Source: Pontederia crassipes (taxonomy: Eukaryota > Streptophyta > Magnoliopsida > Commelinales > Pontederiaceae). Taken from it: DNA of 64,000 nucleotides. Positions within the stretch are counted from its first letter, which is position 1. Every line of letters begins with the position of its first letter. Shown here one piece after another: positions 1 to 64,000 of this stretch. Made by a program: the position numbers and the translations under genes. A model generated the notes under the pieces. That model saw nothing but the letters and a program-made list of their open reading frames with translations. It was not told where the DNA came from and did no database searches. The DNA lies in contig CM060183.1 of assembly GCA_030549335.1 (NCBI GenBank), forward strand, positions 23,448,552 to 23,512,551, given 5' to 3'.

Positions 1-1040
1 AACAACTTTAATCTTCCTGATTGACAAAATTACAATTCTGTTGAACTTCAATTTGAAAATTGTCTCGGGTCTAAAATTGAATTGTAATCTTGCCCTCCTA
101 GATTGTTTGAGATCAATCAACATGAAGTGTGAGAGGAATTTGATGACTTCAACTATTTGAACGTGAAAAAGGCCCAATTTCAATTTGTTAATTTGGTCTA
201 GAATAGTTGAATTGAGGAGTTAAAAAAACATGAATTCGTCATAGTGATCTAATTTACTTAAATGAATCTTGATTATAAGTAACTCCACATGGTTGACATC
301 CGTGTTGTGTTATAGAAAATAGATGCTGAAAATTTTGACCAGGCTGCACAATATGAATAATATGGACCGAAACCATCAATATGATTAGGATGCTCTCGTT
401 TCACCCTCTCCCCTTGTCACTTATAAAAAAGATATAATTTTTAAAACTGTTCAGCATATTAGGAGTAGTCATTCGATATTTTCAACAGTCAAACATTATC
501 CTTCTTAACTATTATTTGTATAATTTCTATATACATGATGCGGATAAGAGGAAATGTGTTGTATTAGCGAAAACAAATTTTAAACTCGCTATGACAAATT
601 ACGAAGATGGTTGTGAGGAAAAAGGTGTCGAATTCTCGATATTAATACAAACAAAAGTTGTATAAGGATTAAGCAAGTTTGATTGACATAACTAGTTAAT
701 AGAACTGTGTTCCAATAAGTTCTTGGGAATTAGTAGTTCCATATTCGATTTTGTCAAATGCTAGTAATCTGCTGGAGGTTGTGATTGTCCAGGGCTCGTA
801 AGGGTATAAAAGAGAAAGCTATAGCAGGACTTGAACATAAACAGTAAAATGTTATCACCCTGAGGCAGTCCAAAGTAATCCCACTGCTAGTCTGATATTA
901 TCGTTGTCGTTCATTCTGTGAAGACAAAGCTGCACTAGTCATGCGATGTTGTATGTGATATACATTTATCTGAATATGTACCTCTGTTACTGAAGTAGGA
1001 AATTTAAGAATCTTCATATAATTGTGATATCCATGAGCTT
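1..1040. other. AT-rich intergenic DNA, nothing recognised
   Basis: No open reading frame of recognisable protein type, RNA gene or repeat end is visible. If the CACTA-like element ending at 2148 is long, this stretch may be its interior, but no transposase similarity was seen here. Confidence 0.5.
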
Positions 1041-1530
1041 CAAATTTAAGGATCCGGCCACCGCGGCGGCTAGATCTGCCCGCCGTGCGCGGACGACGGT
1101 CGGATCTAGCCACCGTGGCGGTCGGATCTGACCGCTGCCGCGCACGGAGGGCGGCCGGATCTGGCCGCTGCCGTGGCTGGATCAAAACGCTGTGGCCAGA
1201 TCTGGCCGGCCGCCACAAGCGCATTGAGATAGCACGGAGGGCGGAAGCTAGGAGAGAGGTCGGACGATGGGGCCGGGGAGCCTACCTGCGCCGAAGACGG
1301 AGGTTACAGAGGCGGCGACGGGTCGACTTGCTGGCGGCGGAAGGCGACTTCAGTACTTGTTCAGGCGACGAGCGAGCGCAATGCAGGTGGCGGACACAGG
1401 CATCGGCGGTCGATGATCTAGCTGGCGGAGCGCTGATGCCGGGAAGGTCAACGGAGGACGCCGCCGAACTTCTCTTGCGCTGGCGATCGAGTAGAAGAGA
1501 AGGAAATCGAGGAAGTGACAGTGGGTCGGA

Positions 1531-1540
1531 TATTTATATA
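1531..1540 (-). promoter_or_regulatory. TATA box of the CACTA element
   Basis: The minus strand reads TATATAAATA between the AT-rich subterminal repeats and the GC-rich leader, the expected position for a transposase promoter. No transcript evidence is available from sequence. Confidence 0.45.
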
Positions 1541-1606
1541 GCCAATTTTTTATGGTCAAAATCATCGAAAAGTAGGTAAATACAATAAAATATTAATTCA
1601 AATTAA

Positions 1607-2092
1607 GACGGTCAAACCCGCTAGATAAACTGTCAAAATATTCGACAGTTCTCCAAATCGTCAAAACTTTCAACGGTTTTAACCGTCGAAATATATAATA
1701 ATATATATCAAGTGAAAGAGAGTTATATAAATTATAATCTTCCTTTTCGACGGTCAAAACCATCGAAAACATTTAAAATAGAATTAAAATCAGTTAACAT
1801 TCCAACGGGGACGGTTCCGTGAAACGTCGCTACTTTCGAAAAATAAAATATAGATAACCCATTAACGTTCAGATATTTCGACGGCTAAGATCGCTGAAAG
1901 TTTCGACGGATACGTGAACCGTCGAAAGACAAGCATGGAAACGGATCAGCGAGTTTTAATATCTTCGATGGTTACGAAGTTTCGATGAATTTTCAATCGT
2001 CGTAAGTTCAGACGGCTAAAACCATGGAAAAGTTATCCGACGATAATTTCGACGGATTATTCGATCCGCCAAAAAATTCGTCGGTATTTTAG
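1607..2092 (-). repeat. CACTA subterminal repeats (TTTCGACGGT type)
   Basis: More than ten degenerate direct and inverted copies of a unit around CGACGGTTAAGACCGTCGA lie next to the CACTA terminus. Subterminal arrays of this kind are the known transposase-binding sites of En/Spm-type elements. The binding role here is inferred from position and family. Confidence 0.68.
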
Positions 2093-2148
2093 ACAATTTT
2101 TTGCCCATAAAAAATGAACCATAAAAAATCGGAGTTTTTCTTGTAGTG

Positions 2149-2504
2149 CTAGGCGTGCAAGAATAACATTATGAAAAGAAATAATACTCCACAAATGGCT
2201 CGCTCTACACGATAAGCAGGAAAAAACACCTCTTTATTGACTTTTCAATTTTTTTAATGTTTTGCACAAAAAGAAAAAAGTGTAATTAATGGTAAATATT
2301 CATGTGTTTTGTAATGTGGAAATTTAATACCTTTTAAATAATTAATGTCAAACCATTTAATTAACTCAATGAATTTGAAATTAAATGACCAAAATCATCA
2401 TGCACATAGAATCTCTTTCCTTTCGTCACACTGCTATAAGAAAATAGAACTTCTCAGATGAGTGAAAATGTATCACTAATAATAATATGTGGTACATATG
2501 TAAT
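2149..2504. other. AT-rich spacer between CACTA end and gypsy element A
   Basis: Nothing recognisable is seen. The last five bases before the retrotransposon (2505-2509, AAAAC) are its left target-site duplication. Confidence 0.6.
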
Positions 2505-2509
2505 AAAAC

Positions 2510-3627
2510 TGTAACACCTCAAGATTTACGTGAAAAGATAAAAAGTTGATAAGTTAAAAATGGAATTTGTGTATAGATAAGCTTTGAGAAGAAGAAAAGA
2601 AAGGAAAAGAAAATAAAAGTAATAGATAAAGTGATTAAATTAGATTATTAGTTAAGATTATACATAAGTTTCATAATTATATTTGATAAAAAAATAACAT
2701 TTAATCTCGGATTAATCTTTAGCCCAACAGAAGTCAAAGTCTTCTCCTTTATAAATAAGTCAGCATTCCTTTGTCAGAAAATATATTTTTCTTTCTACTT
2801 TGAGCCATTGTTTCTCCCTCCTCGATGCGCGCGTGTGAGTGCTTCGGTCGGCCAACTAATCTCTGGTCAACCCTCTGTTAAAGGATGCCAGACTTCTCAT
2901 CGAGAACATCTCCTTCTTCTCAAAAATCATATCGTAAGTTAGTTTGTTCAGGTAGTTCTGTCTGAACAAGGTACGTGAAATTTTGGATTCACTTTTGGAT
3001 GTAATTTCTTGATAAATTAATTAAGAACTTGAAAAATTAACACATATTTATTGGTCTCTGTTTATCTAAGAATAGATTCCTTTTTGTTCCATGTCGAAAG
3101 CATGCCTATATTAGTCAAAAAGTCAGATTAAAGTTTCGATTTTTCGGCACCATAGTTCCCTTGTATAGGAACCCGCCCCGAGTTGGATGAATCGACCTGG
3201 GTTCACCAAGGATGGAAGACGCTCGAGGTGCGTTGGTGGAATCTGACCCGGACTCGGTCTTTGCCCAGCTCAGATTTACAAGGACCGACTCGAGTTCCGT
3301 GGTCGTCGACACGCACGGCTCCATTTTCACAACGCGAGATCAGGCCCGCACTCTAGTATACCCAACCCGAGTTTTGGAGGATGTTGGGGGGAAGAAATCA
3401 ATGTGCTCACCGGGACCGAGTCTCCCATGACCTGATGGCCCGACCCCCGTCAGAGTAAATCTGGTCCGAGTTTGACTATACCCTGCCCGGATTCTACGTC
3501 GATTGCAAAACTAATTTTCTATTGATTCATAGATATGTTAAAAGTCTATTTTTCCCTTGTTATGATATTGATGAACTGACATAACAGATAGATAAATATG
3601 AAAAGATAAAAGTTGAAAAATTGACAT
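2510..3627 (+). repeat. 5' LTR of element A (3' part deleted)
   Basis: Alignable by eye with 7939 to about 9105 of the 3' LTR, including the shared run at 2521-2600 and the CCGACTCGAGT/CCGAGTTTG-rich middle. Similarity stops at about 3627, where gag coding sequence begins directly. About 1.2 kb of LTR, the PBS, the leader and the start of gag are therefore missing. Confidence 0.8.
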
Positions 3628-4470
3628 AACCACCGCTAGATGGTTGGAAGTTATTAAAGAAACCTTCGACCTCATGAAATGTGTGGAAGGAAAGAAGGTA
3701 CTATTTGCAACAAACAGATTCACATGGTAGGAATTGGTGCAGCACCACCAAAGCCATGACATGCTTTGGAAGGACTAAAATATCTTGGGCAGAATTTAAG
3801 AAACTCTTTGAAGAACAATTTTGCCCAGCTTACAAGAGAGGCGTGAAGCGTGAAAAATTCATGCAACTGACTCAGGAAAATAGGTCGGTGTCCGAATATT
3901 TGATCAAATTCATTCGACTTGGGAAGTACGGGCCCCATGATGGTGAGCATAATAGGGCCAACCAATTCATAAATGGCCTTCATTATGGTCTAAGATTAAA
4001 AGTTTTGTCAAGGAGATGCCACACATTACACGAAGCGGCAAGCCTACTCTATTGAAAAGAGGAGTGACTAGGATTCAATAAGAGAGGAAGTCAAAGAGCA
4101 CTACCAACTAAAACTCGTCTCAGAAGGAGGGCGGCCAACAACAGTGATAAGAAAATCGTCGCAATGATCGGACGAGGCCTTACAACCCTCCCTAACTATC
4201 GCACCAGGCCTAGCAAAGTCCACCACAATAAAGGCCCTAACAATCATCACAACAGATGGGCCAACAGCTCAACAGCAGATGCATCCACCAGCACAAGCCC
4301 CGCAGGCCCAGTCGCGAAGCTTATATGCACATTTTATAGGCGAGGACATTTTGAAGAATGTAGGGTGAAGAACAGGACTTGTTTTCATTGTGCAGCAGTA
4401 GGTCACTACATCAAGGACTGCAATGGGCAGAACTTGGCAGGCGCATGGAATGTAAATCGGTTGGTCCAAG
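3628..4470 (+). pseudogene. gag of element A (capsid part and CCHC knuckle), broken
   Basis: Three stretches read as gypsy gag. The first resembles the capsid start (around 3630-3715, including IKETFDLM). The second, 3720-4055, contains SWAEFKKLFEEQFCPAYKR and REKFMQLTQENRSVSEYL, the usual retrotransposon gag segment. The third, 4164-4470, holds the zinc knuckle CFHCAAVGHYIKDC, a correct CX2CX4HX4C pattern. Stops at about 4053 and 4068 and a shift near 3715 break the frame. The start codon is lost in the upstream deletion. In a live element the product would be the capsid/nucleocapsid protein. Confidence 0.82.
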
Positions 4471-5095
4471 GAAGAGTATACAATATGGAAGCCAAAGAGC
4501 CTCAGGAAGATGTCGACGTTATAAGGGGTACTCTTTCTATCTCTGAACTCTTAACTATTGTACTATTTAATTCTAGAGCTACATACTCTTTTATATCAGA
4601 AGAGTGTGCAAAAACATTGGAGGTCTCAGTGAAGGACCTTCTACATGAGATGGGTATCATCATTCCTATGGGAGTGTTGTAGACTACTAGATATCTGCCT
4701 GAAGTGCCAGTTACTATTGATGGGCAACATTATTATGCAGATTTAATAATTATCCCAATGTATGACTACGATGTAATCTTGGGAATAAATTGATTGTCAT
4801 ATCATGATGCAATCATTTTATGTAAAATGAAGAAGGTGGGTATCGAGACAAAAGGCAAGCCAAAGGCAACCATAAGAGGAACTACTCGAGGCAAAAAAGA
4901 TAAGAAGCTGATGACCTCTGCAATGAAGGCATGCAAGCTACTGCATAAAGGATGTAGAGGATTCTTTGCCAGCGTAGTGTCCACTAACTCACTAGAGCTC
5001 CATCAAGTGGAAATAGTGAAGGATTTCCTAGATGTATTTTCGGAGGATATCTCGGGAGACCACCAAGAAGATATTTTTTGTCACTATTTGAAATA
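4471..5095 (+). pseudogene. protease and linker of element A, active site lost
   Basis: The aspartic protease segment reads LFNSRATYSFISEECAKTL, where working members, including element B in this window, have LFDSGATHSF. The catalytic D-S-G is therefore N-S-R, so the protease would be dead even if expressed. A TAG at about 4681 interrupts the frame before the PMYDYDVILGIN segment. The linker toward reverse transcriptase ends near 5075 with SLELHQVEIVKDFLDVFSED, typical of the region just before gypsy RT. Confidence 0.8.
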
Positions 5096-5398
5096 GTATA
5101 ATAAGGACTTCTTTCATCCTCTTTGGTATTGAAATTTCTATGCAAAAGCCATAGTCAATAAATTGATTTTATTTTGTCACTATTTGAAATAATTTAATAG
5201 TTTTCTTTCTATCTATCTCTATCTGGCATTGAAAATTTTATGAACATCCATTATCAACACACTTTTTTTAGAGGGCACTATCAACACAATTGATTATATT
5301 CTTTGTCTTTTTAAGGCTGGCTCGTCCATGGCCTTAAGACTAGTTTCTTTGCATGTACTATAATCCTCAGTCACTAGATTTTAATATCAAAGCAAAGG
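5076..5398 (+). other. Unrelated AT-rich patch replacing the start of RT in element A
   Basis: After VFSEDISGD the expected first 100-130 residues of reverse transcriptase are missing. In their place lie about 300 bp of AT-rich sequence with no pol similarity. A direct repeat, TTTGTCACTATTTGAAATA, occurs at about 5078 and again at about 5173 inside the patch. It may be filler DNA from break repair or a small decayed insertion. Confidence 0.55.
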
Positions 5399-5399
5399 T

Positions 5400-6390
5400 G
5401 TGCTCCAAGATAAATCTCAAAAGTGGTTATCACCCCTACGAGTGGTTGAAGAAGATATTCTGCAAACGACATTCCACTCCTGCTATGGACATTATGAATT
5501 CGTGGTGATGCAATTTGGCCTGACAAATGCACCGGCAACTTTTATGGATATGATGAATAGGGTATTTCAGTTTCATTTGAATTAGTTTGTCATCGTATTC
5601 GTTGATGACATTGTGGTTTACTCAGAGAGCCATGATCAACACCGGGAACATCTGAAGACAATTTTGAAAACATTGCGACAATATAAGCTCTATGAAAAAT
5701 TTTCAAAATGTGAATTTTGATTAGAAGAGATCATGTTCCTCGACCATATAGTATCAAAGGATGGGATCTCAGTAGATCCATTTAAAGTGGAAGCATTTAA
5801 GAAATGGCCTCAACATAAGAATGCATATGTAATTAGAAGGTTCTTGAATTAGTAGGACACTATCGGAGGTTCATTCAGAACTTCTCCAACATAGCAGCAC
5901 CTTTGACCTAAGAAAGGGAGAGAAATATGTATAGATTACAAGGTGTGAGCAGAGCTTTCAAGAATTGAAGAAGAGGCTGAGTACAGCTCCCATTCTCACC
6001 ATCCTAGCTGGAATTGGTGGGTACATGATTTACAACAACGAATGTGGAACAGGTTTGGAATACGTGCTAATGCAACATGGTAAAGTTGTAGCCTATGCAT
6101 CCAGACAATTGAAAAGGCATGAAGTGAATTATTCCACACATGATTTGGAGTTAGCAGTTATAGTCTTCGCTCTAAAGACATGGAGACATTATATCTATGG
6201 AGAGGAGTTTAAGGTCTTTACAAATTATAAGAGTTTGAAGTATGTGCTCACTCGGAGAGACCTCAACATAAGATACAGAAAATGGATGGAATTGATGAAG
6301 GATTATGAATTTTTTATCAATTACCATTTAGTAAAACCCAACTAAGTGATAGACACACTAAGTCAAAAGTGGAAAGGATCACTTACCTTT
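5400..6390 (+). pseudogene. reverse transcriptase (C-terminal part) and RNase H of element A
   Basis: From 5430 the reading matches gypsy [20 protein letters not shown], then after a TAG the catalytic strand [23 protein letters not shown] with the DD pair, then [15 protein letters not shown]. The track changes frame near 5850. RNase H follows at 5965-6345, with [20 protein letters not shown] and [16 protein letters not shown]. Several in-frame stops and an internal shift make it non-functional. It is homologous over its length to 38588-39586 of element B on the other strand, where the same segment is nearly uninterrupted. Confidence 0.85.
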
Positions 6391-7905
6391 CTCAGATTAA
6401 GAAGATACGAGATGATACAAGAATTGATCAAGTGTAACCCAAGACCCGAAATGAATGGTGCCTTCATGATGATGCAGTGTATTGAGTTGGACTTGGTGAA
6501 CAAGATTATCAAGGTTGAACCTATAGACCCATAGTATAAAGATATGATGAAGAGATGTGATTCGGATGAAGAGGGCCTATAAATTTCAAGTGATGGTGGG
6601 ATCAGATATAGGAACTGCTTATGGGTTCCTAATGATTCAGCTCTAAGAAGGAAAGTACTAGATGAATGTCATAAATCTAAATTTGTTATTCATCCAGGTA
6701 GAAAAAAAATGTACAAAGATATTCAGATGAGCTTTTGGTGGTCAGATATGAATGGAGAGATTATTGAATATGTGTCAAAATGTATAATGTGTGAACAAGT
6801 CAAAGTGGAGCACGAAAGGCCCTATATATTCATTAAGATCTTGGAAATCCCATAGTGCAAATGGGAAGAAATAACTATGAATTTCGTGACCAATTTGCCT
6901 CGCAGACAGAAGAGTCACGATGCTATATGGGTGGTAGTGGATCGACTGACCAAGGTGGCCCACTTTTTACCTAGGAAGATGAAGCAAACTATTGAGAACT
7001 TAATGGATCTATATATAAAAGAGATAATAAGGCTACATGACAATCCGATAGGGATATCAGATTCACCTCAAAATTTTGAAAAAGTCTATAAAAAGCTTTT
7101 GGCACAAGGCTTAATTATAATATTGCCTTTAACCCTCAGACTGATGGTCAGTCAAAGAGGACCATTCAGACCATTAGAAAATATGCTCAAAGCTTGTACT
7201 ATAGACTGGCATAGTAGTTGGAATGATCACCTGTCATTAATAGAATTTGCTTATAACAACAGTTACAACTCCAGTACAGGCATGGCTTCATTTGAGGTCT
7301 TATATAGCAGACCATGCCGAGCACCCACATATTGAGATGAAGTATGAGAAAATAAGATTTTGACTACTAAACAATTAAAGTAGACTATGGAGTATGCAAA
7401 TAAGATGAAAATAATAAAGAAGAAGATGAAAGCAGCTTAGAATAGGCAAAAGACATATGTTGATAAAGGAAGAAGAGAATAAATCTTTCAGCAAGGTGAT
7501 AAAGTATTGTTGAAAGTTTCTCCTACTAAAGGAATGATGCAATTTAGCAAGAAAGGAAAATTAAACTCAAGATATGTTGAGCCTTTCGAAAAATTAGACT
7601 TAGTAGGAGAAGGGGCTTTCAAGTTAGACTTACCTTCATCATATGCAAGAGTGTACAATGTTTTTCAACAATGTTTTTCATGTGTCTCTTTTGAGGAAGT
7701 ATAAGCATGATGAGACTAATGTGATCCGAATCGATGATCCTAATCTCAAGGAGGATCTCACATCTGAAGAACAACCAATCTAGATATTGAAGTTTCAAAT
7801 GCAAAAGCAAGAAAACAAGGAAGTACATCATCAGGGCAATGAAGCCACGTGGGAATTGGAGGAAGAGATGCACCAATATTTTTCCCATTTGTTCGGTGAG
7901 TAAAA
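6391..7905 (+). pseudogene. integrase and chromodomain remnant of element A
   Basis: The zinc-binding N-terminus is seen near 6660-6800 (ECHKSKFVIHPGRKKMYKD, then CIMCEQVKVEHERP). The core begins at 6877 with MNFVTNLPRRQKSHDAIWVV and continues to NNSYNSSTGMASFEVLYSRP near 7255-7320. The C-terminal GPF-type segment (7507-7640) precedes a weak chromodomain at 7740-7900 ending ATWELEEEMHQYFSHLF. There are many stops. Part of the catalytic core between the second aspartate and the glutamate is shifted out of frame. The product would insert the element; the chromodomain of such elements is thought to steer integration to heterochromatin. Confidence 0.83.
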
Positions 7906-7925
7906 TTCAGGAACAAATTTTCTTT

Positions 7926-7938
7926 AAAGGGGTAATAA
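7926..7938 (+). other. Polypurine tract of element A
   Basis: AAAGGGGTAATAA directly abuts the 3' LTR, the position and composition required for plus-strand priming. Element B has a closely similar tract. Confidence 0.7.
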
Positions 7939-10354
7939 GGTAACACCCCAAGATTTTCTTGAATTAAATAATTAGATAAATAAAATATTTATTTATTTAA
8001 TTTTGAAAATTCAGTTAAAGTAAAAGATAAAAAGTTGATAAGTTAAAGATGGAAAAGAAATAAGTTGTAGATAAGACTTTGAGAAGAAGAAAAAAAAGGA
8101 AAAGAAAAAAAGATGAAGTAATTAAATTAGATTATTAATTAAGATTATAGATAAGGTTCAGAATTAGATTTGGGAGAAATTTAACATTTAATCCCGGATT
8201 AATCTTTAGCTCAAGTCAAAGTCTTCTCCCCTATAAATAAGCCCCTTTCGACCTTCGGCCTCCCTTTGCCAAAAAAATAGATTTTTCTCTCTACTTTGAG
8301 CCCTTATTTCTCCCTTCTCAGTGTGCATGTGCGAGTGCTCCAACCGGCCATCTAATCTCCGATCAACACTGTTAAAGGACGTCGAACTTATCGTCAAGAA
8401 CATCTCAGTCTTCTTGAAAACTATGTCCAAAGTTAGGCTGTTCAAGTAGTTTTGCCTGAACAAGGTACGTGGAATTCTAAGTTCACTTTTGAATGTGATT
8501 TCTTAATAGATTAATTAAAAACTCAAAAGATTAAGGCATGATTATTGATCTCTGCTTGTCTAAGAATATATTCATTTTTGTTCCATGTCGAAAGCATGTC
8601 TAGATTAGTCAAAAAGTTCGATTGAAGTTTTAGTTTTTCGGCACCGCAGTTCCCTTTATAGGAACCCGACCCGAGTTTGATGAACCTGACTCGGGTTTAC
8701 AAAGGATGGACGACGCTCGGGGTGCGCTATCAGAATCTGACTTGGATTCGATCTCTTCTCGGCCCATGTTTACATGGGCCCGACCCGAGTTCCCTAGTCG
8801 TCGACACACACGGTTCGATTTCCACAATGTGAGATCAGGAACGTGCTCCAGTACACTCGGCCTGGGTTCTGGAGGATGTTTGGGGAAGAAATGGATGTGA
8901 TGTCCCGGATCGAGTCTCCCATGACCCGATCCGCATTAGAGTAAACCCGGCCCGGGTTTGACTGTACTCGGCTCGAATTCTGCACCGATTGCAAAACTGA
9001 TTTTCTATTGATTCATAGATATGTTAAAAGTTTGTTTTGTCCTTATTATTATATTGATGAACTGAATTGATAGATAAATATGAAAATATAAAAGCTGAAA
9101 AATGGGATCCTCGTGTGCATTGTTTGTTATAATTAAAGTTAAAGAAAGGAAATCCTTGTCGTCCTACTTGGGTAACCTAGAGAAGTCCAAGTCTATTTTT
9201 GTGAGTAAGTAAATGCTCACCGGGTCCTGGTGTGATCTCCCTTGATCTACTTTTTATAGTCACATGAAAGTGTCATGTTAATTCATAATAAAAGAAGTCG
9301 AGCTTGTCCCGGATCGAGTCTCCCATGACCCAATCAGCATTAGAGTAAACACAGCCCGGGTTTGACTATACTCGGCCCGAATTCTGCACTGATTGCAGAA
9401 CTAATTTTCTATTGATTCATAAATATGTTAAAAGTTTGTTTTGCCCTTATTATGATATTGATGAACTGAATTGATAGATAAATATGAAAAGATAAAAGCT
9501 GAAAGATGGGATCCTCATGTGCATTGTTTGTTATAATTAAAGTTAAATAAAGGGAATCCTTGTCGTCCTACTTAGGTAACCTTGATAAGCCCAAGTCTAT
9601 TTTTGTGAGTAAGTAAATGCTCACCGGGTCCTGGTGTGATCTACCTTGATTTACTTTTTATAGTCACATGAAAGTGTCATGTTAATTCATAATAAAAGAA
9701 GTCGAGCTTGTTTAGGACAACAAACATAGAAGTCCTTAATAAATGTCTAAAGTAAAAGATGTAATGAAATGTACTAAAGAAGAATTGTTATAAAAAGAAA
9801 AGTATAGAAAGAATAAAAAAGAATGAAAATCAAATGTAAAGTTTGGCATTGTTATTATATGTTATTTGATGTATACGACTTAATTGCTAATCTTGTTCTA
9901 TTTAAATTATTGCATCCATTTGTGTTATTCCATGTACTAAGCGTATTTTGCTCACAGATATTCCATGTTCCTGTGTTTGAACCCCACATATAATTGATGT
10001 CATAGATGGAGGCGCGTGCGACAGTGGAGTTCGTGATGATGCAGTTGCACATTAGAATCAATCTTAGATTTTGCTATTAGAGCTCCCTTAGTTTATTTTG
10101 ATGTAATAGAAATTTTATAGTATGTGAAAGTAGAAGACTTCTCGGAACAGAAAATAGTTAGCTTCCATATTATATTCTTACTTTAGTTATTATTATTTAT
10201 TATGAATTGATCTATTTCCACATTTTTATGAAAATAGTATTATTGTTCTTTGTCGTCTTATTGTATTATGAAAACTCATAAAGAATTATGTGTATAAGTA
10301 ACATCGGCCCAATTAGCCTTATGTATTAGGAGGGCGAAATATGAGGGCATTATA
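7939..10354 (+). repeat. 3' LTR of element A (2.4 kb, with internal duplication)
   Basis: Begins GGTAACACCCC, a mutated TGTAACACC, and ends near CATTATA at 10354 just before the right AAAAC duplication. It contains a 404-bp tandem duplication at 8901-9709. The non-duplicated length would be about 2.0 kb, like the LTRs of element B. No coding content. Confidence 0.8.
8901..9709 (+). repeat. 404-bp tandem duplication inside the 3' LTR of element A
   Basis: Two head-to-tail copies, 8901-9304 and 9305-9709, both starting TGTCCCGGATCGAGTCTCCC and ending GTCGAGCTT, with only scattered differences. The 5' LTR is cut off inside this segment, so whether it carried the duplication cannot be told. Confidence 0.85.
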
Positions 10355-10639
10355 AAAACTGTTGGTCATAAATTAAGTTAAAAAATTATGAAAAAAGTTA
10401 TGATGGATGGGACATTTCTATGATCACATTTTTATTACAAAGCCAACATTAAAATTCCAGAAAAAATTAAAAGATTAATTCTTCACTTTTTTTTTATTTT
10501 TATGACTACTCCATGTTGTTTCATGATGATTTTTCTTCCATCACTTAAAATTATGTTATAATATTGTTTTTTATTACTGTTAAATGATTTTATCCTTATA
10601 CAATAAAATGAAATGGTTAGAATACTTTTTTGTAAGTTA

Positions 10640-11560
10640 GAATTAGTATTAAACCGAAAATATCGATTTCACAAAAACCGTCGCGTGAGATTACAATTGA
10701 TTTGTTCTTTTAAATCAAAGCAATTCATATAAAAAACATAGTATTAGAGGGAGAAAAAGAGAGAGAAAGCAAACACAAAATGCACGAGTAATTATTGACG
10801 AGGTCCGGTCACACCTTGACCCACGTCCTCATTCTGACTTCTCGACTTCGAGACCGTCGGAGATTTCACTAAATTCTTCCTTAATTTCAAATGGGAAAAG
10901 AAAGAATGTCATTTACATCAATCACATATTCTCCGCTTCGAGAGGTAAGACAACATCTCCTCCTATGAAGCTAATCTTTTCTCTTGTTCAAGATGTAAGA
11001 TTTGGAACATCTTCCACACAAAAGCTTTCATAATCTTTCTGAAAAGGATTTCTCTCTTTTACAGTAGAATGCTCACCAGAGTGGATGAGAGAAAGAAAAG
11101 AAAATTAAAATGATAATTTCAAGAAAAAATATCTTCTTTTGATTTCTTGAAGTTTTACTTCAATACATAGATGGGTGCCTTTGATTTTGACTTTGGCACT
11201 CCTTTTATAGTTTCAGTATGTGAAAAATATCTCTAAAATTTATTTCACATTTTTCTCCTTGAAATATAGCGTTACTGTTCATTTCAGCAATGAATCAGTC
11301 GATCGTATTTATGGATCGGTCGACCGGTCTATATGATCGTTGCGTTGATTTTGTTCACTGACCGCAGCTGGTCGATCGACCGATACATCAGCCGGTATCA
11401 TCTCGGCGTCGACCGGTATAGATAGTCTCGTCATTGAATCTGGAAAGTGCATGCATTGATCGGTCGACGGGCATACTGGATCGGTCGACCGATGCTATCT
11501 CGACCGATTTTCATTCTATCGACCGGCAAATTGATCGACCTGCACTATTTTGAGCATAAC
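10640..11560. repeat. LTR-like repeat fragment with GGTCGACC palindromes
   Basis: This stretch has a GA-rich block, a CTCGACTTCGAGACC-type block, CTTTTATAG near 11200 that could be a TATA box, and, at 11287-11545, about eight imperfect copies of the palindrome GATCGGTCGACCGATC. The layout resembles the leader side of a plant retrotransposon LTR. No partner LTR, PBS or pol sequence was found, so it may be a solo or fragmentary LTR. Boundaries are approximate. Confidence 0.4.
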
Positions 11561-14500
11561 ATTTTGCATAGTTATTCAAATTAGATAATTTTGAATTCTA
11601 TGAATAACTAATAGGATTCTCTACAACTTTGATATTTATGATTCATTCATAATTTAGTAAAATCATAGTCACTTATTTAATCAAAGTGTAGTGTATAAAG
11701 TTATCTCTTTTTCTTTAATTTTTTTCAACATTTTAACTTTAATCTTTCAAAGCTTGTATCATTAAAATATAATTTTATATATCATTAACGTCAAGCCTAA
11801 AAATGTTACAACAATTTTCATATTCCTTCAAATATTCCAGTATTTTTTTACAATTTTAGGAATTATTCAAAATATTTTAAATTTGTATTTAATTATTCCT
11901 TTACTTTTTAAATTGTGAATTTTTTAAATGCATGTCACGACTATTGTTTTGAATCGGCTTTGAGAAAATTAGTGATGAAAATACTAAATAATTCACACAA
12001 AAAGAGAAAAGGTAATGGTACGCCTTCGAATTGATCTATTAATTTCAAGAGTGAATAATATTTTCATAATTAATTAAAAACAAAAAAATAATGTCATGCA
12101 TTTGGAAGATGAGCATGACGAATATATCCTTACATTTTATTCTGCTATGTATCACTTTTCACCAAGTGTACACTTCCAGCCGTAGCCAAAATATTTAGTC
12201 CTCTAAATTAAGTATTCATTTTTTTTTTCTATATGAGACCCACCGTTGTTTAAGACTTCTGACACTCGACTAATTCAATGATCAAACGAAAGCGATATAA
12301 ATAAATTCTGATGAAAAATGATGATTCTGAAAATCAAATATGAACTACTAACACCAAACGATCACATAAATTAAGTATTCATTTATAATTATGTATTTTG
12401 GAGAAATTATTCTTGTTCGAGAGGGACAAACATTTTGTTCACTCACGCAATTTATGTGATACAAGGTATGACAATAAGGAATTTAAGACCTTCTTGCACG
12501 TACTCGATAAAATAGCTATCTTTTTTTAAAAAATGTAGAAAAATATGGTAACTATAAAAATTAATATAATTATGAGTTCCATCCATGTAATAATTGTGTC
12601 AGATATAAATCATCCCTATTTATCCGAGTCTACAAAATTATAACAGCTGGCATTTATATTTTTCTAGGGTTGATGCAAAATTAACCATGCCTTGGATGTT
12701 TACATAAAATAGTTAATTGGATTTGGAATCCTCTCAACTCTTTGGACTGTTTGGTTGGGATTCCCCAAACACAAGGCTACGAGTTGGTTCCGTCTTTTTT
12801 ATGGACCGGATAGCTAACGCTAACGTGACCCTTTTTTTCTAATTTTTATTTTTCTTTTTTCTTTTCTTTTCTTATTTTTCTATTACGCATTTTTCTTATA
12901 AAATAATTTATTTATTAAATATAAAATATTATACTAAAGTATTAATATAAATTATTTATTTTTTATTATTTTAATAAAAAATTCATTAAATATAATTTAT
13001 TTTTAAAATGATTTTTTGTATTTAAATAATATTTTTAACAAAAAAATTTCATGAAAACTTTTAAATTTATACTTTTTTATTTTATTAATAATAATTATAC
13101 TTTATATTTATAATAACTATTTTTAACTCAAACATTCATTAAAAATTAATTCATCTCATCTATGTTTTTATCACATTCATTATGTTTCACTTCATTTAAA
13201 TACATTTTGAATTAATCTATTAATTTAATTATTTACGAGAAAATTATGATTTCATTTTCAAATGCAACATTTATGAGGGACAAAAATACGTGGGAGAAGT
13301 TATCTCCATCAGTTTCATTGAGGTAGCTATTAATGCGGAGGTTGATGTAACATAAATTAATAGTATCGTAAAAAAAAGGTGGTATAAACAGCCGCAACAA
13401 TTATTTTATTCTGCTCATGATTCCTAGATTGCTCTGACAGAATCATTTACGTGCCTCCACTGACATATTCATCAAAGTCTGATCGTTTTACTTATTTGTG
13501 TGACAAGTATTTATTAGGCAACTCAGAGTTTAAAACATTTTTTTATTTATCAAAGAGAAATAACATAACATAACCTTAGAATGTGCAAATCAGTGAAGTA
13601 GGCATAAGTATAATTAATTGACAACATATCACCATTTAACTAATTATTGTTGGATAACTTGTATAATAAAGAATGTTTACTAATGTACTGGGGTGATACT
13701 AAAGAATACAAATTGAAAATAAGGATGGATTTTGTAACTAAAGGTCAAATAATGAAATAAATGGTGTTGAAGTTAGTATTATCAACACTCCTATAATCCT
13801 ATTATACATGAATCTTTAGTCCCCCTTGCAACTGCCACAAGAATTTTTTAGGTTAGACTATGTTTCACAAGATGTGTACAAACCACGGATGATGATATCT
13901 GAAAATAACTCATGATGTTTCATTAATAAGTGAGAACTATCTTCGTGATGATGATAACAAATATAGAAGGTAAAGAAAGATGATAAATTATAAGAGGAGC
14001 TACTTAATGAATGCTAAAGAAAGCATTGATAGCATGTTTCATGTAAGTTGAATGATAATGCATATTTTATATGTTATTAGGGTTACCATATATACTGAGT
14101 TTATAGGTTACCAAGAATTTTCTCCTTCGTATTTGAATCCATGCATGATGATTCCATGATGTGTCTTATGTTTCAGATTGATTGCACATGAATAAATACC
14201 CAACAATTTGATACTATTATGTAAAGATGATATATAATGTGAGCTCATACTCTATAAGTCCTACTATTTCATATTGGATCATTTTCATTATGGAAGAGTA
14301 GAAACAATTTATTCTAACATGCCATATTTTTATCATTTTTAATATATAAACAAGAAAGTAAATATTTAATTGAAAGTTTTAATTAACTATTTATTGCATC
14401 ATTGTTGCAACACAATAATTATTATTTTCGAAAGCAATATATCCCACAATCATTCTTCTTTTAATTTCATATTAGCTCGTTTGTTTAACTTTGAACTAAA

Positions 14501-15000
14501 ATTATATAAATATAATCATTTTTTATATTGTGATTAGGAATTATATATGCAGCTATTATAATACTATAATATATACAATGTAAAACTAATAATATATATC
14601 TTTGCATTATAATTTATTGATTAATAATTATATCTATTTTATTCTACTATTTCTTATTTTCTATTTAGCTGAACACCAACGAAATACTCCACAATTCTAG
14701 CAAAACAATGCAAGGGGAATATTATTATACAACACACTATTCTCAATTCAGGAGCACTAAAATAAATTCTCAAACCCAATGGGACCTGGGATTTATCATT
14801 ATCTTCGAAATAGAAAAGACGTGCGAGGAAATTGTTTGTGAATTGACTATTCTAGAGATAAAATTAATTTATCTGATACGCAGCGTCCACTAGATCCTTT
14901 TGGATATTGAGCTATTCTTTTCTCAAATTTGGTTAGAAAAGAACAAGGTATGGTGAAATAGAGAGCAAAACAATTACGGGAGCCTCGGAGGAGACGAGGA
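11561..15000. other. AT-rich intergenic DNA, nothing recognised
   Basis: Long AT-rich stretch (extreme at 12840-13150). I found no recognisable protein, RNA gene or paired transposon ends. Short frames such as 14708-14893 have no features of a gene. Confidence 0.55.
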
Positions 15001-15371
15001 TTAGCAATTTGTGTGGCTTACATGAAAAAAGTGCCTGGATCAGCAACAGTCCCCCGTTAACGGAGTTAATTAATGCAGTGGGTTCAACAAAAAAATTGAA
15101 AAAATTAAGTTGTGACTTTATTCAAAGATGCTTATTCACCACCAATTCCGCTTACCAGCGCAAGCTCCTCTTAAAACATCGAGTACTCACACAAGAGAGA
15201 GAGAGACAGAACGAAAGAGACGCTCAGCATAGCAACCTAGGAGTGGCACAAGTTCTCACGACAACATCAACTTTACATGTAAACGGTAGAAAAAGATATT
15301 TAGCACAAAATTGCAGAAATACGGTCACTTATCTACAATCAATAACGATTAACAAATGTAACTTAGTAATT
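15001..15371 (-). other. Downstream flank / probable 3' UTR of the F-box gene
   Basis: This region directly follows the F-box stop codon on the minus strand. It contains a GA-repeat patch (about 15195-15215) and no recognised gene. The poly(A) site cannot be placed with confidence. Confidence 0.4.
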
Positions 15372-16133
15372 TCATTTCCAATCCAGCATGTCTAAAAGCC
15401 ATAAGACCTCGTTCTCGGAGTTTGCAACATCACAGAAATCTATCTCGACGCAGAACACTTCAAAGGTATTGCTGATGCTGGTGGCCATAAATAGTAGCGA
15501 AACCCAAGCTCGAATTCCAGGAATGAATGGGTGTTTTGGTGCGAACACTAGGTAGTCATATGCCACTGCAAGGAAAGCATTAACATCAAAGTATTCAAAA
15601 GGGGCTTGATTCAGAAGGCATGCCATCTCATTTGTATCTCTGCGACTCACAAGAACAGTCACACAGATCGCGTCGCCTGATAATGAAAGGGTGAACCTTG
15701 GATCCACTTGCATTATCATTTTGTAGTCAGAATTATTCAAATGAGCCCTGAGAGTGTCAGGTGTGCCCGTGGGTGGGTTCTTTATACCTTTGTGGAGCAG
15801 ACTGCCAGAGACTGTTTCAGAGAATATCAATTTTTGTTCAGACCATATGTCAATGTAGAAATCCAAATCATTGAATGATAGCCTTGATGGAAGAAGCTTC
15901 TGTGGTTGTTGGCGTTTTGAAAAGGTTACAAAAAACTTGTAATAGCTTATGGCTGCGGGAGGTCTTCTAGAAATTGAAGGCCATTGCTTCTCACATATAC
16001 ACTTCCAGAAGTAATCATCCTTGGCAATGTCTCTCCATTGTCGGCATACCAACATGCAGGAAGTTAGATCTTTACCATCTAGCAATGGAAAGATATCCTT
16101 TAGCGCTTCACCATATAACCAATCTTTTGACAT
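15372..16133 (-). CDS. F-box protein (At5g39250-like), 253 aa
   Basis: A single uninterrupted exon encoding 253 residues. The F-box motif occupies about residues 4-48 (LKDIFPLLDGKDLTSCMLVC, then RQWRDIAKDDYFWKC), the part that binds a SKP1/ASK adaptor of an SCF ubiquitin ligase. The rest has no LRR or Kelch repeats but follows, from memory, the small plant F-box family typified by Arabidopsis At5g39250: the DIWSEQKLIFSE segment, PFIPGIRAWVSLLFM, and the end EEVLWLLDMLDWK-type tail (here NEVLWLLDMLDWK). The length equals that family's. The first ATG after a good splice acceptor is taken as start. A 5' UTR intron upstream is likely (see 16189-18176). The substrate is unknown. Identity as an F-box gene is sure; the orthology is inferred. 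Confidence 0.93.
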   Translation of the reverse strand: MSKDWLYGEALKDIFPLLDGKDLTSCMLVCRQWRDIAKDDYFWKCICEKQWPSISRRPPAAISYYKFFVTFSKRQQPQKLLPSRLSFNDLDFYIDIWSEQKLIFSETVSGSLLHKGIKNPPTGTPDTLRAHLNNSDYKMIMQVDPRFTLSLSGDAICVTVLVSRRDTNEMACLLNQAPFEYFDVNAFLAVAYDYLVFAPKHPFIPGIRAWVSLLFMATSISNTFEVFCVEIDFCDVANSENEVLWLLDMLDWK

Positions 16134-16188
16134 TTTGTTTTGCCAATATGTTCAGGGACGAATTATGACATAAGAACACCAATTTTCC

Positions 16189-18176
16189 CTGCAAAGCAAA
16201 AAAAAAAAATCGTAAACCAACTGATTGTAATCACTCCCAATAAACTAAAAGGTCATGATAGTATATCCTTGTACCCTGAAGAAAAATATATAATGTTGAC
16301 ATGTTTCTACTTAACCAACAAATCATTCTCAATTATATGTATAGAAGAACACCATCTCAACGTTTTCCTGAACGTTAAGCAGGAGAAATCATGATCACAA
16401 CAAGCTTAAAAAGCAAGACGATTTCATACAATATCAAGGGACCAAGACATTACATTTACTGGGAGCATTTGGTTTCAACGTCGTACGTGTATTTCTAGGG
16501 GAGAGCGGCTTTACATAGCAAACATAGTTTATTATGCAAATGCTATTATTCAAGAATTGCTAAGTAGATTGAGAGCTTGAATCTTGTTACATGTAACTGC
16601 ATGAAAAATATGTAAACCCTTGTTTTTAAACTAATAAAAATTACTAGATAACTACTACTCTAGGTGGTCATCCTCTCTCCCTTCAGAGACAATCAAGTCT
16701 ACAAGGACTAAATAAAAAGCGTTGATCACAAATAATTCAGCTATCAACTAGTTGTTCAAGCTCTCGCATAACCATGCCTCATGCTTTATTTACTATCAGT
16801 TTCTTCGAGACCAATATTACAAATAAATCAAGATCCATAACCTATGATGAGTATAGCATAGAGAATGCTCAAAGCACAGACATTAGAGTTCATATACCAA
16901 CAAATAAATGACTGACAAGATTAGTCGTTGATTGAATACTACGCCAACTTTGTTTTTCAAAACTAATAGAAAATGACAAATTAGTAGTGGATCACCACAT
17001 TTGTGATAGATGACATGAAGAAAGTGTGAGGGTATAAATTCCATAAAAATAGTCAAGGTTTCACAAGCCCAGGAAAAAGAATAATGGTTTTTTTTCTCCG
17101 TCCTCCTACCTTGAGGTCAATGGAAACTCCGCCTATGTTTTATAGCCGGTCCCAAGTTCGGATAAAGGAGGAGGGTTGTGTTAGGCCCCGACAGCCAGCG
17201 TAAAACTCTGTCGAATCGCATGAACATGGATCAACGAATATGAATGACGTCGTATGATCCATGTAGCCGACCCCACCTAGTGGGATAAGGCTTGGTTGTT
17301 GTTGTTGTTTGTTGTTGGGAGAAAAAGAACAATGTTAAATATCACGCTTTATTGCTTACTTGAGTAATGCAAGAACATAGCCTAGAAAGAAAAAAAAAAG
17401 CAAAAGTGCCTATTACTAATCGCAAGAAAGAACATGAAACGTATTACAAATGTTTGTTAGTAAGTATCATGATAACATTTATACAACGCAATTATAACTG
17501 AATTAAAGTTTTTTTTGGGCAAAAAAAAAAACAAAGCGCACAAGTTATCAACAGGATCCGCATGTCTCATTCATTTTTAATGCCGTCATTTTACAACATC
17601 GAGGAGGATCAAAATGAAGTGAGCCCAAAAAATGTTGATGGTTCGGAAACACCACCAGAATCTTGATATAGTGGTTTATAACACCATCAGGCATGAACTC
17701 GAAATGCAAAGAAGAATGTAACCAAACAAATTATTAGAATGAATTGAATACGAGTTTATTCAGAATCAAGGTTGACAAGCCCATAAATCAAGACTCCAAA
17801 AGGACGGGTGAACATGTAAAACATGAGGTAGACCGATTGTACTGAAATCACATTTAGAGATATCTATATATTAATTTCACAAAAGTAAAAAAAAAAATTA
17901 CGAATCATGATGCCTTGATCCAAGATAATGGATAAGTTAAAGCATAAGTCGTCAAAATAATAAATGATTTCTTACAACAATACAATTAAAACATGTGGAA
18001 TTTAAATAATAGTTAATGTTATGATGACAAATTACTTCATCATCGTGGAAATCTAGGCAGAATACTGAAAATTGGAAAAAATGGCAAACACAAAATCATG
18101 AACTCGTGTAGGGAGCGAAGGAAAGAAAATAGCATAGACTATTCCTCGTCGAGCAGAAGAGGAATCGTCCTCATAC
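16189..18176 (-). other. Predicted 5' UTR intron of the F-box gene
   Basis: On the minus strand a strong acceptor (a run of T, then GCTTTGCAG) ends at 16189, 55 bases before the F-box ATG. A fitting donor, CTG followed by GTATGAGG, lies at 18176. Between them is AT-rich sequence with the 234-bp RTE-related insertion at 17087-17320. The upstream exon would be 18177 to about 18330, a CT-rich leader on the minus strand. This is inferred from splice signals only; RNA reads would settle it. Confidence 0.55.
17087..17320 (+). mobile_element. Short RTE-LINE-related insertion (SINE-like) with (TTG)n tail
   Basis: Flanked by GAAAAAGAATAATG (17073-17086) and GAAAAAGAACAATG (17321-17334), a 14-bp duplication with one mismatch. 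The last 80 bases (CGTATGATCCATGTAGCCGA, CCCACCTAGTGGGATAAGGC, then TTG repeats) match the 3' end of the RTE LINE at 52065-53473. The first 150 bases (GTCCCAAGTTCGGATAAAGG and on) do not occur in that copy. It is therefore either an internally deleted RTE or a SINE-like partner using RTE machinery. It sits in the presumed F-box 5' UTR intron. Confidence 0.78.
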
Positions 18177-18329
18177 CAGCAGCAGAAGATGAATGGGGAA
18201 GGGTGCGAGAAGAGGGAGAGAGTCGAGAAGAGAGAAAACTAGCGAAGTGGCAACGCACGGCGGCAAGATCAGCGGACAACGGCGACCGACGAACCGCAGC
18301 GGCGACGGCAGCAGAGCGAACGGACTGGA

Positions 18330-18395
18330 GAGAACAATTGATTTTATCATTTTAGGGCTCGGGTTAATTGGGGGGCATTAATGTGGGACCCACCT
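18330..18395 (-). promoter_or_regulatory. Probable core promoter region of the F-box gene
   Basis: The minus strand shows GGTCCCAC (18383-18390), matching the GGNCCCAC site bound by class I TCP factors. It is followed by a telo-box-like GAGCCCTAA and a TATA-like GATAAAATC (near 18344-18352), just upstream of the CT-rich presumed leader exon. The assignment depends on the predicted intron. Confidence 0.4.
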
Positions 18396-18627
18396 GACCA
18401 AAGCCACACGCGTTGCATCCTTTACGCGCTGTCCATTCATCCTCTACAACTTGGAGGGCCATGCGATGCGACTCAGCCGGGGAGACTGAACTGAGGAGGA
18501 GAGCAAAATCATGATCTCACTGCACCAGCTTAGGGCGAGTTTGAATATCCACTAATTAATTAAGCATCATGATAAATTATTAATCAATTTTACATTCTAA
18601 TATTTAGTAAATGCTACTCCAAGAGCC

Positions 18628-19051
18628 CAGGGTGTTCAAGAGTCAGATCTCGACCGACTCGATCGATTTTGATCGGGTCAAATCACTCATCTTTAAATGA
18701 TTAGTTTGGATCGGATTCAATCAGATCAGATGATTGGGTAAGTGGTCGGATTATCCGACCATTAATGTTTCTTTTTTTCATTTTTTATATTATTTAATAT
18801 AAAAATAGTATATCATATTTATTTAAAAAGTATAAAATAATCTATTAAATATTATTTTACACATTTGAAATATTTTATTTTAATGTTTCTTATTTTTTGT
18901 ATCAAATATAAATTAAAAACTAAATAAAAATAAAAAAACTAAATTTTTTGGTCGAAAAATTTCGATCCGTACCCGACCCGACACATGGTTAAATTAGGTT
19001 GGGTCGGATTATCGAGTTCACGGGTTGACTCAACTTAGTGAATACTCCTAT
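18628..19051. mobile_element. hAT-type MITE (424 bp) with 8-bp duplication
   Basis: Exact CAAGAGCC flanks both sides (18620-18627 and 19052-19059). Termini are imperfect inverted repeats (CAGGGTGTTCA at left, TGAATACTCCTAT at right), related to the TAGGGGTGTTCA ends of the element at 57054. The subterminal part carries GGTCGGAT and CCGACC inverted motifs; the centre is AT-rich and non-coding. An 8-bp duplication with such ends fits a non-autonomous hAT element. Confidence 0.75.
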
Positions 19052-19426
19052 CAAGAGCCCCCCTATAATGCAAGGCCTCTAATTTATAAAAGTTAATAGT
19101 ATATTATGTAATTTATTATTTTCATAATATTAAGTTACTATAATTGGTCAATTATTGTCAAGTGTGTATGTTATTTTAATTTTAAAGTAACCTCATTTTC
19201 GTATCTCTATTAATTATGGAAACAAATCATATTAAATTTAAAATAATAAGAACTCTTTCAATTGGTTAATTCTTTTCACATTTTGATATGTTTTCGCTTT
19301 CAATAGACAATTAATATCCAAACTAAGATTGCTCACAAATCTCATTCTTTATCGATTGAAGAATTGCTCATTAAACTCTTTCACTCTTTGATTCTTGAAA
19401 ATCTATATTTTATATGATAGTGCACA

Positions 19427-20431
19427 CAAGGTTGTTAATATTACAAGTCAGTCTCAAGTTGAAGAATTTACAATGCAAAATCGAGCCAGTTCTTATCAAA
19501 TTTGAAAATAGAAGTAAATTCGGGTTGACTCACGAATTAACTCTTTAAACTCATTAAACTTTATTAACTCTTAAGAGTCTACTTGTAGGCTTGGATTAAA
19601 ATCAATATGAATATGATTGCTTCTCTCCTAAATATTATTCCTATCATAATAATTGAATTTCTTCATTCCTCTAATCACGGAAAATATTGTTATTATTAAG
19701 AAGTTAATTTTTTCGCAAAGTAGTTCAATCTTATATTTTCTCACTACAAGTAATTCAATGTTATACTTGCTTCTTGTATTAATTCATCCTTAATTGATCA
19801 TCTCTAGCTTATTGCCATGAGCATGCCTTGTCAATGGTAATCTTCTAGTCAAAATTTCTCCTTTTTGTATTTTACTTTATTTTCATAAATCTCAATTCAA
19901 CTATTCTATTCTTTTTCTTTTACATTTACTAAGGCCTACCTTCAAAATTGTCATGCAATCCAAGTTATTAACTTTTTTTTGTAAGATAGGTATAACCACA
20001 ACTTAGGATATTCATTCTTTTATTTCATAATTTATATTTTCGCGATACAAACTTTATTTATTTGTTTCTCAAATAACTCTTATTTTTAGAAGACAATTAT
20101 CATATATTTCATGAGCATCACATATTTTGTAATTGAACATATAGTTCAAATTGTTAAAATTTATTGCTTGTCATTTTTTTTGTTATATTATCCTATCATC
20201 TACTTGGACAATACTATATGCTATAAGCTTTTTTAATAAATTAAGTTAACATGCTCAGCATGACTAATTATTATATAGCAGATGTGTAAATGTGATAATG
20301 TTATTGACAATATTATAATTATTTTTTAATTAAATATATTTGGAACCTCTACGAATTTACGATACGACTCCACGCTACGAGTTTACGAAACTCAAACGAG
20401 TTTAGTTAGACTCTCGATATTGACAACCTTG
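19427..20431. mobile_element. Non-autonomous hAT-like element (1.0 kb)
   Basis: Left end CAAGGTTGTTAATA and right end TATTGACAACCTTG are 14-bp inverted repeats with one mismatch. The flanks are AGTGCACA (19419-19426) and AGTGAACA (20432-20439), an 8-bp duplication differing at one base. The interior is AT-rich with no transposase frame. Near the right end lies the motif-rich stretch CTACGAATTTACGATACGAC. The size and ends suggest a deletion derivative mobilised in trans. Confidence 0.72.
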
Positions 20432-20439
20432 AGTGAACA

Positions 20440-21357
20440 AATTTAATAGCCATCTGATTAGAAGGATGGATGAAGTATCCTACATTTTCACTCTCCTTTA
20501 TTTTCCAATAATAGACTTTCATATGTGAATCAAGCTTACTAATCCATCTCCACAATAGATGTCAACAAAATTATCATAAATGTCAATTTAAATCTTAAGA
20601 TTTTCATGACTTTATGACCTCAATCTTGATTTTTATATTAAATATCTTGTGTAAAATTTTAATACAATCTTAATTTTGATCACACGATTTTATAATCTTA
20701 TCTTATCTTACACGATGTCACATGGTTAATATAATTATTAAATACTAATAAAATATATTTATCATAGTTATTTTATATGAAGTTTAATAATTTATTTGTC
20801 TTAAGTATATTTTGAAATAAGAATTCATAAAAGTATAAGTTAATGAGGTTGAAACTAATATTGCAAATTTATAAAAGAATATTTATTATTTTTAAAATAT
20901 ATATTTTTAATTAATTAGTAGGATTTTCAATCTCACGAACCCTCTCAGATTTTATATAAGATTCTGTGTTATTACCTTGGTTGCCACCCTTCCATTGCGC
21001 TACCGTCAAACCGTTGCATGTAGGCCATGTCGTCCCATCGCAGTGGCAACCTAGGAAAGATCATTTCTAAATCAACTATCTTCACTTTGCATCCCATAAT
21101 TTCACCGTTATGACTTGGGACCATAATCAGCATGCCTTGCTTAGTGTAGTGCACAACTGCTACCGTGTGACGTATAATCTAGGTTATTTCCTCAAACCTT
21201 TCCGACAATTTTTTTAACGTTTGTCCCTAATTTTTAAATTCATTGTAGCATCCTCATAAACTATGCTGCAAATTTTACTTTAATTCATTCATTTCCATTA
21301 GTTAAGATGCGCTTAACATTCCTCGAAAACGAAAGATGCTTTAGAGGTACATTAATA

Positions 21358-21406
<49 letters not shown>

Positions 21407-24152
21407 GTTATGAATCGGAAATGTAGGAAACGAGAAATCTACGTGGCTTCACCTTTGAGCACAAATAATATATTTTCTTTCAATTAGCTATTCCTAGAGC
21501 TTGAGAATTTTTTTCCAATAAAAGAGTCGCAATATTTTGCAATTGCTTGTAAGTTGTCCACAAATCAATTTAATGAACTCCCTCTTAATGTTCTAAAGTC
21601 GAATTACTTTATCCAAAATTATATGCACAACTTATGGATTTTTTTTATTTCTTTATTGTCATTTTGATTCATATTTAGCTTGAGAACCTTTTTTTATCTT
21701 GATGTGGTTGCAACAAGAGAATAATAATAAAAAAATATATGAGAGGGATTGGGTACCAGGCTTTTTTTGTGGTGGGGGTGGGTGGGGATTGGGGGGTGGT
21801 TGAGATTTTGATCGATAATTATACCAAGCTTAACACTGTAATGTTTGTGGACTCCACTGTAATGATGATGATTTTAATATCACGTGTCCTTCGAAGTTGA
21901 TGGATCATTGTGACAAAGCTGGCAATACAAGACGCCGCCTCGGTTTGACCATTGAGTAATAGGCCAGTTGCTTCGGAGTTGATTTTATATTGAATCTTTG
22001 TAGTTCACGCCATTTTTTTGCAAAGGAAATATTATCTATTAAACTAAATGCTTATGACATCTTAGTACAAAATTTAGAGTAGTCCATAATTGGGAGGGGA
22101 TCTTTCCCAATGAATTGTTTTACAATTATTGGAGCTAGTTTATCCAACGCATCCAGATATCCTACGTAATATTTTTTAGAGATTGTTTGATTCATGAATA
22201 AAGTGGGGAATAGCTTCCTATTCTGATGAATATTACGAAACGAGTAGCGGATTAAGATTAAGTCGGTCAACGTACATTTTCTTTGAAATCATCTTAGAAC
22301 TCGCGATACCATTATTTTATTCTACAAAAAAACAAGATTTTTATTTCACAAAAAATAAAGAAATAAACATATTCTCACATTTTTCATCTTTTACCATTTC
22401 TTTTATTTTTTATAATTTAACCATATATTATTATTTAATTATTTTTATTATAATAACAATAATAAATGTCAATTAGTTATAATAAAATAATTTAATTATA
22501 AAATATAATATTTAAATGTTATTCTTTTCACATCAAAAAAAGAATACGAATATGATAAGAATATTATATTCTTCTAAATAACTTTTATTATTCTTCAAAA
22601 GTTATACTTTGTCCAAACGGCCAATGGCAGGTCGTAAGTCTTTTGTGTATTCTTGAATAGATTATGCAAGTCAGTATGAATGCAGATGTGGTTGAGTTGG
22701 TGGGTGACACAATTGTTGATGGCCTTGGGAGTTCCCAAACCTCCACTCCAAACATGAAAACACTCTCATGAGATTGAATGATAAATCCAGCACCTCAAAT
22801 CGTCTAAACGCATGAAGTATCCATTCGAATTGAGCAAAAACCGATCAAGGGGAAGAGGCTTCCACCAAAATTGTAGTGGATCTTGGGGACTAGGAGCGAG
22901 GAGCTTAAGGTGCGTTGTAAGCCTCATGGTCTAACATAACAATTACAACTTCTTCCCAAACAATGTATGTGGTTGCATATTTTGAGCAAAAATGGGTGCT
23001 ATTTCCTTGGTTCCATAATCTTTAGAGAAAAAACAAATAGTGATAAAAAAAGAGTTATAAGTCCTTTGATTAATTCATGCATCCTCCTGCATCTAGGAAC
23101 TCGATGGTCAAGAGATTTGGTGTTGGAACATGAATTTTGTTTTGGCCTCAAACAATGATCACAACTAATTAGTGCATAAGGACAGCTGAAGAACATGTGT
23201 ATTTATATCCAAAGCAAGATCATAAAGTTTGAAAAAAAAAACAATGGAGCTATTAAAGCAAGTAAGTAGATCCAAAGCAGGAATATAGTTTCCACAAGAA
23301 ATAATGAATTTTGGAGGGAACCAAAATTCATCACACTGTTTGCAAGAATTGTTCAACCGATAATGTTGGCAAAGCCTAAGATATTTTATAGATAAACCTA
23401 TTGATCGATTTAGCATTCGTTTTACCACGAGTATCTGTAATCTAAAATCACATATAATCATTGATTGAAATGTAGGCATAAATTTTAGATATTTTATCAC
23501 ATAAGATTGGGCCAAACAAGTTGATGTCATTTTCTAAACCATCACGGGTGTCTCTAGGATAATTGATGCATAGATTTCATGGAGGAAACCAATCAACCTA
23601 ATATCTCGACCACTTTGGTGTTCAACGGAGCATTGAATCCAACCAAATAGAGAGAGAATGTGTGGCGAGAAAAAAGTTAACTTGATATGTGCAGTAGTAT
23701 CACACATGACTAACTTGTACGTTTTATCCATTTTTAAATATCAGTTACATTTTTAAAAAAATTATATTTTTTTTACAAAAGTTCCAAGCATGATCTTTGC
23801 AAGAATATTGTTATAAAAGTGGAACTTTTAAAATATTAAAAAAATTACTCTCATTGTATCCTCTATTCCTTCTCAATCAAATTAGAAAGAAATAAAACCC
23901 TCTTAAATATAATACTTAACATTTCCTAACTCATGTATTAAAATTTATATAAAAAAACAATGAAATAAATTAACCTAACCTATCCTATACATTTATATTC
24001 AAGTATTATTTATATAAATAATTATGACACTTAATTCACTATCCTAATCTGTTTTTTACATTAAACTATCAAACAAAGTCTAAGATTTGTGAAACCATAA
24101 GAAAATGTGCACTTTTTTGGACATCGTTGTTATATACATTTGCCATTTTCCA

Positions 24153-24157
<5 letters not shown>
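20440..24157. other. AT-rich intergenic DNA, no recognised gene
   Basis: Contains an AT microsatellite (21362-21402) and short frames without recognised domains. An exon-like minus-strand frame at 20972-21154 ends exactly at a CAAG-GTAATA donor-like site, but its protein is not recognised. A homopurine/G-rich patch occurs at 21770-21800. No RNA gene seen. Confidence 0.5.
21362..21402. repeat. (TA)20 microsatellite
   Basis: Uninterrupted TA dinucleotide run. Confidence 0.97.

Positions 24158-24218
<61 letters not shown>
24158..24218. repeat. (TA)30 microsatellite
   Basis: Uninterrupted TA run of about 61 bases. Confidence 0.97.
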
Positions 24219-24221
<3 letters not shown>

Positions 24222-24519
24222 ACTTTGAAATAGCTTGATAAATAAAAGATGGGTTCTTATGAGATTTGGTTATATTCAGTTCAATCAACTGAATTGGATG
24301 GTGGAACTTTTTTCAAGTATAACAAGTGATCTTCGTTTAATATAAAATTTATAAGACAATACTTGGAACTTGAACTTTTATTCTTTTACAAGATAAACCG
24401 TAGTGTTAATTAATCCTGTAAATTCCTCTTCGTTATACATAACAACATTCATGTGCTTCCACATTCAAGTCAAAATCAAATGGTTGTAACACATCCTGAA
24501 CATTAAGTTATCTAATTTG

Positions 24520-24646
<127 letters not shown>

Positions 24647-24884
24647 ATAAACGAAGGTATATTAGGGTGCATACGATCCTATAGTCCCGATTGTCAGATC
24701 AAGTTATACGAATAATTTTAAATGGAGTTATGGTTGTTGGTTTAGACATTGGTTCAACAAGGAAAGGCCCGGTTCAGCACCAAGGATTGGAAAAAAAAGT
24801 TACTGTTCTCATCACCACTAACTCCAGTTCCTCCATCTCTTCGCTCAATCGTGTTCCTTCCATTACAAGCGCCACGATCCTATC

Positions 24885-25350
24885 AATAGAATAAAATTAG
24901 TAATAATAATAGTTAAATTTTTTTATTAGAATTAATTATTTACTTCTTACTTTGATTAACACTCTTTTTCTTTTATTTTTAATTTTTATTTGGATTTATC
25001 TTATAAATAAGATCTATTGGAATTCTTTTTAAATACATAAGCTTTTTTTTAATGCAAGAAACATAAAAATACTGGATGAATATGAGATGTTAAATATGCT
25101 ATTTTGAAACATTATCATTGAAGATTTTCTGAATTTGTTGTTGCTCAAATTTAAGGATAAGACTAGTTTAAAGGAGGCAGAAATGATAAGATTCTTTATT
25201 AATAGAATAATATTAATAATAGGAATAATTAATTTTTTTATTAAAATTAGTTATTTACTTTCTACTTTGATTAGTATTCTTTTTCTTTTATTTTTAATTT
25301 TACTAAAATTTGATTGGATTTATCTTATAAATATGACCTATTAAAACTTT
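24885..25350. repeat. Two imperfect direct repeats, about 160 bp, offset 316 bp
   Basis: Copies at about 24885-25045 and 25201-25350 both run from AATAGAATAA through CTTTTTCTTTTATTTTTAAT to TGGATTTATCTTATAAATA. Both are AT-rich and non-coding. Origin unknown. Confidence 0.7.
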
Positions 25351-25981
25351 TTTAAAAAATATATGATAACACAATCTTATTTTGATAATTACTTAAAGCA
25401 ACTATCTTGAAGTCTTGTATGCCTTCCAAGCGATCAACTTGGCACTTAGTTGGATAAAAAATCTATCAAATGCATCCAGCTTCTCAGAATCCATCAATCT
25501 GACACGTGATCGACTTTGAAAGATTGAAGTTTGAAGCTATAAAGCATACGTGGAAACAAATTATTTTTCACCTATGTGAGTCGTTGGTCTCTCTTAATCT
25601 GTCAAAGTCAATAGGAAACTCAAACATCATCATCATTCGAGTGGATGTATATGTTCTATACATGCGTTGCATTAACTCCCGCATCGATTGGTTATTTCCC
25701 TTATTCACAATTATGAATATTCTCTCTCCTCCACGATTATGATTTAATAAAGTGAAGGTCCATATGGAGTGCATGTCAAATTAAGGGGTACTGGATAGGG
25801 GAGGCTAGATCGTGTCGACCCCTTCACGTCCCGGCATCGACTACAACGAAGGGAGTAACACGATGGAGCAAGAAAATTTTCCTCTTTCTCTATCATAGGA
25901 TATGATCGATCCATTTATTGTTGAATTGGTCGTCCCTTGTTGAACCCTGCCTAAAACAACACCCATGACTCTTTTTAAGGA
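25351..25981. other. Intergenic DNA, nothing recognised
   Basis: No gene-like frame. A 50-60 bp segment at about 25907-25970 (CCATTTATTGTTGAA to ACAACACCCATG) recurs in diverged form at 26693-26745 on the other side of the Mutator-like element. Confidence 0.5.
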
Positions 25982-26604
25982 AAATTTATGTCAAATGTCC
26001 TCCAATTTTGAGCATCTTCTCAACGCGATCTTCCAATTTTAATTTGTAACACGAATGATCTCCATCTTTTAACTCATTGTACGAAATGTACTTCTAACCG
26101 GCCATAGCCCTTTCCCCGGTTGCCTCGTCGACGTGGGTCCACGTGTTTTCTATCTCTTCCACGTAGGAAGTCGTCTAATGTGACATTTCTTTATCTGACA
26201 TGATTAAATAACAATAAAAAATATAATAAGAAAAGAAAGTCACCGCCCCTCCCCTCCACCTCCGACGACCTTGCTAGCGCCGGAGGGAGGGGGGCCTCGC
26301 CCTCCCTCTGAACCTCCAGTACTCGCCGAAGAACACAAAAGCCCCCCCCCCCCCCCCCCCCCCCCCCTCGAGTGCCCGAGAGGACCAGCCATCGGAGGAA
26401 GAGGGAGGGAGACCTTTTTATTTGTTAATATTATTTTTAAAAAATTAAAATATCACGTCAGCTGAATGATCGAAAAACTTATATTCCCAATTAAAAGAGT
26501 ATTTCGTGAAATAAATTATAAGATGGAGGGCATTCATATTACGAAGTAAAATTGAAGAATATCGCCGAGCAAATGTCAAAATTGAAGGACATTTGGCATA
26601 ATTT
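25982..26604. mobile_element. Mutator-like element with ~80-bp terminal inverted repeats
   Basis: The left end (25982-26065) and the reverse complement of the right end (26604-26523) align over about 80 bases with moderate divergence, both containing CAAATGTCCT near the tip and CAATTTTG/CAATTTTA blocks. The interior is GC-rich (26220-26420) and holds a 26-base C run. Long TIRs around a GC-rich core are typical of non-autonomous MULEs, including Pack-MULEs. I could not find a matching 9-bp duplication, and no host gene was recognised in the core. Confidence 0.6.
26342..26367. repeat. Poly(C) run of 26
   Basis: A homopolymer of 26 C as written; length may be imprecise because such runs are hard to sequence. 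The opposite strand could form G-quadruplex structures. Confidence 0.85.
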
Positions 26605-27779
26605 ACTCCTCTAGCTTTTAACGTTGTTTGTCTGATCTATTGAATGGATATAATTGTGAGATGACATGGTGCATACACAAACTTATGCATGCACGGTCCA
26701 TCCATTTGTTGTTGAACCGTATCTAAACCAGCACCCATGTATGTGTACTTACCCGAGCAAGAGACTAGTGGAATTAACTCTATTATGATTTTTTACGAGA
26801 TCCTTTAAGGTTTTGTTTTAATAAAATTTCATAAAAGGAAATGAGGAGAAAATTTTAACTTGACATGGATGAAGGGGAAGGGAGGAAAAAAAATAAATAT
26901 TATTGTTATATGACAATATATACCTTTTCAATTATAATAAAAAGTTTATAAATCCCAGAATAATTAAATAATTTCATCTGTTATTTTTTTTACTTCCATC
27001 CATCTCCTTTACGCTTCCAAATCGGGATTATAGAAAAGCTGACCAGAAAGAAAAAAAAAAGAGGGCCTTTTTCCTTTCCCCTCCCTTAAATTTCATCCAA
27101 ACTGAGTAAAAGAAAATTTTACTTTCATTCTCCCTCTTCTCCCATTCAAACAGGGAAAGGGTTCTCATGTTTCTTCCTTCTTTGAGCTTATATTATGGAA
27201 AATAGGTGGGCATCTATAAATTATTATGTCTATATCAACGTGTAAATAATTTGACGAATGAGTCATCACCAATATTGTCATTATTGTCTATTGATCATGC
27301 ACAAATTCAAGTAATAAAAAAAATGCGTATTTTTTATATTATACATTATCATTCCATTGCATGAAACATATATTAATATAAATAAGTAAAACTTCAATAT
27401 AATAATTATTGGTCATATGGGCACTATAATAATCAGTCAAATGATGAATAGTTAATTATTGATTAAGAATAATATATCAATTATCAATCATAAATGCATG
27501 CATCAAATATCCGTTGGTTGTCAATTAATTATTAACTAGGGAACATTCTTGCACTTCGTGCAATTTTAACTAATTTATTATATTTAAGATTAAATTAACT
27601 TGTAAATCTTTTGCTATAATATACTAATTACATAGGATATAATCCAAGAAGGGATGCAAGATTTTTTGCAGAGTGAACAAATTTTGTATTATGAAAATAA
27701 TATAAAAAATATTTTACACATATTTTACCCATCCTCATGGGTTATCACTTACATAATCATACATATTAATTTGAAGGGA
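26605..27779. other. AT-rich intergenic DNA, nothing recognised
   Basis: No gene-like frame. At 27552-27566 TTGCACTTCGTGCAA forms a short perfect hairpin of unknown meaning. Confidence 0.5.
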
Positions 27780-28570
27780 TTTAATGTAATGATAATTAAA
27801 TGAATCTTTGTAGCATATATAGCATTTAAGTTAGTAAATTAATAAAATTGTTGAAAAGTGTAAGAAATTGGAGAATATGAATTGTTATATACGTTTTATT
27901 CGTAAATATTTGCTTTTATAATTAAAAGGTGAGAAATTCTTATATTATTGACATATTAAATGATAAAATTTAAGTATGCAAGTAAAATTGCTGAAAAGTG
28001 TAAAAGACGTGGGGAACATGAATGATTATATATGTGTTTTTAGATTTCGTTTTATAGTTAGAAGGTGAGAAGTTTTTTTTATATTATTGGCATCTTTAAA
28101 TGAATTTTTATGGTTAGAAGGTGCCAAGCTTTCATATTATTGACATCTTAAATGAATCGTTGAAACATATATAGCATTTAATCAATAATTTGTTTTTGAA
28201 AATTGTAAAAAATTCAATAAAAGATAAGTAAGAATGATGACTTCATATTGATTCTAGTGCAATTCTAGTTCCATATATATATATATATATATATAAAGAA
28301 TTAAATGAATTTTTGTAATGTATATAGCATTTAAGTAAGTAAATACAATTACTTATAAGTGTAAAAAATATGGAGAATATAAATGGTTATATATGTGTTA
28401 TTAACAACTTATGGTTAGAAGGTCAGAAGTTTCTATATTATTGACATCTTAGATGAATCTTTATGTTACAAAGTGAGAAGTTTTCACATTAATTGACATG
28501 TTAAATTAATTAAGTAAATACAATTTCTGAAAATTGTAAAAAATTTAAAACATGATGACTTCATAATTAT
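27780..28570 (+). repeat. Degenerate AT-rich tandem array, unit ~140-200 bp
   Basis: A word set recurs in fixed order about five times: ATATATAGCATTTAA, GAAAAGTGTAA (near 27853, 27989, 28195, 28345 and 28527, the third and last diverged), GGAGAATATGAA with TATATATGTG, GGTTAGAAGGTGAGAAG, and ATATTATTGACATCTTA. Spacing between copies varies from about 136 to 206 bases and copies are diverged. No coding potential seen. Confidence 0.7.
28274..28296. repeat. (TA)n microsatellite
   Basis: Short TA run between units of the AT-rich tandem array. Confidence 0.9.
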
Positions 28571-28575
28571 TATAA

Positions 28576-28646
28576 TGCATATATATATATATATATAGGT
28601 ACATATAATGTGTATATATATATGTATATGTATATGTATATATATA
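28576..28646. repeat. Compound (TA)n/(TATG)n microsatellite
   Basis: TA run, then TGTATA/TATATG variants. The apparent isoleucine/tyrosine-rich frame across it is an artefact. Confidence 0.85.
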
Positions 28647-28659
28647 AATAACATTTTCA

Positions 28660-29812
28660 TAATAAAATTCCCCAATTCTTTTACAATTGATAAAGCATTT
28701 CAAAAACATTTTATAGAAAAAAAATGAGTCATATTGAGAAAATTAAACAGAATGCAAGACATGGATCTCCTTTTTATAGAATCTACAAAATTAAATTTTA
28801 GAAAATGAAATGAAAATATGATAAAATTATTTCTAAAAAAAAATAAGGTAGTATTCAGAGATTTGTGATTGTTCGAGAAAAAATAACATTATCATTTGAA
28901 AAATTACTATTATTGTTTATTTAAATGAATTATGAATGTTTTTATCTTTATCAAATATAATAAAGTGATAATAATATATATTTTAGAAATGACAAATAAT
29001 ATCACACTTGTGAAAAAAAGACTGGTCCGCGCATAAATTTAATTCGATATTCGCTTTGTGAAGTTCTTGATTACAGAAATACCATTCAACACTTTTTGCC
29101 GCTGCTCATCAATTTTTTTATACTTTTTTTTGTTACAAATGCCCCCAGAATAAAATTCATCATTGATAATTTAAAGTATTTGCTTCTTGCCAATATTATA
29201 TATATAGGATTTATATATTCAGATTCAACCATAAAAGTATTTATTCAAAATTTAAAAATAATAATAATTTTTGAAGTGATAATAATTATTTTCCTAACAA
29301 TCAGGAAAAAATATTGAACACATAAAAAAAACCTACCGGACCCATGAAAAGCCCGAAGTAATGGTTGGCCATGATTAGGTTCGTTAATGATATGCAAAAG
29401 CTTGCAATGGCTTGTGGTCGTGCAAAACTGGACGCAGAGGACAACACGACGCAACGTACGCACTCACGCACATGTCTTTGCCCAATTGTATTATTGAAAG
29501 GAAAAGAGAAAGAGAACTCCTCTTTCGGTTTCAAATATATAATGAGAGAGAAAATGGGGGTGAACAAAAAAGGAGAGATGGATCACGTTTACGGAAAATT
29601 AAGTTACAAAAGGATGAATAATTAACATCTCAAATTAAATGACAACTTTTCAATTTTTTTTACATTTCATGTTCTTTTTTAAAAAAAGATCCAGATTCGA
29701 TGATCTATCACAAAAATGATAATACACAAAATAATTCCCTTGGAATAAAATTAGAAAAGAAAAAGAAATAAAAAAATAAAATCACATGAATGCTTGACTG
29801 TAGAATTAACGA
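28660..29812. other. AT-rich intergenic DNA, nothing recognised
   Basis: Short frames on both strands at 29245-29625 overlap each other and have no recognised domain. No transposon ends seen. Confidence 0.5.
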
Positions 29813-29932
29813 TTAATGGATTAAAAAACTCATCGTAGTGGCATCAACCTGGAGACCATCCCACGTCGCTACCCCCTTGTCGACTGCCCCGACAACCTGC
29901 TGCAAATGCTGCTGCTGCTGATGCTGATCCAT
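29813..29932 (-). pseudogene. Q-rich ORF fragment, 39 codons, abutting the SPX fragment
   Basis: Starts ATG immediately after the TAA that ends the SPX fragment (TAA-ATG, no spacer) and runs MDQHQQQQHLQQVVGAVDKG for its first half. The composition is unlike its AT-rich surroundings. It may be a third captured gene piece or the tail of the same chimeric locus. Family not recognised. Confidence 0.4.
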
Positions 29933-30351
29933 TTATGGCGACTGTTCTGAAGGCGAGAAGGGGGTCGACCTTTCGCCAGCAGGCGAGTTGGAAGTCCGCC
30001 GTGAGCTGGAAGTTGCCTTGAGATCGAGGATGTCCATTTGCTTCTTCAGGGACTCCCCTCTCTCCGTGAACTCCTTCTCCTTGCCCTTGTAGAACTGGTT
30101 CAGTTTGTTGAGCTGAAGTTCGAGACGCGCAAAGAAGTCCTTGGCCGCGTCACAGTCCTGGAACAGCTCCAGCAGCTCGGTCTTGTACTGGAGCTCCAGC
30201 TGAAGGATCCTCGCCGCGGGGGAAGCCTTGGCCGTCCTCGGCGAGGACTTGCATCCTCTTGAGGTCCTTTTTGAGCTGCCAGTAATCCACAAAAGCCTTC
30301 TTCCATTTTTGGAAGGATCTGCCCCTTGAACTGCTTTGAGAACTTGACCTT
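29933..30351 (-). pseudogene. PHO1-like SPX domain fragment, frameshifted
   Basis: The minus strand shows the start of a PHO1-family SPX domain spread over three frames: [13 protein letters not shown] (near 30348), then [20 protein letters not shown] in another frame, then from about 30215 [20 protein letters not shown] and [20 protein letters not shown] to a stop at 29933. SPX domains sense inositol pyrophosphates, and PHO1 proteins export phosphate through a C-terminal EXS domain, which is absent here. The initiator Met of PHO1 is replaced by Lys, because the sequence is joined directly to the ERF fragment. At least two frameshifts make it a pseudogene. No intron interrupts the SPX stretch. 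Confidence 0.85.
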
Positions 30352-30738
30352 CTCCCCCGTACGCCATAGAACTCTATGGTCGCGAGGTTGTACACCGGTG
30401 CGGCCTCCTCCGCCACATTGAATGTCCCCATCCACTTGCTTTGGGGTCCCTTATCTCCGCCGTCCACTTCCCCCATGGCCGTTGCCGCACGCCGCGGTGG
30501 ATGTTCTTCTTCCACCGCCTCCTCCAGCTCCCTGCGATGCCGCCATTCTCCGTCGCGAGGACGAAGGCAGCCTCTAACAACTTCCTGTGTTCCGAACGTG
30601 AAGGAGTTGCAGCTCAACTAATCGCCGCCGACGCTACAGAGGTGAATTCAGGTGGGGGCGGGGGGAGGAGCAGTAGCCAGAGAGGACGCGAACGAACGTG
30701 GTGGCCAGAAAAGAGCTCTCCTGCTCCATCTGTTGCAT
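30352..30738 (-). pseudogene. AP2/ERF transcription factor fragment, frameshifted, fused to SPX
   Basis: An ERF DNA-binding domain is clear but split between frames: [20 protein letters not shown] (30499-30440), then [20 protein letters not shown] and EFYGV (to about 30360). The order matches the three-strand sheet and helix of ERF domains that bind GCC-box DNA. An ATG at 30738 (MQQMEQESSFLATTF) could be the original start; it stops at 30634 and is out of frame with the domain. The sequence passes into PHO1-like SPX coding sequence within a few bases of the domain's end, so the locus is a fusion of two unrelated genes on one strand. Not functional as read. Confidence 0.85.
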
Positions 30739-30759
30739 GGGGTTGCGGCAGTGCATCGA

Positions 30760-30800
30760 CGGAGGTTTATAACTGCAAGGAGTCTGGACGCAACGACGTC
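30760..30800 (-). promoter_or_regulatory. Possible captured ERF promoter (TATA and ACGT palindrome)
   Basis: On the minus strand AACGACGTCGTT (with the bZIP core GACGTC, about 30788-30799) is followed by GTTATAAACC (about 30765-30774), some 30 bases before the broken ERF start at 30738. If real, promoter and exon were copied together as DNA. Confidence 0.35.
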
Positions 30801-30920
30801 GTTTCATTTTTGCAAACTGCGAACACGGAACGTCGATTCATTCTTCACACGAAATTGGAAGATATGAAAATAAACTGGCGTCCGTCAAACCACTTGGTAT
30901 TCCATCACCTTGCAATGTGA

Positions 30921-31466
30921 AGCTGTTCAAAAAAATAACTGAGGATGTAAGTCTTACAAAAAAAATAAATAAATGAGAATGTAAGGCATCCGACGTTTGA
31001 ATTGGGATTTAAGGGAAAAACTTTTTTTATCACTGCAATGGATTCAGCCAAAAAAGGAGAAAAAAAAATAGGAATGGAGAAAGGGGAGGTGGAATATGTC
31101 ACTCCTCTCAAATTAGTTAATGATAATAATGAAGTAATTAAAACGGTCATGGTCAAAGACTTCGTGACACGTTAATAGAAGTTTAAAATGAAAAAATGGA
31201 GAAAAAGGATAAATGACAATGAAGACTGATTTGAAAGCTTCAGTTTATATATATAGATAGATTAAGACACGTTTTGTGAAATATATAAAGTCAAGTCATT
31301 TAATATGTAGTAAATGACATTTAGTGGATTTGTGATTTGGAATGGTGTTAACTGCAATACGTTATACTTAGAGGTAAAAAGATGAGAGAAATATATGATT
31401 AAAACTCAAATGCATCACAAAAAAAATTAATGAACAACTTGGAAGGAGAGAGCTCCCAATTCACCA

Positions 31467-31468
<2 letters not shown>
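30921..31468. other. AT-rich intergenic DNA, nothing recognised
   Basis: No recognised gene or element end. Confidence 0.5.

Positions 31469-31469
<1 letters not shown>

Positions 31470-31557
<88 letters not shown>
31470..31557. repeat. (TA)44 microsatellite
   Basis: Uninterrupted TA run of 88 bases, the longest in the window; also a strong potential cruciform. Confidence 0.97.
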
Positions 31558-31559
<2 letters not shown>

Positions 31560-32036
31560 TCAATTATCCATCATACACTATTTGATATAACTTATCGGTT
31601 ATCTGTGATCAATAATTAACTATACATAGTCAAATTTGACCTCAATCATAATTAAATGATTAGTAATTATTCATCAATGATGAATATTAATTATTTAATC
31701 GACTGTAATTATTAATCGAATACCAATTTTTTTCACTATTGATCATGGATCACAAATGTAATGGGCTGTTGCACTCAGAGCCCATTCATTTGTCACATCA
31801 GGGCTCTTCTTGGAAACTTTTATTTCGTATTTTGTTTTTCGGTTACAATTAGAATTTCCTAGACATATCTTGATTTATTTCTTTATCTTCACATGGTCCA
31901 TCTGAAAAAATATAATATGATTACATAAAAATAGAAAATATGTATGCATAAACTTACCTGTAGCATGAATAATTAAGGTGAGATAAATTTTTAAATAAGC
32001 AAAAAAAAAAGCAGAGGAGGACGGCTAAGGTAGTAA

Positions 32037-32142
32037 CTAATTATCGTTCAAATGTGTAATTACTTAATTTTAAAAATAAATTTTAATCAATAAAATACTT
32101 ATGAGTTCTTCAACTTATATCAACTTAAATCAAACGGACCTT
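32037..32142. mobile_element. Fragment of the Tourist-like MITE family seen at 49623
   Basis: The stretch AATAAATTTTAATCAATAAA with ATACTTATGAG and the end AAATCAAACGGACC parallels the right half of the MITE at 49623-49917. The left half is missing, so it is truncated. Confidence 0.5.
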
Positions 32143-33600
32143 AATCTCACCCCCAGTGATTCAAATGTCTGTTATCCATGTACTTATTTTCGGTATACAT
32201 CATCTCTCCTACAACAATAAAAAGTTAGTAGAAATGAACTCATCTAAACATGTTATTTTATAGAATCTCTTGTTTTAACTTTTGATCGTCGTTATCCATG
32301 TGTGATATAGATAGGAGTGAAAATAATTCGAATGGGTCGGGTGTTGATTTAAAAAAAGCAATCCCTATTTTTTTGGATCAATTTTTAAAATTAAAACATC
32401 ACCCTAAACTCATTTTAAAAAAATAAAAACTACCCTCTAGTGTGTTAATTTTTTTGGATGATTTTTTGGACCCTACTTATATGTAATTATATTTTAAAAT
32501 TATATTTAATAAATTAAAATTAAATATAAAATATATTATTAAAATTTTAAAGTTATTAAATTAGAGTTTGATAATGTGGCAGAAAAGTATGAATTTTTAT
32601 ACAAAAAAATATTATATCTATAATAAAAGAATTAATAACATATGTATTAATTATATAAATAAAAAAATCTTAAATAAAAAATGGCTCCTATGATTTTTTT
32701 GGGTAGGTCTCTAATTTTAGTGGATGAATTTTAATTTATTAAAAATCACCATAAATCATATTTGGATTCTTATTTTTCAGTTTTTTTTGAGTCGGATGAA
32801 TTTTTCGGATTAATCGAATTTTTTTATCTATCTAGACTTCATTATATTGTAGATAAAAAAAATTGAAGCTGAAGTCGGACCCTTTCTCAGGGACAAGGTG
32901 CATGTGATTCCATTCCATTCCCACGATGACTACATACATCATGCAACCTCCACTTGCCCAGGAATAACAAGTGAATGCTTCGGTGGTTTCCCTTTGCAAC
33001 TTATAGCCAGACCAGATGCACATGAATGCACGTGTATCTTGATCCCAAATCCAACCTAACATATATGTGCAACCCAAGTGACTTTGGATGCACCTTGCTC
33101 ATAAATGTCTCGTGTCCTGGCTACGATCCCAGTTCGTTTCTCCAATAGGTGCTAAGAAATGTGCCGTGCATCGAGCAGCGGCGTCAGATTGCAACCCACA
33201 TGGAACGCACATGCACCCATTTATGTCCAAAGTTTAATTTTCAACTCCAAATAGTATACCTGGAAGTTTAATACTTGTGCGTGTGTTCAAATTAAGTGCT
33301 CGATAATTCTTTGCTCGCATTCCTCGACAGCAACTTGGTTAACTACTCAAAAAAAAAAAACTTGGACAATTTTTTCATTATTTCGAACCGATTGATAATC
33401 AAATCATTCAACTATTTCCAATATTATCATCCAATTTTAATTTGTAACATCGCGTTAATCAATTTTTTTTTCAATCATGATTATCACAATCGACTATTAC
33501 TCATTAACTAATCGCTGAGGTGGATACCTACATGACATCATGCTCTCTCCTTCACATGAGATTATAAAAAATAAGAAAAATGACTATTTGTATAATCATC
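32143..33600. other. Intergenic DNA; possible decayed palindromic element at 32305-32830
   Basis: Left end ATAGATAGGAGTGAAAATAA and the reverse complement of the right end share AATTCGA and Gly-poor AT blocks, weakly suggesting a decayed hAT-like MITE. The remainder (32840-33600) holds short frames with no recognised product. Confidence 0.35.
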
Positions 33601-33609
33601 AAAATTTTC

Positions 33610-34095
33610 ATACAAGGCTATTTCCTTAAATATCCTCTGAATTATAGTAAATTTCATGTCTAACACTGAATTATGAACTTATCATATGGCTTCCTAAATT
33701 TTTTCGTGATTTTCACTTCATCCTTTCGTCTGATTATGGAAACTTTTCCATTATTTTTATTTTTTATTTATGAAAGGACTAAAATGCTCCTTCCATGACC
33801 TATTCCTTCTTTTGATGTTTCGAACAAGACAAAATATTTTGACAAGTTAGCAATGTCAAATATATTTTTTTAATATTATTTGTTATTATTATATTTCTAA
33901 AAACTATTATAATAGAGGGTAGTTCGTGGAAGGATATTTTAGTATTTTTATAAATATAAAAAATTAAAAATAATAGAAAAATCAACAAAATCAAATGAAA
34001 GGACTGAAGTAGAAATCGTGATAAAGTTCTAGGGTTAGACACGAAAAATCGCTATAATTCAGGGGAGGCTTAAGAAAATAAGCTTTTCATACATA
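33610..34095. repeat. Long inverted repeat (foldback element, arms ~180 bp)
   Basis: 33610-33790 aligns with the reverse complement of 34095-33905: shared blocks include CTGAATTATAG, GTGTCTAAC/ATGTCTAAC, CGATTT/TGATTT followed by ACTTCA and TCCTTTC, then a TATTATTTTTA run and CTAAAAT. The loop is about 100 bp. Arms are diverged by perhaps 20 percent. The structure fits a long-TIR MITE. No flanking duplication was identified. Confidence 0.65.
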
Positions 34096-34359
34096 ATTAT
34101 TTAACTTTTTAAAATTTTCATCATGATCATTATTAAAAATTTAAATAATAAAAATAATAATAAAGTAAAAATGTTACTACCCTTGTAAATAGGCTAATTA
34201 GAGATGGATTTTTTAATCGTGTTAGGCCGTGCTCGGGTAAGTCATAGTAGATTTATGTGTCTCGGGTTGTATCGAGTTGAGTCATCCAATATTTTTACAT
34301 GTATTAAATATGTAATATTATAAAAAAATAATAATTAAGTTAGGAAAATTAAAAAGGGA

Positions 34360-34830
34360 TGGGGCCGACTATGGAGAGAGCAAAGGGGGACTTCAACTTG
34401 TTCGCCTCTCAACTACAATGACGGCGATGAGCCTTGCTGATGCGAGTGTTAGAGGTGATGTCGTGCATAACATGCTAATGCAGATGGTGATGATAGAGGC
34501 TTATGATAGGGTGGCAATGGGGGGAACAAACCTAATGGTCGAGGGGCCACCAAGCTTAGCGCGGCTGCCATCCTGGCGGGTGCGAGTGACGAAGGCAAAG
34601 GACTAAAGTGTAGCAACAAGAGGGGGAGGGGCGCCGGAGGACTGAAGTGTAGCGGCTGGAGAATTGAAGCGTAGGGGTCGGATTAGGAGCAACTCCTTCC
34701 CCCTCTCCTCCAGCGATATAAGAGGAGGAGGAGGGTGGCGCCCCTTCTTCTCGTGGGCCTGCGGGAGGGGGCATCGCCCCCCTCTTCTCGCTGACAAGCG
34801 GTAGCAAGACTGCCGCTTTTTTATTGTGTT
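34360..34830. other. GC-rich low-complexity island, no recognised gene
   Basis: GC-rich sequence with GGAGGAGGA and CCCCTTCTTCTCG runs. Overlapping frames on both strands (for example 34556-34807 minus) are proline/serine-rich and look like composition artefacts. It may be the core of a transposon. Confidence 0.4.
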
Positions 34831-34996
34831 CTTATTATTTAATATTACTTTAATATTATATTTTTATACTAAATATTTTGTCACATTGAATAGAATGAGA
34901 AATGTGTCATGTGGCCACCACCTAGCTATAGCAAGTAAAATAAGTTAATAATTTAAGTACAAAGTAAAGTTTGACAACTAAAGAATATAAAGTTAG

Positions 34997-36980
34997 TGTA
35001 ACACCCCCGAATCGACCCCCGCCATGTGACGAAGACCAACCTGAAGGCGCTACGGCATGCTATACTTGACCATAACTTTGATCATATCTCAGTCAATAAC
35101 TGAGACACGTCAACGAAAAAATAAAATAAAAAAATAAAGGAAGATAACATAAATATGTGGATGTCTAAAAAGTGGCTATCTCATTGCTAAGAAAATAAAA
35201 TAGGTTTTACATCATGATTCTAAAATGCGGAAGGTAAATAAAACGAATAAACATTCTAAGAAATCCTATGGTTCATGTGATGTCCTATCGCCAGAGCTTC
35301 ATCACCACACGCCTACTCCACCATGTCACTGATCTGGTCCTGTGAAAATTAAACATACGGGAGGAGATCCTCCCGTAAGCTTTACAGCCTAGTGAGGAAC
35401 CACATGATATACAATGCATGACATGAATATAATAATTAGTGATAAATAATCATGCTTAACTTGAAGGTGAAAAATAACATGTCAGTATCATAGATCATAA
35501 TATGGATAAGATCAGAGGATATCATGAATCAATAGAGTAACATGATGACTAATAAACATGAACTTATAATATACTTGAAAATCATGACAGTAGCTTGATT
35601 TGACTTTACTTGAACATGCTTTTTGATCTTGGTTATTAATTAACAATCAGGGTGACTTTGAGTGTTTTTAATTTTTGGGGTATGCCCAGCAAACGATATA
35701 GCCTTGTGCGGGTCAATGGGTGATCAAACCATGACCAAGGGAGCGACCCTTATCTTGATGCACTTCGCTTGGACTGGCAAGTCATCATTAATCTTTCATC
35801 TGAACTTATTAATCGCTTTTAACAACTTGTGGCTCATTGTTCTTGATTTCATGGATACATGTGAAATAAATTAATAAGGGAGTAAATCATGTAAATCAGT
35901 GATGGATCTCTATGGGGTTAGACAATAGGATCAATCATATATATATAAATAATATCTGGATAAAAAGGAAAATAATTAATAAGTATAATGAAAGGTTTTC
36001 TAAGAAATCGGTCGATCGATTCGGGGGAACGGTCGACCGGTAGTCTGTTGATCTGTCGATCGGTCTGTTAAGATCGATCGACCGATAGGTCAAGTCGGGT
36101 TTAATTGGTTCGGTCAATCCGTTCGGTTGAACGGTCGACCAGTTAGCAAGGATCGGTCGACCGGTGACAAGGATCGGTCGATCGATTGACATGTGTAGAA
36201 AGGGTCTGTACGCAAGTTATCGGTCGACCGATTGTCGCGATGCATACGGGCCGGTCGACCGGTCGGCGTCCAAAAAATTTGCAGAACCCTCGAATTTCGT
36301 AATTTCTTCGGTGCAATCTCCATCTAACCTAATTCCTACCACTAGCAAATCAATCACATAACAACAGATCAACAAACAATGAATTATGCATGCAAATAAT
36401 CAATCAATCAATCAATTCAAGAAAATCAAGCAAGGTAAAACAAGGAACTTGAACCATCTTTTCCTCTTCTTCTTTACTTGTACGATTAGGGCATGATTTA
36501 ACGTTATTCAGGGGTCATGCAAAGTGATTTCGATTCACCCACCTCGATTCGTGGCTAATTCGTTCTTCGGTTCGTCGGAAATTCGATTAATGACGCCCCT
36601 GTTCTTCCCCTGGTTCCTCTCGGCCAATCAGCGCTGAAAATCCAGCGAAAAGGGTTGAAGAACAAGCGTGCGGAACAGAGAATTGCAGTAGGAAAGAGAA
36701 AAAGTGCTTGATCCTCGACGGCTCACTTTCTGGCCGAAGACAGCCTGCTTGCAGTAGATCGAACAGGGAAGAGTTTCTTGTTCACGTGCTTGGTCGGCCT
36801 TGGATTAATTGGAGGGATTTTTAACTAATCCCTTTTTTCTAATCCCACTTTAATTTGATTAATGAGATAAAAGTTTTTATCTCTCAAGTCCAATTTTAAT
36901 TGGACTTTAGGTTTATCTTTTACCGGTGTTTGGTCGAATCTTACTTCATCTTTTTTTTTTAACTGGTGTCGGTTATTACA
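34997..36980 (-). repeat. 3' LTR of element B (left-hand copy)
   Basis: 1984 bp, paired with 41133-43097. Contains the GGTCGACC palindrome array at 36007-36270 and ends GTTATTACA. The segments 35340-35420 and 35640-35900 are nearly identical to the other LTR. Confidence 0.95.
36007..36270. repeat. GGTCGACC palindrome array in the 3' LTR of element B
   Basis: About nine imperfect copies of ATCGGTCGACCGGT, each a near-perfect palindrome, separated by irregular 10-30 base spacers. The partner LTR carries the same array at 42153-42412. Confidence 0.9.
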
Positions 36981-36995
36981 TTCTTACCCCCTTAA
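36981..36995 (-). other. Polypurine tract of element B
   Basis: On the minus strand TTAAGGGGGTAAGAA directly precedes the 3' LTR; compare AAAGGGGTAATAA in element A. Confidence 0.85.
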
Positions 36996-37021
36996 AAAAA
37001 AATTCGTCCTCGAATTTTGCA

Positions 37022-38320
37022 CTAAGTAGAGGGCTTACCTAAAAGATGAGGAGATTCTTGACGCATTTTCGACTCGAGTTCCCATGTTGCATCGTCTCCA
37101 TTATGGTACCGCCAAGCTACCCTGACCATGGGCACATTCCTGTTATTCTGACGTTGCACTTTGCGATCCACTATATGCGTTGGATACTCATCGAAGGTCA
37201 AGTCTGCAGCTATATCTGGCTCATCTATCCTTAGAACATTTGCAGCATCGTGCTTATACTTTTTGAGCATGGATACATGGAATACATTGTGCACTCTCCC
37301 ATAAGATGGGGGTAGAGTCAGTCTGCATGTTGCCTCGCCTACCAGCTTGAGTATCTCAAATGGGCCTACATAGCGAGGACTGAGCTTTCCTCGCTTGCTG
37401 AATCTCATGACTCCTTTCATAGGAGATATCTTCAGAAGAAGTTGGTCCCCAGCTTGAAAGATCTGCTCTCGTCTGCCTTTGTCAGCATAACTCTTTTGCC
37501 TTCCTTGAGCAATCTTCATCCTTTGCTTAATCAATTCTATCTTTTCTGCATACTCCACTGCATCTTTTACTTTTTTCTTACTCATGATATTTTTCTCGCC
37601 TACTTCACTCCAGTGGCTAGGTGAACGGCAATGTCGTCCATACATGGCCTCAAATGGTGTTATACCAATACTAGAATGGTAGCTATTGTTATAAGCAAAC
37701 TCAATCAAATGAATGTACTCATCCCAGCTACCCTGTCAATCTAGTGCGCAAGCCCTTAACATGTTCTCTAGTGTCTGGATGGTCCTCTCAGACTGCTCAT
37801 CGGTCTGAGGGTGAAATGCTGTACTAAAATTAAGCCTTGTACCAAAGGCTTCCTGCATGCTCCTCCAGAATCTGGCAGTGAATTCGGGATCTCGATCAGA
37901 CACTATGAACTCTGGGATTCCATGGAGTCCGACTACTTCTCTCATATATAAGTCTAGCAGACTCTCCACTGATTGCTTTCATCGGATTGGAATAAAATGT
38001 GTCGCCTTTGTGAAATGATCCATGACTGCCCATATGGCATCGTGACCTTTCTTAGTCCTAGGCAAGTTGGACATGAAATCCATTGTGATCTTATCACACT
38101 TTCATTGTGGGATTTTCAAAGGCTTCAACTTGCCATACGGTCGTTGATGCTCAATTTTGACTTACTAACACACTAGGCATCGGGATATATATTCTGCTAT
38201 TTCTCTTTTCATGTCTGGCCACCAGTAGCTGCGCTGGACATCTTTATACATCTTGGTGCTATTGGGGTGGATAGCGAACTCCGACTTGTGGCACTCATCC
38301 AGTACCTCTCGTCGGACATA
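37022..38320 (-). pseudogene. integrase with C-terminal chromodomain of element B
   Basis: Reading from 38320 down: zinc-binding segment ECHKSEFAIHPNSTKMYKD and CLVC (about 38300-38168); catalytic core with MDFMSNLPRTKKGHDAIWAV, IVSDRDPEFTARFWRSMQEA and the glutamate in GITPFEAMYGRHCRSP (D,D-35-E); the GPF-type segment GKLSPRYVGPFEILKLVGEA; and a chromodomain at about 37185-37040 (HIVDRKVQRQNNRNVPMVRV, then ATWELE). Stops at 38162-38167 (two, adjacent), 38102-38104, 37979-37981 and 37736-37738 break the frame, all at Gln or Trp-type codons. The last 228 codons (37708-37022) are open. Function in a live copy: insertion of cDNA, with the chromodomain guiding target choice. Confidence 0.92.
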
Positions 38321-38377
38321 AGTATCAGTGGGAATCCACAATCTGTCCCGATATCTAATCCCTCCATCTGCAGAGAT

Positions 38378-40024
38378 CTAAAAATCTGCTGGTTCATTCT
38401 GGCACCTCTTAAGAACTTTCTGATATTCAGGATCTACTTTCTGAGCTATTATGATCCTGTCAATTAAGCTGGGCTTCATCTGATGCATCATCCATAAAGC
38501 TCCATTCATGCCCAGCTTGAGACACCATTGCTCAATTTCTTTCAGCATCTCGTACTCGCGTAGTCTCATATAAGCTAGCGAGCCTTCTCACTTCCTGCTT
38601 AATGCATCGGCGACTGAATTTGCTTTATCCGGATGGTAATTGATAGCAAATTCATAATCCTTGAGGAGCTCAAACCATCGTCGTTGCCTCATGTTAAGAT
38701 CCCTTTGATCGAAAATGTACTTGAGACTCTTATGGTCAGTGAAGATCTCGAACGTCTCTCCATACAAATAATGTCTCCAGATCTTCAGAGCAAATACCAC
38801 AATTGCCAATTCCAAGTCATGTGTGAGATAGTTCACATCATGCTTCTTCAGCTGCCGAGAAGCATAGGTTACCACTTTGCCGTGTTGCATCAGCACACAA
38901 TTCAATCCTGTCCCACACGCATCACTGTAGACCATGAAGCCTCCATTGTCTGTCGGTATGGTGAGAATTGGTGCTGAAATCAGACGGTCCTTCAGAGTCT
39001 GAAAACTCTGCTCACACTTGCCTGTCCATATAATTTTTTCTGCCTTCTTTGTGAGATTTGTGAGGGGTGCAACAATTTTGGAAAAGTCCCTAATAAATCT
39101 TCTATAATACCCCGCTAAACCAAGGAAGCTGCGAATCTCAGAAGCACTCTTCGATCTTGTCCAATTCATCACCGCCTCCGCTTTCGCTGGGTCTACTGCA
39201 ATGCCCTTCTTGGAGACGATGTGTCCCAAGAACATGATCTCTTTCAGCCAGAATTCACACTTTGAAAACTTTTCATAAAGCTTATGCTGTCTCAGGGTCT
39301 CCAATACTATCCTGAGATGCTCTCGGTGTTGCTCTGGACTGGAAGAATAGATCAGAATGTCATCCACAAATACGATGACAAACTGGTCTAAATATGGTCG
39401 AAAGACCTTGTTCATTAAGTCCATGAACGCGGCAGGAGCATTCGTCAGTCCAAATGGCATGACCAAGAAATCGTAGTGGTCATATCTTGATCGAAAAGTA
39501 GTTTTCGGTATGTCCTCTTCAGCCACTCTTAACTGGTGGTAGCCACTACGTAGGTCTATCTTAGAGAACACCGATGCTTTTGACAACTAATCAAAAAGGT
39601 CATCTATCCGAAGCAAGGGGTACTTATTCTTCATTATCACTTTATTGAGCATCCTATAGTCGATGCAGAGCCACATGGAGCTATCATTTTTCTTGACAAA
39701 CAAGACCGGTGCGCCCCAAGGTAAGACGCTCGGTCTGATAAATTCTTTGTCCAGTGGCTTCTGTATCTGCTTCTTCAGTTCCTGCATTTCAGCAGGTGTC
39801 ATGCGGTATGGTGCTTTAGAGATGGGTGCAGTTCCAGGGAGGAGCTCTATTTTAAAGTCGATTTTCCATTTCGATGATAATCCAGATGTGTCCTCATGAA
39901 ACACATCTGGGAACTCCCGCACCACATCTATCTGTTGGAGCTGGTGCATCCGTCTTGACCACACTAGCCAAGTACCCACAGCATCCTTTCTGCAACAACT
40001 TATGAGCCTTGATCGTTGAGACAA
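38378..40024 (-). pseudogene. reverse transcriptase and RNase H of element B
   Basis: 40024-39587 carries the RT start: [37 protein letters not shown] and [24 protein letters not shown] at 39587-39589 replaces the Gln of the usual LFDQL. 39586-38588 is a 332-codon open stretch with [32 protein letters not shown], the catalytic [11 protein letters not shown], then RNase H ([36 protein letters not shown]) ending ADALSRK. A TGA at 38588-38590 sits where element A has Trp. 38569-38378 continues toward integrase. Only point nonsense changes separate it from an open frame. Confidence 0.93.
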
Positions 40025-40084
40025 TGACCTTGTTCTTTGTTGATGGAGTGTCTCTGATCACTGCCTTAGGCTTGCCTTGCGTCC

Positions 40085-40640
40085 CTATAACGATCTTCTT
40101 CTATTTGCATTGCAAGGCTGCATCGTGATACGAAAGTCAGTCCATCCTAAAATGACGTTGTAATCCACCATGGGGATGACTATGAAGTCTGCAGAAAAAT
40201 TTTTCTTGTCTACATTGATAGGTACATTCGGGATGTACCTGGCAGCATGGAGAGTACCCATAGGTTTACTCACACGCATAGCATGGGGCATCTGCTTCTG
40301 AGGTAGACTAAGAGTTTGGGCACACGACTCCGAAATAAACGAGTGTGTAGCCCCAGAATCAAATAAAATAGTAGCAGACAAGTTGGTGATCGGGAGGGTA
40401 CCTCTAATGACATCATTGTCATTTTTGGTTGCATCAGCTTCCAGGTTGTGCACACGACCTTGCACAACGAAATTTGCACCTCCTGCTGCCCGATTGTCTC
40501 GGCTCCCTCTAGCAGCCTGTGGGCAATTTCGGATGAAATGTCCGAACTGTCCATACTGAATGCATGCGCCGCTCAGTCTACGACACTCTCCATCATGGTG
40601 ATGACCACAGTGAGGACATAAATGCTTCTATGGCACTTGT
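40085..40640 (-). pseudogene. zinc knuckle and protease of element B
   Basis: At 40620-40515 (minus) lies a gag C-terminus with CPHCGHHHDGEC and a CCHC knuckle ACIQYGQFGHFIRNC, whose second Cys is Tyr, so zinc binding would be impaired. A TAG at 40628-40630 precedes it. 40465-40085 is open and encodes the protease with an intact LFDSGATHSFISE active site and VDYNVILGWTDF. The capsid part of gag is absent upstream. Confidence 0.88.
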
Positions 40641-41115
40641 GGCTGGCGTGGTGGTGGTGGCAGTTGTCTCAGTGGATGTGCTTGCATTGGCGCAGGGCGT
40701 AGTTGAGCTTGAGCCTGTCTTGGAGCTTCTCTCTGCTGATATGGCCTGTAATGGCGATCACGGCAGTCGTTCCTCCTAAATGGCCGCTGATCATCCGTTC
40801 GAGGCCTAGGCTGCTCTATTGCTTTGGTTGGAGCTTTGGCTGGGCGGCCCCTATCTCAGGAAGTGCGCCTTCCGATGCCTCATAAAGATTTCGGTCCGTT
40901 CTGACCTCTTGAATACGCTATGACCGTCGTGATATGCTTATCCTCTATTCATACAATAAAATCATGCATCAAGAAATCATAACTTATCTTAAACATAAAC
41001 TTGACTTACATTGCTTTTCGGTGGAGGGTGTGGCGATTGCTCGGCGATAGCACATGAACCTTTTATCATACTATACTATTCTATACACTAGGACGTCAAG
41101 AGAGTCCTAACTTTA
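40641..41115 (-). other. Leader and remnant of gag tail of element B
   Basis: Downstream of the PBS come about 200 bp of non-coding leader, then a proline/glutamine-rich reading (PPPPRQPQ near 40640-40680) like the segment before the gag zinc knuckle. The capsid-coding region expected here, 700-1000 bp, is missing. Confidence 0.65.
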
Positions 41116-41128
41116 GGCTCTGATACCA
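41116..41128 (-). other. Primer-binding site, initiator Met-tRNA
   Basis: On the minus strand TGGTATCAGAGCC starts a few bases after the end of the 5' LTR and matches the complement of the plant initiator methionine tRNA 3' end. Confidence 0.92.
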
Positions 41129-41132
41129 TAAA

Positions 41133-43097
41133 TGTAACGCCCCCAAATTGACCCCCGCCACGTGACGAAAACCAACCTGAAGACGCTACGGCATGCTATA
41201 CTTGACCATAACTTTGATCATATCTCAGTCAACAATTGAGACACGTCAGCGGAAAAATAAAATAATAAAATAAAGGAAGATAACATAAATATCCGGAAGT
41301 CTAAAAAGTGGCTATCTCATTGCTAAGAAAATAAAATAGGTTTTACATCATGATTCTAAAATGCGGAAGATAAATAAAACGAATAAACTTTCTAAGAAAT
41401 CCTATGGTTCATGTGTTGTCCTATCGCCAGAGCTTCATCACCACACGTCTACTCCACCACGTCACTGATCTGGTCCTGTGAAAATTAAACACACGGGAGG
41501 AGATCCTCCCGTAAGCTTTACAGCCTAGTGAGGAACCACATGATATACAATGCATGACATGAATATAATAATTAGTGATAAATAATCATGCTTAACTTGA
41601 AAGTGAAAAATAATATGTCAGTATCATAGATCATAATATGGATAAGATCAGATGATATCATGAATCAATAGAGTAACATGATGACTAATAAACATGAACT
41701 TATAATATACTTGAAAATCATGACAGTAGCTTGATTTGACTTTACTTGAACATGCTTTTTGATCTTGGTTATTAATTAACAATCAGGGTGACTTTGAGTG
41801 TCTTTAATTCTTGGGGTATGCTCAGCAAACGATATAGCCTTGTGTGAGTCAATGGGTGATCAAACCATGATCAAGGGAGCGACCCTTATCTTGATGCACT
41901 TGACTTGGACTGGCAAGTCATTATTAATCTTTCATCTGAACTTATTAATCGCTTTTAACAACTTGTGGCTCATTGTTCTTGATTTCATGGATACGATAAG
42001 ATCAATGCGAAATAAATTAATAAGGGAGTAAATCATGTAAATCAGTGAGGGATCTCTATGGGGTTAGACAATAGGATCAATCATATATATATAAATAATA
42101 TCTGGATAAAAAGAAAAATAATTAATAAGTATAATGAAAGGTTTTCTAAGAAATCGGTCGATCGATTCGGGGGAACGGTCGACCGGTAGTCTGTTGATCT
42201 GTCGATCGGTCTGTTAAGATCGATCGACCGATAGGTCAAGTCGGGTTTAATTGGTTCGGTCGATCCGTTCGGTTGAACGGTCAACCAGTGGGCAAGGATC
42301 GGTCGACCGGTGATAAGGATCGGTTGACCGGTTGACATGTGCAGAAAGCATCTGTACGCAAGTTATCGGTCGACCAATTGCCGTGATGCATACGGGTCGG
42401 TCGACCGGTCGGCGTCCAGAAAACTTGCAGAACCCTCGAATTTCATAATTTCTTCGGTGCAATCTCCATCTAACCTAATTCATATCACTAACAAATCAAT
42501 CACATAACAACAGATCAACAAATAATAAATTATGCATGCAAATAATCAATCAATCAATGAATTCAAGAAAATTAAGCAAGGCAAAACAAGGAACTTGAAC
42601 CATCTTTTTCTTTTCTTCTTTACTTGTACGATTAGGGCATGATTTAACGTTATTCAGGGGTCATGCAAGGTGATTTCGATTCACCCACCTCAGTTTGTGG
42701 CTAATTCGTTCTTCGGTTCGTCGAAAATTCGATTAACGACGCCCATGTTCTTCCCCTGGTTCCTCTCGGCCAATCAGCGCTGGAAATCCAGCGAAAAGGG
42801 TTGAAGAACAGGCGTGTGGAACATATAATTGCAGTAGGGAAGAGAAAAAGTGCTTGATCCCCGGCGGCTTGTAGTAGATCGAACAGTGAAGAGTTTCTTG
42901 TTCACGTGATTGGCCGGCCTTGGATTAATTGGAGGGCTTTTTAACTAATTCCCCTTTTTTCTAATCCCACTTTAATTTGATTAATGAGATAAAAGTTTTT
43001 ATCTCTCAAGTCCAATTTTAATTGAACTCTAGGTTTATCTTTTACCAGTGTTTGGCAGAATCTTACTTCTTTTTTTTAACTGGTGTCGATTATTACA
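41133..43097 (-). repeat. 5' LTR of element B (right-hand copy)
   Basis: 1965 bp, paired with 34997-36980; GTTAG follows at 43098. The palindrome array is at 42153-42412. A 30-bp stretch present at 36725-36750 of the other copy is missing near 42860, one of the few length differences. Confidence 0.95.
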
Positions 43098-43102
43098 GTT
43101 AG

Positions 43103-45301
43103 AATGCATTCGGTAAAATTTATCTATTTGAAAATAGATGTCTCACCTTCCACAGACACATATTCTCTTACACTATGTTTGTAAGAAATCTCGTTAAGAG
43201 GGAGTGAAAAAAATAAAGGATAATTTGAAGTTGAAATAAAATAACATAAATAAAAAAAATGAAATTTTTTTTCATTCTCCTCTTTTAAAATTTTATCCAA
43301 ATAAAAGAATTTTTTCCCTTCTCACTTTTACCTCGGTCCAAACATCATGTTGACATGTAAAACGCTCGAATACATAGTCTCGTCGGTTGCGTAGTTATTT
43401 GTTGTGAAGTTCCTTACGTTAACGAATCAGAATACAATGCCAATTATCCATGCACTGTCAATTCCTAGTGACAACGGAAGAAGTCAGGTACAGAATGTTA
43501 TAAATATATTGTACTTGTACGTTTTATTTTTATCTAAAAAGATCGTACTGTTCCATTTCACATTAGTGCCATTTCATCCCACAGAGAGAGATTGCTGGGA
43601 CAAGTGAGCAGCCATGGGCGCGTGTTGAGAGAAAGAGAGAGAGAGATTCTAGGTCCCTGAAGCCTGCATGCAGTGATACAGCCTACAGGAATGCATACAT
43701 CAGATCTATCTACTCCGTTTACACATGCACGTTATATTCGGGGCAGGGAATGTGAAGGACACGCGGTACATTCCCCTCCCTTTTGCCATCTTCATGCTGT
43801 GTGCAATGTGGCCATGACCCACGTCCTCCCTCTCTCTCTCTCTCTCTCTCGCGTCCCCATTACTGCATGTGATATCCCATGTGCGTTGCCCTCGCATATC
43901 CTCTCTTCCCTCCCTCCTTCCACGGACCCCCCACCACCATGCACGCATGTATCGTTCTCCCTCTTCCTCTCTCCTCGCTGCAACACAACGGGGCTGATGT
44001 CGCTGGCCACGCTCTCCCCAGCTTGTCCATTCACGTGCCCTTCCCCTCCTTTTCGGAGCATGCAGCCATCTCTTCACACATTCTGTTGCTGCTTCCGAAC
44101 AATCGCTCCGTCTTCTTTCATTGATACGTGTTCCGCTAGTCGGTCGTGCGCATCGATGGTGACCTCCGCTAATGCACCATGCACGCTCGATCTCCTTGCC
44201 GGCCCTGACAGTGACCTCTTCTTCTCCCGGTCTTTATTGCATGGACTCGTATGATCTGGAAACGCGCCACGGCCAACACTCGCAACTCGTAGCCCTTCTT
44301 TGACTTCTTTGCCATGCATTAAAATGACACTTCTTCTTCAACGGTTAGGACAAGATATATCTGTTGGGTTATTCCCCTTGTCGGCTCTATGAATTCATCA
44401 ACATGGAAGATAAGAGAGAGAAATAAGCACATAATGCACGTTTTGGTTTGAAACTTGCCGAAGTTTCACTTTGGAGAAGAAAAAGACGAAGCTATTTCGC
44501 TATGCAAAATGCTATAATTATGTGAGTAGCTAGGAACTTGATACATGTACATCTTTATGCAACTTTAGCTAAAACCTCTTGCAAGAAAAGTTGCAATTCG
44601 TTATGCGTTTCAAGACGGAAAAAATTTACCGGCGGGCACGAAAAAAAGAGGAGGTTACCGCCTGTTGGTGGATTCCATCCGGATCCGTCGTGACGTCGTG
44701 CTGTTATCTCGACCGTTGGGTGCATCGTACGGCACGCACGCACTTGGTTTCGCAGAAGCCGCTGGCACCCACGTGGACGTATATATCCTGCGAGATTGCG
44801 ATGCCCCCTGAAACAAAACGACCCAATCGGGGACTAGATCCCGCGGCCCCCACCACTCGAGACACAGCGCAACAACGCGGTGAGTACGATTCGGCGTTCG
44901 GAACTTGGCGTCACCTTTACTTTACGTGGGTAATTTTTGAAAATTTAGGCACGTGAAAATTTCCTCCCCCCACGAGCTCCTTTCGGCAGCGCTCGCGACG
45001 TGGTGGTGCTTCCCTTCACCTCTTAACCTTCCTATTTTATTAAACTACATCAATGCCACTACTTTAGAACGTGTCATAACTGACGACTAGTGGCATTTCC
45101 GTTAATTATACCAAACTCCAGGCATTTTGATATCCCGTTCTTGTTTAAACGCCCCTCGCCCTCCACCATATCTTCGGAGTTCGGACCTTTCCCGTTCTGC
45201 TCTACTCCCAGTTTGCAACGGGAGGCCGTCGGATATTTTCTTCCCTTCCAGTTCCAGTTCCAGTTCCATTCTTGTTCTTGTTCTCTTCGCATCCCTATCA
45301 A
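43103..45301. other. Intergenic / upstream region of the bHLH gene
   Basis: Holds a TC microsatellite and a C-rich region (43700-44270) whose long plus-strand frame is a composition artefact rich in Ser, Pro and Leu. No transposon ends recognised. Upstream of the bHLH start, GTTCCA is repeated four times at 45250-45268. A clear TATA box could not be chosen. Confidence 0.5.
43831..43850. repeat. (TC)10 microsatellite
   Basis: Uninterrupted TC run; CT runs are common near plant promoters but no gene start follows here. Confidence 0.95.
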
Positions 45302-45694
45302 ATGTTCTCCCATAATACCTCGGAGGCGACACGCTTGAAGATGCTACCACGCAGAAGGATGGACAAGAGGAGGAGAACGAGGGGGAGGAGGCATCTGCGA
45401 GCTCCAAGGAGGCTCTTCTGTGACATCAGTCAAACCTCGAAGAAGCAGAGCAGCAGCAAGGCGGTGGCTCGGAAGATGGAAGCGCTCAGGGAGCTCATAC
45501 CGTCGAGCGGCTACGACGGCGGCGAGAAGAAGCTCCCGAAGGCCGCGGAGGCGGCGTCGACGTCGGCGCCGGAGAGGCTGTTCGGGGAGACGGCGGAGTA
45601 CATCCTCGCGCTGAGGGCCCAAATCGACATCTTAAAGCGTCTGGTGGATTTTTACAGCGCTCCCATCCACCAGGGAAACGGCAATTCAGCATAG
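45302..45694 (+). CDS. Atypical bHLH transcription factor (UPBEAT1-like), 130 aa
   Basis: Single exon, GC-rich in its 3' half, unlike its AT-rich surroundings but normal for a monocot-type gene. Residues 15-37 are Arg/Lys-rich. Helix 1 is about 53-67 (KAVARKMEALRELIP), loop 68-91, helix 2 about 92-118 (RLFGETAEYILALRAQIDIL then KRLVDFYS). The first helix lacks the His-Glu-Arg set of DNA-contacting bHLH proteins, so DNA binding may be weak or need a partner. From memory the layout and the LF-TA-YILAL signature resemble Arabidopsis UPBEAT1, a regulator of peroxidase genes in roots, and IBH1-type proteins. An in-frame ATG at 45341 would give 117 residues and cannot be excluded. No intron is needed. 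Confidence 0.8.
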   Translation: MFSHNTSEATRLKMLPRRRMDKRRRTRGRRHLRAPRRLFCDISQTSKKQSSSKAVARKMEALRELIPSSGYDGGEKKLPKAAEAASTSAPERLFGETAEYILALRAQIDILKRLVDFYSAPIHQGNGNSA

Positions 45695-48600
45695 AAGGCC
45701 GGCGAGTAGTCTTTTTTCTTTTATTTTTCTCCTTTTTTTTTTGTTTTTTTGTTAAATTATAATGGTCATGTACACCTTCGTTGGAGATATTCTTATGGAT
45801 TGGTTGAAAAGAATAATTATATACTTTTTATTGTGTTTTTTCTAAAAAAATGGAGATTAGAGAAGTATAAGGGCTGCAACCGTGTGTAACAACAAAAAGA
45901 AATTAGATATCTTTTGGTACGAGATAATCTAAATAAATTATCAATTATTTTATTTAAAATTTTTAGGGCTCATCACATTATCAATTATGATTGATTATTA
46001 GTAATTTTAATTGCTTTGGTAATCTTGATTACCATCTACTAATCTAGATAGCAGGTAAGGAAGTTGTCTTTTCAAATTACCAGTTGGTAGAAATATATTT
46101 TGACGAAAATATTCATTCAATTAAAATTTTTATTTTAAATATTTTATTAATAAATAAACATCTTTTTTATTATTTAAAAACTTTTACAAATAACTCTTAA
46201 TTTTGTCTCATATTTTTATATATATTTATTTTTATACTTTTTTTCTTTGTTTATTTATAATAACATGTTATTAAAATCTAAAATAATTTTTAGGAGTATT
46301 TTGATAATTTTGTCATCATCCGTTTTGACTATTATTTATATTATCAGTACTTATCAAACTGTAATGTAATATTGCCGATAATTTAAATAGTGATAATTTA
46401 TCTAAATGATAATTTAAATTATCGATTAATTAAATCAGTAATGCGTCAAACGCCCTCCCATGTGCATTGATCTGTGCTAATATTTGGCTTCGCTCATAAA
46501 CTTGTAAAGTTATGAATTGTCATATGGGGAAAAAACTAAATACCATTCAAAATACTATTTATATGTGATGCAAATTAAGTTTTGGACAATACTTGTTAAT
46601 TTTTTTAGGCCCAGTGAAGTCGATGAAGTTTTATCACGGATGGTTGTTGATTGCATGTTTAAAGATACTAGCTCGCGCGATGAGTGGACGATGTGAAATT
46701 AAATAAATCATATATTTATAAAAAAATAAATATTAATTTGGTATATTTTAATATTACTTACAGAATATGATAATTATAAAAATAGAGAAATAATTTATTA
46801 ATCTATCTAATTCTCATTCTTTTATCTCTTATTAGAAAATAATATTCTCATTTACGTTTGTAATATTAATTTGTTAGTCTAATTCATATCTTTATTATTT
46901 TCATGATATATATAATCATATATTATATTTGTTCCAATCACTGCACTAATTATCTAAAAATTTGTTAAAATTTAAATACATGATGAATAATTGACAATAG
47001 ATTCATGCAAATGTCACATTTGAGAATTATATTCTTTGTATTTATTTGACATTAACTTCTTGATAAATACAAATTTAATATAACTTTATTTTCAATCTAT
47101 AAGTACATGGTTATAAATATTGTGAAATATGAGCCTTCACACAAATGAAACATACCTTATTTATGAAAAAAAAATATACTTCATAACTTGTTACTCCATA
47201 AATAGCAATTTATTCATTTAAAAAAAATAAATTCCAATTAAGGTATGCCCTCCTCGGATAAGTTTTTGTACTATTTTTTTTCATATAAGCACTTTACACT
47301 TGAAATAGGAGTGTTGATTCAAGTGACTTCACACAATAAAAACTATCATATACTTAATGCAATATGTTAGAAAACGCTTGTCATTCCTTCTATGTCATTT
47401 GAGTTTGAAGGGCACGTTTAATGCATAGCTTTAGATAGAGAGTCCATACTTATATAATAATTCAAGAGCTTAAAAGAAAATGGCAAGAATCTTATAGTAA
47501 AGAAATAAAAATATACTACAAAAACTATTTCACTTGTACACAAATACATTGAAAAAAAAGAAAAATTATGAAGTATACAATTTTCATGAATTTATTATAT
47601 CCGATAAGAAAAAAAACATAATTGATTTAAACAAACAAATGATACAAAAAGAATAATTTCAAAAATAGTGATCTCATTTGGGTAAATAAAGCATGCAAAC
47701 TAACCATTTTAACACATAAAATGTAATAATACACATGATGTTAATTATTAAAAATAAACTGATACATAATTAAAAATTTTAGTTTGTAAAACAATAGTTT
47801 CACAATGATGAATTATTATTCAAGCCAATATATACTCGAACCTTTATATATAATGATGAATTATAATAGTTATTTATATTTTTTTTCTTATTTGAGTTTG
47901 ATCAAGATTATTATTTGTGTAATTTATTGAGAAATTCCGAAAAATATTATATTTTTTATATTTGAGATTTATTAAAATTATTGATTTTGGGTTCTTATTA
48001 TAATCAGTCAATTATCCTTATATTAGTTAATTACGAGTATGATTGTGAATATGAATTTTAAATTTACAATTATGAGTTAGTTATCTAAGCTTTCTTATTG
48101 ATTTTTTTATTACAATTAGCATAGGGGTTTTAGCTTTGTATTTGTGATTTGTTTTTCTTTTTCATGCAATCAAGATAATATTACATATTACGATATTCTA
48201 ATCCAGTACAAATGTGGATAAAATTGAATTAATATAATATGCAGTTGACACATGATTTTTAGACATATGTTTAAATAATGAATATTAATTTGTAACTAAT
48301 TTTAATTAATTAATCCATACTTACTATATTTAAATCATTGATAATTAACTACAATCATGTATAAGGGAATGAGTTGTCCACTACTCCAATTAAATACTAT
48401 CATGTATAGTTAAAGATATCTTTAATTTATAACTAATATTTTTAAGTACACTTGGCAAAATATTATTATGCCAAGTGTCAAATTCTCCATGCGCACTATC
48501 TTTTAATATAGTATAAATTATTGTGGAAGAAGAAAATTTAATTTTGCACGTATAAAGTAATTTCATTTGCTTTGTGATAAAGTGACTTTTTTTCTTTGTT

Positions 48601-49619
48601 ATTGATTGGTTGTTGTGCCTTCAATTTTAATCTAATTTTACCATGAACAGGGGCAGTCCCACATTATGGGTGAGGGGAGTCTTAGCGCTAGCGCCCGTCA
48701 AAATTTGAATTTTCTTAAAGCTCTATATATTAATATATAAATTGTATGAATAAACATTGAATCTGACCCCTTAAATAAAATGTAATGTTGTTATTAGATA
48801 GACATTTGGTGAGATGCATTAAGAAAACCAGAATCCATGAATAAGTCATAATGAGTTTAACTTATGGGTTTTAAATTTGCTTATTGTGTATAAAATTATT
48901 AGCATTTGATTAATTCCATATTTGAAAAAAAAGATGACTTTAATACTAAAATTCAAAATTATTAACTTTTGTCAATGTTGACACATTCGTATTATTGAAG
49001 ATAGTTTTTTTCCTAAAAATTTGAACTCTGATTGGGAAAAGCCAAAACATGCACGAAACGAGAAAACGAAAAAACGAAATAAAAATGTTACTGTTTTTTA
49101 GGATATAAAAAGAAGCTGAAAAAGTAAAATCTATTAATTTTTTTAGTGAGCTGGGCTTAATAATATCCGAACGTTTTGATAAATTTTTTTTTTTTTAGAA
49201 ATAAGATGATATTAATTGAAATATAAATTATGAATCTTGAAAAATATATCACTTGTTGAGTTGTTGGTGCGATATGGAACAAGAATGATGACGAACTACT
49301 CACGTTTTAAGCTTGAATCCGGATTAGATGTAAAAATCGCTGAATGAAAGTAATGTTAATAAAGTATTAGCTATAACAATCTTTACGTATGAAGTGTCGT
49401 ATACAATTTCATCTACACGTATGTACATACGAGTCAATGTCGGGTTATTTCCATTTTAAGTTCATTATTATAAGCACACATAAGAAAGGATTAAATTTGT
49501 TGTCCTTATTTCACGGCGAAATGACCCGGATAAAATACTTTTATTCTAATTTGAGTCATTAATAATGAAACAAAAAAACTAAATTTGATCGACATAGAAA
49601 GTTTTAGACAGTTCAAGAC
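45695..49619. other. AT-rich intergenic DNA
   Basis: Very AT-rich, no gene-like frame of note. A possible MITE lies at 45966-46456 (listed separately). Around 48655-48720 there is a short GC-richer patch, CTTAGCGCTAGCGCCCGTCA, of unknown kind. Confidence 0.5.
45966..46456. mobile_element. Possible MITE, decayed
   Basis: Left AGGGCTCATCACATTA and the reverse complement of the right end, AGGGCGTTTGACGCATTA, are similar, and both ends carry ATTATC/GATAAT motifs used repeatedly inside. No duplication of flanks was found, so the call is tentative. Confidence 0.35.
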
Positions 49620-49622
49620 TAA

Positions 49623-49917
49623 GGGACTATTTGGCTAAGCATATAAGTCATTTATAAGTTAGTTTAAAAAAATTTTAACGTTTGGTAACTTAAAATTTTG
49701 ACTGATAAAAAAATTATAAGTAAAAAAATAATTAGGAAGAGAGGTGCTTATTTTTTTTTAAAAAATAAGTCAGTCACAACTAACTAGTTATTATTAATAT
49801 AAGTAGTTTTATTCAAATATGTAACTGTTTATTTTTAAAAATAAATTTCAGTCAATAAAATACTTATAAGCACTTTGACTTATCAGTTATTCTGTATCAG
49901 CTAAGCCACACGAGTCC
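49623..49917. mobile_element. Tourist-like (PIF/Harbinger) MITE, 295 bp
   Basis: Flanked by TAA on both sides (49620-49622 and 49918-49920). Termini GGGACTATTTGGCTAAGC and, reversed, GGACTCGTGTGGCTTAGC are imperfect inverted repeats; arms continue with ATAAGT-rich sequence. TAA duplications and GG-CT-TTTGG ends fit the Tourist group. It lies about 130 bp before the COBW promoter motifs. No coding capacity. Confidence 0.72.
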
Positions 49918-50075
49918 TAAACTTCCGTGGATAATAATGTTATTTTCCTACCTAATTAACATAAAATCTATTGAAAAATATTTTTTAAAACTATGTAGTG
50001 TTTGATTTTAAATGAATTTATTATTTTGTGAAAAAAAAGAAATTGATCAAGAAGTAAAACTAATACGACCTCTAA

Positions 50076-50124
50076 TGGGCTTTACTGGATGGGCTTCCAA
50101 TGGGATATGATATGATCTTGGGCC
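50076..50124 (+). promoter_or_regulatory. Three site II (TGGGCY) motifs before the COBW gene
   Basis: TGGGCT at 50076-50081 and 50090-50095 and TGGGCC at 50119-50124, all on the plus strand, 120-170 bases before the chosen ATG. Site II elements are TCP-bound promoter motifs common in plant housekeeping genes. No clear TATA box is seen, which is usual for such promoters. Confidence 0.55.
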
Positions 50125-50243
50125 TTGGCGTTTATGGTCACAAACATGCTAATATTTTCTCGGCATTACCGCATTGTTTTTCTGTGGGCACTTTCTTCTC
50201 TTGCTTTGGTCTTCGAATTGTCGCTACATTTCGTTTGCCGATT

Positions 50244-53200
50244 ATGGAACTGGACGCCGGCGACAACGACGATGCAGTTCCTCTTGCTATCCGAATCGAA
50301 GACCAGGAGGGAGAACTCATACGACCGCAGCAGCGGCAATCCGAAGAGGATTTCCGGCCCGTATCTTCCACTGATGCGGAGAATCTCGGAGGTTGTTTGC
50401 AATCGCCCGTCGGAGTTACCGTCGTCACCGGGTACCTCGGCGCTGGAAAGTCTACGGTCTGTTTCATGTTACTTCTAGATCTCCTGTACGCACTTGGCTT
50501 AGTGTGTCGATTTATCCTTCTGTTATCGGCACATGGTAGCTCGTGCTTCCGGGGCTTAGGGTTTAGGCACGTTGAGTTTGCGTCTTTTAGGTTGACTGCA
50601 TCCCTAGTCGACCTTTATTGTTGCAATATAAAGTAAAAGTTACCTGATTATGATTATTATTCTTTTCCAACGTAACAATGTGATTTTTTGCAACTTTATG
50701 CTCTTCTGCTTTTTTATCCATCATATATGCATGTGAATACGTTTTATGTTTATTGTCGGTATTTTGATTGCATTGTTATAACTGAATATGTGTAATGAGA
50801 TTTTTAAATTGGAAATCGAAGTAAGAAAAACGAAATCATGTGAATACGGACTAATTGTAAAAACTTTGAATCTGACACTCTACAATGTTACAATAATTGA
50901 TTTAAAGGTTTCCAAGTTTTATATTTAATTCAGCTTAAATTGCATGCCAATTGAAATTCATCCAGGCAAACCAGTGAACATTTGTTTTATAACCCTCCAA
51001 AACGTTGGTATTTGTACGTGTGGAAGTTTGGAGCAGTATCTAAATTTTGGTCTTTTCATTTGATTGAACTCCAGCTAGTCAATTATATTTTGAATGCTCG
51101 ACATGGAAAGAAGATTGCAGTGATACTAAACGAGTTCGGTGAGGAGATTGGAGTTGAGAGGGCAATGATCAATGAGGGAGAAAATGGAGCAGTTGTTGAG
51201 GAATGGGTGGAGTTGGCTAATGGGTGTGTTTGTTGCACTGTCAAGCACAGCCTTGTTCAGGCACTGGAACAACTTGTTCAAAGGAAAGACAGGTTAAACT
51301 CCTTTCTTCCGTCACTGTATTTGGCCACTTCATTTTTCAAACCTGCTCGCAATCGTGCTCTAATATTGTATTTGTTCTCATAAGTTGGATTAAATGATAA
51401 AGTTAGTTTTTCTTTTTTCACTTACACACCTCTACAACTTCGAAAAGAAGAGAACATGAGGAATATTATTAATCCATGGACTGATATTCTAATATGATTT
51501 CTCTTGTGCTTTTGACATAGGCTTGATCATGTATTGCTAGAGACAACTGGTTTGGCTGATCCTGCTCCTCTGGTTTCTATTCTCTGGCTCGATGATCAGC
51601 TCGAATCAGCAGTGAGGCTTGATTCTATCATCACGGTGAGTTTCTCAAAGTAATATTTATGCTTATGCACTTCTGTAGTCAGAATATCGATGCCCAGCTG
51701 CTTCGTATATTATGACCTTTCTATATTGAAATCAATATTTTGTTTCTTAAACTCTGACTAATACATGTATTTTCTTTCATTTCTCACACTCGTGTTTTAT
51801 CAAATATCAAATTCCGACATGCAAGCATTTATTGTTTGGATACCCCTATTTCCACTCCAAAGCACACTATTGCCACTCCATCATGTGAGTGCTAAAAATG
51901 TTAGACATTTTTATCCTTGTGAGATAAAATGGAGTGACAAAAGTGTTTTTGGGAGTGACAATAGTGATGCCCTATTGTTAATATACAAGAAAGATGAATA
52001 TGATATGTGGAAGAAGTAATAGTTTACAATGATGTTTTTCTTTTTATATTGTTTCTCCTTCGTAGAGAAAAAGGTGTGTTGTGATTATGTAAACTATTTA
52101 ATGAGATTTTACGGTCGAAAAAGATGCCTGATGATTGGAGATTAAGTACATTAGTTCCTATTTACAAAAATAAAGGGGATATTCAGAATTGTGCAAATTA
52201 TAGAAGGATTAAACTTATGAGTCACACAATGAAATTATGGGAAAAAGTGATTGAGCATAGATTGAGAATGGAGACAAGTATTTCTAAGAGACAATTTGGG
52301 TTCATGCCAGGAAGATTCACTACAGAGGCAATTTATTTACTAAGGGGGATGATGGAGAAGTATCGAAGTAGGAGAAGAGACTTACATATGACTTTCATTG
52401 ACTTAGAGAAGGCGTATGATCGGGTACCAAGGAATGTACTTTGGAAAGCCTTGCAAAAGAAGAGGGTGAGTGTTGCCTACATTAAGGTAATACAAGATAT
52501 GTACGATGGGGCATTGACTAGGGTTAGGACACCCGGAGGTGAGACAAATGAATTTTCTATAGGAATTGGCCTACATCAAGGATCAGCTTTAAGCCCGTAT
52601 CTATTTAACTTAGTTATCGATGCTATAACCGAGAGTATCACAGAGGAGGTACCTAAGTGCATGCTATTTGCGGATGATATAGTACTTTTAGCGGATTCAA
52701 GAGAAGAGATTAATACAAAATTGAAAATATGGAGAAATACGTTGGAGTCAAAGGGTTTTCGTTTAAGTAGGAATAAAACAGAATATATGCATAACAATTT
52801 CACAAATAAACAACTTAGAGACAATTTGAAAGTTAGGCTAGGGGAGGATATAATTTCTCAAGTGACAAAGTTTAAATATTTAGGATCAATTGTAAGACAA
52901 GATGGTGAGATTGATGACAATGTTAATCATAGAATTCAAGCTGTTTGGTGTAAGTGGAGGAAAGCCACTGGAGTTCTTTGTGATAGAAAAGTACCCAATA
53001 AAGTTAAAGGAAAATTCTATCGTACTGCTATAAAGCCAGCAGTGTTATATGGTAGTGAATGTTGGGCTATGAAGGGACAACATGAACGTAAAGTGGGGGT
53101 AGCCGAAATGAGGATGTTGAGATGAATGTGTGGTCATACAAGATTAGATAAGATTAGGAATGACCATATACGTGAACGAGTCGGAGTGGCTCCTATTAGT

Positions 53201-56200
53201 GAGAAAATGGTAGAGAATCGTTTGAGATGGTTTGGTCATGTTCAGAGAAGACCATTAGATCCGCCAGTAAGAAGAGTAGATCAAATAATCTGGAGTCCGA
53301 TTAAAAGAGGGAGAGGGAGGCCAAGGCGGACACTTGACGAACTAATAGAGCAAGATCTATTGGTGAATAATATACCGAAAGGTTTGGTTACTAATAGAGC
53401 GGAATTGCGTCGTATGATCCATGTAGCCGACCCCACTTAGTGGGATAAGGCTTTGTTGTTGTTGTTGTTGTTGTATTGTTTCTCCTTCGTAATACTTCAT
53501 ATTGTGATCATAGTTCAATTTTTTGTTCATTATCTATTGCAAAATTAGATTGTAATAGGTCTAGTATTTGGATAGTTCAATCTTAAGGATATGTGAAAGA
53601 ATTTTCATCAACCCGACTCTTCTTGCGCTTTATGTGGGGAGGTGGAGGAGGATGTTTCTCACCTATTCTTCGGATGTCGGGTGTCCCGGGAGGTCTGGTC
53701 CCGGACGAGCATTTCTGACGGTGTCCCCTTGGCACATGTATATTTTTGGCAAGCCCTGAGGGGCCTATGCAGACAAAGGTTGGGTTGGCGAGCTTCGTTG
53801 GCGATTTTCGTAGCCGGTGCCTGGGCCATATGGCTTCAGCTCAATCGGGTCATTTTTTGTGGGGAGAGTTGTCAGGTGGAAGCTATTGTACACCACATGT
53901 TTTGTCTTCTTCGGGAGTGGGGTTTAGGCTAGCACCTGTCTCTTCTTCTTTTTTGCCGCTCTCCGCTGGAGAGCTTTCCACATGTACATGATGTTTCTTC
54001 CTATTGATATATATACGTGGATGACTACCAAATGTTAGTCATCCTTTTCCCTCTCAAAAAAAAAAAATCATCAACCCCCATATGGCTAGGTGTTGAAGTA
54101 GTCCAACATATATGCCACCAAGAAGTTGGGTTTTCTAAAATGATCTGAATCTTGAATTTTTCCTTGTACAACTCATTGTGCTATTTATTCTCCTCTTTAA
54201 TTTGATAATATTTGACTTTCTGTTACATCTTCAAGTAGGTTGTGGATGCTAAGAATCTAAGGCTGCAGCTTGAGGAGCACAAAACTTCTTCTTCATTTCC
54301 GGAAGCATTTCTTCAAATAGCATTTGCTGTATTTCCTCGTTCTTTACAAACTAACTTTGTTGTTCACTGAATTCTGCTATTATTTTTTGTGCATGCATTT
54401 GGGACTTCATTATTATTTTTTAATTATGTTGTAATATAATAAATGATGACTCATTTGACTTCGAAATTCTGTGAATTAATTCCTAATTGCAGGATGTTAT
54501 AATTTTAAACAAAACCGACTTGATCTCGCATGAGGATTCTAGACCCGGCATTTTAGATCCATTAGAAGACTTGGAAAGGGAGATCCTTCACATTAACTCA
54601 CTTGCTTCTATCATACGGAGTATCCGGTGCCAAGTTGACCTGTCAAAAATATTGGATCGCAAAGCCTATGGCGCTAATGTTAGTAAGACATATTTGGATA
54701 TAACTATATAACTATGTATCATCACGATTTGATTATGTGTTTCACTATCGTCTGACCCAGAATTTGGCTTATCTGGAAGAACTTTTAGAAGACAGGAAAT
54801 CTATGGCTAAGAGTGGGCATCATGATTCTACTCTACGAACCGTTTGCATATGTGAAGACCAGCCTGTTGATTTGAATAAGGTTTGCTTTTTGTTTCGCAA
54901 CAATAAATTAGTCCATCTGGTGTTTAATCACTCCATCCATAGACCAAATCATTACTCAGCTCCTATGGTTTTGAAATGTTTGTTATGAACCGACTAAAGA
55001 TGCTCGCAGAAGAGTAAGTGCCACACGAGTAAGGTGAAATCTTTAGTGACCAATCATTATTGAAATGTATATGCACAAGAAGTATGTTGTTCATTAATTT
55101 AGCTAGTCACAAGCATTTCGATTCATTGCTCTTTATTGGTCATAAAAGGCTGTCACAAAAGTAAGCATAACAAAGAGTAGATTTTGATCCATGAGATGTC
55201 AATCCTGCTGTTAAAGCTTCTTTGCTATCATGAGTAACTATAGGCATCTGACTGACCTTTGCTTCTCCTAAAGGTCAACTTATGTCTTGAGAACCTCCTT
55301 TGGGAGAAGAAATGCAATACGGACATTTACCGCTGCAAAGGGGTTCTAAATGTTCATGGCTCTCATCAACTACATACACTACAGGTCTTTCATCAAAATA
55401 TTATTGCTTCCTTTTTTTATTCTACGTTGTCTGCTTTTTGAAAGTTGCCCAAGTATGGCATTGCAACATATCAAGTATTATGGCACGTTGTTGGCATCCT
55501 AGTCTCAACGAAAAATGTGGTTTTCATTCTATTCCCTTCCTGGCTAGGGTGTTTGACTGAGCATCTTAGCTTCTCCTTTTTTTTTTGTATCTGTCTACAG
55601 AGGCATAACTTATGACAAATATGCTTCAGCATGAGAAATTTTACATGTTGAGTGACTATTAATGATACATTTACAGCTGAATAACTTTTGTCAGTTCTAA
55701 AGCAAAGCAAGGAAATCGAAAATAAGTAAATTGGTCACTTGATAATAGGACAACTTAAGGTAAACACTTAAAAAGAATCCTAAGATAAATTTGAGTAGTT
55801 TACATACTGTCTGTCCAACTTAATGATCTCAAGAAGTCCTAGCAAGAAGTACTCCTTTCTTGGTACAAGTTCAATTTGTACTTTCATTTTGTGAAAAGTG
55901 AAAGGACGGCCATCACTTTTTAGGTAACCATCCGCATGTAACTTGACGAGAATTTGTCATTTTGGTATTCAAGACATAACCTGACAATTAAATGTCAACC
56001 TTCGACCCTACTTGAAATTTCATTTTTATACATCATACTGTTTCATGATCAGCATGGTATAACATGCTGGCGCAGGCCCGACATTTTGCAAAATGGGGTG
56101 TCAATGGAGTATTATTCATATACTATTATAAATTTATAATTATATCAGGCATCAGCTGATAAACATGCGAAACAATACTCTTTTCTAGATATTAATATCA

Positions 56201-56586
56201 GTGAATAGTTTAATGATGGTTGTTAATCTAGTTGAGTTACTGTGTTGATAATTGTTTTTTCAAGGAAGAAATATGATCATTGTTGTCCATATGCTTATTA
56301 GTGTTTGTCAATATTAAGGAGTAATAAGCTCATGCAGTTAACTTTTGGTGCTTTCTGGTTTTGACAGGCAGTGCGAGAGATCTATGAGATTGTACCAGCT
56401 CGAGCATGGCATCAAAATGAGAAAATCATGAGCAAAATTGTTTTCATAGGTAAGTTTCAAAATTTTCATCTCTGATTTTTCCTTCAGTAATCTTCTACTA
56501 TTTGTATTGTCTACTATGTTTCAGGTCATAATTTGAACGCAGACTTTTTGAGTGAAATGTTTAGAGCCTGTACAATATTGGGTTGA
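50244..56586 (+). CDS. COBW domain GTPase / zinc chaperone-type protein (At1g26520-like), 9 exons, 398 aa
   Basis: Exons: 50244-50456, 51075-51292, 51521-51635, 54239-54328, 54493-54678, 54761-54880, 55274-55384, 56368-56449, 56525-56586. All introns are GT-AG, and the exons join into one open frame. Walker A is GYLGAGKST at residues 63-71, the zinc-binding CxCC motif is GCVCC at 121-125, Walker B-like VLLETTGLADP starts at 148, the G4 motif is NKTD at 218-221, and a CobW C-terminal domain runs from about 333 (YRCKGVL) to the end. Members of this G3E GTPase family (animal ZNG1, bacterial YeiR/YjiA) deliver metals, notably zinc, to client enzymes. From memory it matches Arabidopsis At1g26520 along its length. 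No targeting peptide is evident. An ATG at 50100 gives a 48-residue extension, but 50244 fits the family. Intron 3 (2.6 kb) holds two LINE insertions. Exon 6 acceptor (54761) is the least certain junction. Confidence 0.92.
52085..53440 (+). pseudogene. RTE LINE reverse transcriptase, partial, one nonsense codon
   Basis: Open from about 52090 to 53122, then a single TGA at 53123-53125 where family members have Trp (MLR-stop-MCGHTRLDKIRN), then open again to a stop at 53438-53440. RT motifs in order: IYKNKGDIQNCANYRRIKLM, FIDLEKAYDRVPR (motif A), GLHQGSALSPYLFNLVIDAI (motif B), MLFADDIVLLADS (motif C, catalytic DD), and FKYLGSIV. The C-terminal part RLRWFGHVQRRPLDPPVRRV and GRGRPRRTLDELI is the typical RTE tail; there is no RNase H. 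The endonuclease domain is absent by truncation. Confidence 0.92.
53453..53473 (+). repeat. (TTG)n tail of the RTE LINE
   Basis: Six TTG repeats form the 3' terminus; comparable tails end the copies at 17320 and 57571. Confidence 0.9.
53615..54067 (+). mobile_element. L1-type LINE 3' fragment in COBW intron 3
   Basis: Flanked by an exact 10-bp duplication, TCATCAACCC, at 53605-53614 and 54068-54077, and ends in a poly(A) run. It encodes CALCGEVEEDVSHLFFGC followed by a W-rich stretch (to 53932), the zf-RVT module near the C-terminus of plant L1 ORF2. It is heavily 5'-truncated, with about 450 bp remaining. Same orientation as the host gene. Confidence 0.88.
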
Positions 56587-57045
56587 TTTCACTTGTGCAA
56601 CCTTGTCAAGGTTAGGGCATAAGCATTCCATTCCTTCTGGATTTGAAGTTGTAGATCTTTTGTTTATAGCATTCTTGTATCTGGGGATATATCCAATGAA
56701 GACTTGCTTGCTGTTTTGTCCTCTTGAGTTTTTGAAGAACAACCACATTAGTTGCAGCAGCTTGATTTTTCCTTATCTTACCGTCTTTTTCCTTATGTGC
56801 ATATGTATACACTATGCTCATAGAAAGATACCTCAATCCAGTACCCCACTTTCTATTTCCAATCCGAACAAAAGGGAATAGTAAAAGAAGCTTTTTCTTT
56901 TACACCGATGAACTTGTGATCAATCGGTCCTCACACTCATGTTTTGAATAATGTAACATGAAGGAAGATAATTAAAAAATACGATGAAGAAGATGAACAC
57001 AAGAAAGACACGTATGTATGTGTTTGTTACATTACAGAACTAGAA
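56587..57045 (+). other. 3' flank of the COBW gene
   Basis: Contains presumed 3' UTR. A CA- or AATAAA-type poly(A) signal is not obvious. Otherwise nothing recognised. Confidence 0.4.
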
Positions 57046-57053
57046 GAAGCAAC

Positions 57054-57827
57054 TAGGGGTGTTCACCGGGTCGGGTCGACCCGGTGAACCCGAAAATCCG
57101 ACCCGACCCGACCCCTTTTGGGTCGGGTCGACCCGGCCATGACCCGACCAAGGGTCGGGTCGGGTTCGGGTTGGGCTTTTCCAACCCGAGTTGACCCGAC
57201 CCAACCCGATAGACCCGGTTTTTTATTTTTTAATTATTTTTTAGTTAAATGTATAGTTTTATATCATTTAATATTTAAAAAAATATGAAATAAATTGTTT
57301 TAAATGTAGAAAAGTATATAGATGGTTTGGTCATGTTCAGAGAAGACCATTAGATCCGCCAGTAAGAAGAGTAGATCAAATAATCTGGAGTCCAATTAAA
57401 AGAGGGAGAGGGAGGCTAAGACGGACACTTGGCGAACTAATAGAGCAAGATCTATTGGTGAATAATATACCGAAAGATTTAGTTACTAATAGAACGGAAT
57501 GACGTCGCATGATTCATGTAGCCGATCTCACCTAGTGGGATAAGGCTTTGTTGTTATTGTTGTTGTAGTAAAAAAGTATATAGATATTTAAAATAATATT
57601 TTAATATTTAATACTTTATTTTGTATTAAAAATAAAATAATAAATACTTTTTATATTAAAAAAATAAATGAAAAAAGAAAAAAAAAAAGAAAAAAGTGGT
57701 CGGGTAACCCGAACCGATCCGGTCCGGCCCGGGTCGGGTCGGTTCGGATTGCAGCCCCAAAATTCAAGAGACCCGACCCGGTCAAGGTTGGCCGGATCGG
57801 ATCAAACCCGACCAGTGAACACCCCTA
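57054..57827. mobile_element. hAT-type MITE with nested RTE fragment
   Basis: Perfect 13-bp inverted ends, TAGGGGTGTTCAC, at 57054 and 57827, with flanks GAAGCAAC (57046-57053) and AAAGCAAC (57828-57835), an 8-bp duplication with one difference. Subterminal parts are dense in GGGTCGGGT and CCCGACCCG and could fold back strongly. The AT-rich middle is split by the RTE fragment at 57324-57571; without it the element would be about 510 bp. Related to the element at 18628. Confidence 0.88.
57324..57571 (+). mobile_element. RTE LINE 3' fragment nested in the hAT MITE
   Basis: Flanked by an exact 14-bp duplication, AAAAGTATATAGAT (57310-57323 and 57572-57585). The 248 bp match the 3' end of the copy at 52065-53473 almost base for base (from GGTTTGGTCATGTTCAGAGA to the TTG tail). 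Severe 5' truncation. It inserted after the MITE was already in place. Confidence 0.93.
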
Positions 57828-57835
57828 AAAGCAAC

Positions 57836-58490
57836 ATTATGAGTTTTTGTTCGCTTACAAATCTCTTCACTACTGCGGAAGTGCTGTTATGTTCTCTAAT
57901 GGAAATCATAAATTGAATCAACTGACCATAAAACGGCGCTCGCGAAGCCATGATTATTAAGAAAGTATTGTAAAACTAGTAAAGCGCTTTGCGCAATTAT
58001 AATTTTTTAAAAAAAAATTAAAAGCTTTTAAAATAGAAAATTATATTTTAAAGTACATTAGTTTTATATATTTTCTTCTTATTAAATATAATTTTTTTAT
58101 TTATTAACACAAAATATAATTTGTAAAATATAATGTACATTGATTAAGAATGCATTTATATATGATTATTTTATATTGTGAAAATATAGTAGAATATAAA
58201 GAGTCACTATATACAATACAACATATCTACAAAAAAATTATAATTTTAAAGTAAGATAATACGTTACTTATGTTTACATTTTAAAATATTTAAAATGATC
58301 GTAAAAAGAAATATATTATCTTTTATAATATTAGAATAAGTATTTTACTTAATTTACATTCATGGGCGTCTTAGAAAAGTATATTACATACTTGATTATG
58401 CGTAAGTACCTCTACATACCTGATTCCTTCCCACAGCCCAATGAAAAGATAATATACCTCTACATACCTCTGCGTCCAGGGAGAAGTCCT
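57836..58490. other. AT-rich intergenic DNA, nothing recognised
   Basis: AT-rich, no gene-like frame. AAGCGCTTTGCGCAA at about 57981 is a short palindromic word of unknown meaning. Confidence 0.5.
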
Positions 58491-59091
58491 CGCCGCCTCA
58501 CCGGCCACTCCCACTTCGTTCAGGACGTCGTCCTCTCCAGCGGTGGCCAGTTCCCCCTTTCCAGTTTTTGGGAGAGCGACCTCTGCCTGTGGGACCTCGC
58601 CACCGGCACCACCACCCGCTGATTCGTTGGGCACACAAAGGACGTTCTTTCGGTCGCTTTCTTCGTGGACAACTTCTAAATCGTCTCGGCTTCTCGCGAC
58701 CGCTCCATCAAGCTCTTGAACACTCGTGATGAGTGCAAGTTCACCATCCAGGATGCTGATGAGCACTCCAACTGGGTCAACAGCGTTCTCTTCAGCGCCA
58801 ATTGGCTTCTGCCGACCATTATCCCTGGCTCCTGGGATCGCACGACGGTTAAGGTCTGGAACCTTACGAACTGCAAAATCTGCTCCACCCTTGCAGGCCA
58901 ACAGAGGACATGTTAACATCGTAGTCGCCAGTCCCGATGGATCCCCCTGAGGATGGGATCGCCCTGCTCTGGACCTCGCTAGGGGCAAGCGCTTTTATTC
59001 GCTCAACGCTGGTGCCATCATCCATGCTCTATGCTTCAGCCCAAAGAGAGACACTGGCTTTGCGCTGCCACCCGGGCTACATATGCTTGCA
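58491..59091 (+). pseudogene. RACK1: RACK1 (Gbeta-like WD40) pseudogene, partial
   Basis: The plus strand gives WD repeats two to five of the plant RACK1 scaffold: [33 protein letters not shown], then after a TGA FVGHTKDVLSVAFFVDN, after another stop [14 protein letters not shown], then [32 protein letters not shown], and with shifts AGAIIHALCFSP and WLCAAT. RACK1 normally forms a seven-blade propeller on the 40S ribosome. The first repeat (about 60 residues) and last two repeats are missing, and there are at least two stops and several frameshifts. No intron interrupts the preserved part. GC-rich in an AT-rich neighbourhood. Either a truncated retrocopy or a captured gene piece. Confidence 0.9.
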
Positions 59092-60640
59092 ACACGATAC
59101 CTATGTTTGATACTTTTTTTTAGAGAGCCACGCGCTGGCAACGTCGATGCCCATGCTCCGTATGAGGAGGCGACCATCAGGGGGCTGTTGAGTCACTGAT
59201 TGCGCTCGATCGCAAGGCAATGGTGACGTCGATCCTAGTGCTCCCTTACCCGGAGGCGGCCGCATACTCAGTGCTGCCGTACTCCCATTCCTCCTCGTCC
59301 CAATCTGATGCAAGAATAACACAAGTCAAAAGAGGATGGAGGAAACTAAAAGCTGTACGTGGAGAGGAGACAAAGGACTCCAAGTCTTTATGCCGGAGGG
59401 GTTTGCATACTTCCTCGCCAATGTCGCATCGACATGGAGGGTGGAAGGTGAAAAAAAATAAAGAAAAAGCAGGATGTGATCATTGCCGTGGAGAAAAAGC
59501 AGGGTTGATGGTGCTTGTCCTCTTTTAAACCTTCATTTTCATTCAAAAAACGGCCATGGCTTGGAGCTCTAGTCTCATGTACCACTTGACATTTATTTAG
59601 AAAAATACAGCTTTGCATGAAACCGAAGGAACTTGTTACATAACTCCTCAGTGCATGCTTGCCTGTTGAGTATATAAAACTCCTCAAACCGTTGTCCTTT
59701 AAATATACACGTAAAGCAAGTAAGAAATAAGAATGGAGAGAGTAGAAGCAGCAAAGCACTTAATATGCAAAAAGAAAAAAAAACAGCAAAAAGGATAAAT
59801 AAGAATGAAGGAAGGATATAAGTTTGAAACGGTCATTTGGAGATGAGCTTTATATAAGTATCAGATGATTAAACATGAATGAAGGACCTTTTCCTGCTCA
59901 TGAATATGTTGCGTTAATTGTGGATGCTTAGTTGAGAGTATTGTAACTTGCATATGTTTTGAAAAGAAGTTGCATAAAATCAGAGTGATCGACGTATTTT
60001 GTCGTTCCAGCACCCAAGTATTTGTAAAGGGAGGCTCTAACAATCTGTCACTCGTCTATTCAGTACCTTTCTTACATCATGGTTTACTCTTTTCTTCTCT
60101 TGGGATTAATCATTTTCGTCGACGATGCGTACAAGTTTATTTTGGAGTTCTCCTCGTCGTGGAAACCTTCCAAGGTGATGCTGGAGACTTCCCACACTCT
60201 CATCTTCCCGCATGCATGGGATATTGTCTCCCGACTTGGTGCTTTTTCTTTGTTGTCATTGGGTGCCTTTGCTCCCTCAACTATAAATATTCAACATTCC
60301 AAATAGAAATGACATCGATGAATGGAGATATACTCTCGTTTTTTCTTTTAGACGCGTGGGAATATCTGGTTCTATCATCAGGAATGTTATCTCCTCTATC
60401 GAAACCTTTGTACCGAGTAATTTTATCAGTTTAAGGACAATTAATAAAGCACATTCATATGATGCCTATCGATTTTTTTAAAACAAACAATAGACTAGGT
60501 ATTATAAAGCATAGTATTAGAGCACAAGACACTGAGGATCCGAGGGAGAGTCCTTCCAAAAAATATCGCCCTGCAATCTACGACCAAGATGAGCTAAAAA
60601 ATCAGCTCAAGTATTAGCAAAACAACTGATATGAATACAT
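59092..60640. other. Intergenic DNA, nothing recognised
   Basis: 59120-59330 remains GC-rich and continues the base composition of the RACK1 pseudogene but has no recognised similarity. The rest is AT-rich with short frames on both strands and no recognised domain. Confidence 0.45.
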
Positions 60641-60659
60641 TCGAAGTGTTGTAAGGAAG

Positions 60660-61880
60660 CAATTGCAGCATTAATATCACAAAAATTTCAAGCGCCAAGG
60701 GCGTAAGGTTTTGTCCTGGATGATAGAGGTGGCCACCTGAGAATCAGTTTCAACAATCAGCTTAGAGATGCCTCGTCGAATGCAGTGAAGAAGACCATGA
60801 TGGATTGCCCATAGTTCCGCAACCAGAGTGACGACGACGTACCTGCACAAAAGAAATTCGAGGATGAGTCTTTGACCACGGGACGATGTACCTGCACAAA
60901 AGAAATTCGAGGATGAGTCTTTGACTACGTAGCCTGCTCCCCCACCCCTGAACTCAAGAAAGAGTCGTCTGCATTCAGTTTGAAGAAAGACATGGGTGGG
61001 AGCTCCCAACGAACTGATTTTTTGAGAAAGTTCCCTCAAAATCTGGGTGCGAATTGAGTTCATGATAGTGAGCCAGAACCCGCTACCAAGCCACCCTTGC
61101 GATTGTCTGGCGAGAAGAGAAGTGGGCGTCATTTCTTAGTCTCCAGATCCCCATAAGATTAAGGCATACAAGATTTGAAACTGGGAACAAGATTTGCAGT
61201 CCGGGATGTCTTGACCTTCCAAAGTCCAAAGTCCTTCACCCCACTAATGACATAATCTAAAATTATACTTAGTGTGTGATTGAAAATGATTCCATAATTG
61301 AAAGGCAATATGACATTCAAAAAAGAGATGTGCATTTGTCTCAATAGTAATACACGTAAAGGGTGGAATCACATAAGCAAATGCAAAGTTGCCAGTATGT
61401 TGTGAGCAAGTTTCCACAAGAAAATCTGAATCTTATGGGGGATCTTGAGCTTCCAGATTATTTTTCCGCCAGACCATCCAATAAGGGGCAGCGACACAAG
61501 TGGCCTACTGCTCACCTTATACACTAATTTTGCAATAGGAATCCTAGAAGATTCCTGGGTCCACACCCATTTATCATCATGATGAGTAGCAGGCAGAATA
61601 ATAGATAAAATTCTTTCCATCAAGCATGGAGCAAATTAGTAAGCAAGAATATGTAAATTCTAATTCAATGAGGAGATTAAATCTGCAATCTTTAAATCAG
61701 CCAGAGGAGTCTCGACATTCACAAAAGTAGGCATATGAGTGAAAGGTAAATTGAAAAGTCATGGATCATAATATGCATAAGTAGTAGAGCCATCACCAAT
61801 ATATTTTTTTAATCCGAGATTAATTTTGTCCAATATCTACATAAGGATTTTCCAACTCCAAGCAGGTGTATAATGATTAT
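60660..61880 (-). pseudogene. L1-type LINE ORF2 C-terminal remnant (RT tail, zf-RVT, RNase H)
   Basis: Minus strand, from right to left: AWSWKILM and KYIGDGSTTYAYYDP (about 61860-61760), the usual plant L1 segment after RT; then WSGGKIIWKLKIPHKIQIFL and WKLAHNILATL (61480-61385), the zf-RVT lead-in; then a plant-type RNase H (RVT_3) at 60960-60680, with GGAGYVVKDSSSNFFCAGT, VAELWAIHHGLLHCIRRG and KLIVETDSQVATSII. Many stops and shifts, including a 49-bp tandem duplication in RNase H. An old, dead insertion; its ends were not found. Confidence 0.85.
60841..60938 (-). repeat. 49-bp tandem duplication within the LINE RNase H
   Basis: ACCTGCACAAAAGAAATTCG starts at 60841 and again at 60890, and the following 29 bases are the same apart from one change. 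Because 49 is not a multiple of three it shifts the RNase H frame. Confidence 0.92.
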
Positions 61881-61989
61881 TATTTGAGTCTACATATACA
61901 TTTCAAGGGTGGGGAACTCTGTACTTATGTATCATGAAGGAGGTACATCTGGGATAAGAGAACAAGTAGGGCAGATCTCATGTGGGATA

Positions 61990-62368
61990 ATGTTTTGATG
62001 CCTAAGCCCCATCTGACTTAGTTTTTGTCTCTAATATTAAGACACTTACTTTTTTTTGTCTCTAATCAATGTTGTTAAACTGGAGACACTATTTTTGGCG
62101 TCGTACACTTGCGACTCAATTTTAACGACGCAATTATGAGTGTCATCAGTGGACGTCGACAAGTTAAAGACATTTTTAGATTATGTTGCTAGCTTGCACC
62201 GTTAACAAACTCACCTATACTTTTCAAAGTGTCCTTATTCTTGGTGTCGAAAATTTTAAGATGCTAATATTTGCATCCTTATCATGCGACGCAAATGTAA
62301 AGACATTATTGTTTACGTTGTTAATTTGTGTTGCTAAATTGGATACACTATTTGATTGCATCACTAGT
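61990..62368 (-). other. Possible subterminal repeat region of a DNA transposon
   Basis: Repeated words TGTCTCTAA, GACACTATTT and GACGCAA occur in direct and inverted form, resembling subterminal regions of CACTA elements, but no CACTA terminus was found. Weak call. Confidence 0.35.
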
Positions 62369-62614
62369 GTCTCTAATGTAAGGACATTATTATATACATC
62401 GTCAAGTGTTGCCAATTAAGAACGTTATAACAAGTGTTACAAATAAATGTTGTAAAATTAAGGATACTTTTATTTTAATTTTAAACATATCATATTTGAA
62501 ATTTGGCACATGCTAAGAAATGTCCTTCATCGTACTTTAAAGATGCATAATTAGCGTCTTAAATTATATTATTGTATAAATATTAATTCATTATATCATT
62601 TAACATGCATATGT

Positions 62615-62652
<38 letters not shown>

Positions 62653-62919
62653 TTTTGCAAGTCTCTAATGTAAGGACATTATTAAATGCATCGTCAAGTG
62701 TTACCAATTAAGAACATTATAACAAGTGTTACAAATAAATGTTGTAAAATTAAGGATACTTTTATTTTAATTTTAAACATATCATATTTGAAATTTGGCA
62801 CATGCTAAGAAATGTTCTTCATCGTACTTTAAAGATGCATAATTAGCGTCTTAAATTATATTATTATTTTATAAATATTAATTCATTATATCATTTAACA
62901 TGCATATGTTACATATATA
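62369..62919. repeat. Direct duplication, ~257 bp, period 292
   Basis: 62369-62625 and 62661-62919 are nearly identical, both running from TCTCTAATGTAAGGACATTA through AATTAGCGTCTTAAATTATA to ATGCATATGTTACATATATA. A TA microsatellite (62617-62648) and GATGGTTTTGCAA separate them. Only a few base differences are seen, so the duplication is recent. Confidence 0.92.
62617..62648. repeat. (TA)n microsatellite at the duplication junction
   Basis: TA run of about 32 bases between the two copies, a plausible slippage or recombination point. Confidence 0.9.
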
Positions 62920-62929
62920 AAACCAGACA

Positions 62930-63840
62930 AATAGAATATAAGCAAAAAGTCAATCTAAATATCAAATTAAAAATTCTGAAGAATTTGTGACATGTATCAT
63001 ACACATCTCTATTGAAAAAAAGAAAAATATGATAGATCTAAAAATCGCTAATAGAAGACATTTGAAGCTTTATCATTACCTTCAATCTTTAAGTTCTTTG
63101 GCCATGTTCCTATTAAAAACAAAATGATAAATTTATAAGTATCAAAATGTACATTTAATGTTTGCATTATATAAATTGAAAAAAAGGAAGAGTGCTTACT
63201 TGTGAATGTGATAATTCATCTACGTTCCCTCTGTTAAAATGACCTACTAATGATGTTATAGTGTCAGTTTGAGCTTGCATAGCTCATATTTGTTGTTGAT
63301 GGTATTTGGGATCCTGCTGTGTGAGGAGTAAGTTGATGTGCACGTGCTTTTTTACCTATTGCAAAAATATTCTAACAAAGAACAAAAAATCAACCTCATA
63401 AGCGTCATATTTACTTAAATATTAGAAAAATATGAAATTATTACCTTCCTTTTTTTAGAAAACCAATAATGGATTGGGTCCATTAACTTCTTTCGGAGCT
63501 TGCTCTCTACATTTAGTTCTAACCTCTCATCAAGTATATGTTTTGCTTTGAGAATTTAGAATCCATTAATCAACTTTAGTATTAGAAAGGACAAATTTTT
63601 CTTATAGCAAATAAATGAATTATCATATATACTAAACTTGTAAAAAGTTAATACACATATTTGCAAATGAACTGTACAACATTTTTAACATGTCATATTT
63701 AATGCAATCTAACATTTGTAGCATGTCATATTAAAATAATCTAACATTTTTAACATGGCATATGAAAAAATATTAATGTAAAAAATAAGACATGACATAA
63801 ATGAGAAATTTAAAAAATTATGCCACTAAATGCTAGTAAG
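62930..63840 (-). other. AT-rich DNA with a possible transposon coding remnant
   Basis: On the minus strand 63540-63440 reads ILDERLELNVESKLRKKLMD followed by PIHYWFSKKRK and a GTAATA donor-like site, and 63360-63250 reads KARAHQLTPHTAGSQIPSTT. The style resembles plant transposon ORFs, but the family was not recognised. Confidence 0.25.
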
Positions 63841-64000
63841 AATGTGTGTCTCATTCCACAGTTCGCCAAAGAAGCACAACGCCTCTACGCCAGAGCAGGG
63901 GCACACGTCGCGCCCCACTGCTCGCCCGAGCAGGGGCACCGCAGGGGGCGAGCAGAGGGACACGCCCCTCTGCTGGCCTGAGAGGGGCGAGAGGCGCGCG
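63841..64000. other. GC-rich low-complexity edge
   Basis: Abrupt change to GC-rich sequence with repeated GAGCAGGGGCAC and CGCCCCTCTGC words, cut by the window end. Nature unknown; possibly the start of another element. Confidence 0.4.

Follow-up and report, generated by a model that had tools for sequence, protein, structure and literature searches.

We find that the window, the whole stretch of 64,000 nucleotides analyzed here (positions 23448552-23512551 of contig C1), very probably contains a non-autonomous Helitron on the minus strand that has as its cargo an ERF gene copy enclosing a fragment of genomic PHO1 DNA. The element is ordinary in kind, a Helitron gene mosaic of a known type, and it is unusually well resolved. 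A single genome (1.13 Gb in 43 contigs were searched) contains the candidate donors, the two junctions and copies that either have or lack the second capture, so that break-repair as a model of capture can be studied at single-base resolution. The locus therefore serves as a clear example of how a Helitron can capture genes in nested fashion. It also carries a warning for annotators, who should not call an ERF-SPX fusion gene here.

The ERF-PHO1 chimera is genuine. Read along the minus strand, ERF sequence gives way to PHO1 SPX sequence near 30355-30358, and ERF sequence resumes near 30014-30016. The 5' half of the ERF copy, together with its upstream TATA/ACGT region, lies at 30355-30830 and includes an AP2 domain with a frameshift, as identified by alignments and domain matches. 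The PHO1 fragment (30014-30358) comprises the end of the 5' UTR, part of exon 1 and part of exon 2, with the SPX domain. The 3' half of the ERF and its 3' flank, including a glutamine-rich tail, occupy 29611-30015 and align to the 3' portion of ERF genes located on contigs C6 and C5. When the ERF peptide is read through, with X at the frame changes, it matches AtERF1 (PDB 2gcc, E 5.5e-13) and, at a score below the 33.3-bit cut-off, the Pfam AP2 domain (28.3 bits, E 2.2e-6). One open frame of the ERF part matches AtERF1 at 1.2e-6, and no single open frame of that part reaches Pfam AP2 at E 1. The open frame at 29936-30373 matches both Pfam SPX (E 7.5e-16) and Arabidopsis PHO1;H1 (E 1.2e-18). 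The similarities to AtERF1, SPX and PHO1;H1 hold up and bear out the initial annotation, which had read an ERF-to-SPX chimera on one strand. Two further details of that reading are confirmed. The TATA/ACGT stretch before the ERF part can be aligned to the DNA upstream of two ERF genes, where TATAA and ACGT occur as well, and the initiator codon of PHO1 is indeed replaced, with AAG instead of ATG at 30349-30351, a loss also found in the related copies on C9, C27 and C4.

A genome search with 29813-30760 returned at least 53 matches. Parts 557-915 and 24-203 of the query find their matches in one set of ERF genes, on C6 and C5, in which about 10-20 bp separate them, and parts 202-385 and about 400-546 match PHO1 genes on C13, C10 and C9. 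The glutamine-rich tail matches the stretch ...SPADGQSTTPSPSEQPPLIEQQQQPQQVGAVDKG... of an ERF gene with an intact ORF (locus L015, 286 amino acids from the first Met). Since the tail matches this ERF, and since both outer parts match the same ERF genes, the PHO1 piece interrupts the ERF copy. These alignments place the PHO1 fragment within the ERF copy, and the order first proposed (ERF, PHO1, glutamine-rich piece) has to be replaced by ERF, PHO1, ERF. A third captured gene as the source of the glutamine-rich piece was considered and rejected, because the junction alignments and L015 identify the piece as the ERF tail. The TAA-ATG described before the glutamine-rich frame is present, with the TAA at 29933-29935 inside the ERF 3' half; the separate glutamine-rich piece that it seemed to introduce is not, being that ERF half itself. 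ERF relatives have a leucine where the window has TAA-ATG (SEQSPLMEQQ, SEQPPLIEQQ), and the motif is thus a stop within the ERF 3' half; no third gene begins there.

The search for donors and junctions that the initial annotation had recommended recovered candidate donors in the same genome, namely the ERF clusters on C6 and C5 and the PHO1 gene on C13, as well as the junctions in other copies. The C13 gene contains both SPX and EXS parts. It is 87.4% identical to the PHO1 fragment of the window over 349 alignment columns, and 90.7%, 89.1% and 86.0% identical to the PHO1 region of the copies on C9, C4 and C27, respectively. The other two PHO1 genes share 75.1-81.9% identity with these three copies, and 78.5-81.9% when C9 and C4 are taken without C27. 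By sequence identity, the captured piece is closest to the C13 gene among the three PHO1 genes. As read by eye from the alignment, PHO1 intron 1 in locus L013 (around 4360-4560) seems to begin with GC, not GT, with GCATTC following exon 1 and GCAG preceding GTGCAC.

Both junctions can be followed at the base level. Read in element sense, the first joins ERF ...GTACGGG to the last 5'-UTR bases of PHO1, GGAGAAGGTCAAGTTC, where the C13 gene has GGAGATGGTCAAGTTC. At the second junction PHO1 ends with ...CTCAAGGCA and ERF resumes with ACTTCC...CTCACGG. Roughly 6-9 nt of the ERF (AKL codons) were lost at the PHO1 insertion, at the end of the AP2 domain. At the second junction, ERF and PHO1 both have AGCTCAA; at the first, the match between them is looser. 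Such short matches would fit filler-DNA repair or template switching. Four of the six related loci have the first junction (window, C9, C27 and C4, the last with a small deletion beside it), and four have the second (window, C27, C4 and C14).

Related copies are present on C9, C27 and C4, and partial copies occur on C14 and C6. In the first three, exon 1, intron 1 and exon 2 of PHO1 remain colinear with their counterparts in the C13 gene. Because intron 1 is retained in these relatives, the captured material was genomic DNA. The window has a deletion of its own on the minus strand at 30198-30199, where C9, C4 and C27 have 224, 268 and 272 additional nucleotides, respectively. Intron 1 is missing as a result, along with the end of exon 1 and the beginning of exon 2; as the exon ends are gone too, the intron was lost through deletion and not through splicing. 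The window, C9, C27 and C4 have in common a +1 insertion in SPX exon 1. In the AP2 domain, a 4-nt deletion is common to C9, C27 and C4, and the window has a 10-nt deletion. The ERF and PHO1 frames, read by eye, disagree at the first junction in the window, C9 and C27. Since the frame lesions and the lost ATG are shared, the cargo was already non-coding in the common ancestor of the copies. The C14 copy has the second junction only, with no recognizable PHO1 exon 1 or ERF 5' half. An LTR was inserted in the C4 copy with a GTGGT duplication, and other DNA was inserted in the C9 and C6 copies.

The carrier is far larger than the 29813-30760 first assigned to it, and extends on the minus strand from a secure 3' end at 27536 to at least about 31257, the first candidate for the 5' end. 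Helitrons are known to terminate at the 3' end with a short hairpin about 10 nt before CTRR, to be followed there directly by T, to begin at the 5' end with TC after an A, and to lack both terminal inverted repeats and target-site duplications. In element sense, the 3' end of the window element (27535-27563, minus strand) reads TTGCACGAAGTGCAA-GAATGTTCC-CTAG, then T, with a stem-loop TTGCAC-GAA-GTGCAA (stem 6, loop 3) and a 9-nt spacer before CTAG. The window, C27 and C4 copies align up to this CTAG, and their flanks beyond it are unrelated. The window has a perfect stem, whereas those of C4 and C27 have decayed. A search of the genome with a degenerate pattern for this end gave 33 exact matches, including the window, compared to none for a reversed-pattern control. 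Twenty of the other 32 matches (289 bp each) all lose similarity to the window past CTAG, with an ungapped identity of 0.23-0.45 over the next 40 bases. T follows CTAG in all three copies found by alignment (window, C4 and C27), which alone are independent for this base, as it was built into the pattern of the 33 matches. Inside the element, AT-rich tandem repeats with units of about 51-56 and 140 nt span 27794-28608. Three of the Helitron 3' ends in the genome lie on C6 at 16779097, 16781560 and 16784021, spaced by 2463 and 2461 bases, possibly as a tandem array.

A Rep/helicase protein distinguishes autonomous Helitrons and is dispensable for a non-autonomous one. No PF14214 Rep domain was found in the window among the matches listed (150 of 163 candidates scored). 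The genome does encode Helitron Rep domains, with at least 93 PF14214 matches, some of which are pieces of one copy. We looked for an autonomous partner at three of the 93 Rep matches, each read with 8 kb on its 3' side; none has the 3' end described here, and a perfect GC-rich hairpin plus CTAG is absent from these three stretches.

At the opposite side, 31257 is a candidate for the 5' end of the Helitron, as judged from sequence features. The candidate terminus TCTATATATATAAAC, preceded by A, lies at 31257, and ATCTATATATATAAAC spans 31243-31258. The family-like TCTATATATATAAA, likewise preceded by A, lies at 31257, and in the C14 relative the same motif abuts the CTAG of another Helitron. 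Sequence common to the window and other copies continues for 230-250 nt beyond 31257 and stops beside a (TA)n tract, at 31490 (C9), 31487 (C4) and 31508 (C6:54.6M). For maize helA, several 5' ends per element are described in 17.6% (PMC3288121).

The initial annotation had attributed a multi-gene capture to a Pack-MULE or a Helitron. Capture is upheld, with a Helitron as the carrier, and the three pieces come down to two donor genes. Pack-MULEs, which are defined by long terminal inverted repeats and a 9-11 bp target duplication, are known to capture gene fragments and to carry chimeras of them, a likeness to the cargo described here. However, the end that the copies have in common is an asymmetric hairpin with CTAG. 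The ends of both types of element had been proposed for a search around the chimera; the Helitron 3' end is there at 27536. Among the inverted-repeat pairs of the 27.0-33.5 kb region, 384 in all, the 25 longest have TA-repeat arms throughout and show neither long terminal inverted repeats nor target duplications of the MULE type. A Pack-MULE carrier is highly improbable. If a chromosome segment bearing an ERF-SPX fusion gene had been duplicated, with no transposon involved, this would account for the several kilobases common to the copies, but we consider such an event very unlikely. Parts of the element are present at six loci on six contigs, the left ends of the window, C27 and C4 copies coincide at CTAG within unlike flanks, and 20 further loci share this end. 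The disagreement of the ERF and PHO1 frames at the first junction also speaks against a fusion gene.

The absence from the window of the PHO1 intron that C9, C27 and C4 retain would be expected from a processed, reverse-transcribed chimera, of which precise loss of the intron and a poly-A tail are the marks. Yet the gap also takes away adjoining exon sequence, and colinearity with other copies extends into the flanks on either side of the ERF copy. Retroposition was rejected, given the imprecise deletion and the lack of poly-A after the chimera on the minus strand, and its probability is minimal. An assembly artefact at the junction is the explanation to which we assign practically no probability, and nothing was found in its favor: each junction recurs in four of the six related loci, and the junctions are for this reason not assembly errors.

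A minus-strand Helitron with a nested cargo may have formed in two steps. A copy of an ERF gene, from the upstream region to the 3' flank, would have been taken up first. A break inside the ERF would then have received a copy of PHO1 genomic DNA, through either filler-DNA repair or template switching; Rep/helicase proteins supplied by other Helitrons may have spread the resulting non-coding composite. On C3 and C8, ERF copies that lack PHO1 contain element DNA also found in the window. The C3 copy has in common with the window element the 3' flank and a decayed 3' end, and the C8 copy adjoins a related tandem-repeat array. In a FastTree phylogeny of 16 sequences, C3 groups with the chimeras (0.867); in the IQ-TREE phylogeny of 16 sequences, it falls outside them at 54, and a short C7 fragment is placed among the chimeras. 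These trees are weak, and the order of ERF first and PHO1 second is likely but not proven.

The element most likely does nothing for its host. The ERF promoter that was captured might still permit transcription. That this promoter drives a putative non-coding ERF-PHO1 transcript from several Helitron copies, giving rise to small RNAs whose targets are the ERF cluster and PHO1, is unlikely; if true, small RNAs would link two unrelated processes, a transcription-factor pathway and phosphate transport.

Stepwise capture and filler-DNA capture by Helitrons have both been published (PMC3288121, PMC6544945). Maize non-autonomous helA (Dong et al. 2011, PMC3288121) resembles the window element in its 3' CTAG end, the stepwise gain of fragments of several genes, the multiple 5' termini in one element and the loss of internal sequence. 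Unlike helA, the element described here resides in a different genome, with a different terminal sequence (TTGCGCGAAGCGCGAG..TGTTCCCTAG), and has its second fragment within the first captured gene. Insect Hel1 elements (Han et al. 2019, PMC6544945), whose captures are explained by filler-DNA repair, show similar stepwise internal acquisition with short matches at the junctions; they are animal elements, and their captures are no nested plant gene pair. In the open-licence literature searched, we found no paper that joins Helitrons with PHO1 and SPX, and none on Helitron-captured AP2/ERF gene fragments.

AP2, SPX and F-box genes as well as Ty3-type retroelements are present in the window and indicate that the DNA comes from a plant. 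A Ty3-type LTR retrotransposon at 34997-43097, coding on the minus strand, has LTRs that are 93.5% identical and GTTAG on either side. The LTR that interrupts the C4 Helitron copy is about 81% like that of this element. A second Ty3-type element (2533-9711) has more diverged repeats (79%) and contains, at 8901-9711, a 407-bp stretch duplicated in tandem with 94% identity. Pieces of a LINE-like reverse transcriptase with zf-RVT lie at 52085-53440 and 53597-53929, and the stretch 53225-53475 is repeated at 57320-57570 with 93.6% identity. The window further contains an F-box gene exon at 15375-16151 on the minus strand and a CobW region at 50076-51380 on the plus strand, with a CobW-domain exon at 50955-51380 and a weak CobW match at 50076-50633.
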